A DNA stretch of 40,769 nucleotides, taken from assembly GCA_027460585.1 (NCBI GenBank), contig JAPZAP010000061.1, positions 1-40,769 of the forward strand, in the 5' to 3' direction. Under the pieces are notes generated by a model. That model ran no database searches and was not told the origin of the DNA. It saw only the letters and a list, made by a program, of their open reading frames with translations. How positions within the stretch are numbered: the stretch's first letter is position 1; every line of letters begins with the position of its first letter. This DNA is from Candidatus Methanoperedens sp. Lineage in GTDB: Archaea; Halobacteriota; Methanosarcinia; Methanosarcinales; Methanoperedenaceae. Both the position numbers and the translations under genes were made by a program. Shown one piece after another: positions 1 to 40,769 of this stretch.

Positions 1-162
1 GAGAAGATCGTCACCGCCCTGCGCGACACCTTCAAAGTGGCGTACGTCGCGCCTGGCCACTGCACCGGCGAGCCCACGTTTACTGCGCTCAAGAAGGCAT
101 TCGGAGATCGCTACCTCTACGCCGGACTGGGTACAACCTTGGTTGCCTTGAGATTTTTATAG
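1..162 (+). CDS. C-terminal end of an MBL-fold metallohydrolase (partial)
   Basis: The first 53 codons are open in frame 1 and end at TAG 160-162. The peptide contains APGHCTGEPTFTALKKAFG followed by RYLYAGLGTTL. From memory, this is the C-terminal signature of archaeal and bacterial MBL-fold proteins related to 7,8-dihydropterin-6-methyl-4-(beta-D-ribofuranosyl)-aminobenzene 5'-phosphate synthase. The His and Cys of PGHCTG lie in the last metal-binding segment. The start lies outside the window. The stretch is clearly richer in GC than the AT-rich DNA that follows, so codon use differs from its neighbours. The family call rests on this short tail only. Confidence 0.6.
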   Translation, partial: EKIVTALRDTFKVAYVAPGHCTGEPTFTALKKAFGDRYLYAGLGTTLVALRFL

Positions 163-647
163 AGGCGACATAATTGCTTTGGGGTTGGTGGTTTGTTATA
201 ACGATTGATTTTAATTTGGGTTGTTGAATCCTATCATTTGGTATCATATTCAATAATATATACTTAATATTATATAACTTTATATTTATTATTAACCATA
301 CCGCTATATCCCATAGTTCCAATAAAATAGGTCAAATGCCAAACTTAGGAACAGCTTTAAGGTAATCCTTTTTTATGACCTCAAACGGCAATACTTGGTT
401 AAAGTAAAAGCCTCTAATAGAATTTGCGACATCACCCCTGCGAACTGCGCCGGATCGCGCTTAAAATTGGCTTAATACGATAATCACTCAGCTCGAAACC
501 GACCGGAAAAATGCTGATTTTGAGACTCAAGAAAAAATTCAGCGATTGAAGAAATTTGGGAAAAATTGAACATGCAGTGATTTTTATTTCTTGCAAAGAA
601 AGATATTTAAGGCAATAAACGAATTCTAAATCAGGAGTGATGAATTC
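163..647. other. AT-rich intergenic region with a possible gene remnant
   Basis: I see no intact gene in this stretch. Positions 163-430 are very AT-rich and carry only scattered stops. At 471-569 the plus strand reads in frame as a hydrophilic, helix-like C-terminus (ITQLETDRKNADFE, later IQRLKKFGKN, then TGA), but the frame is closed upstream by TAA and there is no start codon. It looks like the end of a decayed gene rather than a functional one. The promoter of the PAS gene must lie in the last 100 bases. Confidence 0.35.
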
Positions 648-1046
648 ATGGCAAAAATAGAATCTAAAGCACATCCACATGAAGAATTAATGAAAGGGGT
701 TTACGGGCAACTGAAACAAATATTCGATGAATCAAAACAAGCTATCTATGTATATCTCGATGACCACCACATGATATATAATCAAAGATTTGCTTCTTTA
801 TTAGGATACAAATCAGTTGAAGAATTGTCAACAGTAAAAGAACCATTTATTGAAGCTTTTGTAATGGATAAAAGCCAGGAAATTCTTGTACATGCTTACA
901 GGCATGCAATGGAAGATAAGATTGGTTCCTGTATTGAGATTTCATTAAAAAAGAAAACAGGGGAGTCAATAAATGTCAAAGTAATCCTGGTTCCGATAAG
1001 TTATATGGGAGAACTGCTTGCCCTCCACTTTATATCAAAAATCTGA
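648..1046 (+). CDS. stand-alone PAS domain protein
   Basis: The 132-aa protein consists of about 20 residues of leader and then a single PAS domain, recognised from the run FDESKQAIYVYLDDHHMIYN, the helical RFASLLGYKSVEEL segment, and the terminal beta strands around GESINVKVILVPI. There is no kinase, cyclase or other output domain, so it would act through a partner. The start ATG is preceded by AGGAG at 632-636. It lies 168 bp upstream of a receiver-only protein on the same strand, which suggests a split signalling pair. The ligand cannot be told from sequence. Short PAS-only proteins are common in methanogens and ANME archaea. Confidence 0.7.
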   Translation: MAKIESKAHPHEELMKGVYGQLKQIFDESKQAIYVYLDDHHMIYNQRFASLLGYKSVEELSTVKEPFIEAFVMDKSQEILVHAYRHAMEDKIGSCIEISLKKKTGESINVKVILVPISYMGELLALHFISKI

Positions 1047-1214
1047 TTGACAGTAAATGGAAGGAATCGTGGCATTTTACATAAATTACTTATTATAAGG
1101 ATTAATAAAATGACTAGTAAGTGTTTTAGTCAATAGATTATAATATATTGCATAGCAGAGTAACTATGTTTATAATTTCCTATACGTTAAAAAAACAAAA
1201 GGAATAAAGATATT

Positions 1215-1640
1215 ATGAAGCCTAAAGTCCTTATTGTGGATGATGACCCGGTTAATATTGAAGTTTTAGAGGGTTATCTATCGAAAGATTATGATATTTT
1301 GAAAGCTCACGATGGATATGAGGCAATAACCATTGTGGAGGCAAATCCTCCTGATATCATATTGCTTGACATATTGATGCCAGGGATGAATGGATATGAA
1401 GTTTGTAAGAAACTTAAAGATGATCGTAAAACCGATCATATTCCTATCATTATGGTTACATCTCTGCGTGAAATAGAGGATAGGAATAAAGCAATCGAAG
1501 CAGGAGCGGATGATTTTATAACTAAACCATTTGATGTAGTTGAATTGTCTGTGAGAGTGAAATCGTATCTCAGGACAAAACTATATTATGATACTATGTT
1601 GGGCAACGCTAGTTTTCAACTTCATTTGCTGGTCTTATAA
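1215..1640 (+). CDS. response regulator receiver protein, C-terminus possibly truncated
   Basis: This 141-aa protein is a CheY/PleD-type receiver. The acidic pocket is D9-D11, the phosphoacceptor is D52 in LLDILMPGMNG, the switch Thr is T82 and the conserved Lys is K104 in TKPF. All catalytic residues are present, so phosphotransfer is expected to work. Residues 1-120 match the domain well; the last 20 residues after YLRTKLYYD turn into an unrelated hydrophobic tail. In related archaeal proteins the same linker often leads into another domain, so this may be the front half of a longer regulator cut by a frameshift. No histidine kinase lies nearby; the PAS protein upstream is the only signalling neighbour. 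Confidence 0.8.
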   Translation: MKPKVLIVDDDPVNIEVLEGYLSKDYDILKAHDGYEAITIVEANPPDIILLDILMPGMNGYEVCKKLKDDRKTDHIPIIMVTSLREIEDRNKAIEAGADDFITKPFDVVELSVRVKSYLRTKLYYDTMLGNASFQLHLLVL

Positions 1641-1786
1641 ACATGATCCTATGTTTTGAAAAGAATAATTATACTATATGAAAAACTGCATATAATTTTT
1701 AGAAATATGCATGCTAAGACGAATGACGACCCGGCGGGATGTTGCACGTTAACCAAACTTTCAACACGAATTGGAACGGTATCTTG

Positions 1787-2104
1787 CTAACCTAAAATAT
1801 GATTAAATGCTTTATGCAGTATTTGATTATCCGAAAGATTCCCGCTGCTCTTTAATTTATCTACCTGTATCATGAATCTTTCAATATTCCCGCTCTCAAA
1901 ATTATTTTTCTCTGCAAACCTCATCGCTATACTTTTCAATTCTCTTTTGGACGAATACTTCCTGGTCATCTTTTCATCTATAAAATTGAATATGCACCCG
2001 CATTTTTCATGTCCTATGGTCGGAGTTGACGGATTTGCAGATGTTTTTATGTAATCCCTGAATGTACCGCCATCAATGACCTCTCCGCACTCGCATATTA
2101 TCAT
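1787..2104 (-). CDS. small Cys-containing protein of unknown function
   Basis: The 105-aa reading frame starts at ATG 2104, chosen over an upstream start because AGGTGG stands seven bases before it. The N-terminus has CECG (C4, C6) and a later CGC pair, a spacing that could bind zinc. The rest is charged and helical (KMTRKYSSKRELKSIAMRF) without membrane segments. I do not recognise the family. It is transcribed opposite to its neighbours and appears monocistronic. Confidence 0.5.
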   Translation of the reverse strand: MIICECGEVIDGGTFRDYIKTSANPSTPTIGHEKCGCIFNFIDEKMTRKYSSKRELKSIAMRFAEKNNFESGNIERFMIQVDKLKSSGNLSDNQILHKAFNHILG

Positions 2105-2146
2105 TTTACCACCACCTTTTTTTCTAATAAATAATATATTCACCAA

Positions 2147-2709
2147 GGGGTTTCATCGTCCCACTGGCTCTCTCCTTACTGAATAATTAATATCAATTAA
2201 AACTAACAAAGTCCATGCTCATATATATATTTTTTGATTGATGGTGAGTGTAAAATCTTTTTGTGTTACAATATTATAAATCGTAAATACGCTATCATAA
2301 ATCTGCGTTCATCAGCGTTCATCTGCGGTTTTTTATTTTCAAAATTTTATGATAGCCCCCCAACACCAAACTTTTTGACAGCCTCGATTGATGGGACTTT
2401 TGACAAAACTATACTCTGACAGGTATTTTATTTTTCGCCGTGTTCTGACCTAATTTTAATATAAATTTCAAGCCATCCCACATTCTCAAGCCATCTTTTC
2501 TCCTGATATATCTTTGCGAACATTCTTTGAAATGCCCTGAACTCTTTATAATAAAATATAAAACGAAGTAAATCAATATAAGAAAGAGAATATACTTAAC
2601 CCTTAACCTTTAGACCATAATTTATGAGGCATTTAATAAATTATGCAAAAGAGAATGAGAAATCAAGGATTAATCTATATATAGGTTATTTAAAGATGAG
2701 AGGACCAAA
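2147..2709. other. intergenic region with an inverted repeat and a possible gene remnant
   Basis: There is no intact gene in these 563 bases. The stretch holds the 11-bp inverted repeat described separately and, on the minus strand from about 2570 to TAA at 2428-2430, an open reading stretch with a plausible protein end (KEFRAFQRMFAKIYQEKRW and a charged tail) that has no upstream start in context. I read this as a possible remnant, not a gene. The last 100 bases should contain the promoter of the protease gene, with TATA-like sequence around 2675-2690. Confidence 0.3.
2291..2356. repeat. 11-bp perfect inverted repeat around direct repeats
   Basis: GCTATCATAAA at 2291-2301 pairs perfectly with TTTATGATAGC at 2346-2356. 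The 44-base spacer contains the near-duplicate words TGCGTTCATC and GCGTTCATCTGCGG. The arrangement could be a miniature inverted-repeat relic or a cruciform. No coding function is visible. Confidence 0.45.
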
Positions 2710-3813
2710 ATGATTACATCGTTCCAGATTGGGAAAATAATGGGAATACCCATTAAATTGCACATTACGTTTCTACTGATAATCCCTGTAATGGGATACA
2801 TTTTTGCAAACAATATCCCGGTATTTGGTTTTAGCGATGTTGATTCCTTTTTTCTTCGTTATGCTCTTGGCATATCCGTGGCGATCCTGCTCTTCACCAG
2901 TGTTTTATTACATGAACTCGGTCATTCATTTGTTGCATTAAAACATGGTACGAATATACAAGGAATTACACTTTTCCTTTTTGGAGGTGTTTCTTCTTTA
3001 GAGGAGATACCGAGAAACCCGAAAGTTGAGTTCAAAATGGCGCTTGCCGGACCAAGTGTCAGTCTTTTGATCTGGTCTGTATTGACCATATTTATTAAAC
3101 TTCTCAATGCCGATACAATTATGAATACCACGACGCCTTTGAATCCTGTTCTACGGGTTGTCTGGCTCATAGGGTATATAAACATAGTTCTTTTCATTTT
3201 TAACCTGATCCCCGCATTTCCAATGGATGGGGGAAGGGTGTTAAGGGCAGTGCTTGCAGAAAGGATGTCTTATAAAAAAGCGACCAGCACTGCTGCAAAT
3301 GTGGGTAAGATGTTCGCGATCTTTATGGGTATTATCGGGTTGATCATACCTGGCGGTTTGTGGTACATACTCATTGCATTTTTCATTTATATTGGGGCAT
3401 CAGAAGAAGATAAGTCCACCCAGATCAGCGTCACGCTCGAAGGTTTGAAAATAAGGGATATCATGACCAGGGATATAAAGACCGTGCCTTCAGGAATGAC
3501 AGCGGATGAACTTGTGGAGTTAATGTTCAGGTTCAAGCATATGGGCTATCCTGTCGTTGAAGGGGATGAAGTAATAGGCATTGTAACTTTTAATGATGTC
3601 CAGAATATTCCTAAAGAGGAGCGCAAGAAAGTCCTGATATCAGATATAATGACCAAAGAGATTATCAATCTGAAAGAAGATGATGAAGCCGTTAAAGCAT
3701 TAAAAATTATGACAATAAATAATATAGGAAGAATTATTATCTTAAATGAAAAGAAAATGACCGGCATTGTTACAAGAACAGACCTGCTGAGGTCTGTACA
3801 ATTACTGGAATGA
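2710..3813 (+). CDS. site-2 protease (M50) with C-terminal CBS pair
   Basis: The 367-aa membrane protein has the zinc motif HELGH at residues 68-72 and the third ligand in NLIPAFPMDGGR (D173), with about six hydrophobic segments up to residue 225. Residues 245-365 form two CBS domains (KIRDIMTRDIKTVPSG and ISDIMTKEI). This is the SpoIVFB/archaeal S2P class, in which the CBS pair senses nucleotides or energy state and the protease cleaves transmembrane substrates. All catalytic residues are present. The stop is one base from the start of the next gene, so the two are almost certainly cotranscribed. Confidence 0.92.
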   Translation: MITSFQIGKIMGIPIKLHITFLLIIPVMGYIFANNIPVFGFSDVDSFFLRYALGISVAILLFTSVLLHELGHSFVALKHGTNIQGITLFLFGGVSSLEEIPRNPKVEFKMALAGPSVSLLIWSVLTIFIKLLNADTIMNTTTPLNPVLRVVWLIGYINIVLFIFNLIPAFPMDGGRVLRAVLAERMSYKKATSTAANVGKMFAIFMGIIGLIIPGGLWYILIAFFIYIGASEEDKSTQISVTLEGLKIRDIMTRDIKTVPSGMTADELVELMFRFKHMGYPVVEGDEVIGIVTFNDVQNIPKEERKKVLISDIMTKEIINLKEDDEAVKALKIMTINNIGRIIILNEKKMTGIVTRTDLLRSVQLLE

Positions 3814-3814
3814 C

Positions 3815-5083
3815 ATGAATAACAGTACATATAATTTAAGCTGCAATTTTAATTGCAAGAATCCACTTTCTATTCCTGGAAAGATCATCATTGTCGGAAC
3901 GGCTCATGTTTCTGAAAAAAGCATTGCGGAAGTAAACGCAGTAATTGAAAGGGAAAAACCGGATATCGTGGCTGTTGAACTTGATAAAGGAAGATTCCAG
4001 GCGATCAAGGGTGAAGAAGAGGTAAAGGAAATCAACCTTAAAGAACTCTTAAGCGGCGGGAAAATCTACTATTTCATGCTCCACTGGCTTCTTGCATATG
4101 TGCAGAAGAAAATCGGTTCAGATACCGGCGTAAAACCCGGGGCTGAAATGATGGCAGCTATCGAACAGGCCGAAAAATCCGGGGCAAAGGTCGCACTTAT
4201 TGACAGGGATATCCAGGTCACTCTTGGACGTTTCTGGAACAGGATGTCTTTTTTTGAGAAATTGAAGCTTTTTGTCTCTCTTGTGGGAGCATCTCTTGGT
4301 TTTGGCTCCGAAAAAATAGATATTGAAACGATCACGAATGAGGACGTTGTTACCCAGCTTATCGAAGAACTAAGGAAACTTGCTCCCAGCGCGGCAATAG
4401 TCCTGATTGATGAAAGAGATGCATTTATGGCTAAGAATCTTCTTGACCTGTCAAATCAGGGTAAAGTAGTTGCAGTCGTTGGAGCAGGCCACCGTGAAGG
4501 TATCCAGAAATATCTCGACGCCCCTGAGACCTTGCCGACAATAGACGAATTGACAACTATCCCAAAAAAAGGCTTTAACTGGCTAAAAGCCATAACTATC
4601 GCATTAATTTTAATGATAGTCGGAATGCTGGCTCTTCTTGTTATTTCTGGCGGGGTTTCCATCTGGACACTACTTACTGCAATGTTTTATCTCTTTGTGA
4701 CCCAGGGGATACTTTCAGGCATCTTTGTCCTTTTAGCAGGTGGGCATCCGCTTTCAGCATTGACCGCTTTTAGTCTTGCATGGTTTGGATTTCTGCACCC
4801 ATTTCTTGCAATAGGCTGGCTTGCAGGATATGTTGAAGCGCATTTGCGTCCCTTTACGACAATGGATTTAAAAACTATAATGAAAGCTGAGACTTTTAGT
4901 GAGTTAATGAATAATAGATTGTTCCGTATTATTCTTGTAGCAGGCATGGCGAATCTTGGAAGTATGATCGGAACTTTTGTAGCTATTCCTATCATGGTAT
5001 ATTACTTTGGAATAACAAATCCCCTTGAAATACTTAAATTGGCATTCGAAACTGGATTAAAAGCATTGTCAGGATTAATTTAA
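3815..5083 (+). CDS. TraB/PrgY-family membrane protein
   Basis: The 422-aa product has an N-terminal TraB/GumN-like domain with IIVGTAHVS near residue 28, VAVELD near residue 52, the conserved ALIDRDIQVTL segment, and the second glycine-His motif VVGAGHREGI. Residues from about 245 onward form four to six transmembrane helices. The family includes enterococcal pheromone shutdown proteins and is thought to be an inactive or metal-dependent peptidase relative. In archaea its substrate is unknown. It starts one base after the site-2 protease stop, which suggests a shared role at the membrane. Confidence 0.88.
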   Translation: MNNSTYNLSCNFNCKNPLSIPGKIIIVGTAHVSEKSIAEVNAVIEREKPDIVAVELDKGRFQAIKGEEEVKEINLKELLSGGKIYYFMLHWLLAYVQKKIGSDTGVKPGAEMMAAIEQAEKSGAKVALIDRDIQVTLGRFWNRMSFFEKLKLFVSLVGASLGFGSEKIDIETITNEDVVTQLIEELRKLAPSAAIVLIDERDAFMAKNLLDLSNQGKVVAVVGAGHREGIQKYLDAPETLPTIDELTTIPKKGFNWLKAITIALILMIVGMLALLVISGGVSIWTLLTAMFYLFVTQGILSGIFVLLAGGHPLSALTAFSLAWFGFLHPFLAIGWLAGYVEAHLRPFTTMDLKTIMKAETFSELMNNRLFRIILVAGMANLGSMIGTFVAIPIMVYYFGITNPLEILKLAFETGLKALSGLI

Positions 5084-5261
5084 CATATTTTGCGCTCTTC
5101 AGATGTGACTCGGATATTTAATTCGATATACATATCTGAGTAATAAGACTGGCAATATACCGTATAGACGTCGTATAAATGATTCCTTTTTAATTCAGAT
5201 TTTTCGTAAATGATAAGATTTATATCTAATAGCCAACAATCATCTTATAGGGAGTAATTTT

Positions 5262-5639
5262 ATGGACAAAGTAGTACATTTTGAAATACCAGCAGATGAT
5301 GTTGAAAGAGCAAAGAAATTCTACAAAAAAGTCTTTGATTGGAAGATGGAGGCCTTTTCAGATATGGAATACACAATGATCCAGACGACTGCGGTTGATG
5401 AGAACCATATGCCGACGGAGCAGGGTGCAATAAATGGAGGAATGATGAAAAGGCAGGTTCCGGTCAAATGTCCTGTTATCACGATAGCTGTCCAGGATAT
5501 CGAGCAGACATTGAATAATGTGAAAAAAATGGGGGGCGAATCGGTCAGGGGAAAAATGCAGGTCGGAGATATGGGTTATGCTGCCTATTTCAAAGATACT
5601 GAAGGTAATGTGATAGGTCTCTGGCAAAAGATTAGTTGA
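5262..5639 (+). CDS. VOC family protein (glyoxalase/bleomycin-resistance fold)
   Basis: This 125-aa protein is a single vicinal-oxygen-chelate module pair: VVHFEIPADDVERAKKFYKK at the start, FDWKMEAF, a glycine-rich AINGGMM turn, VQDIEQTL, and the terminal DTEGNVIGLWQ strand. Such small VOC proteins bind a metal and act as lyases, dioxygenases or binding proteins, and sequence alone does not decide which. GGGAG sits nine bases before the ATG. It opens a set of accessory genes with relatives mostly in bacteria. Confidence 0.85.
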   Translation: MDKVVHFEIPADDVERAKKFYKKVFDWKMEAFSDMEYTMIQTTAVDENHMPTEQGAINGGMMKRQVPVKCPVITIAVQDIEQTLNNVKKMGGESVRGKMQVGDMGYAAYFKDTEGNVIGLWQKIS

Positions 5640-5757
5640 TAAGTAAACTAATCAAAACGATCAAGCCTTCCCATAGTGAAATTTTCATATCGTTTCTGAA
5701 GCTTGTTGCTTCTGGAAAAGTCAGGAGAGAGATAGAATGAAAATAAGGGGAATCTAA

Positions 5758-6027
5758 ATGACGGGCGTGAATCATGAGGTCACAGCCCCAGAAAGAATTA
5801 TCGGCACTTTTGAATTTGAAGGGCTTCCGGAAAAAGGTCATGTAATTCTCCAAACGGCGAGATTTGAAAGCTTACCAGGCAACAGGACAAGGCTAACGTC
5901 ACAATCTGTTTTCCAGTCGGTTGCTGACCGTGATGGTATGCTCCAGTCGGGCATGGAAAGGGGCGTCAATGATTCATATGATCGTCTCGACGAACTTCTT
6001 GCAAAGATGAAATTGGGAGGGGATTAA
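5758..6027 (+). pseudogene. AHSA1/SRPBCC domain protein, N-terminal half missing
   Basis: The 89 codons match the second half of an AHSA1-type SRPBCC protein: [19 protein letters not shown], then [18 protein letters not shown], and [20 protein letters not shown]. Full-length members have about 150 residues, and the family usually has about 60 residues before the GVNHEV strand. None of that is found in any frame in the 118 bases back to the preceding gene. The ATG used here falls within the domain. The gene is therefore probably a truncated relic, although a shortened protein may still be made. Confidence 0.7.
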
Positions 6028-6028
6028 A

Positions 6029-6613
6029 ATCAGAAAAATAAGCGTATTTATTCACCTGACAGTCGATGGCTTCTTTGCGGGGCCAAACGGTGAAATAGAT
6101 TGGTTCAAGGTAATTAAAAAAGATGACGAGTGGGATAAGTATACCCATGAACAGTCGTCCAGATCAGGCAATACGCTGATTTTTGGCCGTACGACCTATG
6201 AGATGATGAAAAGCTACTGGCCCACCCCGGATGCGATCAGGAATGACCCCGCCATGGCCAGGGTCGTGGACAATAGCCAAAAAATTGTTTTTTCAAAAAC
6301 GCAGCAGAATGTGGAAGAAGGACGTAATTAAAAAAACATCAAGCTCTTACATGAAATAAAGCCGGAAGAAATTATCAAAATGAAAGAGCAGGAGAGCGGA
6401 GATTTCACAATATTGGGTAGCGGTTCCATCGTGCAACAGTTTGCAAACCTAGGTCTCATCGATGAATACCACCTTGTGGTCGTCCCTGTGATTTTAGGCG
6501 CTGGCAAAAGCTTATTCAAAGATATTAAAGAGATGAGCCTGAAACTTCTCGGAGCTAGAGGATTTAAAAATGGGATCGTCTTGATTAAATACATATCCGC
6601 TGAAAGCATTTGA
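6029..6613 (+). pseudogene. dihydrofolate reductase family (RibD C-terminal) gene with an in-frame stop
   Basis: A continuous frame from about 6029 to TGA at 6611-6613 encodes a DHFR/RibD-C domain of about 190 residues: RKISVFIHLTVDGFFAGPNG, the LIFGRTTYEMM strand-helix, and after the break the LGSGSIVQQF segment and LVVVPVILGAGKSLF. The frame is closed once, by TAA at 6329-6331, with matching protein on both sides and no frame change. The expected start codon also reads ATC (6029-6031), where an ATG would fit. Two lesions make this a pseudogene, unless the sequence has errors. It follows the AHSA1 relic by one base, so they were once an operon. Confidence 0.8.
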
Positions 6614-6634
6614 GGGCGGCATGGAGGAAAAAAT

Positions 6635-7018
6635 ATGAAAGAATTTATGCTTCTTATACGAAACTATGGTGATGCAAAAGCATCATGGTCAGATGAAAGG
6701 CACCTTGATTTCATTAAAAAATGTGAGATATACATTGGAAATTTGAAAAGTCATAATAAATTGATAGCAGCCCAACCACTCATTCTTGAAGGGATTATTA
6801 TTAAGAGGTCAAATCAGGAATGGAATGAAAATGTTATTTCAAAAGACAAAGAAGTCCAGGTAGGATATTACCACATTTTAGCAAATGACATCGATGAGGC
6901 TATTAGCATTGCGAAAGATAATCCCGAATTTGAATACGTCTCTTCTGCAAGTATTGAGGTAAGACCTATAAAGATAAATGAAAAGGAAACTGCATTTGTA
7001 TATCCGATAAATGATTAA
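6635..7018 (+). CDS. YCII-related domain protein
   Basis: The 127-aa protein opens with MKEFMLLIRNYGDAKASWSD, typical of YCII/DGPF-type proteins, and carries the middle QVGYYHILANDIDEAISIAK segment and the closing IEVRPI strand. The fold is a ferredoxin-like barrel with a possible His/Asp active site, and the biochemical role is unknown. GGAGG lies about ten bases upstream of the ATG. In bacteria this family often sits with VOC, AHSA1 and DHFR-like genes, as it does here. This copy looks intact. Confidence 0.75.
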   Translation: MKEFMLLIRNYGDAKASWSDERHLDFIKKCEIYIGNLKSHNKLIAAQPLILEGIIIKRSNQEWNENVISKDKEVQVGYYHILANDIDEAISIAKDNPEFEYVSSASIEVRPIKINEKETAFVYPIND

Positions 7019-7049
7019 TTGAATAAATTTGAAAATAAGACTAAAAATT

Positions 7050-7439
7050 ATGAACAAAAGAATTTTCAAAAGCATCGGCGCAATTCTGGCAGGATTTATC
7101 ACTGTTTTTTTATTGTCTATCATCACTGATTTCGTTTTAGAATCAGCAGGTATTTTTCCGCCTCCGGGTACAGGACTTTTCACGACACGGATGCTTATGA
7201 TTGCGCTTGTATATCGTTGCGCTTACACGGTTTTTGGTGGTAACGTAACTGCAAACCTTGCGCCAGACCGGCCAATGCACCATGCCATCGTACTTGGAAT
7301 AATCGGGGTCATAACAGCTACACTCGGTGCGGTCGCAGGGTGGAATCTATCGCAACATTGGTATCCGATCGCACTTATCATTACTGCGCTGCCTTGTACG
7401 TGGTTGGGCGGCAAATTGAAAACTAAAGCAAAAAAATAA
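7050..7439 (+). CDS. small integral membrane protein
   Basis: Using ATG 7050 (an upstream TTG at 7029 is also possible) gives 129 residues with four hydrophobic helices: an N-terminal one from about residue 6 (SIGAILAGFITVFLLSI), one before the FGGN turn, one around HHAIVLGIIGVITATLGAV, and a last one at YPIALIITALPCTWLGG. The charged KTKAKK tail suggests a cytoplasmic C-terminus. I do not recognise a named family. It ends two bases before the convergent rhodanese gene. Confidence 0.6.
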   Translation: MNKRIFKSIGAILAGFITVFLLSIITDFVLESAGIFPPPGTGLFTTRMLMIALVYRCAYTVFGGNVTANLAPDRPMHHAIVLGIIGVITATLGAVAGWNLSQHWYPIALIITALPCTWLGGKLKTKAKK

Positions 7440-7441
7440 TC

Positions 7442-8806
7442 TTAGCGGCTGCCGCTTCTTGTAAGATTACCTCTCTCTTTCCATGCTGTCATGCCTCCGA
7501 TCAGGTTATACACTTTTTTAAACCCATCACGCGCCAGTATGCTGGCTGCAAGGCTTGACCTTTTACCTGTGGAGCATGCACAGACCACAGAACTGTCTGA
7601 AGGAACTTCAGCCACTCTTTTCTCAAGCTCTCCAACATAAATATTCACCGCGCCCGGAATGTGGCCCTGGGCATATTCATCTTTCTCGCGAACATCCAGC
7701 ACGAAAAGTTCACCTCTTTTCAGTTTTTCATGAAGATCGCCAACAGTATATAAACCGGTTTGCTCAAGAGGCATTCCGCGATTATGCCAGACCTCGATTC
7801 CTTTGCAAAGGTAACCTCTGACTTTATCAAACCCGATCCGCTCAAGATATAGTTTCGCTGCCTTAACATCTCTCTGCCTTTCGGTCACAAGCAGGATATC
7901 CTTTTCAGGATCAAGAATCCAGCCTGCAAAATTAGGCAATCCACTGAGCCAGATATTATAAGATCTTTTGATATGGCCGCCTGCAAATGACAGAAGAGAA
8001 CGGGTATCTACCACTGTGCAGTCTTTCATGGCGTCTTCGAAAGTGGGAGCATCCATTGGCTGGACCATTCTTTGCTCAAGTAATTGTGGACCATTCAGGT
8101 TGTGAGCCGACATCCTGGAAAAATAAGGAGGAAGCCGGATATTTTCTTTCGTCTTAATTTCGATAAATTGCTCACATGTGATCCCAAGCATAGGATTCAT
8201 GGCTCGCTCGTAACCGATCGTGCTTATTGGAATGTCTGACATTGTGCCGCCGCACGCTGAGCCTGCTCCGTGCGCCGGATACAGGATAGTTCCATCACCT
8301 AACGGGAGGAGTTTTCCATGAAGGGATTCATGAAGCACACCTGCGTATTCAGCGGTCTTCTCCATGCCGGAAAGATCAGTCCTCCCGACATTGCCGTAAA
8401 AAAGCGCATCTCCTGAAAAAACAGCAAGAGGCGTATCTTCGGAGGACGGATACAGCACAAAACTGAGGCTTTCCGGGGAATGACCTGGTGTCTCTATAAC
8501 TTTAATTCTCATTCCTCCGATATCAAAAATGTCATTTTCGGTTGCAGGCTCGCCATAGCCAAAATCACGTCGATCACTGTGGATTATCCTGCAACCCGCC
8601 AGGCGCTCAAGTTCCAGTGATCCAACCAGGTAGTCCTCGTTGAGGTGTGTCTCGAAAACAAATCGTATCGTGCTGCATTTGTTTTTTGTGATTTCAATAT
8701 ACGATTCCACATCCCTTTTAGGATCAACTACGAATGCATCATTTTCATTCCCCACAATATATGAGAAATGAGCAAGCCCTTCTGAAATGATTCTTTCTAT
8801 GAACAT
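7442..8806 (-). CDS. MBL-fold / double rhodanese fusion (persulfide dioxygenase-like)
   Basis: Residues 1-230 of this 454-aa protein are an MBL domain; residues from about 255 form two rhodanese domains. The usual THxHxDH motif reads THLNEDY, so two of its metal ligands are changed. In ETHE1-type dioxygenases iron is held by the first His of that motif, the His of GHS and the Asp of SGD. All three remain (THLN, TPGHSPES, SGDALFYGN). The second rhodanese has the active-site loop CSTGKRS with its Cys, while the first has no Cys in that position and is likely structural. The expected role is oxidation or transfer of persulfide sulfur in the cytoplasm. Confidence 0.85.
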   Translation of the reverse strand: MFIERIISEGLAHFSYIVGNENDAFVVDPKRDVESYIEITKNKCSTIRFVFETHLNEDYLVGSLELERLAGCRIIHSDRRDFGYGEPATENDIFDIGGMRIKVIETPGHSPESLSFVLYPSSEDTPLAVFSGDALFYGNVGRTDLSGMEKTAEYAGVLHESLHGKLLPLGDGTILYPAHGAGSACGGTMSDIPISTIGYERAMNPMLGITCEQFIEIKTKENIRLPPYFSRMSAHNLNGPQLLEQRMVQPMDAPTFEDAMKDCTVVDTRSLLSFAGGHIKRSYNIWLSGLPNFAGWILDPEKDILLVTERQRDVKAAKLYLERIGFDKVRGYLCKGIEVWHNRGMPLEQTGLYTVGDLHEKLKRGELFVLDVREKDEYAQGHIPGAVNIYVGELEKRVAEVPSDSSVVCACSTGKRSSLAASILARDGFKKVYNLIGGMTAWKERGNLTRSGSR

Positions 8807-8856
8807 ATATTTTCACCGTATGAATAAATTATTGGCATTGATATTTTCTGATCGAT

Positions 8857-9333
8857 TCATTTACCCATTTCTGCAAAGGCAGCTTTACCTGCTTCTATCA
8901 TTTCCTCGTCGGAAAGATTCTTCAAACGCTTTGCCAGTGACCATTGGTGTCCGAAAGGATCTTTCAGCTTGCCGTAACGGTCGCCCCAGAATTGATCCAT
9001 CAAAGGCATTGTTACGGTCGCACCGGCAGAAACAGCCCGGTTGAACAATTCGTCAACATCTTCGCAATATATGTTTATTGTAGTGCTGGTACCTCCGATT
9101 GACAGGGGGGATAGTGCGTTCATTTCCGGAAATTCATCATTTAGCATCAGGATCGAATCTCCGATTTTCAACTCTGCATGTATTACGCTTCTATTATCCG
9201 GGCCATAATGTATTCGATTTACCTTCGCATTGAAGGCGTTTTTATAAAACTCGATTGCTTTTGAAGCGTCACGCACTATGATTTCAGGTGTAAGCGTATG
9301 TAAACCTTTGGGAATTGCTTTTACTATTGTCAT
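8857..9333 (-). CDS. VOC family protein (PhnB-like)
   Basis: The 158-aa product carries LTPEIIVRDASKAIEFYKNA, the metal-site strand VIHAELKIGDSILMLND, and the MDQFWGDRYGKLKDPFGHQW block that marks the PhnB/glyoxalase group. A helical tail follows (SDEEMIEAGKAAF). Function is not known beyond the fold; bacterial relatives are often annotated as bleomycin-resistance-like. It is separated by 50 bases from the MBL-rhodanese gene downstream on the same strand and is unlike the first VOC gene in sequence. Confidence 0.82.
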   Translation of the reverse strand: MTIVKAIPKGLHTLTPEIIVRDASKAIEFYKNAFNAKVNRIHYGPDNRSVIHAELKIGDSILMLNDEFPEMNALSPLSIGGTSTTINIYCEDVDELFNRAVSAGATVTMPLMDQFWGDRYGKLKDPFGHQWSLAKRLKNLSDEEMIEAGKAAFAEMGK

Positions 9334-9454
9334 ATTCTAACCTCCACATTTGTAACCTGGTATCCCTATTTTGAGTATGATTTCTTTCATAATAGGAACA
9401 TCTTGCTTTCTATTTTATTTTAAAAATTAAAAAAAAATGAGCAGGCAGATTTGC

Positions 9455-9619
9455 CTACACATTCTTTGCCATTTTCAGTATGTCCTGTCTTGAGACATCC
9501 TTTTTATGCACTTTCTTGACATGCTGTTGGGAGAACGATACAAGCTCGTCATCATTCTCTGTACGAAGCATGAAAGGGCAGTCTATACCTGCAGATTTGC
9601 ATTCAACTTGTTTAGCCAT
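9455..9619 (-). CDS. DUF1059-type small metal-binding protein
   Basis: The 54-aa protein starts at ATG 9619, preceded by GGGAGGTG, rather than at the longer upstream start. It has C5 and C11 near the N-terminus (KQVECKSAGIDCPFMLRT) and the HVKKVHKK His cluster, the usual arrangement of DUF1059 proteins. These are thought to bind a metal, and nothing else is known of their role. Confidence 0.75.
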   Translation of the reverse strand: MAKQVECKSAGIDCPFMLRTENDDELVSFSQQHVKKVHKKDVSRQDILKMAKNV

Positions 9620-9727
9620 TTGTGTCACCTCCCGGAACATCAATTTGCCAATAACGGTTGTTGAAGCCCGATATGAATTTTTCCTGAATTCATGTTATCG
9701 GGAATCAAAAAGAAAAAAGCTGTGAAA

Positions 9728-9982
9728 TCAGATGACAATACACATCGGTTCTTCACAGCAAACAATTTCACCGGCGCTATTTGATGCGCAGACCATTTCA
9801 CATCCGCAGACTTCACAATAATATGTTTCCCCGGTTTCTGCTTTGCTTGCCTTTTTTGTCCTGACCTTCTTTTTTGGCTTCACAGCTTTTGTTTCGGATT
9901 TCATAGCATGGACTTTTCCTCTTTCATTCCACCATGAAGAAGCAGGTGAAGAGGTAGATTTAGATGCTTTTGTTTTAACCAT
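9728..9982 (-). CDS. desulforedoxin-like domain with a basic N-terminal tail
   Basis: The start at 9982 is supported by a GGGAGG site 9 bases upstream and gives 84 residues. The first 50 are rich in Lys, Ala and Ser (KPKKKVRTKKASK), disordered and basic. The last 35 carry YYCEVCGCEMVC and VCCEEPM, the CxxC...CC pattern of desulforedoxin and the N-terminal domain of desulfoferrodoxin, which binds one Fe or Zn with four Cys. Two extra Cys make the site less regular. A role in redox or oxygen defence is inference; the basic tail could bind nucleic acid. Confidence 0.65.
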   Translation of the reverse strand: MVKTKASKSTSSPASSWWNERGKVHAMKSETKAVKPKKKVRTKKASKAETGETYYCEVCGCEMVCASNSAGEIVCCEEPMCIVI

Positions 9983-10156
9983 AAATTTTTCCTCCCTGAT
10001 ATTTTTATTGGTCACTACTATCATTTATACTTTACCCAACTATTATGTGTTGATATTTATAAACTAAATTAATATCAATGTTTTAAGAAAATACCCGGGG
10101 CCTAAAATAATCAGAGTTATAAAAAAAAGAAAAAGTTATATTCACCTGAAAAAGTT

Positions 10157-10177
10157 CCCATGCCCTTAAGACATGGG
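10157..10177 (-). terminator. hairpin plus T-tract behind the cytochrome gene
   Basis: Read on the minus strand, CCCATG (10177-10172) pairs with CATGGG (10162-10157) across nine bases and is followed within a few bases by a run of T. It lies 17 bases behind the cytochrome stop codon. A terminator is the simplest reading; the fold also resembles the end hairpin of IS200/IS605-type elements, but no such gene is next to it. Confidence 0.45.
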
Positions 10178-10193
10178 CTTCCAGTCTGAACTC

Positions 10194-11423
10194 TTACGGT
10201 CTATTTGCCTTGGTTTTGCCTGGCTGTAACTGCCTTCTTCTAATTACCATGATGGCTGCTATTGCGGCTATAAGTGACCCTATCCATCCAATGGCAGGCG
10301 ATTTTGGCGTTGCTGCTGCAGTTTCATTGAACATTGCACTGCTGCTGACGCTTGCTAATTCCACATTGACGGATTCCATTTCAGTGGTAATGATCTCGGC
10401 TTCCAGCTGGTATGTCAGCGACGCCTTGACATTTATTCCATCTGTACCGTTTGGCGTATCAAACTCAAAAACCTCAATTCTGCTCTCTTGCGGTTTGAAC
10501 CTGTTGTCGTTTGCCACAGCTGCCGCCTTCCAGAAGTCGGACACCTCATTATTATACTGGTCGACAAGTGTCTTGGTGTAGACCTTTTCGCTGCTATATA
10601 TTTCGTGCCCCTGCCTATCGCTTACATTAAGGTCCAGAATGACCTTTCGTGAAGGAAGGCCGCTTGGGATCATGTGGCCAACGTTATTGTTGGTAATATT
10701 GAGAGTAACTTTAACCCTATTCCCGGTTTCCTGAATACTGGAATTTATCCGGAACGCATTCTCCAGGAACTGACCTGTGTGCCCGCCGTACCAGAAATGC
10801 TGGTAAACCTTATCCCGGATTGTCCCGTTCTTCGCTGCTACCCCAGTTTTTGTCTCCATATGGCAGTCCTGGCATTGTTTTCCCTCGGCTGCATACGGTC
10901 CTTCCTTCCATTCAGTATAGGTCTGGGAAATCGGCACGCCGTTGATCGAGAAATCATGACAGCCTGCGCAAAACTCTGATTTGTTGTGCAGCCCTGAGTA
11001 GGCTGAAGCATGTGCGTCGGTCTTTGAATCCGTATAAGGACCCTGCATCGGGTTGCTCTGGCTGAAGATATAATTGTTATTAACAACTCCGGTGACGGAA
11101 TGACAGAAACTACATGTGACGCCTTCAACTGATATCGATTTTGTCAGGTTGAGATCGTTCGTAATTCTTGTTGTGGGAGAGTGGCAGGTCAGGCAGTAAC
11201 CCCTGTATTTCGGGTCAGATTCAAGTGCATGCAAGTATTCTGCCTCGAAAATCGGGTCATTCACTGAAAGGGCATGCATCGAACGAGACCATTCATTATA
11301 TCTCTCCTGGTGGCAGTTGGCACATGAATAGCTAAGCTGGAATTCCCCTTGTGCATGTACTGCCGGAATCATCCACATTAACATCAAACCAATAACGGTT
11401 CCAAATATTACTTTTACACTCAT
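10194..11423 (-). CDS. membrane-anchored pentaheme c-type cytochrome
   Basis: This 409-aa protein has a signal peptide (residues 1-25, ending AVHA) and five CxxCH heme sites: residues 34-38, 77-81, 104-108, 152-156 and 184-188. Residues 200-370 form a beta-rich domain without hemes, and one transmembrane helix near 376-393 is followed by a basic tail. It should sit on the outside of the membrane and pass electrons. The layout recalls cytochrome c-554-like proteins of ANME archaea. It lies 102 bp downstream of an FrhB-like gene, close enough to be part of the same redox cluster or to have its own promoter. Confidence 0.9.
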   Translation of the reverse strand: MSVKVIFGTVIGLMLMWMIPAVHAQGEFQLSYSCANCHQERYNEWSRSMHALSVNDPIFEAEYLHALESDPKYRGYCLTCHSPTTRITNDLNLTKSISVEGVTCSFCHSVTGVVNNNYIFSQSNPMQGPYTDSKTDAHASAYSGLHNKSEFCAGCHDFSINGVPISQTYTEWKEGPYAAEGKQCQDCHMETKTGVAAKNGTIRDKVYQHFWYGGHTGQFLENAFRINSSIQETGNRVKVTLNITNNNVGHMIPSGLPSRKVILDLNVSDRQGHEIYSSEKVYTKTLVDQYNNEVSDFWKAAAVANDNRFKPQESRIEVFEFDTPNGTDGINVKASLTYQLEAEIITTEMESVNVELASVSSSAMFNETAAATPKSPAIGWIGSLIAAIAAIMVIRRRQLQPGKTKANRP

Positions 11424-11525
11424 ACAATTCCTCCCATATTAGATTACAACTCGAACGTTATTATTAGTGTCGGTCATCTCATGGCAATACAGGCATTCAA
11501 AGCGATAATAAAATTACATATTCAT

Positions 11526-12713
11526 TTACCAAAGAGCCTGGGACCCTTTCTCCTTTGCTGTTTCTTTTATGATAGGCGTCAAAATCCTGGTATAGGAATA
11601 GTCATTCACTACCGGCTCAGAGATTACCAGATCGCTTGTTACTTTTGAGGCTTTTTCTCTTGTTTTCTCGCCGATCTTCAATTTCTTTTTAAGAGCTGCC
11701 ACTTTTCTTAGATGTTCTATATCTTTCAATTCCTTTCTTACCAGAAGGCCGGACGCTACTGCTGAATCCAGCAGTTTTTTACCAATTTCTGTCCTGACGA
11801 TCGTGGTATTCCAGCCATCTTCGCTTCCGACAGAACCTATGGAAATATCAGCGTATTCTGCTGCATAATCGTGGCAGGGAAGACAACCAAGCATGCTGTA
11901 TTTATGAAGGTCTTTCAGGCTGAATGTATGAATTGAGATTTTATCTTCTACCGTTAACTCATGAATAATCATCTTGCCTTTAACATCCACTTTCATGATA
12001 TTGCCCGGTTTTATTTTCTCTTTATCCTTCAGGAATTCATTGAAAAGCCCGCGATAATTGAAAGCTTCCATGCAGAATATGCCAATCTTTAGCTTATGTA
12101 TGTCCCTGAATTCTTTAAAGTCAGGAGAACTATTGATCAGATGCTCTGCTATGGTAACACAGGGCATACCCACAATTGCTAGCTTTTTATAACCGGCTTT
12201 GATAGCATCCCGCCAGCACGTGAGGACAGAAGCTTCCGAAAGCTTGGTGCCTGCAAAATCCAGTATTTCCTGCGAAGTTGCAGCAAGTCTGGGTTTACCG
12301 ATCCATCCTTTGTCTTTATCAACAAGCAGTGCTGAATCGATTACCTCATCCTTCAGCCCCTGGATAAGCAAAGAAGTAACAGTGCCTCCGATCTGTGCTT
12401 TTTTCAGGATAGCCTCGTCCGTGCTCTTTGTTGAACAGATCTCAAGATATGGCCCCAGGAACTCATCTGTAATTTGTCCCGCATTAACAGGGGGTCTGGG
12501 ATTAGTTGTTGAGTTGGTGGGATTTATAACAGGACATACCTGCATATCCTTATCAAATGCTACACTATCTTCATCGAACACAAGTTCCCCGTCTTTAAAC
12601 CCTACTCCGGGGCTTGGGTTCACACAAACACAGGCTCCGCAGTAAACGCAGCATTCCCTTGCAACAGGTTTTACGAGCCTGCTGTCAGCATATTTTTCTA
12701 TATCCAGATACAT
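11526..12713 (-). CDS. FrhB/FpoF-like F420-dependent oxidoreductase subunit
   Basis: The 395-aa protein is of the coenzyme F420 hydrogenase/dehydrogenase beta subunit family. A Cys-rich N-terminus (C21, C22, C25, C28, C30, then C60) binds an Fe-S cluster. The middle contains KAQIGGTVTSLL, the family's flavin-site region, and the end has GCLPCHDYAAEYADISIGSV and GWNTTIVRT, both hallmarks of the family. It probably uses FAD to exchange electrons between F420 and ferredoxin or another carrier. It starts one base after the ferredoxin stop, so the two form one unit. Confidence 0.85.
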   Translation of the reverse strand: MYLDIEKYADSRLVKPVARECCVYCGACVCVNPSPGVGFKDGELVFDEDSVAFDKDMQVCPVINPTNSTTNPRPPVNAGQITDEFLGPYLEICSTKSTDEAILKKAQIGGTVTSLLIQGLKDEVIDSALLVDKDKGWIGKPRLAATSQEILDFAGTKLSEASVLTCWRDAIKAGYKKLAIVGMPCVTIAEHLINSSPDFKEFRDIHKLKIGIFCMEAFNYRGLFNEFLKDKEKIKPGNIMKVDVKGKMIIHELTVEDKISIHTFSLKDLHKYSMLGCLPCHDYAAEYADISIGSVGSEDGWNTTIVRTEIGKKLLDSAVASGLLVRKELKDIEHLRKVAALKKKLKIGEKTREKASKVTSDLVISEPVVNDYSYTRILTPIIKETAKEKGSQALW

Positions 12714-12714
12714 T

Positions 12715-12963
12715 TCAGGCCTCCTTCTGGGTTACTTCGATTATCCCTACCGGGCACTGGTTTTCACATAGCCGGCAGCCGAAGCACATTTCTTCAGCCA
12801 CGACTTCCGTTGTAGTCCCCATCCATTGCGGGATCCTTTCTTCGTACTCAGGCCCCTTAAAATCCGTGGGTTTTAGCCTGAACACGCGCCGCGGGCACAT
12901 GTCTTCACATATGCCGCACGCGAAACACTGGGACTCGTTAACATATACATTATATCCTGGCAT
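12715..12963 (-). CDS. 2[4Fe-4S] ferredoxin
   Basis: The 82-aa protein has two CxxCxxCxxxCP clusters, CFACGICEDMCP and CFGCRLCENQCP, separated by about 33 residues. The insert between them (around KGPEYEERIPQWMG) is longer than in clostridial ferredoxins. It would carry electrons between the FrhB-like flavoprotein encoded immediately downstream and a membrane partner. Translational coupling with the FrhB gene is likely from the one-base spacing. Confidence 0.92.
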   Translation of the reverse strand: MPGYNVYVNESQCFACGICEDMCPRRVFRLKPTDFKGPEYEERIPQWMGTTTEVVAEEMCFGCRLCENQCPVGIIEVTQKEA

Positions 12964-13011
12964 ACAAATCCTCCCGAAAAGACTTAAAAAGCCTCTTCTG
13001 AAATTGGATGT

Positions 13012-13896
13012 TCAATCCAGCCTGCCTAGTGATGATGCATAATCATTTAATACCTCGTTGATCGTAGTTTGGGCGCCCAGCATTCCTGTTATATCTCCGT
13101 TCTTTGCGGAACTCGTAAGAGCAGTAAATGCATCTTCCATCTGCGAATATTTCGTGCTGTCCCAATCCCTCAGGGTGGTTCCCAGTCTTAAATGAGCTGC
13201 ATCAGCCTCAAGTGCTTTTGTGATGGCAGTTGTATTGTCTCCCTTTTGCTCTGCATATATGGCATCATTCATTGCGGTTCTTACATCTTTGACCGAATCA
13301 GCATTCGATATGGGAATTAAATATGTGTTCATAAAGAACTCGGAGCCTTTTGCTTCCCACATAGGACCGATCGAATATGGAATAACTACGGCGATAAGTG
13401 TCAGGGCTGTAAGACCTGTGGCAACCATATATTTGGTCTTGCTGGCATCGGTATCCCACACAAGCTTGTATAACAACGTTATAATTCCAAGCAGGAAAGC
13501 CGGTATAAAAACGCCAGTGTTCCAGTCAGCCTGAACTCTTGGAACGATCATTATTCCCAGAAGTCCGACTGCACTGAGTATTAAGACATCTCTTCCTATT
13601 ACCCAGCCTTCCCAGAGGAGATCAGCACCTAGCCTGAGAGTCATCCGGTTTAAATATCTTAAGACCATAGGTCTTGCGATATGCAGGCTGAGCGCCATAA
13701 AAAGCATCATTATTACACTTGGCATAAGCGTAACGATCACGAACCATTCTGCATAATCCATCCATCCCTTCATCATCAGGGCATTCCCGTTCAGAGCCGG
13801 GCTTACATCATCAGCCATAGCTACCCCAATTAAGGGAATGGTCATCAATACCAGTATTGCTAAATTAAATGCTAAATTCGAGTTTCGATTTTTCAT
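13012..13896 (-). CDS. multi-pass membrane protein of a redox cluster
   Basis: The start at 13896 is preceded by AGAAGGAAA and gives 294 residues; a start 66 bases upstream would lack a good site. A first helix that may be a signal (ILVLMTIPLIGVAMA) precedes an external segment. Hydrophobic helices then lie around FVIVTLMPSVIMMLFMALS, VLILSAVGLLGIMIV, VFIPAFLLGIITLLY and ATGLTALTLIAVVIPYS, and a soluble helical domain of about 110 residues ends the protein. There are no heme or Fe-S motifs. Its place upstream of ferredoxin and FrhB suggests a membrane anchor or quinone/phenazine-reactive subunit, which is inference. I do not recognise the family. Confidence 0.6.
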   Translation of the reverse strand: MKNRNSNLAFNLAILVLMTIPLIGVAMADDVSPALNGNALMMKGWMDYAEWFVIVTLMPSVIMMLFMALSLHIARPMVLRYLNRMTLRLGADLLWEGWVIGRDVLILSAVGLLGIMIVPRVQADWNTGVFIPAFLLGIITLLYKLVWDTDASKTKYMVATGLTALTLIAVVIPYSIGPMWEAKGSEFFMNTYLIPISNADSVKDVRTAMNDAIYAEQKGDNTTAITKALEADAAHLRLGTTLRDWDSTKYSQMEDAFTALTSSAKNGDITGMLGAQTTINEVLNDYASSLGRLD

Positions 13897-13982
13897 ATCA
13901 TTTCCTTCTGGCTTAAAAGCCAACAACATCCATTTGTTTGAACTATATTTATAATTATTCAAGAAAAAAATTAATTGTGCAT

Positions 13983-14096
13983 CAGGAAGATAAATAAATT
14001 AGCCAAAACAAATGTTTTTGTGCCACAGGAAGAAAAATAAATTATTCAAAAAAAAACGTTTTTGTAGACACAGGAAGATTAATAATTAGACATAAA
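13983..14096. repeat. three tandem ~44-bp imperfect repeats in a divergent promoter region
   Basis: Units start with CAGGAAGA at 13983, 14026 and 14071 (43 and 45 bases apart). Each continues with an AAATAAATTA-like word, and the first two also share AAAAC(A/G)...GTTTTTGT. They lie between the redox-cluster gene reading left and the HTH-RDD gene reading right. Regular spacing near four helical turns makes an operator array plausible. The regulator is unknown; the adjacent HTH protein is the obvious candidate. Confidence 0.55.
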
Positions 14097-14151
14097 GATA
14101 AAACACAAAGATTAAAGGTTATAAAGATTAAATATATCAACTAATCACAAA

Positions 14152-14880
14152 ATGACCATTGAACAAATAAAAGATGTAAGAACTATAGAGTTTTTTAAAG
14201 TTATATCCCATGAAATAAGGGTAAAAATAATATCTCTTCTTCATGACAATATTGAGATGTCTTACACAGAGATTCTGCATACACTCAATCTGGAAGAAGG
14301 GAACCTGAATTTTCATCTGAGGAAGATGAAAGACTTTATTGAACTTACGGAGAAAAAGAATTACAGGCTTTCTGACCATGGGAAAATTGCTTATAGCATG
14401 CTTCAGGGGGTGGATGCAAAACTATGGAAAGATGCAAAGAAAATAATAAAAAATGGCGGGACGAGGATTTTTTCCGTCGATCTAATCATGAGAAGATCTG
14501 TGGCTGCAGTTATAGATTTTACATTATTCGTTTCTTTTGGCGTAGTACTTTTTCTTATATTAAACCACGGGATAAAATTTGATGTATATGCTTTCCTTGT
14601 CGTAATATATCTTCAATTGACCTTTCAATTTGCATACGCTTCCTTTGTCGTCATGGAAGCATACAATGGGCAGACGATAGGAAAATACCTTATGAGCATC
14701 AGGGTTGTAAAAATAAATGGGGATAAAATAACCATTCTGGAAAGTGCCATCAGGAATATAGGGAAAGTTTTTTTGCTTCCACTTGATTTTCTAATTGGTG
14801 TGCTATTTTTCAGAAAAGAAGGTTATATCAAATTTTTTGATTATTATACAAAAACAACAGTTGAAAGAGTATTTAAATAA
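14152..14880 (+). CDS. winged-helix regulator fused to an RDD membrane domain
   Basis: Residues 1-80 of 242 form an ArsR-like winged helix (FFKVISHEIRVKIISLLHDN, then EGNLNFHLRKMKDFIEL). Residues 115-240 are an RDD domain with three helices: RSVAAVIDFTLFVSF, a middle helix, and the characteristic GQTIGKYLMSIRVV. This makes a membrane-bound one-component regulator. The signal is unknown. The start has little upstream spacing from an AT-rich stretch and may be leaderless. The gene is divergent from the redox cluster and faces the 44-bp repeats. Confidence 0.85.
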   Translation: MTIEQIKDVRTIEFFKVISHEIRVKIISLLHDNIEMSYTEILHTLNLEEGNLNFHLRKMKDFIELTEKKNYRLSDHGKIAYSMLQGVDAKLWKDAKKIIKNGGTRIFSVDLIMRRSVAAVIDFTLFVSFGVVLFLILNHGIKFDVYAFLVVIYLQLTFQFAYASFVVMEAYNGQTIGKYLMSIRVVKINGDKITILESAIRNIGKVFLLPLDFLIGVLFFRKEGYIKFFDYYTKTTVERVFK

Positions 14881-14939
14881 TATTACTCATTCAAATAAAT
14901 GAAGAAAAAAAGAAGGGCTTTTCGCCCTGTAGCATTTAT

Positions 14940-15785
14940 TTATTCAGTAACAAGCACTTCTGGTGACTTGTGCCTTATTTTCATACCCATGCTGCTTTTC
15001 GCCTTGCCGCCCTTGATCTTATCATATGCGAGTTGGGCAGCCTTCTTTCCAGCAAGGAGCATGCCGCCGAATATCGGTCCCATGCGCGGTGCGCCGTATG
15101 TTGAGGTTGCAGACATTCCTGCGACGATCAGGCCTGGATATATCTCGTGTGTAAGCTCAACGGTCTGTTTCTCTGCTTCATCAACCCAGAGGGAACCGCA
15201 GCCTTTTGGTACTGGTATTCCGGGCCTCTGTTCGCTTAATCTCTTGACAAGCAATGAATCATGCCCTGTGGCATCTATCACTACTTTTGACCTGATCGCG
15301 ATCGGGTCCATGCATGTCATAAATGGTGGCATCTGTTTTGCTGGGAACCACTGGATAACTACGCCATCAACGTGGTCTTCCTTAAGAATAAGATCATCAA
15401 CATTTGTGGAGTTAAGCAATTTTACACCGGCATCGCATGCGCTTGAAAGCATCTTTGAAACCATATCAAAGGAATCGCAAACATAAAGCCCATTACCAGC
15501 ATCTTTCAGGTGTACGCCGCATTCTTCAAGTATCTTATTCGCAGGCGCTCCCACAGTGTTCTTTGGCATAAGGTAGCCGCCCTGCCACATTCCGCCACCG
15601 GCATAGAGATTACGCTCTATCATTACGGTCTTAAGACCTTTTTCTGCACAATATTTTGCCGCCGTAGCGCCGCATGGTCCTGAACCCACAACAACAACGT
15701 CGCTGTCAAGAATATTATTTATAAAATCATCCAGAAATTCATTAACTATCGTTTTTGTAACATGTATTTCGCTGATATTTGTCAT
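14940..15785 (-). CDS. thi4: thiamine thiazole synthase (Thi4/ribose-1,5-bisphosphate isomerase family)
   Basis: The 281-aa flavoprotein-like enzyme has the dinucleotide motif VVVGSGPCGATAAKYCAEKG, the GGGMWQGG loop, the VIDATGHDS segment and the C-terminal STYGAPRMGPIFGGMLLAG. The family makes ADP-thiazole from NAD and glycine. In methanococcal enzymes the sulfur-donor position is His and sulfide is used, whereas in yeast and Haloferax it is Cys. Here the corresponding segment reads FMTCMDP with C158, aligned by the following MDP. The gene is alone, with a winged-helix regulator gene 88 bp upstream on the same strand. No TPP riboswitch is visible upstream. Confidence 0.9.
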   Translation of the reverse strand: MTNISEIHVTKTIVNEFLDDFINNILDSDVVVVGSGPCGATAAKYCAEKGLKTVMIERNLYAGGGMWQGGYLMPKNTVGAPANKILEECGVHLKDAGNGLYVCDSFDMVSKMLSSACDAGVKLLNSTNVDDLILKEDHVDGVVIQWFPAKQMPPFMTCMDPIAIRSKVVIDATGHDSLLVKRLSEQRPGIPVPKGCGSLWVDEAEKQTVELTHEIYPGLIVAGMSATSTYGAPRMGPIFGGMLLAGKKAAQLAYDKIKGGKAKSSMGMKIRHKSPEVLVTE

Positions 15786-15873
15786 AATTTCACCTTACTA
15801 TAATAGGGTATCAGAAAACTATAAGCTTTTCTGATAAACTGATCTGGAAACCCAACCCCTATTAGTGCAAATA

Positions 15874-16248
15874 TTATTTTGTAAGTTCTTTCAATCGCTT
15901 GATGCTTGCCATCATCGCCTGTGATTCTTTTTTCTTCTGGGCCTCAAGGTGTTCAATGATTGAATCAATGTTTGTCTCAAGTTTGTAAATCTTATATGGT
16001 CTTCCTTTTCCAGGTTTTTTCTCCTCTCTTTCTCCTATCCAGCCCAGTTCCTCCAGTTCGCGCATTGCGATACTGACTTCGGGTTGTCTCAGGTCAGAGC
16101 CCATTTCAAGATCTCTTGAAGTTACATCCTTAACGTTTTTTAAATAAGTAAGTACCTTAGCAACATTTCGTTTTAATCCTAATTCGATGAGCGTATCCGC
16201 GAATTCCTCATCAGCTTTATCAAGAACATTAACTGAAAGACTTTTCAT
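15874..16248 (-). CDS. winged-helix transcriptional regulator
   Basis: The 124-aa protein is an archaeal ArsR/TrmB-like regulator. Residues 20-90 hold the winged helix (LKRNVAKVLTYLKNVKDVTS, QPEVSIAMRELEELGWI, and the GKGRPYKIYKL wing), and residues 92-124 a charged coiled-coil likely used for dimerisation. It is divergent from ilvE (161 bp apart) and upstream of thi4, so either could be its target. No ligand-binding domain is present. Confidence 0.8.
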   Translation of the reverse strand: MKSLSVNVLDKADEEFADTLIELGLKRNVAKVLTYLKNVKDVTSRDLEMGSDLRQPEVSIAMRELEELGWIGEREEKKPGKGRPYKIYKLETNIDSIIEHLEAQKKKESQAMMASIKRLKELTK

Positions 16249-16408
16249 AACATTTCACCAATGCTTTATATGAAGTCATTAAATATAAATCTTGCGTTTT
16301 AATAAATTAAATATAAGAAAAGCCTTTATAATCAAGAGTCAAAAAAACCATTATTATGACAATCCAAACGCATATATCCATGAGTTTCCCTATGAGACAG
16401 GGATTTAC

Positions 16409-17281
16409 ATGGATCTAGTAATTTATTTCAACGGGAAATTTGTGCCAAAACAGGAAGCGAGAACCTCCATATATGATCATGGTTTCTTATATGGGGACGG
16501 TGTTTTTGAAGGTATCAGGGCTTATAATGGCCGCGTATTCAGGCTTGATGAGCACCTTGAACGGTTGTATGACTCTGCAAAAGCGATAGATCTTAAAATA
16601 CCTCTTTCAAAAGAAGAAATGAAAAATGCAATTCTCGAAACCTTAAAGAAGAATAACTTGAAGGATGCTTATATCCGCCCGATCGTTTCACGGGGAGATG
16701 GCGACCTTGGTCTTGACCCCAGGAAATGTGCTAAACCCAATATATTTATAATTACGCAGGAATGGGGCGCAATGTATGGCGACCTTTATGAAAAAGGTCT
16801 TACCGCTATTACAGTTGGCGTCCGGAGAAATGCACCTGAAGCAATGCCGCCCAATATAAAATCATTAAATTACCTGAATAACATCCTTGCAAAGATAGAG
16901 GCAAATGCAAAAGGCGGGGATGAGGCGATTATGTTCGATGTGCATGGGAATGTTTCTGAAGGTTCAGGCGACAACATATTTGTGATCAAGAACGGAAGGA
17001 TCATCACACCCCCGACCCTGAACAACCTTCGTGGAATAACAAGGGCAGCCGCGATAGAACTTGCAAGAAAAAAGAAAATAGAAGTTCTTGAAACAAATAT
17101 GGGTCTTTTTGATATGTATACTGCCGATGAGGTATTTGTCACCGGGACAGCGGCTGAGATCGCCCCTATCACAAAGATCGATGGGCGTTCGATCGCAGAT
17201 GGAAAACCAGGTAAGATCACAAAAATGCTTATGTCTGCTTTTAAGGAATTGACCAAAACAGACGGCACTCCTATTGTTTAA
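16409..17281 (+). CDS. ilvE: branched-chain amino-acid aminotransferase
   Basis: The start ATG 16409 gives 290 residues beginning [17 protein letters not shown], the usual archaeal IlvE start; the open frame runs back to 16292 but that part is AT-rich and unlike the family. Class IV PLP-enzyme features are [20 protein letters not shown], the PLP lysine K151 in [35 protein letters not shown] and [10 protein letters not shown]. It catalyses the last step of valine, leucine and isoleucine synthesis with 2-oxoglutarate/glutamate. A small protein gene follows after 20 bases. Confidence 0.92.
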
Positions 17282-17301
17282 ATCATAAAAGAGGGTAAAA
17301 T

Positions 17302-17709
17302 ATGACTGAGCCAGAATTAATAAAAGAACCAGAAATAAATATCAAACTAAAAGCAAAAATGGCATCCGCAGATGATCTGAATTATACTATTCAGGTATCT
17401 CCATCGAATTTAGATTGGAGTTATATTGAGCAGGATTCCGAATATAAGCTGCATGGATATAGATTCAAAGCTGAATCCATCAGGCAGATAGTTCGTAATA
17501 TCTTATTCAAATATAAGGAGATTATGATCGGATCAATTAAGGTGGGTTCAAAAGACTTTCTTTTTGAGATCCAGGTGCCCAAACGGATCGATACCGAGAA
17601 ACTAAAACAGATGTTCACCCAGATAGGCGGTGAAATAAACCACGAGATCCAGAAAAGTCGAACTGAACTTGCATCATTCAAGCAATTCCTGGATGAAAGC
17701 GAATTTTAA
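17302..17709 (+). CDS. conserved-looking protein of unknown function
   Basis: The 135-aa soluble protein alternates strands and helices, with the segments INIKLKAKMASADDLNYTIQ and IGSIKVGSKDFLFEIQVP, and a charged helical end (QKSRTELASFKQFLDESEF). No Cys, His cluster or membrane segment is present. It lies 20 bp downstream of ilvE, with AGAGGG before its ATG, and is followed immediately by a strong hairpin, so it closes that operon. I do not recognise the family. Confidence 0.6.
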   Translation: MTEPELIKEPEINIKLKAKMASADDLNYTIQVSPSNLDWSYIEQDSEYKLHGYRFKAESIRQIVRNILFKYKEIMIGSIKVGSKDFLFEIQVPKRIDTEKLKQMFTQIGGEINHEIQKSRTELASFKQFLDESEF

Positions 17710-17730
17710 GGGCATGTTTGGCATGCCCTT
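17708..17730 (+). terminator. 9-bp hairpin with T-rich tail after the ilvE operon
   Basis: AAGGGCATG (17708-17716) pairs perfectly with CATGCCCTT (17722-17730) around a five-base loop and is followed by a T-rich stretch. It overlaps the stop codon of the preceding gene by two bases. The convergent small gene ends 23 bases further, so the hairpin may serve both strands. Confidence 0.6.
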
Positions 17731-17752
17731 CTTTGAGTCTTTTTCTATCTTT

Positions 17753-17959
17753 TTATAATTCCCTTACTATGTGAATATTTGAGAAAGGGATATAGTGTTT
17801 CTTCCCGGCATGTTCACCCTCAAGTGGGAAAAATACGAGATATTGTTCACTATGTTTTACTTCAATTACACTCGAGCTGGTTATCCACTGTTCAAATGTT
17901 GTTTTCCCATCACCTTCTACGTACCTTCTGGATTCTATTATATACTTTCTTTCAGCCAT
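17753..17959 (-). CDS. small hypothetical protein
   Basis: The 68-aa protein begins MAERKYIIESRRYVEGDG and contains a strand-rich middle (SSVIEVKHSEQYLVFFPLEG) with a final SNIHIVREL strand. GGAGG precedes the ATG by 7 bases, which supports translation. It looks like a small beta barrel. No family is recognised. Confidence 0.6.
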   Translation of the reverse strand: MAERKYIIESRRYVEGDGKTTFEQWITSSSVIEVKHSEQYLVFFPLEGEHAGKKHYIPFSNIHIVREL

Positions 17960-18055
17960 TTTTTTTCCTCCGTTAATTACAATTCAGATATTATTCTATT
18001 TCAATGTTACTGAAGCTGTTTGAAAAAGCCTTTTTTTTTGAAATGCAGTAAACAA

Positions 18056-18865
18056 TTAAAAAATGATTAATTGCACAGCCGCTATAATTACGAATGTCCC
18101 GGCTAGCAAGAAAATATCAGGAACCTTCAGTTTTTTCTTGCCAACATATACCTGGGCATCAACATTGTAACCACGGCACAGCATGCTCTGGTATGTTCTC
18201 TCACCCTGCTCATATGAACGTATGAATAATGAACTGATGGTAAAACCTATCTGTTCAAGTATCCATTTTCGCGGGACTTTCTTATTCCAGATCTCAAAAC
18301 AGCGGGTTTTCTGAGCTGTTCGTATCCTGCCAAGCATATTCCAGAAAACAAAAAGATAGCGTACCATCATCGTAAAAAGGAGGGCCATTTCCCTGGGAAG
18401 CCCGAGGCGCCTTGAAGATGACACAAGTTCACTCATAGGCGTAGTAGATGAGAGAAGTATCAAAGAACTAATGCATACCATGAATTTTGCGAATAATATT
18501 GCCCCATACAACATACCTTCACGCGTAATTTCAATACCCATAGGCATCATATATATTATTGTAAAATCGTGTATGAATGGCTGTTTTAAGAATGGCTGGA
18601 GGATCGCGATACCAAGACCGAAGGGAAGGGCTATCGCAAATCTTGCGGCAATATGTGATATTTCAAGTTTTGAAAAAAGCATGAGAATAAGGAGATATGC
18701 TTCAAGGATCGCCAGCTTTGAGAAATTAAGAGTATCCATGCGCGAAAGGGAAACAACATAAACCGTTACCGCAAGTGTCAGGATTATCTTGATCCTTCCG
18801 TCAATGCCATGTATTGGCGATTTCTTATACGTCTCACGCTCCAGTTCCGTAAGGGAAATGTGCAT
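18056..18865 (-). CDS. nikQ: ECF transporter transmembrane subunit (NikQ/CbiQ)
   Basis: The 269-aa CbiQ-family protein starts with SPIHGIDGRIKIILTLA, the family's usual opening, and has five to six membrane helices. The cytoplasmic coupling helices that touch the ATPase are visible as SSSRRLGLPREMALLFTMMV and SYEQGERTYQSMLCRGY, with the Ala/Ser-Arg-Gly type motifs. It couples the S component (MN) to the ATPase. It begins one base after the stop of the ATPase gene. Nickel rather than cobalt is suggested only by the NikR-like operator upstream of the operon. Confidence 0.88.
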   Translation of the reverse strand: MHISLTELERETYKKSPIHGIDGRIKIILTLAVTVYVVSLSRMDTLNFSKLAILEAYLLILMLFSKLEISHIAARFAIALPFGLGIAILQPFLKQPFIHDFTIIYMMPMGIEITREGMLYGAILFAKFMVCISSLILLSSTTPMSELVSSSRRLGLPREMALLFTMMVRYLFVFWNMLGRIRTAQKTRCFEIWNKKVPRKWILEQIGFTISSLFIRSYEQGERTYQSMLCRGYNVDAQVYVGKKKLKVPDIFLLAGTFVIIAAVQLIIF

Positions 18866-18866
18866 G

Positions 18867-19691
18867 TTATTTCACTATCCTTAACAGTTCATCCCTTGCT
18901 TCTTCAAGTGTGAATTTAACTCCTACGGGAACACCTTCTTCCTGGAGCATCTCCATAAGCTGCGCCACCATCGGGAGGCGAAGGTGAGTTTTCTTTATTA
19001 GTTCAGGGGATGAGAATATCTCAAGAGGGGTTCCATCGCCTATGATCTTGCCCATGGACATGATGCAAACCCTGTCTGCAAGCATCGGCACTATGTCAAC
19101 CTCATGGGTTGATACTATAGTTGTTATTCCAAGGTACCTGTTCATGCCATTGATAAGCTTTATTAAGCGCATGGCACCGCCCGGGTCAAGACCCGCTGTC
19201 GGTTCATCAAGTACAAGCACTTCAGGTTTCATAGCAAGTATGCCTGCGATTGCGACTTTCTTTTTTTCACCTGTGCTGAGGTGATGTGGAGCCCTCTCCT
19301 CAAAACCTGTAAGCCGTACGGTTTCAAGCGACTCACTGACTCGTTTTTCGATTTCTTCCAGGCCCAAACCGAGGTTCATAGGGCCAAATGCCACATCCTG
19401 TTTCACGGTTGGAGCAAATATCTGGTCATCAGGATCCTGGAAAACAAGGCCCACGGTCTTCCTGACCTCGATTATATTATCATTGCTTATGGGTTTGCCT
19501 TTTACCAGGATCTCGCCGCTTGTGGGTTTAAGTATCCCGTTGAAATGCTTGAAAAGCGTGGATTTCCCTGCTCCGTTAGCTCCAATTATAGCGATGCGCT
19601 ATCAGGGTTTAGCTTTAAAATTGATGATATCCAGAGCCATGATCTTTCCGCGATATACATGAGTGAGGTTTCGTGTTTCAATAATATTCAT
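18867..19691 (-). pseudogene. nikO: ECF transporter ATPase (NikO/CbiO) with two adjacent in-frame stops
   Basis: From ATG 19691 the frame encodes MNIIETRNLTHVYRGKIMAL and on through INFKAKP, then reads TGA TAG (19604-19599), then continues in the same frame with RIAIIGANGAGKSTLF (Walker A), a Q-loop, the signature LSTGEKKKVAIAG, Walker B VLVLDEPTAG and the STHE switch, to 274 codons. Family members usually read KPGER here, so two G-to-T changes explain both stops. The only obvious restart (GTG at 19454) lacks Walker A. Either the importer is dead, the codons are read through, or the sequence has an error. Confidence 0.8.
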
Positions 19692-19692
19692 G

Positions 19693-20628
19693 TTATCCCT
19701 TTTTTATGAGTTTTGTTAATCCAAACGATATAACCAATATCGCACAAAATCCGATCAGGATGGCAGCAACTTTTCCGACATTTCCCATGCCGGGTATTGA
19801 ATAATTAGGGAAAAGCGGTGTAATCGGAGATACCATTTTATTTAGTTCATCTTTCACAACAATGTGGGCTGTCTGTTGAAGCCCGTCCGGGTTGCTTGAC
19901 GCAATAAAAGGTGCAGCGATCACAAGCCCCATTAAAGCTATAATTCCAACGACAGCGACTTTAGCTGTGCTTTCTTTCTTCAGGATATTTTCATCAACTA
20001 TGTCCGGTCTTGCTTTGATTATTGCGTTAAATACTATTACTGTTATAAGACCCTCACCTAAACCGGCGATCCCCTGGAAAATTCCCATAAGAAGGACGCC
20101 CTGCTTTAGGGGGAAAGTTCCTGCAAACCAGAGTTCAAATGCAAGAGCAATGGCAGGTAATATCATACTTAACCATGCGCCTGCGAACATTGCAATATCC
20201 CGATTCAATTTAAGTTTGGACAGGCCGATGAATGAATAATAACCCAGGAAGCCCCCTAAAATTCCCATGTTCAGGATATTTGCCCCCATTACCGTTATCC
20301 CGCCATCGCCAAAAAGGGACTGCACTGCAAGTACCATGGTTATTAGCAGCACAGCCGCCCAGGGACTTCCGAATATAATTGCAGTTAGCAAGGCGCCCAC
20401 CACATGCCAGCTTACGCCCGTGAGCATGGGCACCGGAATAAGGAGGTTTGCAGCTATATTAATGGTCTGGAGCACGAATATGCCCGCGGCAAGAACGCCA
20501 AATAGCGGGAGCATGTTTTCATTAATGCCTTTTTTTGCCCATTTTACTGCTCTTGCTATGAATAAAATTGCTATTATCCAGTACACTGCTGCCTGATCCA
20601 GGGGAATAAATGAGTCGGGGATGTGCAT
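19693..20628 (-). CDS. nikMN: ECF transporter substrate-binding subunit, fused NikM-NikN
   Basis: The 311-aa protein starts MHIPDSFI, in which the N-terminal Met-His are metal ligands of the CbiM/NikM family, and has the conserved TGVSWHVVGALLTAIIFG with the next His ligand and FGDGGITVMGANILNMG. After seven helices comes a PDGL-type (CbiN/NikN-like) segment: an extracytoplasmic loop with NPDGLQQTA and a last helix. It selects the metal. The gene heads the operon, 57 bases downstream of a NikR-type palindrome. Confidence 0.85.
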   Translation of the reverse strand: MHIPDSFIPLDQAAVYWIIAILFIARAVKWAKKGINENMLPLFGVLAAGIFVLQTINIAANLLIPVPMLTGVSWHVVGALLTAIIFGSPWAAVLLITMVLAVQSLFGDGGITVMGANILNMGILGGFLGYYSFIGLSKLKLNRDIAMFAGAWLSMILPAIALAFELWFAGTFPLKQGVLLMGIFQGIAGLGEGLITVIVFNAIIKARPDIVDENILKKESTAKVAVVGIIALMGLVIAAPFIASSNPDGLQQTAHIVVKDELNKMVSPITPLFPNYSIPGMGNVGKVAAILIGFCAILVISFGLTKLIKKG

Positions 20629-20684
20629 TATCTCTTTGCCTCCATATATTTCTTATTAATATATTATATGATTATACATATATA

Positions 20685-20712
20685 GTGTTACAAAAGTTAT
20701 TTTTCGTAACAC
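20685..20712. promoter_or_regulatory. NikR-type operator
   Basis: GTGTTAC (20685-20691) and GTAACAC (20706-20712) form a perfect palindrome with exactly 14 bases between, extended by one further A/T pair on each side. The published consensus for NikR of methanogenic archaea and delta-proteobacteria, as I remember it, is GTGTTAC-N13/14-GTAACAC. It lies 57 bases upstream of the transporter start, next to AT-rich sequence able to hold the promoter, so binding would repress. No nikR gene is in the window. Confidence 0.8.
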
Positions 20713-20818
20713 TAATTTCAGAACATCATTAATCATGATACTATAAATAGCTTCTGAATCGAAATTTGAGACTTTTTAAGTTCCACTGTTTTTTCAGGTT
20801 TATTTTGAATAGAACAGA

Positions 20819-20850
20819 GATGACATTAATCCGTGTGTATCCATGTCATC
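20819..20850 (-). terminator. 8-bp inverted repeat behind hmgA
   Basis: GATGACAT (20819-20826) and ATGTCATC (20843-20850) pair perfectly across a 16-base loop, 22 bases behind the hmgA stop codon. It could end the minus-strand transcript; no clear T-run follows, so this is a weak call. Confidence 0.3.
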
Positions 20851-20871
20851 CTTGTTATAACGATTCACCGT

Positions 20872-22080
20872 TCATCTTCCAAGCGCAGCATGAGCCCTTG
20901 CAAGATGCCTGGCTGCAAGTGCCCCAATCAGATTGATCTCACCTGCAAGTACGGCTGCTGCAATTATTTCCGCAAGTTTCCTGGCATTTGTTCCCGGCGG
21001 CTCTCCCGCCCCTGCCACACCCAGCATGTTAAGGCACTCCTGTTGCGTCGCTATCCTTGTCCCGCCGCCCACTGTCCCGACATTGAGGGAAGGAAGAGTT
21101 ACCGAACAGTATAAACCATCATCCATAAGTTCCATTGTTGTAATTGCATTGCTTGCCTCAACAACATGCGCTGCATCCTGGCCGCATGCAATGAACATGG
21201 CGGCAGCTATATTTGCAGCATGGGCATTAAAACCGATCGATCCGGCCCGGGCAGATCCTATCAGGTTTTTCCTGTAATTTACATCCGCCATTTTTTCAGG
21301 AGTGGTTTTTAATTTCTCAAGAATTATATCTTTCCCGATAAACACATCTGCTGAAACCGTTTTTCCCCTTCCAAGTATTGCATTTATGGCGGCTGGTTTC
21401 TTATCAGAGCACATATTTCCTGATAAAGCTACAAGTTCAACATCATTTTCAAGGAGGATCAGGTCAACAGCGGCGTCAGTGGCAATAGTGACCATATTCA
21501 TTCCCATGGCATCCTTTGTATCATAGGCAAATCGAATGAATACATTTCTTCCCGCTGTATAAGCATTTATAGAAAGCAATTCCCCGAAACGTGTGGTTTC
21601 CTGTGCTTTTATCTTTAGCCTCTCAAAATTAACATTGACCCAATCCACCAGATATTTTGTCCCGATAATATCTTTAGTCTTAAAGACTGGAGCTCTTGTC
21701 ATTTCATCCTTGAAGATCCGAACATTTGAGCCACCGGATGCTGTAATAACGGAGCATCCCCTGTCTGCGCTTGCAACGAGCGCACCCTCGGTAGTTGCCA
21801 GGGGAATGTAGTAGTCACCTCTTGCATATTCACCATTGATGCGAAGCGGTCCAGCCACTCCCAGGGGCACCTGGATGGCGCCAATCATATTTTCGATATT
21901 GCGCTTTGCTACTACTTCAACATCTATGGAATAATTGGAGATATGTTTAAATTGCGTTCCGGTAAGTTGCGAAATTGCAGTTCGCCTTAGCTCGATAGAA
22001 GCATTAGCATCAAGTATTTTATCGATTTCATGAAAACTGACATCATGCCTTTTGACTTTTTCAAGAAGTTCTCTGTCCAT
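20872..22080 (-). CDS. hmgA: hydroxymethylglutaryl-CoA reductase (NADPH, class I)
   Basis: The 402-aa enzyme has the signatures ENMIGAIQVPLGVAGPL, TTEGALVASADRGC (catalytic Glu), DAMGMNMVTIATDAAVD (NADP site and Asp), the Lys in the KKPAAINAI segment, and GTVGGGTRIATQQECLNMLG. The C-terminal His is in ARHLARAHAAL. It makes mevalonate for archaeal ether lipids. The length matches archaeal class I enzymes. It is the last gene of a minus-strand run that includes a DsrE-like and a flippase-like gene, with 39-50 bp gaps. Confidence 0.95.
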   Translation of the reverse strand: MDRELLEKVKRHDVSFHEIDKILDANASIELRRTAISQLTGTQFKHISNYSIDVEVVAKRNIENMIGAIQVPLGVAGPLRINGEYARGDYYIPLATTEGALVASADRGCSVITASGGSNVRIFKDEMTRAPVFKTKDIIGTKYLVDWVNVNFERLKIKAQETTRFGELLSINAYTAGRNVFIRFAYDTKDAMGMNMVTIATDAAVDLILLENDVELVALSGNMCSDKKPAAINAILGRGKTVSADVFIGKDIILEKLKTTPEKMADVNYRKNLIGSARAGSIGFNAHAANIAAAMFIACGQDAAHVVEASNAITTMELMDDGLYCSVTLPSLNVGTVGGGTRIATQQECLNMLGVAGAGEPPGTNARKLAEIIAAAVLAGEINLIGALAARHLARAHAALGR

Positions 22081-22119
22081 AGGGAAGCGTAGATAGTTTC
22101 CATTATTAAAAAGACTTGC

Positions 22120-22494
22120 TCATAGGGTTATCACAAGCTGTCCCTCTTCGCAATATTCAAGCATGAGGTCAGCTACTTCATATGAATGGATCATTTCGAT
22201 TCCTTCTATAAGCTCATTTATCTCAAAACCTATCATTGATGAAGCAAGCTCACAGCATTTGAATTTTACTCCCATGCCGATGCATTCCCGTACGCGTTCA
22301 TCATATGGCGGCGTTCCAGTTTTTCCTTTTTTTCCAAGGATTACACCCATCGGGCCCCAGAGAACCACAACTACATCCAGATCTTTTTTCCTATAATACC
22401 TTGCGAATCGCAGTATCTCCATAGGACTTGTGCTCTCATAGACCATATTCTTAAGGAACAGGAGTACTTTTGTGACCTTTTTTTCAGGCATCAT
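22120..22494 (-). CDS. DsrE/DsrF-like protein
   Basis: The 124-aa protein has the DsrE fold pattern: VTKVLLFLKNMVYESTSPME, the VVVVLWGPMGVIL strand, and the CIGMGVKFKCCELASSMIGF block whose Cys are in the place of the sulfur-carrying Cys of the family. The end is EGQLVITL. These proteins move sulfane sulfur or act as small redox partners. Its partner is not in the window. Two consecutive ATGs make the start uncertain by one codon. Confidence 0.75.
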   Translation of the reverse strand: MMPEKKVTKVLLFLKNMVYESTSPMEILRFARYYRKKDLDVVVVLWGPMGVILGKKGKTGTPPYDERVRECIGMGVKFKCCELASSMIGFEINELIEGIEMIHSYEVADLMLEYCEEGQLVITL

Positions 22495-22544
22495 TGATAT
22501 ATTTTGAATACAGGTTAATGAAGTTATCTAAATCGATCTTGAAT

Positions 22545-23480
22545 TTATTTTGAGGCTTTCATAACTGTTTTTAATCCGATCAGATCAACAAATAAAATGT
22601 TGATTCTCACAAGGACTGAAAAAGCCATTGCAGCGGCTGAAGAAATACCAAAATATGAAAAAACAAGTATTACTCCACCTTCCATGAGTCCCAGGCCAGC
22701 CGGAGATATTGGAACGAACATCAGGATCGTAATGAGCGGATGAAGAAGGAAAATAGCAAAAAATGGGATATCAATTCCGATCGCCTTTGCCAGGAAATAC
22801 CATTGGAATGCTGCAAAAAACCACCCGATAATAGACAATATCAAAATTTTGTCAAGGCTATTTTTAATCAAAATACTTCTATCTTTAAAAAATGAAAGGT
22901 TTACTGCAAAATTATTGAAAAATGGTATTTTGCTTAATAATCTGGATGACACTTTTTCTTCATGCCAGGATAATAATAGCATAAAAATCCCTACTACCAG
23001 CAGGAGAATAGCCCCTATCATCGCTGAAATAATAAAATTCCTGCTGACATTCGAAAAAGAAGAGATATAGATTAAAGCCGCCGCCGCGCCTCCAACCTTG
23101 AGAATAAACTCAATACCCTGCGGCGCAAAAATACACGCCATGCCGTCAGTGATAGGGATATCTGATGTTTTTTTCATAATAGGCGGAGTTAAAAAATATC
23201 CGCTCCTTCCGGGTGTGATATCTCCAACTATCATTCCGCCCATATGCGAAAGAAAAACATTGATATACTTTATATTATGCCCGATCTTTTTAAGAAGATA
23301 TGACAGGCGAAAAGCAAGGACCAGGTTAAGAAGCAAATAGGATATACAAGCCAGGATGAAATAGGTAAAATCTATTTTTCCAAGGACTGCTATGACCTCT
23401 TTGAGATCGAGTTTATTTAAAATAAAAGCAATAATGGATATACCAATAATGATTTGAAGAAATATCCTAAACTTTTTCAT
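22545..23480 (-). CDS. flippase-like membrane protein (LPG synthase TM / UPF0104 family)
   Basis: The 311-aa protein has about eight membrane helices and the family signatures LAFRLSYLLKKIGH, GDITPGRSGYFLTPPIMKK and SPAGLGLMEGGVILVFSYFG. This family (MprF N-terminal/AglD-like) includes proteins that move lipids or act with glycosyltransferases. No catalytic MprF domain is attached. Its position next to hmgA hints at a role in lipid or glycolipid handling, which is inference. Confidence 0.82.
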   Translation of the reverse strand: MKKFRIFLQIIIGISIIAFILNKLDLKEVIAVLGKIDFTYFILACISYLLLNLVLAFRLSYLLKKIGHNIKYINVFLSHMGGMIVGDITPGRSGYFLTPPIMKKTSDIPITDGMACIFAPQGIEFILKVGGAAAALIYISSFSNVSRNFIISAMIGAILLLVVGIFMLLLSWHEEKVSSRLLSKIPFFNNFAVNLSFFKDRSILIKNSLDKILILSIIGWFFAAFQWYFLAKAIGIDIPFFAIFLLHPLITILMFVPISPAGLGLMEGGVILVFSYFGISSAAAMAFSVLVRINILFVDLIGLKTVMKASK

Positions 23481-23550
23481 CTGGTCGTAATATTATCCAA
23501 TATGGTTAAATGTTTCGTTTGCGCTATTTTTGCTAAAGTAGTTTTATTTT

Positions 23551-24297
23551 TCAATGGCCCAATTTTAGCGCCACAACAGCCATATGATCTTTATGGAATG
23601 GTTCAAGATCGAATAACTGACTGACTTTGAAAATACCGTCCAGCTTTTTTATCTCATCCTCAAAAACACCTTTAGTTTTTTTTATGGAATCAATACTCTT
23701 TGCCTTTATTATCAAAACCAGGAATCCATCTTTTTTGAGATATAACCCTGCATTCAGAATAGCAATCCTCGCCTGTTCACGCTGGGCTATATCCTGATAC
23801 AGAAAATCTACTTCCGGAACAATGTTCCTATACGATCCCGGATTCATGGCATCTGCCAGTATCGGAACAACATTTTTTCGAGAAATGCTGATCCTGATAA
23901 GGTCTTTCATGGCACGGGGTGAGAACTCAACAGCATAGACCATACCGTTTTCAACCATATCTGAGACATGGCTCACAGTAGTTCCATTAGCGGCGCCAAG
24001 ATAAAGGAACGTTGAATCCCTCCTTACAGGTAAAGATAAGCCTTTTATTATCATTGAAGCAAGCTTGCTGTGAAATGGATCCCATATACGGAATTCTTCG
24101 TTTGATATTGTAAGGATTTTCTCATCATTTACTTTTATTCCCGGAACAATATTTTTTGTAATGAGTTTTTCTGAACCAAACCCCGATAATTTATATACAT
24201 TATTTAATTCAGTTTCAATAAGTCTGGAATCGTTTACTGAATTGGTCATAGCTAAGCATTTATCGTCATTCATATGCGGTTTTTTACCCAATGACAT
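23551..24297 (-). CDS. fibrillarin-like RNA 2'-O-methyltransferase paralog
   Basis: The 248-aa protein is a fibrillarin: FLYLGAANGTTVSHVSDMV (SAM site), VYAVEFSPRAMKDLI, FLYQDIAQREQARIA and FLVLIIKAKSID. The K-D-K-E residues are all visible (K of FHSKLA, D of YQDIAQ, K of IIKAK, E of DLEPFHKDH), so it should be active. It has about 40 extra N-terminal residues, and the first ATG overlaps cbiE by 14 bases; starts at 24273 or 24249 are also possible. The usual partner gene nop5 is absent. It occupies the place where cbiT often follows cbiE. Confidence 0.85.
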   Translation of the reverse strand: MSLGKKPHMNDDKCLAMTNSVNDSRLIETELNNVYKLSGFGSEKLITKNIVPGIKVNDEKILTISNEEFRIWDPFHSKLASMIIKGLSLPVRRDSTFLYLGAANGTTVSHVSDMVENGMVYAVEFSPRAMKDLIRISISRKNVVPILADAMNPGSYRNIVPEVDFLYQDIAQREQARIAILNAGLYLKKDGFLVLIIKAKSIDSIKKTKGVFEDEIKKLDGIFKVSQLFDLEPFHKDHMAVVALKLGH

Positions 24298-24874
24298 TTG
24301 AAGTTATCACCATACAATACATATCAGTTTCAACAGGTGGCGGCTCTTCTGAGGTTCCCATCTCAATTCTCTCATCGGGATAGCCAAGCTGCTGGCATAT
24401 TGCGATTTCCCTTAATAAACCATTATTATAAAGGAATTCGGCGACTTCAAGCGCCCCGAAGGATGAATCCGGAAGGAGAAATACATTTTTCCCATGATCA
24501 AGCTCTGACAGAAGTCGCTTTTTCACGACCTCAATATCCCTTGAATGAGCAGTTATGACCGAAATATCCTCAATGTCAAGGCGCAGCCTTGCGCATGCCA
24601 GCATCAATGATGAGATTCCTGGAATAATTGTATCCTCTTTTTTTGCATATTTGCCAAGACCGGAAAGCATCGGGTCTCCAGTTGAGAGGACAACTGCATT
24701 TCCAGGAAGCATCTTGAGGGTATAATCTGTCAATATTCCAGCCTTGCATTTAATATGTTCTCTTGCAAGATCCAGAGCCCGCCTTGAGCCAAATATGACC
24801 TCTGCATTCTCAATTGCCGATATCGCTTCTTCTGTCAGGAGATTGGGACCTGCTCCGACACCAATAATTTTCAT
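24284..24874 (-). CDS. cbiE: cobalt-precorrin-7 C5-methyltransferase
   Basis: The 196-aa tetrapyrrole methylase starts MKIIGVGAGPNLLTEEA, has VLSTGDPMLSGLGKYA, the IIPGISSLMLACARL loop, ISVITAHSRD and FLLPDSSFGALEVAEFL, and ends in the EMGTSEEPPP segment. It methylates C5 in anaerobic cobalamin synthesis. It overlaps cbiD by 4 bases (ATGA) and is followed by a fibrillarin-like gene rather than cbiT, so the decarboxylating C15-methylase would have to be encoded elsewhere. Confidence 0.9.
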   Translation of the reverse strand: MKIIGVGAGPNLLTEEAISAIENAEVIFGSRRALDLAREHIKCKAGILTDYTLKMLPGNAVVLSTGDPMLSGLGKYAKKEDTIIPGISSLMLACARLRLDIEDISVITAHSRDIEVVKKRLLSELDHGKNVFLLPDSSFGALEVAEFLYNNGLLREIAICQQLGYPDERIEMGTSEEPPPVETDMYCMVITSNVIG

Positions 24875-25884
24875 AAAACACCATCTAAAACACTCATTCG
24901 GGCAGTATCTCTAAGTATTGTCCCGTCCCTGTTAAATAACATGATTCTTTTTCCATATTTTTTCACCGCATCATCCAGCGCCAGATCAATAATAGGGTTT
25001 TTGGGGTCAGAATCGATCATTTCCTGTATCGTAAGGTGCCCCCCTGTTTTTAATATATCCGGGTTTGCCCATTTTAAGATAAGCCCCGGAAGACCACAGA
25101 TAATTACCTCACCATTTGCAGCGGCAAGACCTCTTGAAATATCACTTCCGATAAGTATCACAGTATACTCCGGAAAAAGCATGTGAGAAAAACGAATTCC
25201 AATTCGCCCTGTTGTAAGGATCACCCTATCTGCATTCTTTATAAGTTCTTCTTTCATCTCACCCAGGTGTTCATTCCATGGCTCCACAAAACCTGTAGTT
25301 CCAAGAATTGATATCCCGCCGGTGATTCCTATTTTTTCATTCAGTGTTTTTTTTGCGATCTTTTCACCCATTGGCACAGATATAATGACCTGGGCACCTT
25401 TTAATCCAGTTTCAACAAGCGCTTCCTTTATGGAATCTTCTATCTGGCGCATAGGGGATGGATTGATCGCCGGTTTTCCTTTTTTTATGCCTATTCCCTT
25501 TCCTGCTAATATTGAAATTGTATCGTTTTCTTCTGCACAGGCAATTATTTCTATTCCATTTGTTACATCTGTTGCATGGTCACCTGAGAATTTATATGCG
25601 GATGCTTTGCCTTTTTCCCCCCTTACATGAAGTTTAACGCGCAATCCTATAGGGGTTTTGACCTCTATTTCTGAAACCTCTTTAACAAGAGACAAAATTG
25701 CGGCTTTTGCAGCGGCAGAAGCCGTAGTTCCTGTTGTATAACCACGGCGAAGAAGCGTTCCATCTGAAAGGAGCACATAGCAACCGCTTGAGATCATGGA
25801 TTTGAGTTCCTTAAGTGGTAAATTTGTTCGTTTTATCCATTCGTCGGGGATCTTAAAATTGTTAACCGGGTCGATCATGTTCAA
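24871..25884 (-). CDS. cbiD: cobalt-precorrin-5B C1-methyltransferase
   Basis: The 337-aa protein has the diagnostic RRGYTTGTTASAAAKAA, the KFSGDHATDVTNGIEI region, GITGGISILGTTGFVEPW and the GLPGLILKWANPDIL segment, all marks of CbiD. It acts in the anaerobic cobalamin pathway between CbiF/G and CbiJ steps. The N-terminal 40 residues before RRGYTTG are somewhat longer than in bacteria. It heads the cbiD-cbiE run; the intergenic space to the divergent flavodoxin gene is 125 bp, where both promoters must lie. Confidence 0.92.
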   Translation of the reverse strand: MNMIDPVNNFKIPDEWIKRTNLPLKELKSMISSGCYVLLSDGTLLRRGYTTGTTASAAAKAAILSLVKEVSEIEVKTPIGLRVKLHVRGEKGKASAYKFSGDHATDVTNGIEIIACAEENDTISILAGKGIGIKKGKPAINPSPMRQIEDSIKEALVETGLKGAQVIISVPMGEKIAKKTLNEKIGITGGISILGTTGFVEPWNEHLGEMKEELIKNADRVILTTGRIGIRFSHMLFPEYTVILIGSDISRGLAAANGEVIICGLPGLILKWANPDILKTGGHLTIQEMIDSDPKNPIIDLALDDAVKKYGKRIMLFNRDGTILRDTARMSVLDGVL

Positions 25885-26009
25885 GCTTAAGATTAATTTG
25901 CATAATATTTAACATGCGCTTCATCTTGAGTATAAAATGCTTTACATAATGATTCCAAATGTCAGATAACATAGAAGTACCATGAATGATAATCCTAAAT
26001 TAGAAGAGC

Positions 26010-26441
26010 ATGTTAAAACTGGTAATTATCTATGGCACAGGTTCACATAACACAGAAAGGATGGCGCAAGCCATAGAAGAAGGAGCAAGAGCCGAAGGTA
26101 TTGAAACTATATTGAGAAATGTATCATCTGCTGATAAGATCGAACTCGTGGACGCCCACGCCATAGCCATAGGTTCACCAAATTACCGGGATAAGATGAT
26201 GCCAACAGTGCAAAAGTTCCTGAATGAAATGGCAAATCTTGAACTTTCCGGAAAGATCGGTCTTGCTTTTGGGTCTTACGGCTGGGGTCTTGAAGCGGTC
26301 CAGGCGATCAATAAGCAATTGACATCATATGGTGTTGAGATGATAAATGACCTTGCTATAAAAAGGATGCCAGGAGAAGAAGAGCTTGAGATATGCAGGA
26401 GAGTTGGCTCACTTCTTGCCTGTAAAATCAAGAATAAATGA
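26010..26441 (+). CDS. flavodoxin-domain protein
   Basis: The 143-aa protein starts MLKLVIIYGTGSHNTERMAQA, where the TGSHNTE segment is the phosphate loop for FMN. It continues with AIAIGSPNYRDKMMPTVQKF and GLAFGSYGWGLEAVQAI, the isoalloxazine-binding loops. It resembles the flavodoxin domain of archaeal F420H2-oxidase-type flavoproteins but has no diiron domain, so it would be a one-electron carrier. There is no close gene on the same strand. The start ATG at 26010 is the first in context. Confidence 0.85.
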   Translation: MLKLVIIYGTGSHNTERMAQAIEEGARAEGIETILRNVSSADKIELVDAHAIAIGSPNYRDKMMPTVQKFLNEMANLELSGKIGLAFGSYGWGLEAVQAINKQLTSYGVEMINDLAIKRMPGEEELEICRRVGSLLACKIKNK

Positions 26442-26644
26442 TAGTGTGAGATAGTTTTGTAGCTGGATTGTAACTTGAAAAGATGACCGATAAATATAAC
26501 TGATTATTAAACATTTTATATCATACTAATGATGCGTATTATTTTAATTTTTTAAAAGCATCAAATTAATATACTGAGGAGTTAATAAAGTTAATGTAAA
26601 AACGGGGCAATTATACCCAATAGGATTAATAGGAGTGATTTAAT

Positions 26645-26782
26645 ATGGAAATAGTAGAAGTAAAATGCAAAAAATGCAGCAAAGAGATATACGTGCAGCA
26701 GAGCTATGTCAGGGAAAAAATGTTCTGCACACTCGGATGCATGAATTCTTACATGGCGAAAGAAAGTAAGACATTGAACTGA
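26645..26782 (+). CDS. 45-aa zinc-ribbon-like protein
   Basis: A short frame from ATG 26645 to TGA 26780-26782 encodes 45 residues with CKKC at residues 8-11 and C28/C32 (MFCTLGCMNSYM). The four Cys fit a small zinc or treble-clef site such as those of TRASH-type metal sensors. GGAG stands 9 bases upstream of the ATG. Its size and isolation mean function cannot be said, but the Cys spacing and ribosome site make it a real gene. Confidence 0.65.
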   Translation: MEIVEVKCKKCSKEIYVQQSYVREKMFCTLGCMNSYMAKESKTLN

Positions 26783-26907
26783 TATCTTTTTTTTTATTAA
26801 TTAACATATCCCTCATTTCAAACTGCACGAATAAAAAGCCCATATAGAAGTACCATTTCAGGTATTACTTCAATAACTATAAACGATAAAAGGAAATCAA
26901 AGAGCAT

Positions 26908-27939
26908 ATGATACTTTTTGATGACATAGGAAGCTTTCCGCTGCCAAAAGGCATGAACAGGGAATGGATCTCTCAGGCAGTCGGGAATAATGATCCGAAG
27001 TTACAGGATTTGCTAAAGAGTACCATGCAACAGAAGATCGATGCTGGCGTGGATATTCCTACATACCCCCAGTTCCGGGACATGAACCAGATGTTCCTTG
27101 AGATAATAAACGATGAATCCGCACAGGAAGAACCGCTTATTGTCAAAAAGGAAAGGGCGCACATAATTGAACTTTCCGCGATCGAGGACGTCGGGGCACA
27201 ATATTTGAAAACGACTGGAAAAAAATTAAATGTCAGGGTTTGCGTAACCGGGCCCCTCGAATTGTATCTTAATCAATTCGGCGGGACAGCGTATAAAGAT
27301 GTCCTTAATGCATTTGCAACAAGCATTGACAGGTTCATAGCAAATTCCATTGACAATGCAAGACAATTCAGGATCGCGACGATATCGATAGATGAACCCA
27401 GCATCGGGATAAACCCGCAGGTCATGTTCAATGATAATGATATTATAGAAGCGCTGACTATAGCTACAAGAACTTCAGGTTCAAATAAGATCGATACGGA
27501 GATCCATCTTCATTCACCACTTCATTATAAGCTCATTTGCAAGGTACCCTCCATTGGCATAATCGGTGTTGAATCAGCTGCCAATCCTTCTTATCTTGAC
27601 CTTATTGATAAAAAAGACCTTGAAGATAATGATAAATTCTTAAGGGTCGGGGTTTCACGAACGGATATTTTTGGAATGGCTGCTGTGCTTAATGAAAAAT
27701 ACGGAACGAATGTCTGGAAAGAACCTTCAAGGCTAGAAGAAATCGTCACCGAAATGGAAACGCCTGGAATAATAACAAAACGGCTTCAAAAAGCAGATTC
27801 TATTTTTGGCGGCAGGATAAAATATGCTGGTCCTGACTGCGGGCTTGGTTCCTGGCCAACCCAGGAATTGGCTTTCAGGCTCCTGAAGAACACAGGTATT
27901 GGTATAAAAGAGTTTATGATGAATCATAAAACAGGGTAA
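26908..27939 (+). CDS. core MetE-type methionine synthase
   Basis: The 343-aa protein is the C-terminal-domain-only MetE found in archaea: FDDIGSFPLPKGMNREW, the VRVCVTGPLELYLNQFGG region, ISIDEPSIGINP, IHLHSPLHYKLI (Zn His), GVESAANPS (Glu) and KYAGPDCGLGSWPTQE (Zn Cys). It transfers a methyl group to homocysteine. Archaeal core enzymes take it from a methyl-corrinoid rather than folate, which fits the cobalamin genes nearby. The full-length N-terminal half of MetE is absent, as expected for this group. Confidence 0.87.
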   Translation: MILFDDIGSFPLPKGMNREWISQAVGNNDPKLQDLLKSTMQQKIDAGVDIPTYPQFRDMNQMFLEIINDESAQEEPLIVKKERAHIIELSAIEDVGAQYLKTTGKKLNVRVCVTGPLELYLNQFGGTAYKDVLNAFATSIDRFIANSIDNARQFRIATISIDEPSIGINPQVMFNDNDIIEALTIATRTSGSNKIDTEIHLHSPLHYKLICKVPSIGIIGVESAANPSYLDLIDKKDLEDNDKFLRVGVSRTDIFGMAAVLNEKYGTNVWKEPSRLEEIVTEMETPGIITKRLQKADSIFGGRIKYAGPDCGLGSWPTQELAFRLLKNTGIGIKEFMMNHKTG

Positions 27940-27971
27940 TCGTTTAATAGAAGATTGACATTATTTGGTTT

Positions 27972-29081
27972 ATGCGAGCAAAACAACGGGTAAACAACAA
28001 AAAAACCGCAAAATACCCATCCGGATCAAAAAATGCCGGAGCAAAAACGGTAACAGTAAAACCAGCGGGTTACCCATTAAAAGGAATGTTCCATGAGTAT
28101 CCGGAACCAAGCGAACTTGACGTTTTTGAGTTCTATGCGAGGGAGCAGTGGAATGGATTCATAGTCAGGAAAGGTGACTTTCTTTTTGACAGGCGGATGT
28201 TCCCGGATTTTGCTTTTAAAGTCATTGACGTAGACCCTGAAAACTCCGAAGTAGGTAAGAATACAAAATTCATTGTTGAAGATTATGAAATGGATTTTTT
28301 TGTCCCGGAAATAAAAAACCAGGTAACTTTCAAAAATATAATAGGGCAGGAGAAAGCAAAACAGAAATGCAAGCTTATTGAGAGCTATCTTAAGAATCCT
28401 GATAAATTCGGAACATGGATGCCCAGGAATATTTTATTTCATGGTCCTCCCGGAACGGGAAAAACCATGATGGCAAAGGCACTTGCAACAGCCAGTGATG
28501 TACCCTTCCTCCCGGTTCGCGCTACAAAACTCATAGGAGAATATGTGGGTGATGGGTCACGACAGATACACCAGTTATATGAAAAAGCGGAAGAGATGGC
28601 TCCCTGCATTATATTTATTGATGAATTCGATGCCATCGCGCTCAACCGGGGCTATCAGGAGATCCGCGGCGATGTATCAGAAATAGTAAATGCGCTTCTA
28701 ACAGAAATGGATGGAATAGACGAACATGACGGAATATGCACCATTGCTGCTACGAACATGCGCCATACACTTGATTCCGCGATACGCAGCCGTTTTGAAG
28801 AGGAAATAGAATTCAGTCTCCCAAATATTGAGGAAAGGCGTGAAATATTGACGTTTTATACAGGAACTTTCCCCAGGAAACTTGCAAAAGACGTAGATCT
28901 TGAGGCTATTTCAAAATTAACACATGGTTATTCAGGAAGGGATCTTGTTGAGAAGTTACTGAAGAACGCATTGCATAAAGCCATCCTTGCAGGCGGCAAA
29001 GTAAAGATGTTGCATTTTGAGGCTGCGCTTTCTGAATCTGCCCACAAGAGTACCGAACCCCCTATAGGAATGTTTGCATAA
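27972..29081 (+). CDS. AAA+ ATPase with a novel N-terminal domain
   Basis: The 369-aa protein has one AAA module from about residue 115: FKNIIGQEKAKQKCKLIES, Walker A HGPPGTGKTMMAKA, Walker B IIFIDEFDAIA, sensor 1 IAATNM, and arginine fingers in AIRSRFEEE. The N-terminal 110 residues are basic at first (KKTAKYPSGSKNAG) and then strand-rich, unlike PAN or Cdc48. Archaea use such ATPases to unfold proteins or remodel complexes. The stop TAA overlaps the next ATG by one base, so the next gene product is likely its partner. Confidence 0.82.
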   Translation: MRAKQRVNNKKTAKYPSGSKNAGAKTVTVKPAGYPLKGMFHEYPEPSELDVFEFYAREQWNGFIVRKGDFLFDRRMFPDFAFKVIDVDPENSEVGKNTKFIVEDYEMDFFVPEIKNQVTFKNIIGQEKAKQKCKLIESYLKNPDKFGTWMPRNILFHGPPGTGKTMMAKALATASDVPFLPVRATKLIGEYVGDGSRQIHQLYEKAEEMAPCIIFIDEFDAIALNRGYQEIRGDVSEIVNALLTEMDGIDEHDGICTIAATNMRHTLDSAIRSRFEEEIEFSLPNIEERREILTFYTGTFPRKLAKDVDLEAISKLTHGYSGRDLVEKLLKNALHKAILAGGKVKMLHFEAALSESAHKSTEPPIGMFA

Positions 29082-29560
29082 TGGCGATAAAAAGTATCAG
29101 TTCGTTAATGGGCAACTTGAAAGGATCTTACGATAAAAGCAAGAATAAATCCGGATGGCGCGTACTTAGCGGCATGAACCGCAATTATCATGATACTTTC
29201 ATCGGCGGTGACAGGAAACTATGGCAGATAAAATCCGAAGAAGTAAAACCAGGAGAATTTGTGGCCGTGGGCATGAAAGTGTCCCGTTTTGATGAAGATC
29301 TAGAAAAAATAATGAAGAATGGCTCACCGGTACCTTTCGGGACTGTGACGCCACTTGATAATAAGATATCTGTTATAATGGCAGGAATGCAGACCTATTC
29401 CTCTGATTCCTCAAACCTTTTGTGTAAAGAACATCTCTCCAGTAAACAGGCAGAGCTTGAGCAGAAACTTAATGCCCAGGTTGACCAGATGATGGAAGAT
29501 CCGGCCTTTAGAAGAAAATATCGTGAACATAAGGACAGGCTACAGAGAGCTTACCTTTAA
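29081..29560 (+). CDS. unknown partner of the AAA+ ATPase
   Basis: The 159-aa protein has no recognised family. It begins with a Lys/Ser-rich leader (SSLMGNLKGSYDKSKNKSGW) and a strand-rich middle with GFVAVGM-like EFVAVGMKVSRFDE. The end is an acidic-basic coiled coil (SSKQAELEQKLNAQVDQMME, then FRRKYREHKDRLQ). The coupling TAATG with the ATPase gene predicts co-synthesis. A role as substrate adaptor or as the remodelled target is inference. Confidence 0.6.
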   Translation: MAIKSISSLMGNLKGSYDKSKNKSGWRVLSGMNRNYHDTFIGGDRKLWQIKSEEVKPGEFVAVGMKVSRFDEDLEKIMKNGSPVPFGTVTPLDNKISVIMAGMQTYSSDSSNLLCKEHLSSKQAELEQKLNAQVDQMMEDPAFRRKYREHKDRLQRAYL

Positions 29561-29689
29561 AGTCCCCATAAAGAATAAGTAGTTATTCTTTTAAATAACT
29601 TTCTATTAATGACAACCGATAACGATTTTAATATGACTGAAAACAGCATATTTATAAGAAATAATCATAAAATCAAAAGTTATCTTTTA

Positions 29690-29850
29690 ACGCCAACAAA
29701 AACGGCGCTGGGGCATTCCCGGCCTTTCCAAGCCCTCACCCTGCACTTTCAGCAGCCTGCCCCAGACCCAGCCGCTCAACCTGCGCCTACCCAGGATTAG
29801 CCAATTGCTTTTCCCTCCCCATGAAAAGCCTCCACTCTGGCCAATCCAAT
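29690..29850. ncRNA. candidate structured RNA, C-rich on plus strand
   Basis: The block is much richer in GC than its surroundings and strongly strand-biased (C on plus, G on minus). It contains the nested pairing GGATTAGCC (29794-29802) with GGCCAATCC (29839-29847, one mismatch) around GCTTTTC (29807-29813) with GAAAAGC (29823-29829). Open frames on both strands have low-complexity, Pro- or Trp-rich products and no ribosome sites. A non-coding RNA or an integration hot-spot is possible. Confidence 0.3.
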
Positions 29851-30484
29851 AATAGCATAATTGATACTCCAAATAAATTAAAGAATGTCAAGAATTTTTT
29901 ATAACAAAAAATAAGCATTATAAACGCTTTAAACTACATTTAAACCAAAATAAAAAATCTATTGATGAATCAAATTTTTTAAATGAAGAGAAATCCTCAA
30001 ACACCTAAAACATAGATAACCAATGAACGCCGAAAATCATAATACCACGGCAAAATTTACGATGTACCAAGAGAGTTCAGTTTAAACAGGAAAACATTAT
30101 CGCAAGCTACCATTAACCCTTAACTATAGAACTACAACATCTAATTACGCCTATTATGAACGGCGCTGAGACCACCACATTCCAAACCAGGCCTCAGAAC
30201 CATCCCCGAAAAAAACCTGACCCCAAAGCCCACCAGCTTAACCAATCCCACCCAGAACATGAATCGACCCTTAAAAGCCGAACCAGATTCAAACATATAC
30301 CGTCCTATCAACGCGCACAGCGAAACTATTCATAAACTCGTATAAATAAAGGGCGTAGCGTTGCGCCCACGATGCATAAGAGGCAAGCCCCCTATCCCAG
30401 TATGGTACCCCACCCCCAAATAGAAAGAGTCTCTGAGAAGAGAGTCTAAGGAGAGAGAATAAACACAAAACAACATAAATATTA

Positions 30485-30760
30485 TTTTAAGAATCAGATA
30501 CACAAACACCTATCTAATATATAGTAAAAAAATTTCACTATATATTATATCCAACAGTATAACATCCTAAATAGAAAAACCTTAAATCCGTAACGGAAAG
30601 TATCAACAGTCTAAATTTAATATCTGCTTATTGAATTTTAGACATAAACACTAATCAGCGACATATCAAAATCAAATGTAAATTTAATATTATATATATT
30701 TGCATAGAACAATTATCGGGAACACGCACAAATAAACATTTTTAGAATCAGATACACAGA
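30485..30760. repeat. direct repeat AGAATCAGATACACA, two copies
   Basis: The word lies at 30490-30504 and 30744-30758, preceded by T-rich sequence in both. A weaker copy, TTTAGAATCATATACT, occurs at 40665-40680 near the right end of the gene block. They may mark element ends or binding sites for a replication or integration protein. Confidence 0.35.
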
Positions 30761-30813
30761 AAGCGTGTACAAGTTTTTACCTACTACTATAGCGGCTTAC
30801 GCCAGAGAAGAAA

Positions 30814-30879
30814 CCGGGCGTGCCGCCATGGGTTGCGGCTGAGCCGCAATCCCGCTGCGGCGGGACGGCACACGCCCGG
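30814..30879. other. three-arm GC-rich hairpin (cloverleaf-like)
   Basis: CCGGGCGTG (30814-30822) pairs with CACGCCCGG (30871-30879), extended by CCG/CGG after a two-base bulge. Inside are two complete hairpins: TTGCGGC/GCCGCAA (30833-30839 with 30843-30849, loop TGA) and CCCGC/GCGGG (30851-30855 with 30860-30864). All arms are perfect. In such AT-rich DNA this is not expected by chance and suggests a replication or packaging signal or a structured RNA. Confidence 0.7.
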
Positions 30880-30942
30880 ATATAAGAAGAGACGAAGCAG
30901 ATGCTACTAAGCGGCCTGTATTGTCATTACGACCAAAGGTAA

Positions 30943-31079
30943 ATATCCGTGCTGCCCGCCCTGCCATAACGTCATTGAAGCCTGGGAAAATCTAGTTTGC
31001 GCCGAACTGCAGCGCAAACATGATATTCCCAGTCTTCTTATCTTAATTTATGGCAGGGCGGTGATAGCACCACGGATAT
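30943..31079. other. 137-nt nested stem structure
   Basis: Four perfect stems nest: ATATCCGTG (30943-30951) with CACGGATAT (31071-31079), a 14-bp stem from 30956-30969 to 31048-31061, CTGGGAA (30982-30988) with TTCCCAG (31026-31032), and GTTTGCGC (30995-31002) with GCGCAAAC (31012-31019). GTGCT (30949-30953) can alternatively pair with AGCAC (31066-31070). There are 38 paired positions in all. No protein frame crosses it with a start. It is either a single-strand DNA fold or a stable RNA. Confidence 0.75.
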
Positions 31080-31123
31080 ACTCTTTTAAAGTCTCATTCC
31101 TTCACTGTCTTATCTTTAACCTG

Positions 31124-31290
31124 GCAGGGTCGGCTCCTGCTTCCCTGGATACCTCTATCTACACGTTGCGAGGTCCCGGAGCCTTTCAGGCTTAACTCCA
31201 AGTTTTAAAAAGGTAGGAAATCGCAGAGTTCCAGGCACGTAATTTTATCCACGGCGCGTGAACCCTACCCCGCGCCCTTCCTAAAATTAC
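31124..31290. other. series of hairpins next to the rep gene
   Basis: The stems are GCAGG/CCTGC (31124-31128, 31136-31140), ACCTC/GAGGT (31151-31155, 31170-31174), AGCCT/AGGCT (31180-31184, 31188-31192), and a nested pair made of GTAATTTTA (31239-31247) with TAAAATTAC (31282-31290) around GGCGCG (31253-31258) with CGCGCC (31271-31276). They continue the structured region up to the 3' end of the rep gene. Filamentous phage intergenic regions are built in a similar way. Confidence 0.6.
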
Positions 31291-31341
31291 TCTTCGGCCT
31301 CATCCGCGCTTTTTTCCTCGTCAGGATACCTTATATCTGAG

Positions 31342-32490
31342 TTACAAAAATCGCGGAACGTATTTGTTTTCTTCTTTTGGTTTGATGTAACCTTCGAACA
31401 TCTTTAAAAATGCTGGATTTGTAACGTACTGGCCCCTGGCCGTCTTGATAATCAGCTTTCGTCTTAACAGCTTATTGGTTAAGATCCTATTTTCTAATTT
31501 ACCTTGCCATGAAAATCCGGATTTTAAAATCATATCAATACAACTGGGATCTAACTTCAACATTTCAGATACGTTAATTATCATTGAATCGAATTCTCGT
31601 TTTGTGGATCTGAATATGATACCCACAGTTTCCGCGTATTCGTCCAAAGTAAATTTAATATCTTCTTCCGGATACGATGAATTAAAATCTATTTGCCCAT
31701 CATACATAGTAATTTCGAACCTGACTAAATCAATTGATTTCTGGTATAATTTTCCTTGTTGAATCTTCTGATAAGGTTCTTTCCAATTCCATGCATCCAA
31801 ATTTGTATATAAGACCGTGTCATCGACAAAATATTCAGTATCGATATCTGGTTTTTCTCCAAAATACATAGTTTTTGAAGCCTGGTTAAAACTCTTAAAA
31901 GCCACTCCTTTCATGAAAAGGTCATTCCGGATATCATCAACAGATAATGGCTTCATTTCCCTGGCAACTTCGAGAGTAACACACTTACAAACAGGCCTTT
32001 CGTCATTTTCCCGAAACTTTGCGTATTCATGCGGCCACAAAAGATTATATTTTTCTTCGAAAATTGCCGTTATTTCTTGTGGTAACTTATTCAAATAAAC
32101 ATCAAGGAAATCATGAAGAGTCACTTTTGATCCTATAGGTAAAAAATTATCGTCATGGATCACCGGTGTTATGATATCATGCTCCATTTCAAATTTTTGA
32201 AAAAAATACCTATTAAAATTAAAATATACATTCATGGACCGAGATTGCCTTAATCTCAATTCCCATGAAAAATATTTTTTTGGGCTGCCATGCTCAAAAT
32301 ACAAAACCCTTTCTTTACCCTTCCCTTTGAATTTTGAGATCTTGGTTTCGAACTCAAGATTCAATCGATCAATAAGATCCGGATCAAAAAAATTGTTATC
32401 TGAATTTTTCACAGCTGAAGGAAAATACACAACCCAGGCGGAACGATCCAGAACCACCCGGTCAAGTGTAAAATCTCCTTCTTCAGCCAT
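31342..32490 (-). CDS. probable rolling-circle replication initiator (gpII/G2P-like)
   Basis: The 382-aa protein shows the order of motifs I associate with phage gpII/X-type initiators: a strand-rich N-terminus with VYFNFNRYF (residues 88-96), VTLEVAREM (171-179), KTMYFGEKP (206-214), a Tyr-rich stretch, and LVRFEITMYDG (255-265). The C-terminal third is helical and may bind DNA. I do not find a textbook HUH motif, so the catalytic residues are not identified. It is the last gene of a long minus-strand operon and borders the hairpin region, as an initiator next to its origin would. Confidence 0.5.
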   Translation of the reverse strand: MAEEGDFTLDRVVLDRSAWVVYFPSAVKNSDNNFFDPDLIDRLNLEFETKISKFKGKGKERVLYFEHGSPKKYFSWELRLRQSRSMNVYFNFNRYFFQKFEMEHDIITPVIHDDNFLPIGSKVTLHDFLDVYLNKLPQEITAIFEEKYNLLWPHEYAKFRENDERPVCKCVTLEVAREMKPLSVDDIRNDLFMKGVAFKSFNQASKTMYFGEKPDIDTEYFVDDTVLYTNLDAWNWKEPYQKIQQGKLYQKSIDLVRFEITMYDGQIDFNSSYPEEDIKFTLDEYAETVGIIFRSTKREFDSMIINVSEMLKLDPSCIDMILKSGFSWQGKLENRILTNKLLRRKLIIKTARGQYVTNPAFLKMFEGYIKPKEENKYVPRFL

Positions 32491-32496
32491 GTAATT

Positions 32497-32961
32497 TTAT
32501 TCGACCCGGGGAGCTCGTCTTCTAATACCCGTATTTTTGACAATCTCAGCATCGAGAATACTATTGAAATAGTCGCAATTTTCAGGAAGGTCAAGCCATT
32601 CCAAGAATCTGGCCATAACCAGAACAGGTATATCCATGGAATAACTTTTATCCATTTCATTGAATTTGGCCGGGCCTTTAATAACTACACCATTTAAGGC
32701 GCCATATTCAACTTTTTGTTTACTTTTAACATCTAAAAAGCTCCTTTCACCCTCACGCCTGAGTGTGATTTTTGTTTTTACATCGTTGAATGAATATTTC
32801 CGATCCAGATCTTCAAGAGGTAAAACCCTTCCTGGAATCAACGGTGGATTATTTGATCCACCAGTTCCACTACTGATTTTATTCTTTTCAACAGCAAGAA
32901 GGTTCTCTGCATTATGCTTTGCCCGTTCTTCTTCATCACTTAATTTTTTAAAATTCACCAT
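32497..32961 (-). CDS. unknown element protein upstream of rep
   Basis: The 154-aa soluble protein starts MVNFKKLSDEEERAKHNAEN, has a Gly/Ser/Pro-rich linker (ISSGTGGSNNPPLIPGR) and then a strand-rich domain of about 100 residues (KTKITLRREGERSFLDVKSK, GALNGVVIKGPAKF) with a basic tail. It ends 6 bases before rep. In filamentous phages a single-strand DNA-binding protein is encoded next to the initiator, and a small beta domain would fit, but there is no sequence match to claim it. Confidence 0.5.
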   Translation of the reverse strand: MVNFKKLSDEEERAKHNAENLLAVEKNKISSGTGGSNNPPLIPGRVLPLEDLDRKYSFNDVKTKITLRREGERSFLDVKSKQKVEYGALNGVVIKGPAKFNEMDKSYSMDIPVLVMARFLEWLDLPENCDYFNSILDAEIVKNTGIRRRAPRVE

Positions 32962-32978
32962 ATTTTTTCTCCTTTATT

Positions 32979-33185
32979 TTATTTCGGGAAGAACCGCACG
33001 CCTATGTAAAAGGTAAGCAGCCCCAAAATATTTTTAATATCATTTGCACCTATGCCAACGCCTAATAATAGTAAAACTCCTATTAGAGCGAAGGCACCAT
33101 TAACTACCATATCAATGTCTTTTTTTTCTTTACCTGTCAGTTTAAAATTCGATATTGTTCTATCTTCATCTTTTTCCGTATTCAT
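32979..33185 (-). CDS. small two-helix membrane protein (coat-protein candidate)
   Basis: Start ATG 33185 has GAGGTG six bases upstream. The 68-aa product has a charged N-terminus of about 25 residues (NTEKDEDRTISNFKLTGKEK), a hydrophobic helix VNGAFALIGVLLLLGVGIGA, and a second short hydrophobic segment to the end. Major coat proteins of filamentous viruses are this small and have one hydrophobic helix, but their order is usually different, so this is one possibility among several small membrane proteins. Confidence 0.5.
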   Translation of the reverse strand: MNTEKDEDRTISNFKLTGKEKKDIDMVVNGAFALIGVLLLLGVGIGANDIKNILGLLTFYIGVRFFPK

Positions 33186-33192
33186 ATACACC

Positions 33193-33360
33193 TCAATTCA
33201 TAACCTCGGCAAAAGCCGTCAAAGGCTTATGACTATCATCCGGGCGTTCGTCTTTCCGAAGGCCCAGCTCCCAAACAAGCATTTCGCGCTTGCTTGAAAG
33301 TTTCAAAATTTCTCGATCTATTTTTGAGATCTCTCGTTCAATGCCTGGAACAGGATCCAA
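33193..33360 (-). CDS. 55-aa coiled-coil protein, TTG start
   Basis: The frame from TTG 33360 to TGA 33193-33195 begins 3 bases behind the ParB-like stop and in the same frame. It encodes a helical heptad-like peptide (GIEREISKIDREILKLSSKR) and a Pro/Asp-rich end. Tight spacing on both sides supports translation by coupling. Function is unknown; it could be a dimerising or capping small protein. It might also be reached by stop-codon read-through of the ParB gene. Confidence 0.45.
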   Translation of the reverse strand: MDPVPGIEREISKIDREILKLSSKREMLVWELGLRKDERPDDSHKPLTAFAEVMN

Positions 33361-33363
33361 GGA

Positions 33364-34821
33364 TCACACCCCCAATCCTTTGAGCAGCTGCTCCATAGAT
33401 TTGGCATCAGGTTCACTATATTCAAACTCAGCACTTACAACAAGTCGCAATACTGCTTTTGGAAGATCTTCGTCCGGAATCTTAGTGAAATCATACACTT
33501 CTTCCGTTTCATCATCATCGATCTGAATTTCGGGCCAAGGGGAAAAAGCAGTTTCCGCATCCCCGTACCCATGATCAACTAATGATTTCAATATAGGTCT
33601 GGAATCCATATTGCTAATTCCTTTCAACCTATCATCACATAATTGCCAGGCTTTTTCAGATTCCGTATCTCTGATGCTGTCTTGCTCCTTCTGGAAGGCT
33701 TTTTCTTTCTTCTGGAAACATTTGACATCAAGACAGACTAACATTTTGTCCTGGTTTTTCTTGCATTTATCACATGAAGAGCAGGCCGTTTGATCCCAAG
33801 TTGCATTTTTTTGATCCGGAGAGGTATTACGAAGTTTTTCATATGTCCCATAGGCCATTTTCGAAGTATCAATTTGATCTTCTATCAAAAGATTTTCTAC
33901 TTTCTTTTCCTCAGCAAGCTTGAAATTCTCGCGAGCTGCATCAAGTTTTGCAGTCCAGCAATCTTTATTCAGACAGTGTTTGTTATTATCATTTGTATAA
34001 TTTAGGATAACAGCTATATCTTTGCAATCTTTGCAATTTTCAAAATCAAAAAAACCTTTCAATGGTCTAATATCATAAGAGAAACTGTCTAAATTCAGAC
34101 TAAGATTGTTTGAATAATTATTGAAAACATTAATGAGAAGCTTATCTAAGTCTTTCACCGATAAAGGACGAGATTCAATAAAATTCTTTACTTGTTTTTC
34201 AATGACATTGTAAATAGGATATTTTGCAAAAGGTAAAAGAATATTTGCATGGCTAGGAGTTATTTCTTGCGAAATAATAAGATCCTTCAATTCCTGGGGA
34301 GCATCCAGCAGCCTCAACCGGTTAGCAACATAAGCCTGGCTTTTTCCCATCTTCATCCCGAGCTCTGTTTGATTCAGGGCGCCATCGTCCAGGATCAGTT
34401 TGATACCCTGGGCTTCTTCCAGAGGTGAAAAGTCCTTCCGGTGAAAGTTATCTATAAAAAGCAAAAGCTTTGCTTCCGGATCACTTAGATCCCTGATAAT
34501 TGAAGGAACAGGATTGATCTCAAGCTCAATAGCAGCCCTGAGCCTTCTATGCCCTCCAACGACCTGATATCTTCCCAGGACTGCTGCAGGCCTGAGGAGT
34601 AAAGGCTCGTGGGGATAAAACCCATTCTCCTGCATACTTAATTTGATTTCTTCAAATTCCTGATCGTGATATGATTCTTCTGTGCGGGGATTCCATCCTG
34701 TAAGATCAATCAATGAAGTATCGATCATCAGGATTGTAGGTTTTTTCTGAATCTCTGAAACTTTTTCCTTTTTCAATCCTTTTCTTAATTCGTTGTTTGA
34801 TTCTTTCTTTTTACTTGCCAT
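33364..34821 (-). CDS. ParB-like partition/regulatory protein with Cys-rich C-terminal half
   Basis: From ATG 34821 (overlapping the previous gene by 11 bases) the protein has 485 residues. Residues 30-125 form a ParB N-terminal nuclease/CTPase-like domain with VVGGHRRLRAA at 87-97 and IDNFHRKDFSPLEEA at 123-137. A helix-turn-helix spans about 150-171 (QTELGMKMGKSQAYVANRLR). The second half has two Cys groups, C263/C266/C283/C288 and C347/C350/C353/C363/C368, each fit for zinc. No parA is present. It may segregate the element or silence its promoters. Confidence 0.8.
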   Translation of the reverse strand: MASKKKESNNELRKGLKKEKVSEIQKKPTILMIDTSLIDLTGWNPRTEESYHDQEFEEIKLSMQENGFYPHEPLLLRPAAVLGRYQVVGGHRRLRAAIELEINPVPSIIRDLSDPEAKLLLFIDNFHRKDFSPLEEAQGIKLILDDGALNQTELGMKMGKSQAYVANRLRLLDAPQELKDLIISQEITPSHANILLPFAKYPIYNVIEKQVKNFIESRPLSVKDLDKLLINVFNNYSNNLSLNLDSFSYDIRPLKGFFDFENCKDCKDIAVILNYTNDNNKHCLNKDCWTAKLDAARENFKLAEEKKVENLLIEDQIDTSKMAYGTYEKLRNTSPDQKNATWDQTACSSCDKCKKNQDKMLVCLDVKCFQKKEKAFQKEQDSIRDTESEKAWQLCDDRLKGISNMDSRPILKSLVDHGYGDAETAFSPWPEIQIDDDETEEVYDFTKIPDEDLPKAVLRLVVSAEFEYSEPDAKSMEQLLKGLGV

Positions 34822-35134
34822 GTAAAGCCACCACGATAGGAACGATTTCATATGCAGGTCCTTCTATTTCACCCTGGAATTTCACCGAATTTACTGTAAA
34901 ATTATTAGAACTATTGCCTATCGGTAACATCTCTTTCGGTAAATCAAAATTTCCAGAAACCTCAAAATCGCCATTGAATTTAACAGGACTTGTTGCACAA
35001 ACAAAAATCCCACCTATCAATATAGCAAAGAATACACCTATTGCTATTGATTCAACGATACGTTCTTTTTCTGATTTTTCACGGTCAATACCTCTAATTA
35101 TTGATTTTTTTACTGAACTCAAAATTTCTTTCAT
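34811..35134 (-). CDS. single-pass membrane protein of the element
   Basis: The 107-aa protein has a basic/acidic cytoplasmic start (KKSIIRGIDREKSEKER), one membrane helix at about residues 27-48 (IAIGVFFAILIGGIFVCA), and a strand-rich exported domain of 55 residues with NSSNNFTVNS, a possible glycosylation site. A type II membrane protein of this size could be a virion or entry-exclusion protein. Both gene ends overlap neighbours (ATGA upstream, 11 bases downstream), so it belongs to the operon. Confidence 0.55.
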   Translation of the reverse strand: MKEILSSVKKSIIRGIDREKSEKERIVESIAIGVFFAILIGGIFVCATSPVKFNGDFEVSGNFDLPKEMLPIGNSSNNFTVNSVKFQGEIEGPAYEIVPIVVALHGK

Positions 35135-35715
35135 GCTAAAACCTTCCTTTTTCCAATTTCACGAACTTCAGAAATAGTAAGTAAATCAGATGGCGGAGAT
35201 AACTCAACCATCTTTCCTGTCATGGATTTAATAAGATATCCATCTGCAATCATGGACATAATGCGTTTGAAAACAGTCTCCTGAGAATATCCATTACGAT
35301 GATTTATTCTAGAAAATACAAACAGAAGCAATGATTTCATATTATGTTCAACGTAAACCCTGTAAACAAGATCATAGATTGCCCTGGTCAGATCATCAAA
35401 ATCTGCTGCAGGTCGTGAAACGATTTCTTTTTTTTCATCGAGCGGGATCTTCGTTCCAATCCGCATGAAAAACCGCTTATGCCAGTTGCCAGCCCTCTTT
35501 TCAATATATACAATTTCAGGCTTTGAGTTATCGTATTGAAAGTTCTCGCATACATACAATTTCTGGTTTGAGATCTTACCATAAACCTGACAATCCACAT
35601 CAATTACCTGGAATTGAGGCTGGATCAAAACTCTATCACTTGTCATTGCGATACCAGAGAATGAAACGCATTGAGTGCAATTCTGTTCCATCCAATCAAG
35701 GAAATGAGGTTGCAT
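35131..35715 (-). CDS. unknown element protein with a winged-helix-like C-terminus
   Basis: The 194-aa protein has Cys near the start (MEQNCTQCVSFSG), a strand-rich first part (VIDVDCQVYGKISNQKLYVC, KPEIVYIEKRAG) and a helical last third with RNGYSQETVFKRIMSMIADG and YLIKSMTGKMVEL that could fold as a winged helix. CxxC at residues 13-16 may bind metal. The gene overlaps its neighbour downstream by ATGA and starts directly after the stop of the 62-aa gene. I do not recognise it. Confidence 0.55.
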   Translation of the reverse strand: MQPHFLDWMEQNCTQCVSFSGIAMTSDRVLIQPQFQVIDVDCQVYGKISNQKLYVCENFQYDNSKPEIVYIEKRAGNWHKRFFMRIGTKIPLDEKKEIVSRPAADFDDLTRAIYDLVYRVYVEHNMKSLLLFVFSRINHRNGYSQETVFKRIMSMIADGYLIKSMTGKMVELSPPSDLLTISEVREIGKRKVLA

Positions 35716-35904
35716 CTAAGAACACGCTCCAAATATTTCCGGATCCAAATAACATTGTTTCGCAAAAGCCAGCCCGCGATATTCGTCTATCCTGAAATTG
35801 ATATCAACAGGAATAGAAAGAAGCCTTGCTTGAAGCTTCACAAAATCTTCACAGGTTTCGCGCTTTCCTTTCCAGCAATTAAGGCAATGATGAATAGAAG
35901 CCAT
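35716..35904 (-). CDS. 62-aa Cys-containing protein
   Basis: The product begins MASIHHCLNCWKGKRETCED with CxxC at 7-10 and further Cys at 18, 51 and 61. It could be a zinc finger. Its stop is directly followed by the ATG of the next gene, and its start follows a 16-codon frame by zero bases. Similar small Cys proteins lie upstream. Confidence 0.5.
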   Translation of the reverse strand: MASIHHCLNCWKGKRETCEDFVKLQARLLSIPVDINFRIDEYRGLAFAKQCYLDPEIFGACS

Positions 35905-35955
35905 TTAGTTGTAAACCCCCTGTTCAGGACTATAACAAAGAGCAATTTCGGTCAT
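35905..35955 (-). CDS. possible 16-aa leader peptide
   Basis: ATG 35955 is preceded by GTGATTGAA, the same ribosome-site context as the next gene upstream, and the frame ends at TAA directly before the ATG of the 62-aa gene. It may be a coupling peptide. At this length it could also be chance. Confidence 0.25.
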   Translation of the reverse strand: MTEIALCYSPEQGVYN

Positions 35956-35956
35956 T

Positions 35957-36181
35957 TCAATCACTCATATCCACATCTTCATATCCCAAACTCTTAAGAG
36001 CATTCAAACACACTTCAATGACCTTTTTTTTATCAAGATTGGTCATTTCACGGTTTAAATTTATAATAAAATTAAATTCATTTTCTGTATGATTATTTTC
36101 ATACTCTTCTAAGAAAGTTTCTTCTTTTTTAGTCAATTTTTTGCCTGTTCTAACTTTTTCCTGTATTTTAAGTATGTCCAT
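35957..36181 (-). CDS. 74-aa helical protein
   Basis: The start at 36181 is supported by GGTGATTGAA directly upstream, a good match to the archaeal anti-Shine-Dalgarno end. The protein is charged and helical (MDILKIQEKVRTGKKLTKKE, then KKKVIEVCLNALKSLGYEDV), with a hairpin-like pair of helices. It may bind DNA or a partner. No family is recognised. Confidence 0.55.
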   Translation of the reverse strand: MDILKIQEKVRTGKKLTKKEETFLEEYENNHTENEFNFIINLNREMTNLDKKKVIEVCLNALKSLGYEDVDMSD

Positions 36182-36182
36182 T

Positions 36183-36533
36183 TCAATCACCCACAACATA
36201 CCAAGGCCGTTCATATTGAGGAGATGAGCCGGGCATTTCACCCGGCAGGTAGTCTATGACATTCTCACGCCTGACTTGCTTCTCGTTATCCCGGCTTTTG
36301 GCATCTGCCGGTCGATGATCAGAGAGGCCGTATATTCCTTGAATCCCATGACAAAGAGGAGCCTGCAAATCCCCTGCAGGCTGGGGGTCAATCCCCGGAA
36401 TAGTAGCGGTGGCTTTGAATATAGGGGATAGGGAATGACAGGAAACACCGGCGACATCAGGAGTTCGCGCCGGTAATAAATCATTGACAGGCCAGCAGGG
36501 TTCCTGACATGAAAAAAATTCTTCAAAGCACAT
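36183..36533 (-). CDS. 116-aa Cys/Pro-rich protein, frame uncertain
   Basis: From ATG 36533, preceded by GGGGGC, the frame encodes Cys-rich MCFEEFFSCQEPCWPVND, a long low-complexity middle, and an end SPQYERPWYVVGD whose TGA is one base from the next ATG. That coupling, the Cys content like its neighbours and the ribosome site favour this frame. A second frame, 36254-36526, is also open over most of the region. The stretch is richer in GC than the rest of the operon. Confidence 0.4.
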   Translation of the reverse strand: MCFEEFFSCQEPCWPVNDLLPARTPDVAGVSCHSLSPIFKATATIPGIDPQPAGDLQAPLCHGIQGIYGLSDHRPADAKSRDNEKQVRRENVIDYLPGEMPGSSPQYERPWYVVGD

Positions 36534-36639
36534 TTGGAAGCCCCCAGAATTTCCTTGCAAAAGCTACTCTTTCTTTCAGAGGCTTTTTTGAGATCTGATC
36601 AGAGGTTACAAATTTCATATTCTTTGAAGAGCTTGCCAT
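36523..36639 (-). CDS. 38-aa basic peptide
   Basis: ATG 36639 overlaps the TAA of the upstream gene (TAATG). The product is MASSSKNMKFVTSDQISKKP and a further KERVAFARKFWGL segment, with net positive charge and one helix. Small size limits what can be said. Confidence 0.4.
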   Translation of the reverse strand: MASSSKNMKFVTSDQISKKPLKERVAFARKFWGLPNVL

Positions 36640-36785
36640 TAATCATGCCCTCCATGAATCTTACACGGCACAGCCATACTACCGCGAATTTCAACATCTT
36701 CAGCGCGACAAACATCAAAATCCATCGCATTAAAGCCAATTACGACTTTACAACCACACTCTAAAACCACAGTTCGCGTAGTCAT
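36639..36785 (-). CDS. 48-aa Cys-containing protein
   Basis: ATG 36785 overlaps the TAA of the upstream gene (TAATG). The product has VLECGCKVVIGFN with C10 and C12, then C26 and C41 near HGG. Four Cys and a His fit a zinc site. It is one of several coupled small Cys proteins. Confidence 0.5.
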   Translation of the reverse strand: MTTRTVVLECGCKVVIGFNAMDFDVCRAEDVEIRGSMAVPCKIHGGHD

Positions 36786-36928
36786 TACTTTCCACCCCTC
36801 AAAGCTCCCCTTAACTGAAATTCCTCATAAGGAATAATCCTGAAATCAGACTTACAACCGTCACATTCGGGATAGCTGCCACAATCATCACCCATCACGT
36901 TAAACCCATTATTTGCAATGCAGTCCAT
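36785..36928 (-). CDS. 47-aa Cys-containing protein
   Basis: ATG 36928 follows GGGGTGTG. The product has C3, C16, C22 and C25 (DDCGSYPECDGCKSDF), a CxxC-type cluster, and an acidic to basic end. A small zinc finger is likely from the Cys spacing. Its TAA overlaps the next ATG. Confidence 0.5.
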   Translation of the reverse strand: MDCIANNGFNVMGDDCGSYPECDGCKSDFRIIPYEEFQLRGALRGGK

Positions 36929-36930
36929 AT

Positions 36931-37101
36931 TCACACCCCAGGAATAGGCCGCACTTTTATGAATCGGCCTTCGGCATCTTCAGCAGATTCTAAAATAACC
37001 TTTGATATTCCAGAAAAAAGATCATCCCTGACAAAAGCAGGGATCGGTATAGAAAGCTGGTTATTCTTCCGGGAACGCTTGATAGAATATTCAGCAGGCA
37101 T
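36931..37101 (-). CDS. 56-aa AbrB-like protein
   Basis: ATG 37101 follows the stop of the first operon gene directly. The product reads MPAEYSIKRSRKNNQLSIPI and ends GRFIKVRPIPGV. The RKNNQLSIPIPA turn resembles the swapped-hairpin DNA-binding fold of AbrB/MazE proteins, although the second half is short. It could be an operon autoregulator. Confidence 0.45.
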   Translation of the reverse strand: MPAEYSIKRSRKNNQLSIPIPAFVRDDLFSGISKVILESAEDAEGRFIKVRPIPGV

Positions 37102-37389
37102 TTAAGCCTCGATACGAGGATCAGATTCCGACCCATTTTTCAAAAATTCTGAAAGTGGAACCTGAGAAGGAACAGTAGATTGCAGCTTAAGTTTCTCCGA
37201 AAGGCAATCAAGAGCAACGTGTATAGCATGGCTATAATTACACCGATTGACACCCTGCTTCAAGAACCCGTCACGTTTCAGATTAACATTATTGAAATTC
37301 TCACACAATTCATCCAAACGTTTTTGATCGCCTTTGATTAAACGGGCACGCCCGCCGTATTCTTTTAAACTGCAATCGACTTGTACCAT
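37102..37389 (-). CDS. first gene of the element's minus-strand operon, unknown
   Basis: The 95-aa protein begins MVQVDCSLKEYGGRARLIKG and has a helical middle (QKRLDELCENFNNVN) and CNYSHAIHVALDCLSEKL, with three Cys. AGGAG stands 8 bases before the ATG. It might be a small regulator, being the promoter-proximal product, but no DNA-binding motif is clear. Confidence 0.55.
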   Translation of the reverse strand: MVQVDCSLKEYGGRARLIKGDQKRLDELCENFNNVNLKRDGFLKQGVNRCNYSHAIHVALDCLSEKLKLQSTVPSQVPLSEFLKNGSESDPRIEA

Positions 37390-37397
37390 TTGCTGAT

Positions 37398-37455
37398 GCT
37401 CCTATGTTTATCGTCTTTCGCTAAAAAGACATACTTAAGATTATTTTAAAAGTAC
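37398..37455 (-). promoter_or_regulatory. promoter and ribosome site of the element operon
   Basis: On the minus strand a TATA-like CTTTTAAAATA (near 37443-37455) is followed about 50 bases later by AGGAG (37399-37403) and the ATG at 37389. The divergent nuclease gene has its own TATA-like CTTAATACC at 37620-37628. Between them lies a 6-bp inverted repeat, TTAGCG (37517-37522) with CGCTAA (37539-37544), which could be an operator. Confidence 0.45.
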
Positions 37456-37675
37456 TTATAGTTTTGCCATTGTCCAAAAACTTTGTACAAAGCTTAAATA
37501 CAAACAAAATCAAATATTAGCGGGCGCGTTAAAACCTGCGCTAACAGGGCTCAGAGGAAAATCAACTTTTTTCAAAAAGTCTGATGCTCACCTCTGTTCA
37601 CGCGCCTACCCACAAAAAGACTTAATACCATAATGATGATAATAAGCACTTTGTTAACGCAAGGTGAAAGTATTA

Positions 37676-38248
37676 ATGAGTTTATTCCTACTTGAGATAT
37701 TTTGGACTTCAATAATTTTAGGATTAGTATTTTTTTCTTTATATTTTCATTCTTCAAAAGATAAAAAAGAAGATACAATCGAATCAAATTCAAAAATGAA
37801 ATACTACGAAAACCGTCTAAATTCTATAATCTTAGAACATAACATTAAAAAAGGGAATCAATTCGAAGATCACGTTCGATCCCTATTTGATAGTTATTTT
37901 ACAATTCAACCGAGAACACAGAAATACCCGGATTATATAATAACATTTAACCCAAATAGAGATCACTTTGCAGTTGAATGTAAATGGAAAAAACAATTAT
38001 ATAACAATTCATATAATATAAATGAAAGGGAATTTAGAAATTATAAAAACTATCATTTTGATAATAATATCCCTTTTTTTATGGTGTTAGGCCTGGGAGG
38101 AACAGCCGCTAACCCCGAACAAATATTCATAGTACCACTTAATAGACTAAAATATCCAGATATCAAGAAATATTATTTAGATCAATTTGAAAAACGAAAC
38201 AAAAACAAGCCATTTTCTTACAATTCTCTTAGAAAAAAACTTTATTAA
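37676..38248 (+). CDS. membrane-anchored PD-(D/E)XK nuclease
   Basis: ATG 37676 is preceded by AAGGTGA, which makes the GTG at 37664 part of the ribosome site; the product has 190 residues. A membrane helix spans about residues 3-24, then a charged linker (KDKKEDTIESNSK). The nuclease core has KKGNQFEDHVRSLF, the active-site Asp in YPDYIITF and the E-x-K in FAVECKWKK. This is the Mrr/NERD-like restriction-endonuclease fold. It is the only plus-strand gene of the element, on lower-GC DNA, and looks like a cargo gene for defence or superinfection control. Confidence 0.75.
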   Translation: MSLFLLEIFWTSIILGLVFFSLYFHSSKDKKEDTIESNSKMKYYENRLNSIILEHNIKKGNQFEDHVRSLFDSYFTIQPRTQKYPDYIITFNPNRDHFAVECKWKKQLYNNSYNINEREFRNYKNYHFDNNIPFFMVLGLGGTAANPEQIFIVPLNRLKYPDIKKYYLDQFEKRNKNKPFSYNSLRKKLY

Positions 38249-38902
38249 TCACCTTGTCTTTTTCTTTTTTTGTCCGAAATACATAAGCTGATGGGTATTA
38301 TAACATTTGAATGCAGGCGTAAGATCTACATAGAAATCAGCAATCCGGGTATATTCAGCGTGATCATTGACCGTCTGGCGCCCCACCATTACACTGCAAA
38401 AAGGAGGAGAAACATAGTCACCATTGATATCAACATCCCCAACAAGGAATTTATACACCGTAATATCCCTGTATCCGTTGTAGATCCTCGAAAAGTTCTG
38501 ATCCATTGCAACGCCGGTTATCCCTATCTTTCCAGCCTGTTTCCACAATTGAGTGGTCCAGGTGTATTTCTTCCAGTCCTGGGCATCAGCCAGGCTTGAG
38601 AATTCATCAAGGATCAGGAATCTTTCAATATTCCAGGTTTCATTATCACGGATATCCTGGAATATTTCATCCAGCTGGTGAAGGCATACATTGGGATCAT
38701 CCGGATCCAGCCGGCCATCAGGGGCCCGGATATCATTTCTATTGATGTCTGTTACCTTCACATTCGAATAAATCAGGGCGCCCCTTTCATGAGCTTCCAA
38801 AGCCATGAGGACAACCAGGGCAGTTTTACCTTTCCTGGGAAGGCCGCAAACTGCATGAAGATTTAAAGGAACATACAGATTTGGAGGATCTAAACTATTC
38901 AT
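38249..38902 (-). CDS. Zot-like P-loop ATPase
   Basis: The 217-aa protein has Walker A GLPRKGKT (20-27), the family strand GALIYSNVKV (41-50), Walker B RFLILDEFSS (94-103) and the later VAMDQNFSRIYNGYRDITVY, the segment after the sensor region in Zot/pI-type ATPases. These drive export or assembly of filamentous phages. Typical Zot proteins have a C-terminal membrane helix, which is missing here; the 273-aa membrane protein of the same operon might supply it. A packaging ATPase of another virus type cannot be excluded. The stop meets the convergent nuclease stop without a gap. Confidence 0.72.
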   Translation of the reverse strand: MNSLDPPNLYVPLNLHAVCGLPRKGKTALVVLMALEAHERGALIYSNVKVTDINRNDIRAPDGRLDPDDPNVCLHQLDEIFQDIRDNETWNIERFLILDEFSSLADAQDWKKYTWTTQLWKQAGKIGITGVAMDQNFSRIYNGYRDITVYKFLVGDVDINGDYVSPPFCSVMVGRQTVNDHAEYTRIADFYVDLTPAFKCYNTHQLMYFGQKKKKTR

Positions 38903-39234
38903 ATCGTATTCGTTTCAAAGTTCATAGTCCTCTTGCGGTCCTCAACTGCCACGCGGGTAGTGGCCACTTCCTTATAAATCTGATTTGCTATCCCCGGTAG
39001 ACTTAATCTACTTGGCATAACTGATCTTGAATGCTGCCTCAGCTCATCCATAAAATTAATAACGATATCCTGATCTGGATCGCACAAACATCTTTGGAGA
39101 GCTTCGCCCCTGGCAAGAACTGCAACCTGGAAGGAAGTAAGGTTTGCCTTACTCCTTTTATCATGATCTGTATAGACTGTATTAGGATCCACGATCTTTG
39201 CCTGGCTCTGACCAGCCATAGGAAAACCTGCCAT
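38899..39234 (-). CDS. unknown protein coupled to the Zot-like ATPase
   Basis: ATG 39234 follows GGAGGTGG by 6 bases and gives 111 residues; the gene overlaps the ATPase gene by 4 bases. The protein is hydrophilic, with NLTSFQVAVLARGEALQRCL, CDPDQDIVINFMDELRQH and a basic end. No membrane helix is present. It is likely a cytoplasmic partner of the ATPase. I do not recognise the family. Confidence 0.55.
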   Translation of the reverse strand: MAGFPMAGQSQAKIVDPNTVYTDHDKRSKANLTSFQVAVLARGEALQRCLCDPDQDIVINFMDELRQHSRSVMPSRLSLPGIANQIYKEVATTRVAVEDRKRTMNFETNTI

Positions 39235-39235
39235 C

Positions 39236-40057
39236 TTATCCACCTCCGGAGTTCTTAGAAATTTGCTTAAGAATTTCAATCATCCCAACTTTCAGATCTG
39301 CAATACTTGACGCAATCCCCGAAGGCAGCCATCCAGCCATCATCAGAACAAGAATAAGCCCGAGTCCTGCAGCTGCAATAGCTGCATAATACATTACCTG
39401 CAAATTAGGAATCGAAGTCATAGCCAGAAGCTCAATATTTCGATTATTCATTTTTGAGTAAAACTCCCTGGCATCAAATGAGAACTTTCCGATCTTCAAT
39501 TTTAATTCTTCATCCAAATCTGCGGCTTTCAATTTTTCCCTGTATGCATCCTTGATCAGATTCATAATATCGGCCCAATTCCAAAGATCCAACGGCTCAG
39601 AAATTCCCTCGATAACAATGAGGATAAAGTTTCTCCTAACAGGAACAAGGCAATGTTTCCTGACATTGTAGGTACAATTATCCCAGTTTATAGTCGACAT
39701 CTGGATAGGCTTCAAAATATAAGTCCTATGATCAGCATTTCCTTCCGTTTTCAACCGCAATACTGTAAGCTTGTTATAATAGAAAAACCGCATAAACCCA
39801 TCACGCAAGCGCTCCCAGGCATAGACATACCAGGCACCCTGGGGTAAGGGAAAACCGGATTCCTCAAAAGGAGTATCCGGTATTAAATTCGGATCTGATT
39901 TTATTTCGCACGAAATAGATTTCTTAAAATCATCTTTTGCCTTTTCCTTCTTTTTGTTTTTTCTTTGAATATATCTCAAAATTTCAAAAAGCAGATACAA
40001 AACCGCTATAACAATAGCAGCTAACATCACATCACTTGTCCCGTATATCATACTCAT
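39236..40057 (-). CDS. two-helix membrane protein of the assembly module
   Basis: The 273-aa protein has an N-terminal helix (about 10-28, MLAAIVIAVLYLLFEIL), a basic linker (RKNKKKEKAKDDFKK), a soluble domain of about 160 residues with RRNFILIVIEGISEPLDLWN, and a C-terminal helix around AAIAAAGLGLILVLMMAGWL followed by a 30-residue tail. Both helices place the main domain in the cytoplasm. It could be the membrane platform on which the ATPase works. The gene ends one base before the next ATG. Confidence 0.6.
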   Translation of the reverse strand: MSMIYGTSDVMLAAIVIAVLYLLFEILRYIQRKNKKKEKAKDDFKKSISCEIKSDPNLIPDTPFEESGFPLPQGAWYVYAWERLRDGFMRFFYYNKLTVLRLKTEGNADHRTYILKPIQMSTINWDNCTYNVRKHCLVPVRRNFILIVIEGISEPLDLWNWADIMNLIKDAYREKLKAADLDEELKLKIGKFSFDAREFYSKMNNRNIELLAMTSIPNLQVMYYAAIAAAGLGLILVLMMAGWLPSGIASSIADLKVGMIEILKQISKNSGGG

Positions 40058-40075
40058 ATTTTCATTCCTATTTTT

Positions 40076-40636
40076 CTAATTTTTGTCAAAAGTCATTAAA
40101 AACGAATATCCGCAAGCGGAGATTAATAAAATAACCATTCCAGACAGAAGAAAAGCTGATGAATTTGTATGATCTATCTGGGTCAATCCGAACCACGCAG
40201 AATAAGCAGCACCTGCAGCAGGTACAAAGAAGTTCTTCTTTACAAAAGCAAGGATAAAAATAAATCCTATCAACAACAAAGTTTCAGCTAACATTTTCTT
40301 ATCTACCTCATATGTATTTTGTATAACATTGAAATTCTCCAGAATAAAATCCTTATTAACATCAGTACCGCTTACGCTAACAACAGTTTCATTCTGAATG
40401 TACCCTGATAGTCCGGCCAGAAGCACAGCTGTAAAATTATTGTGCATCTGGGTAAAATTATAATTTCCGGTCGAATCCGTAAGCGTATATTTCGTATCAT
40501 GGCAACCATAGCAAGATACAATAGCACCAGCAATGGGAACGCCAGAGGCATTCAAAACCCTCCCTGTAATATTATAGGAAATAATTTGAGAAGCAACTAC
40601 ATCAACACTCCAATTCAGATAAGCAAAATTCGGCAA
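40076..40636 (-). CDS. membrane-anchored protein with a carboxypeptidase-regulatory-like domain
   Basis: The 186-aa frame begins at TTG 40636; the frame is closed by TAA shortly upstream and a TATA-like element lies about 25 bases before, so a leaderless message is possible. Residues 18-95 form a beta sandwich of the CarboxypepD_reg type (ITGRVLNASGVPIAGAIVSC, DSTGNYNFTQ) with several N-x-S/T sites. Three membrane helices follow (around 115-132, 138-150 and 160-180). A surface spike or adhesin is a reasonable inference. Confidence 0.65.
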   Translation of the reverse strand: MPNFAYLNWSVDVVASQIISYNITGRVLNASGVPIAGAIVSCYGCHDTKYTLTDSTGNYNFTQMHNNFTAVLLAGLSGYIQNETVVSVSGTDVNKDFILENFNVIQNTYEVDKKMLAETLLLIGFIFILAFVKKNFFVPAAGAAYSAWFGLTQIDHTNSSAFLLSGMVILLISACGYSFLMTFDKN

Positions 40637-40695
40637 TGTCCTAAATTAAGATACTTAATATAGGTTTAGAATCATATACTATATTTGTGAAAAAT

Positions 40696-40769
40696 ATGGT
40701 TCGACCCCGTGGTGAAATCAAAGTTGTATGCCAGAATGAGAAATGCAAATACTATCTCAAAGAAGAAGA
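40696..40769 (+). CDS. start of a probable transposase zinc ribbon (partial)
   Basis: ATG 40696 opens a frame that runs off the window edge. The 24 residues MVRPRGEIKVVCQNEKCKYY and KEE show the first CxxxxC half of a zinc ribbon. From memory this opening is like that of IS1-type and related transposases of Methanosarcinales. Only the beginning is visible, so the call is provisional. Confidence 0.4.
   Translation, partial: MVRPRGEIKVVCQNEKCKYYLKEE

Follow-up and report, generated by a model that had tools for sequence, protein, structure and literature searches.

A candidate F420H2-linked electron-transfer cassette with a pentaheme cytochrome in part of the genus Candidatus Methanoperedens

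The window examined here is a stretch of 40,769 nucleotides from a contig of Candidatus Methanoperedens sp., a freshwater methane-oxidising archaeon. Its minus strand carries, from 13896 to 10194, a block of four genes for a membrane protein (Mem), a ferredoxin (Fd), an FrhB-type protein (FrhB) and a pentaheme cytochrome (MHC), as listed in Table 1. The intergenic gaps are 48 bp (Mem/Fd), 1 bp (Fd/FrhB) and 102 bp (FrhB/MHC), and a purine-rich, Shine-Dalgarno-like stretch is found upstream of each gene. Four genes in one direction with gaps of 1-102 bp had been described in a first-pass annotation, and all were found again in place. The divergent regulator and the shared operator were absent from the gene list of that annotation.

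Table 1. Coordinates of genes and candidate control elements at the locus within the window
Feature	Position	Strand	Family match or remark
Mem, orphan membrane protein, 294 aa	13012..13896	-	no Pfam/NCBIfam family match
2[4Fe-4S] ferredoxin, 82 aa	12715..12963	-	Pfam Fer4 x2
FrhB-type F420 oxidoreductase subunit, 395 aa	11526..12713	-	Pfam FrhB_FdhB_N + FrhB_FdhB_C
Pentaheme c-type cytochrome (MHC), 409 aa	10194..11423	-	Pfam Cytochrome_C554, five CxxCH
Divergent regulator, DUF7347/ArsR-like HTH fused to RDD membrane domain, 242 aa	14152..14880	+	
Tandem operator (putative) TTCCTGnnnnACAA...TTCCTG	13983..14031	-	sole exact occurrence in genome
TATA-like TTATAAATATA, upstream of Mem	13944..13954	-	read by eye

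FrhB can be assigned by sequence to the FrhB/FdhB/FpoF superfamily, with both Pfam domains above the gathering cut-off (FrhB_FdhB_N, 53.8 bits, E 2e-14, cut-off 22; FrhB_FdhB_C, 116.1 bits, E 2e-33, cut-off 23.3). It scores below the cut-offs of the equivalog model for the F420-reducing hydrogenase subunit beta (TIGR03289, 192.9 bits against 331.5) and of FpoF (NF040616, 133.9 against 475). The best PDB matches are F420-hydrogenase FrhB (154-148 bits). The core cysteines C185, C214, C277 and C280 are kept, and C22, C25, C28 and C60 near the N-terminus could hold an extra cluster (all numbered from Met1). The cofactors are estimated as FAD and two [4Fe-4S] clusters. The ferredoxin has two CxxCxxCxxxCP motifs and a mean column identity of 95% over 7 sequences, a near-invariance that would fit a bound subunit.

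Mem has an N-terminal signal-like helix, four more hydrophobic helices, a loop rich in arginine (R75, R80, R84 and R88, with R102 at its end) and a helical C-terminal domain of ~100 aa. Nothing reached the Pfam cut-off (the best hit, 12.6 bits, is to an unrelated family), the best NCBIfam match (16 bits) is also below cut-off, PDB sequences gave no match, and no NrfD model of Pfam or NCBIfam was reported at E up to 1. The protein contains no cysteine, including those for the Fe-S clusters of a NapH-type polyferredoxin, and only two histidines, His72 and His235, of which His235 sits in the soluble domain at the C-terminus. The membrane helices hold no histidine pairs for ligation of heme b, an arrangement compatible with a heme shared between subunits. 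The earlier description of a membrane subunit of no recognised family, lacking cytochrome b and NrfD features, holds at the level of sequence. Since Mem has no ligands of its own for a transmembrane cofactor chain, electron crossing through it is unproven. In hhalign comparisons, where shallow profiles give low power, the probability was 0.1% against six NapH-like sequences and <=1% each against exosortase, EpsI, RDD and TauE/SafE-like sets; these last four served as controls and were labelled by eye except for RDD. The structure model of Mem has a mean pLDDT of 54 and falls below 50 for residues 63-193, so the membrane part is unusable. Its C-terminal domain matches generic four-helix bundles among PDB structures with Z up to 12.7, as is common for bundles.

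MHC has exactly five CxxCH motifs, a signal-like N-terminus and a C-terminal hydrophobic helix followed by RRR. Its model (pLDDT 43) contains, at low confidence, a possible beta-rich part. The CxxCH motifs and H50, H138, H209 and H250 occur in 25/25 rows of the family alignment, for which the script accepted only frames with five CxxCH (0/24 loci failed). Four invariant histidines outside CxxCH thus face five hemes; a fifth, H215, is present in 15 of the 16 rows from the genus. Identity to the nine rows outside the orthologue set is 29-34%. On the five motifs and the alignable sequence, MHC belongs to the pentaheme family of Methanosarcinales (MA3739 type). An assignment to MmcA, which has seven CxxCH (PMC6703419), was dropped; the 13 fetched homologues have five. 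MHC scores 99.3 bits with the ExtKL model NF040886, below the curated cut-off of 250. It carries a GHxxPxGxP motif at 249, and the selenocysteine position of the ExtKL/MccSep family (GHxxPxGU) is Leu256 in MHC, counted by hand on the alignment.

Mem is present in 9 of the 31 genomes of the genus, and these are the only ones among 185 genomes of the order. A class-wide search gave 11 of 237, the same nine plus two short marginal matches left out of the count (G125, E 7.6e-4, 61 residues; G193, E 0.005, 41 residues). A sample of the phylum gave 4 of 392, of which two are from the Methanoperedens set and two are again short and marginal (G125 and G269). No full-length Mem was detected in the other genomes searched, and in viral contigs 39 pattern stretches were found and none confirmed. 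The order Mem-Fd-FrhB-MHC is kept in 9/9 Mem-bearing genomes, counting one whose FrhB gene is split over two contigs overlapping by exactly 127 bases (G069) and one whose MHC is interrupted by a contig end (G065). The linkage of the four genes exceeds chance. The gene order proposed for a check across ANME genomes is thus conserved wherever Mem occurs, but Mem itself is confined to the window's genus, and the cassette to part of it. In the pairs reported, dN is well below dS, indicating purifying selection; Mem and MHC are more variable than Fd and FrhB. No description of the module was found in the abstracts and text passages searched.

The regulator lies beside the cassette in all nine Mem genomes, and full-length orthologues of it occur among the 31 genomes only in those nine, that of G055 being cut by a contig end. 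Three repeat copies are found at the window locus (13962-13997, 14005-14040 and 14050-14085). A pattern derived from the cassette loci themselves occurs once per genome in seven of the nine genomes, always at the cassette, and is missing in the other two; the reversed-pattern control gave 0/9. Read by eye, the 8 aligned loci all show slightly altered forms of the TATA-like element. The HTH-RDD protein may well control the cassette by binding this private operator.

The cassette also appears to move. AU tests on the concatenated module rejected the RpoB grouping (p 8.5e-5); on RpoB they rejected the module grouping (p 1.9e-4), a group named after inspection of the module tree. Because the two trees conflict, the cassette genes appear to be transferred together within the genus. 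Mis-binning was judged an unlikely source of the conflict, as the window's cbiD is nearest (82%) to that of G054, its RpoB neighbour. In G000, a second cbiD (73%) and ~4% contamination weaken the case against mis-binning. The idea of a distinct unit has gained from these comparisons in that the genes are conserved, apparently co-regulated and co-inherited, with the cofactor cysteines of FrhB and the ferredoxin kept; a physical complex, its redox carriers, the direction of flow, the quinone step, operator binding and the final acceptor stay conjectural.

Orthologues of MHC were found in 17 genomes of the genus and in three settings: nine with Mem, six with NarG (linked to the nitrate reductase in four of them) and two with FrhB-NapH. 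The last two, G046 and G056, share a parallel cluster of another FrhB, a NapH-like membrane protein, cupredoxins and an orthologous MHC; grouping the FrhB of that cluster as sister to the window FrhB gave an AU p of 0.38. The settings show zero overlap, but with p 0.04, and 0.09 for the 23 genomes that are >=90% complete, uncorrected for relatedness, this is statistically weak. One pentaheme cytochrome with three kinds of partner in one genus makes its role separable by comparison.

The reading preferred here, with confidence evenly balanced, is that the five genes form an electron-transfer cassette that is private to the genus and moves horizontally. On the cytoplasmic face, FrhB would accept electrons from F420H2 and donate them to a 2[4Fe-4S] ferredoxin dedicated to the cassette. 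This ferredoxin would dock on Mem, at the Arg-rich loop taken to face the cytoplasm. Mem would most probably bind menaquinone, so that electrons reach MHC at the outer side of the membrane. A bolder form of this proposal, put forward as no better than a tentative suggestion, has a direct F420H2-to-MHC wire that bypasses Fpo. In it, a class of membrane protein lacking its own cofactor ligands, Mem with a detachable ferredoxin, would replace cytochrome b, NrfD and NapH, and the wire would spread among Methanoperedens as a plug-in alternative to the nitrate-reductase-linked use of MHC. It is a long-standing question how anaerobic methane oxidisers dispose of their low-potential electrons. Rnf has been reported absent from 16 Methanoperedenaceae MAGs (PMC7327174), which bears on the outlet for low-potential carriers. 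A compact, mobile module in which FrhB and a ferredoxin are joined by a new membrane protein and by a cytochrome, in what would be a single regulon, is small enough for expression and test.

The main competitor, somewhat unlikely, gives MHC the role of a reductase at the cell surface that acts on O2, peroxide or NO and is fed F420H2 electrons by FrhB-Fd-Mem, for defence and not as a respiratory outlet. In 10 of 13 loci from other genera of the order, tblastn places a superoxide reductase (SOR) gene <=1.5 kb from the MHC homologue (confirmed by PF01880 in the two members scanned), and a CMD/AhpD-like gene is nearby in 10 of 13 likewise; the 13 are those that were fetched, while 79 genomes outside the genus have MHC matches. 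The G148 locus reads, in order, CMD, SOR, MHC, FMN reductase, flavoprotein, rubrerythrin and a flavodiiron-type protein. No SOR was found near MHC in the 8 Methanoperedens loci checked, however, and the SOR-linked homologues share no more than ~30-40% identity with MHC. (In G041, a CMD gene lies ~4 kb from MHC.) The match to Cytochrome_C554 and the four invariant histidines, which could leave one heme open, suit a reductase, while Leu256 at the selenocysteine position speaks against it. A dedicated regulator with a private operator would suit a response system; the orthologue in nitrate-reductase operons suggests an electron-transfer role. Deletion of MA3739 in M. acetivorans has been reported to leave AQDS reduction and Fe(0) electron uptake unimpaired, as has deletion of the M. 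mazei five-heme cytochrome for electron exchange (PMC8546582, PMC10989991), although MmcA may mask an effect of the former, and MA3739 transcripts increase with AQDS respiration (PMC6703419). With most of the homologues inspected elsewhere in oxidative-stress loci and the MA3739 deletion without defect, an extracellular carrier, suggested in the first-pass annotation, is a possible target.

Another reading, considered improbable, stops at the membrane: FrhB-Fd-Mem would act only as an F420H2 (or ferredoxin):menaquinone oxidoreductase and offer a shortcut parallel to Fpo that does not pump, with MHC merely co-expressed and reduced by other quinol oxidases. Both menaquinone and Fpo have been described for the family (PMC7327174, PMC7082337), and a Mem without a transmembrane redox chain suits a site near the cytoplasmic face; but MHC adjoins FrhB in every Mem genome and was included in the block whose co-transfer was tested. 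A further reading takes Mem for a sensor or anchor and sees no electron-transfer complex among the four proteins. It would agree with Mem's lack of a known family and with a C-terminal bundle resembling many unrelated ones, sensor domains included; the strict gene order, the 1-bp Fd/FrhB gap in the window, the near-invariant ferredoxin and the shared transfer make this quite improbable. The chemistry of FrhB is reversible, and the usual extracellular donors lie at higher potentials than F420. The former would allow, and the latter disfavours, a reversed flow in which MHC would draw electrons from the exterior or a neighbouring cell, for FrhB to pass on to F420. In ethane-oxidising archaea, FrhB-type subunits have been described as reducing F420 (PMC11493965), but with F420 near -360 mV (PMC4683180) and no ion-coupling subunit recognised in the module, this is the least probable of the readings.

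Several known systems resemble the proposed cassette in part. The FrhB/FpoF/FdhB subunits, such as those of the F420-reducing CODH (8RIU, 134 bits to the window FrhB) and Fwd (8RJA, 96 bits) of ethane-oxidising archaea, share both Pfam domains, the core [4Fe-4S] cysteines and an additional N-terminal Fe-S region. Their partners are hydrogenase, CODH or Fwd, whereas the window FrhB is linked to a membrane protein, a cytochrome and a ferredoxin that is a protein of its own. A membrane module is likewise combined with a multiheme cytochrome in Rnf-MmcA of Methanosarcina and in Mco of ANME-2a/b (PMC11024163, PMC9012536), but no Rnf subunit or cytochrome b was recognised among the five module genes. 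The Methanosarcina five-heme cytochrome (MA3739 type) is like MHC in its five CxxCH and C554-like part, and ExtKL/MccSep in the GHxxPxGxP motif, though with the NF040886 cut-off unreached and Leu in place of Sec. The homologues of other genera stand mostly beside SOR, unlike those in the 8 Methanoperedens loci checked.

Closer to the locus are the menaquinone:cytochrome c oxidoreductase groups 4 and 5 of Methanoperedenaceae, with an NrfD-like protein, a 4Fe-4S protein and MHCs (PMC7327174). In gene layout they too place a membrane protein, an Fe-S protein and an MHC side by side as a proposed electron exit; the cassette has no NrfD match and adds FrhB. The Methanoperedens nar operon includes a NapH-like protein and cupredoxins (PMC4683180). 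In G070, G054 and G044 this series is followed directly by the orthologous pentaheme MHC, which in G042 lies ~0.4 kb after the NapH-like gene. Compared with that operon, the cassette substitutes Mem and Fd for NapH and the cupredoxins, and FrhB for NarGH.

The four genes lie in one direction with gaps of 1-102 bp, as the first-pass annotation had described, and a Shine-Dalgarno-like stretch stands upstream of each in the window. By motif count of the window sequence, the 2[4Fe-4S] ferredoxin (Fd) has two CxxCxxCxxxCP motifs and the membrane-anchored pentaheme cytochrome (MHC) has five CxxCH. The F420 flavoprotein (FrhB) carries both FrhB Pfam domains; its cysteines C185, C214, C277 and C280 align with cysteines of the F420-hydrogenase FrhB, and C22, C25, C28 and C60 could hold an extra cluster. 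FrhB paralogues with a Cys-rich N-terminal part, YHS domain-like by eye, were seen at L059, L060, L063, L064, L067, L068 and L072-L074. For all four genes dN is well below dS in the pairs printed, drawn from five or six genomes per gene.

Coordinates of the module, its regulator and related cytochrome clusters (L numbers are fetched loci)
Feature	Coordinates	Strand	Remarks
Mem-Fd-FrhB-MHC, four genes	13896 to 10194	minus	gaps 48, 1, 102 bp
HTH fused to RDD membrane domain	14152-14880	+	divergent from Mem; Pfam search
Pentaheme MHC closing nar operon	L084:8913-10124; L085:8272-9483; L086:5561-6772; L087:6057-7265		
Second FrhB cluster (cupredoxin-FrhB-NapH-like-cupredoxin-pentaheme MHC-eight-heme MHC)	L081:5915-12603; L082:3828-10492		two Methanoperedens genomes

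The orphan membrane protein (Mem) is found in 9/185 genomes of the order, every one in the window's genus (9/31 there), and no full-length match outside these nine turned up among 237 genomes of the class or in a sample of 392 phylum genomes. Linkage in relatives, the check proposed for the four-gene order, holds in all nine Mem-bearing genomes. The order regulator-Mem-Fd-FrhB is constant in them (the G055 regulator is cut by a contig end), and MHC comes next after FrhB (the G065 copy is likewise cut). In G069, MHC is on another contig; the end of the first contig and the beginning of this one share exactly 127 bases, inside FrhB. The FrhB frame of G051 (L004:5226-6411) is broken near residue 330, through decay or assembly error. 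A bacterial-PH-like gene follows MHC in the seven other module genomes where the contig continues; it is absent from the window, where the place behind MHC (9728-10024) is taken by a gene for a small protein whose N-terminal domain is a desulfoferrodoxin domain.

Full-length relatives of the divergent regulator are confined to the nine module genomes; other genus genomes have matches of at most 46% over partial length, or none. A repeated TTCCTGnnnnACAA element, present three times in the window, and a TATA-like stretch mark the shared upstream region. The tandem pattern, derived from these same loci, occurs exactly once per genome in seven of the nine, always in the module's intergenic region; it was not found in G049 and G055, and the reversed-pattern control gave zero in 9/9 genomes. 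We take the repeat to be a private operator that the HTH-RDD protein would bind.

Mem (294 aa) has no family match in Pfam, NCBIfam or PDB sequences. Its hydropathy shows a signal-like helix (8-26) and four further helices (53-71, 99-118, 128-146, 158-176). It has no cysteines, and its only histidines are 72 and 235. The lack of cytochrome b or NrfD features remarked on earlier is borne out at the sequence level. The stretch joining the first two membrane helices is near-invariant and Arg-rich, and by the positive-inside rule for membrane protein topology we place it in the cytoplasm, with a C-terminal domain of ~100 residues outside. That domain, a helical bundle, is the sole well-modelled part of Mem in the structure model, and its PDB structure matches are generic.

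Within the genus, MHC keeps different company in different genomes. Orthologues (at least 53% identity; G065 a fragment) were detected in 17/31 genomes, including the nine with the module. In G070, G054 and G044, MHC follows NarG, NarH, a NarJ-like protein, an EB_dh protein, a cupredoxin, a NapH-like protein and a second cupredoxin. The names are those of the published operon, whose table, in the part of the source available, stops one gene short of MHC (PMC4683180); Pfam supports one molybdopterin and one EB_dh member. G042 has NarG, NarH, NarJ-like and NapH-like genes before MHC, with intervening stretches unparsed by ORF picking. In G041 and G043, MHC adjoins an exosortase-like gene (by eye), and NarG is on a separate contig. 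The second FrhB cluster occurs in G046 and G056, without NarG; a divergent pair, HTH plus small membrane protein (named by eye), accompanies it. NarG of the nar-operon type is present in 6/31 genus genomes, none with Mem. The nar-type NapH-like protein (at least 68%) is found in these six, G046 and G056; the remaining genomes have only paralogues of ~28-41%, and G060 none. The Mem, NarG and FrhB-NapH-like sets show no overlap and together make up all 17 MHC genomes. Zero overlap of 9 and 8 among 31 has p 0.04, or 0.09 when the set is cut to the 23 genomes of 90% completeness or more, with kinship uncorrected, and is suggestive. Scored against the nar-linked genomes, the module takes three changes on the RpoB tree (29/31 genus genomes), a count no better than shuffled labels, since 226/500 shuffles were equally low.

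The module and its host appear to have different histories. Among the eight module genomes having RpoB, the RpoB tree groups the window genome with G069, G051 and G057 (100/100); the module tree groups it with G067, G065 and G049 (100/100). By AU test, the RpoB data reject the module grouping (p 1.9e-4; this group was chosen after the module tree was seen) and the module data reject the RpoB grouping (p 8.5e-5). On the 29-genome RpoB tree the sister of the window genome is G054, and the window cbiD is also closest to G054 (82%; 73% to G067). The contig is therefore in keeping with its genome, and the cassette seems to have come in by transfer, as judged from a single marker and from genomes that are fragmented. 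The window genome has two copies of cbiD (C61:24874-25884, in the window, and C24:3157-4146) that share 73% identity, either true paralogues or contamination. The right end of the window (31342-40636) is a possible mobile or viral element, with, for example, a Zot-like ATPase by eye (38249-38902).

Beyond the genus, MHC homologues of ~30-40% identity occur in 79 more genomes of the order (98/185 overall at E 1e-20). All 13 fetched non-genus loci encode five CxxCH; a superoxide reductase (SOR) gene lies within 1.5 kb of MHC in 10/13, and a CMD/AhpD-like gene is present in 10/13. This oxidative-stress association of the MA3739-type cytochrome was seen in most non-genus Methanosarcinales loci inspected (L037-L049, L128, L129). 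In G148 the run is CMD, SOR, MHC, FMN reductase, flavoprotein, rubrerythrin and a flavodiiron-type protein; its MHC is presumably MA3739 of M. acetivorans C2A. According to the available parts of the published accounts, MA3739 transcripts rise 4.1-fold in AQDS respiration (PMC6703419) and 80% without mmcA (PMC11024163), deleting it affects neither AQDS reduction nor the ability to draw electrons from Fe(0) or from Geobacter (PMC8546582, PMC10989991), and deletion of the M. mazei five-heme gene does not harm DIET (PMC8546582). Redundancy may mask a role in the deletion strains; the lack of effect weighs against the family as an established extracellular conduit. The module may serve either respiration or protection.

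Electrons would most likely pass from F420H2 to the FAD and Fe-S clusters of FrhB, then to Fd, Mem and MHC. The membrane crossing through Mem is the weak point of this chain. Mem lacks Cys and has a single His near the membrane; on its own it cannot support a heme or Fe-S ladder, and so we propose a bound menaquinone as the carrier across the membrane. By analogy, Mem and the separate Fd would do the job of the NapH-like protein in the G046/G056 cluster, although sequence profile comparison finds no homology between Mem and that protein.

The literature searched, as far as its texts were available, holds no mention of the Mem-Fd-FrhB-MHC composition or of the Mem family. Known for ANME, from the available parts of the sources, are FrhB paralogues in unusual gene clusters, modules with MHC as the electron exit, and routes through NapH-like proteins (PMC9012536, PMC7327174, PMC4683180); beside these we file the module as an FrhB-based electron-transfer type with Mem as a new membrane component.

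What the first reader, a model, noticed from the sequence alone, without database searches (positions are those of the whole stretch)
30811..31290. 480-bp hairpin-dense region beside the initiator gene
At least nine perfect stems, several nested, fill this GC-rich island in AT-rich DNA: a three-arm fold (30814-30879), a 137-nt nested stem with 38 base pairs (30943-31079) and a hairpin series (31124-31290). Filamentous phages carry packaging signal and plus/minus origins as hairpins in one intergenic region next to gene II. The same DNA could equally encode a new structured RNA.
Basis: partly seen in the sequence, partly recalled or inferred. Interest (0 to 1): 0.75.

Follow-up and report, generated by a model that had tools for sequence, protein, structure and literature searches.

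The report
New switch-like archaeal mobile-element RNA
The hairpin-rich stretch is a previously uncatalogued, conserved folded element, most likely a non-coding RNA, that recurs on mobile DNA of the methane-eating archaeon Methanoperedens; one of its strands has two rival pairing partners, and its tip hairpin also sits in front of several other Methanoperedens genes.

Summary
The folding is real (z -6.6 to -9.8 on both strands), but it comes from the three-arm fold (30814-30879) and the long nested hairpin (30935-31087); the 3' hairpin series folds no better than shuffles. Host: Ca. Methanoperedens. The element is not in Rfam, PLSDB or INPHARED. Homologues lie in 11 of 31 genomes of the genus plus one distant copy in another family. 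They sit in unrelated contexts, only two of 15 beside the window's initiator-like gene, so this is not simply that replicon's origin or packaging region. The stems show compensatory changes. Two features are new. (1) One 5' strand is complementary both to the adjacent 3' strand (31048-31087) and to a second conserved copy (31121-31159); own copies fit better than other members' copies (2 of 40,320 permutations): a candidate two-state switch. (2) The apical hairpin (30977-31037; conserved A.A mismatch) also occurs alone about 20 times, in leaders of at least seven other gene families, on the gene's own strand. Best reading: a stand-alone + strand RNA sharing a regulatory hairpin with those genes. 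Transcription, strand and function are not shown; G.U pairs show no strand bias, so a single-stranded-DNA role stays open.

The parts
30814..30879 (+). 5' three-arm fold
   Evidence: z -4.0. Related three-arm sequence with changed outer stem at the same place in L027 (79% identity over query 33-99; sequence). Not conserved in the other members.
30906..30934 (+). conserved 5' segment before the stem; family homology to L027 and L028 starts about here
   Evidence: blastn boundary, alignment A1; model R1 match 30926-31094
30935..30969 (+). 5' strand of P1, complementary to both seg1 and seg2
30977..31037 (+). apical hairpin P2: conserved A.A mismatch (30994/31020) and 9-nt loop CGAACTGCA (31003-31011); also found alone in gene leaders
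   Evidence: covariation, 43 double-change cells, 0 of 500 shuffles; A.A in 11 of 13 rows; stand-alone copies
31048..31087 (+). seg1, 3' strand of P1, with the one-sided conserved bulge beginning GATA (31063-31066)
   Evidence: GAT invariant in alignment A2 of 10 members; stem covaries
31121..31159 (+). seg2, diverged second copy of seg1, also complementary to the 5' strand
   Evidence: conserved in A1; own pairing better than cross pairing, 2 of 40,320 permutations; shuffles
   Evidence: z -1.5; homology stops near 31169
31308..31317 (+). T-run GCTTTTTTCC, possible + strand terminator between convergent genes
   Evidence: sequence; no consistent T-run bias over the family
31342..32490 (-). 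convergent neighbour gene, 382 aa, possible rolling-circle-type initiator; not a constant partner of the element
   Evidence: no Pfam; fold match to 4cij E 1e-5 with low TM-score; homologues without the element

Best explanation
A conserved structured element about 270-480 nt long, most likely transcribed from the + strand as a stand-alone non-coding RNA and carried mostly on mobile DNA of Methanoperedens. SHOWN by sequence: (a) a long stem P1 with a conserved one-sided GAU bulge; (b) an apical hairpin P2 with a conserved A.A mismatch; (c) a second copy (seg2) of the P1 3' strand that keeps complementarity to the same 5' strand, so two mutually exclusive helices are available; (d) P2 also occurs alone in the leaders of at least seven other gene families, on the gene's strand wherever a downstream gene could be read. 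INFERRED: that it is transcribed; that the RNA toggles between 5' strand:seg1 (P2 closed on its stem) and 5' strand:seg2; that P2 is read by the same factor that reads the leader hairpins. The RNA would then compete for, or sense, that factor and so adjust expression of element-borne genes.
For: Folding z to -10.2. Homologues in 11 of 31 genomes of the genus and one in another family. Compensatory changes in P1, e.g. CCGTG/CACGG, CCGTCG/CGACGG in L077, GTCTGAGAC/GTCTCAGAC in L120 and in P2. Double complementarity of the 5' strand; in L119 versus L077 a change in the 5' strand is matched by seg2 while seg1 stays the same. Stand-alone P2 hairpins lie 50-160 nt upstream of start codons on the same strand, before genes such as an Ssb-like OB-fold protein and a DUF1848 protein. 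No Rfam family.
Against: No transcription data. G.U pairs favour neither strand (54 of 967 against 64 of 981 pairs; 12 G.T against 10 A.C cells in P2), which is unusual for an RNA family, and most members fold slightly better as the - strand. Seg2 is weak in L036 and L121a, absent in L121b, and not seen by eye in the distant L122. Own-versus-cross pairing could partly reflect shared ancestry or gene conversion between seg1 and seg2. No conserved promoter was shown.
Confidence: 0.55

Rival explanations
1. A single-stranded-DNA recombination or transposition site (attC-like, MITE-like or transposon end): a folded hairpin with extrahelical bases and a variable tip that a recombinase recognises as DNA.
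For: Symmetric, low G.U content; one-sided conserved bulge and variable tip; independent cassette in many mobile contexts; two copies flank HicAB in L121; a 5' box TTGAAGYTGYTCAC recurs downstream of several copies; integron-integrase-like genes above the cut-off in two genomes, one of them (G027) a carrier.
Against: I see no attC R boxes (RYYYAAC/GTTRRRY) at the stem base. Most genomes hold a single copy, not an array. Integron integrases are absent above the cut-off in ten of the eleven carrier genomes. Conserved P2 in gene leaders is not explained.
Confidence: 0.2
2. Replication origin or packaging-signal region of the window's initiator-bearing element, as in the intergenic region of filamentous phages.
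For: Next to a gene with a rolling-circle-initiator-like predicted fold, same arrangement in L027; strong fold as single-stranded DNA.
Against: 13 of 15 family loci lack the initiator gene, as far as flanks allow; initiator homologues in G016, G017 and G133 lack the element.
Confidence: 0.1
3. Structured 3' UTR or terminator region of the convergent - strand gene, acting in the - strand transcript.
For: In the window, L027 and ArdC-type copies a - strand gene ends just downstream; most members fold slightly better as the - strand.
Against: The downstream - strand genes are unrelated (382-aa protein; 50-aa small protein). P2 alone is on the coding strand of its genes, which is the opposite strand to this reading.
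Confidence: 0.08
4. Guide or template RNA of a known enzyme (retron msr-msd, IS110 bridge RNA, group II intron piece).
For: A reverse transcriptase lies beside L077, an IS110 transposase beside L122, nested group II introns inside L077.
Against: Each enzyme is near one member only; Rfam finds group II intron parts in the insert but not in the element.
Confidence: 0.04

Closest known systems
Orphan large RNAs of mobile elements and phages (GOLLD, ROOL, OLE; from general knowledge)
   Same: Large, conserved fold on mobile DNA without a constant protein partner
   Different: No sequence or model match; archaeal; duplicated 3' strand competing for one 5' strand; hairpin shared with gene leaders
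Protein-binding mRNA leader hairpins and sponge RNAs such as CsrB/RsmY (general knowledge)
   Same: One small hairpin repeated in gene leaders and in a separate RNA
   Different: No binding protein known; one P2 per RNA instead of many; archaeal; hairpin unrelated by any Rfam match
Transcription or translation switches with mutually exclusive helices (riboswitch expression platforms, pT181-type attenuators; general knowledge)
   Same: One strand with two competing partners
   Different: No downstream gene on the + strand in the window; no known ligand or antisense RNA
Integron attC sites (PMC9668308 for archaeal integrons)
   Same: Folded stem with extrahelical bases and variable tip; a TA cassette between two copies in L121
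   Different: No R boxes seen, no arrays, integrase absent above cut-off in most carriers
Intergenic region of filamentous phages (general knowledge)
   Same: Several hairpins beside an initiator-like gene in the window and L027
   Different: Element occurs without the initiator and initiators occur without the element

Membership tests
Any Rfam 15 family | covariance-model score at or above the gathering threshold | tested here: not met
   0 matches in the window; only weak microRNA-type chance matches at permissive threshold; none in nine homologous or P2-bearing loci
Structured non-coding RNA | compensatory base changes in the proposed stems | tested here: met
   P2 counted with shuffles and slides; P1 by own-versus-cross pairing, 25 of 40,320 permutations, and by direct comparison
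Structured non-coding RNA | strand preference from G.U pairs | tested here: inconclusive
   54 of 967 against 64 of 981 pairs; 12 G.T against 10 A.C cells
Structured non-coding RNA | transcription | not testable with these tools
   no RNA-seq available
Filamentous-phage intergenic (origin/packaging) region | constant linkage to the replication initiator gene | tested here: not met
   2 of 15 loci linked; initiator homologues lack the element
Filamentous-phage intergenic (origin/packaging) region | nicking by the initiator or packaging function | not testable with these tools
   needs biochemistry
Integron attC | R'' RYYYAAC and R' GTTRRRY boxes at the stem base | tested here: not met
   read by eye at the P1 base in the window and in alignment A1; no dedicated attC program was run
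Integron attC | integron integrase in the carrier genome | tested here: inconclusive
   above the TIGR02249 cut-off in G027 and G029 only; of these only G027 carries the element; several genomes are incomplete
Retron msr-msd | reverse transcriptase gene directly linked | tested here: not met
   an RT (RVT_1) near L077 only; none in the other flanks read
IS110 bridge RNA | lies inside an IS110 element beside its transposase | tested here: not met
   IS110 transposase near L122 only

The most novel reading that the evidence does not exclude
A mobile-element-encoded switch RNA that presents, in only one of its two folds, the same hairpin that controls a set of genes on Methanoperedens plasmid-like elements (an Ssb-like single-strand-binding protein, a zinc-ribbon gene and others), so that integrated elements tune or interfere with resident elements through RNA competition for a shared factor.
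Probability: 0.2. Interest if true: 0.85.

Novelty: new variant of a known kind. Interest (0 to 1): 0.6.

Why it matters
Few large structured RNAs are known in archaea (general knowledge), and I found no description of RNA-based regulation on mobile elements of Methanoperedens, the archaea that oxidise methane with nitrate or metals; the plasmid paper searched mentions no non-coding RNA or hairpin (PMC9674854). If the family is an RNA, it gives a direct handle on how these elements control their genes and perhaps each other, and a two-state switch whose rival helices can be read from sequence. If it acts as single-stranded DNA, it would be a new class of folded recombination or replication site in archaea. 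Either outcome is testable with existing enrichment cultures and metatranscriptomes.

Tried and rejected
Rfam at gathering and permissive thresholds: nothing credible. PLSDB and INPHARED by distant blastn: no match. A motif scan of IMG/VR gave one match without the rest of the element (L064): chance. The bacterial hits were taken as chance matches to a 20-base motif and not followed up. Retron: reverse transcriptase beside L077 only. IS110 bridge RNA: transposase beside L122 only. Group II intron: real introns are inserted in the L077 copy, but the element itself is not one. attC: no R boxes seen. Strand from G.U bias: no signal. T-runs after seg2: 10 loci with T-runs against 8 with A-runs, no signal. 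MAFFT misaligns L048/L077 in the P1 5' strand, so P1 covariation over distant members was read from duplex pairings and not counted on one alignment. Loci L029, L034 and L037 of the first DNA search share only the inner hairpin or a short stretch and were removed from the family.

Full report
OBSERVATION. Region 30780-31320 folds much better than dinucleotide shuffles on both strands and with both parameter sets (z -6.6 to -9.8) and is the top folding outlier of the 40-kb window after correction for GC. The signal sits in 30811-30882 (z -4.0) and 30930-31092 (z -10.2). The 3' series 31090-31300 is not significant by folding (z -0.5 and -1.5).

HOST AND DISTRIBUTION. Record titles of homologues name Candidatus Methanoperedens (including BLZ2) and Methanosarcinales isolate METP1. 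A DNA search of 60 relatives found matches in 11 genomes, all of the same genus; two of those genomes (G008, G013) share only the inner hairpin or a short stretch. A motif scan found one copy in each of 8 genomes and two in a ninth. Covariance model R1 added G005, G018:C18, two tandem copies in G027 and one distant member in another family of the order, G054. In all there are 15 loci: 14 in 11 of 31 genomes of the genus, and one in G054. Sequences used to build R1 match it by construction; those of G003:C36, G005, G018:C18, G027 and G054 were not in it. Weaker R1 hits in other genomes cover only the inner hairpin or are near chance.

CONTEXT. Only the window and L027 have the 382-aa gene and ParB neighbourhood. 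Five copies (L030-L033, L035) lie in a repeated mosaic mobile region; four of them have an ArdC-like gene (ArdC N-terminal domain in L033), and tRNA genes lie within a few kb in the three of these loci scanned or checked (L030, L031, L033). Others lie beside HicAB (L121), a reverse transcriptase (L077) or an IS110 transposase (L122). Homologues of the 382-aa protein in G016, G017 and the 5.8-Mb genome G133 lack the element. The element is therefore an independent cassette, not the origin region of this replicon alone. L028 and L120 lie on or near contig ends, so their neighbourhoods are incomplete.

ANATOMY. A stem P1 joins a 5' strand (window 30935-30969) to seg1 (31048-31087), with a one-sided bulge whose GAT is invariant in the ten members of alignment A2 (L120 has GAA). 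The bases on either side change in compensating ways: CCGTG/CACGG in the window, CCGTCG/CGACGG in L077, GTCTGAGAC/GTCTCAGAC in L120. The apical hairpin P2 (30977-31037) has an A.A mismatch in 11 of 13 aligned rows and strong covariation: 43 double-change cells, 0 of 500 shuffles, best at slide 0. The A5 alignment mixes family members with stand-alone hairpins, and its structure was drawn from these same sequences, so the percentage paired leans towards it; shuffles also do not keep relatedness.

SECOND 3' STRAND. Downstream, seg2 (31121-31159) repeats seg1 in diverged form (TGGCAGGGTCGGC...GGATACCTCT against TGGCAGGGCGGTGATA...GGATATACTCT). Its complementarity to the 5' strand is specific to each member: the summed own duplex energy of eight representatives, -220.3 kcal/mol, is reached by 2 of 40,320 permutations (seg1 control 25 of 40,320). 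Eight of ten members beat more than 97% of shuffles; L036 and L121a are weakest. The cleanest case is L119 against L077: the 5' strand has CCTGCCC in one and CCCGCCC in the other, seg2 has GGGCAGG and GGGCGGG accordingly, and seg1 is GGGCGGG in both. That argues for selection on 5' strand:seg2 pairing and not only for duplication or gene conversion. Representatives share ancestry, so the permutation count is not a strict probability. L121b lacks seg2. In L077 the unit is split between seg1 and seg2 by a 4.8-kb insertion with nested group II introns, flanked by the repeat TTCAAAA.

P2 ELSEWHERE. Covariance model R2 of P2 finds about 20 stand-alone copies in the genus, more than half of them not in its training set. 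They lie 50-160 nt upstream of start codons on the same strand, before at least seven gene families: an Ssb-like OB-fold protein (RPA-type; Pfam score 23.6 against a cut-off of 24), a small zinc-ribbon-like gene, a gene beginning MRFDVKCV, a DUF1848 gene, a 570-aa gene, a gene just after PCNA, and an AbrB-like gene. One copy (L151) is cut by the contig end. Several small genes fall under the ORF length limit and were read from the sequences. Neighbouring RPA, PCNA and ParA genes suggest plasmids, but the contigs were not proven extrachromosomal. The constant orientation supports the + strand as the sense strand of P2.

STRAND AND MOLECULE. G.U pairs do not favour either strand, and minimum energies favour the - strand slightly in most members. 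The RNA reading rests on the leader context of P2 and on structure, not on a direct test. Coding capacity was judged only by the absence of a shared open frame; frames crossing the element are not conserved between members.

MECHANISM. Shown: two mutually exclusive pairings are available and co-vary with the 5' strand; P2 is shared with gene leaders. Inferred: transcription, a switch that changes how P2 is presented, and a common P2-binding factor. Confidence is about 0.55 for a stand-alone switch-like RNA and about 0.2 for the cross-regulation model.

NEIGHBOUR. The 382-aa protein has no Pfam family. Its predicted structure (mean pLDDT 73, five sequences) matches the rolling-circle initiator 4cij (E 1e-5) and, about as well, TATA-binding proteins, and an inovirus G2P, all with low TM-scores. 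The label 'initiator' is plausible but not proven.

Noticed in passing
window 30000-30780: Non-coding stretch with strong base asymmetry (AT skew +0.275, GC skew -0.194 in 30001-31000) and a 21-nt direct repeat ATTTT(A/T)AGAATCAGATACACA at 30484-30504 and 30738-30758.
   Followed up: no
window 961-1600: Second-strongest folding outlier of the window after GC correction (480-nt window at 1121, -2.8 sd).
   Followed up: no
window 31342-40636, strand -: Row of - strand genes: initiator-like protein, ParB (Pfam), weakly Zot-like P-loop protein (phrog_197 E 0.0045), membrane-type proteins; looks like a mobile or virus-like element.
   Followed up: partly
L123-L127, L130, L132-L135, L137, L138, L142-L149, L151-L155, L157: A leader hairpin with a conserved A.A mismatch stands before at least seven gene families in Methanoperedens; a possible regulon in its own right.
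   Followed up: partly
L077 4931-9698: Nested group II introns (one inside the ORF of the other) within an insertion flanked by TTCAAAA that splits one family member.
   Followed up: partly
L077 10620-12287: 555-aa reverse-transcriptase gene (RVT_1) with a C-terminal extension; an inverted repeat AAATCAC/GTGATTT upstream looks retron-like by eye.
   Followed up: no
L121 8423-9539: HicA-HicB toxin-antitoxin pair lies between two tandem copies of the element, the first of which lacks seg2.
   Followed up: partly
G027:C5:3211-3909 and G029:C157:739-1404: Integron-integrase-like genes above the TIGR02249 cut-off in two Methanoperedens genomes; contamination not excluded.
   Followed up: no
L084 8415-9686, L085 7382-8593, L086 7920-9125: Homologues of the 382-aa protein in other genomes, one beside a likely tyrosine recombinase (L086) and one in a 5.8-Mb genome of another family (L084): an unannotated initiator-like family.
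   Followed up: partly
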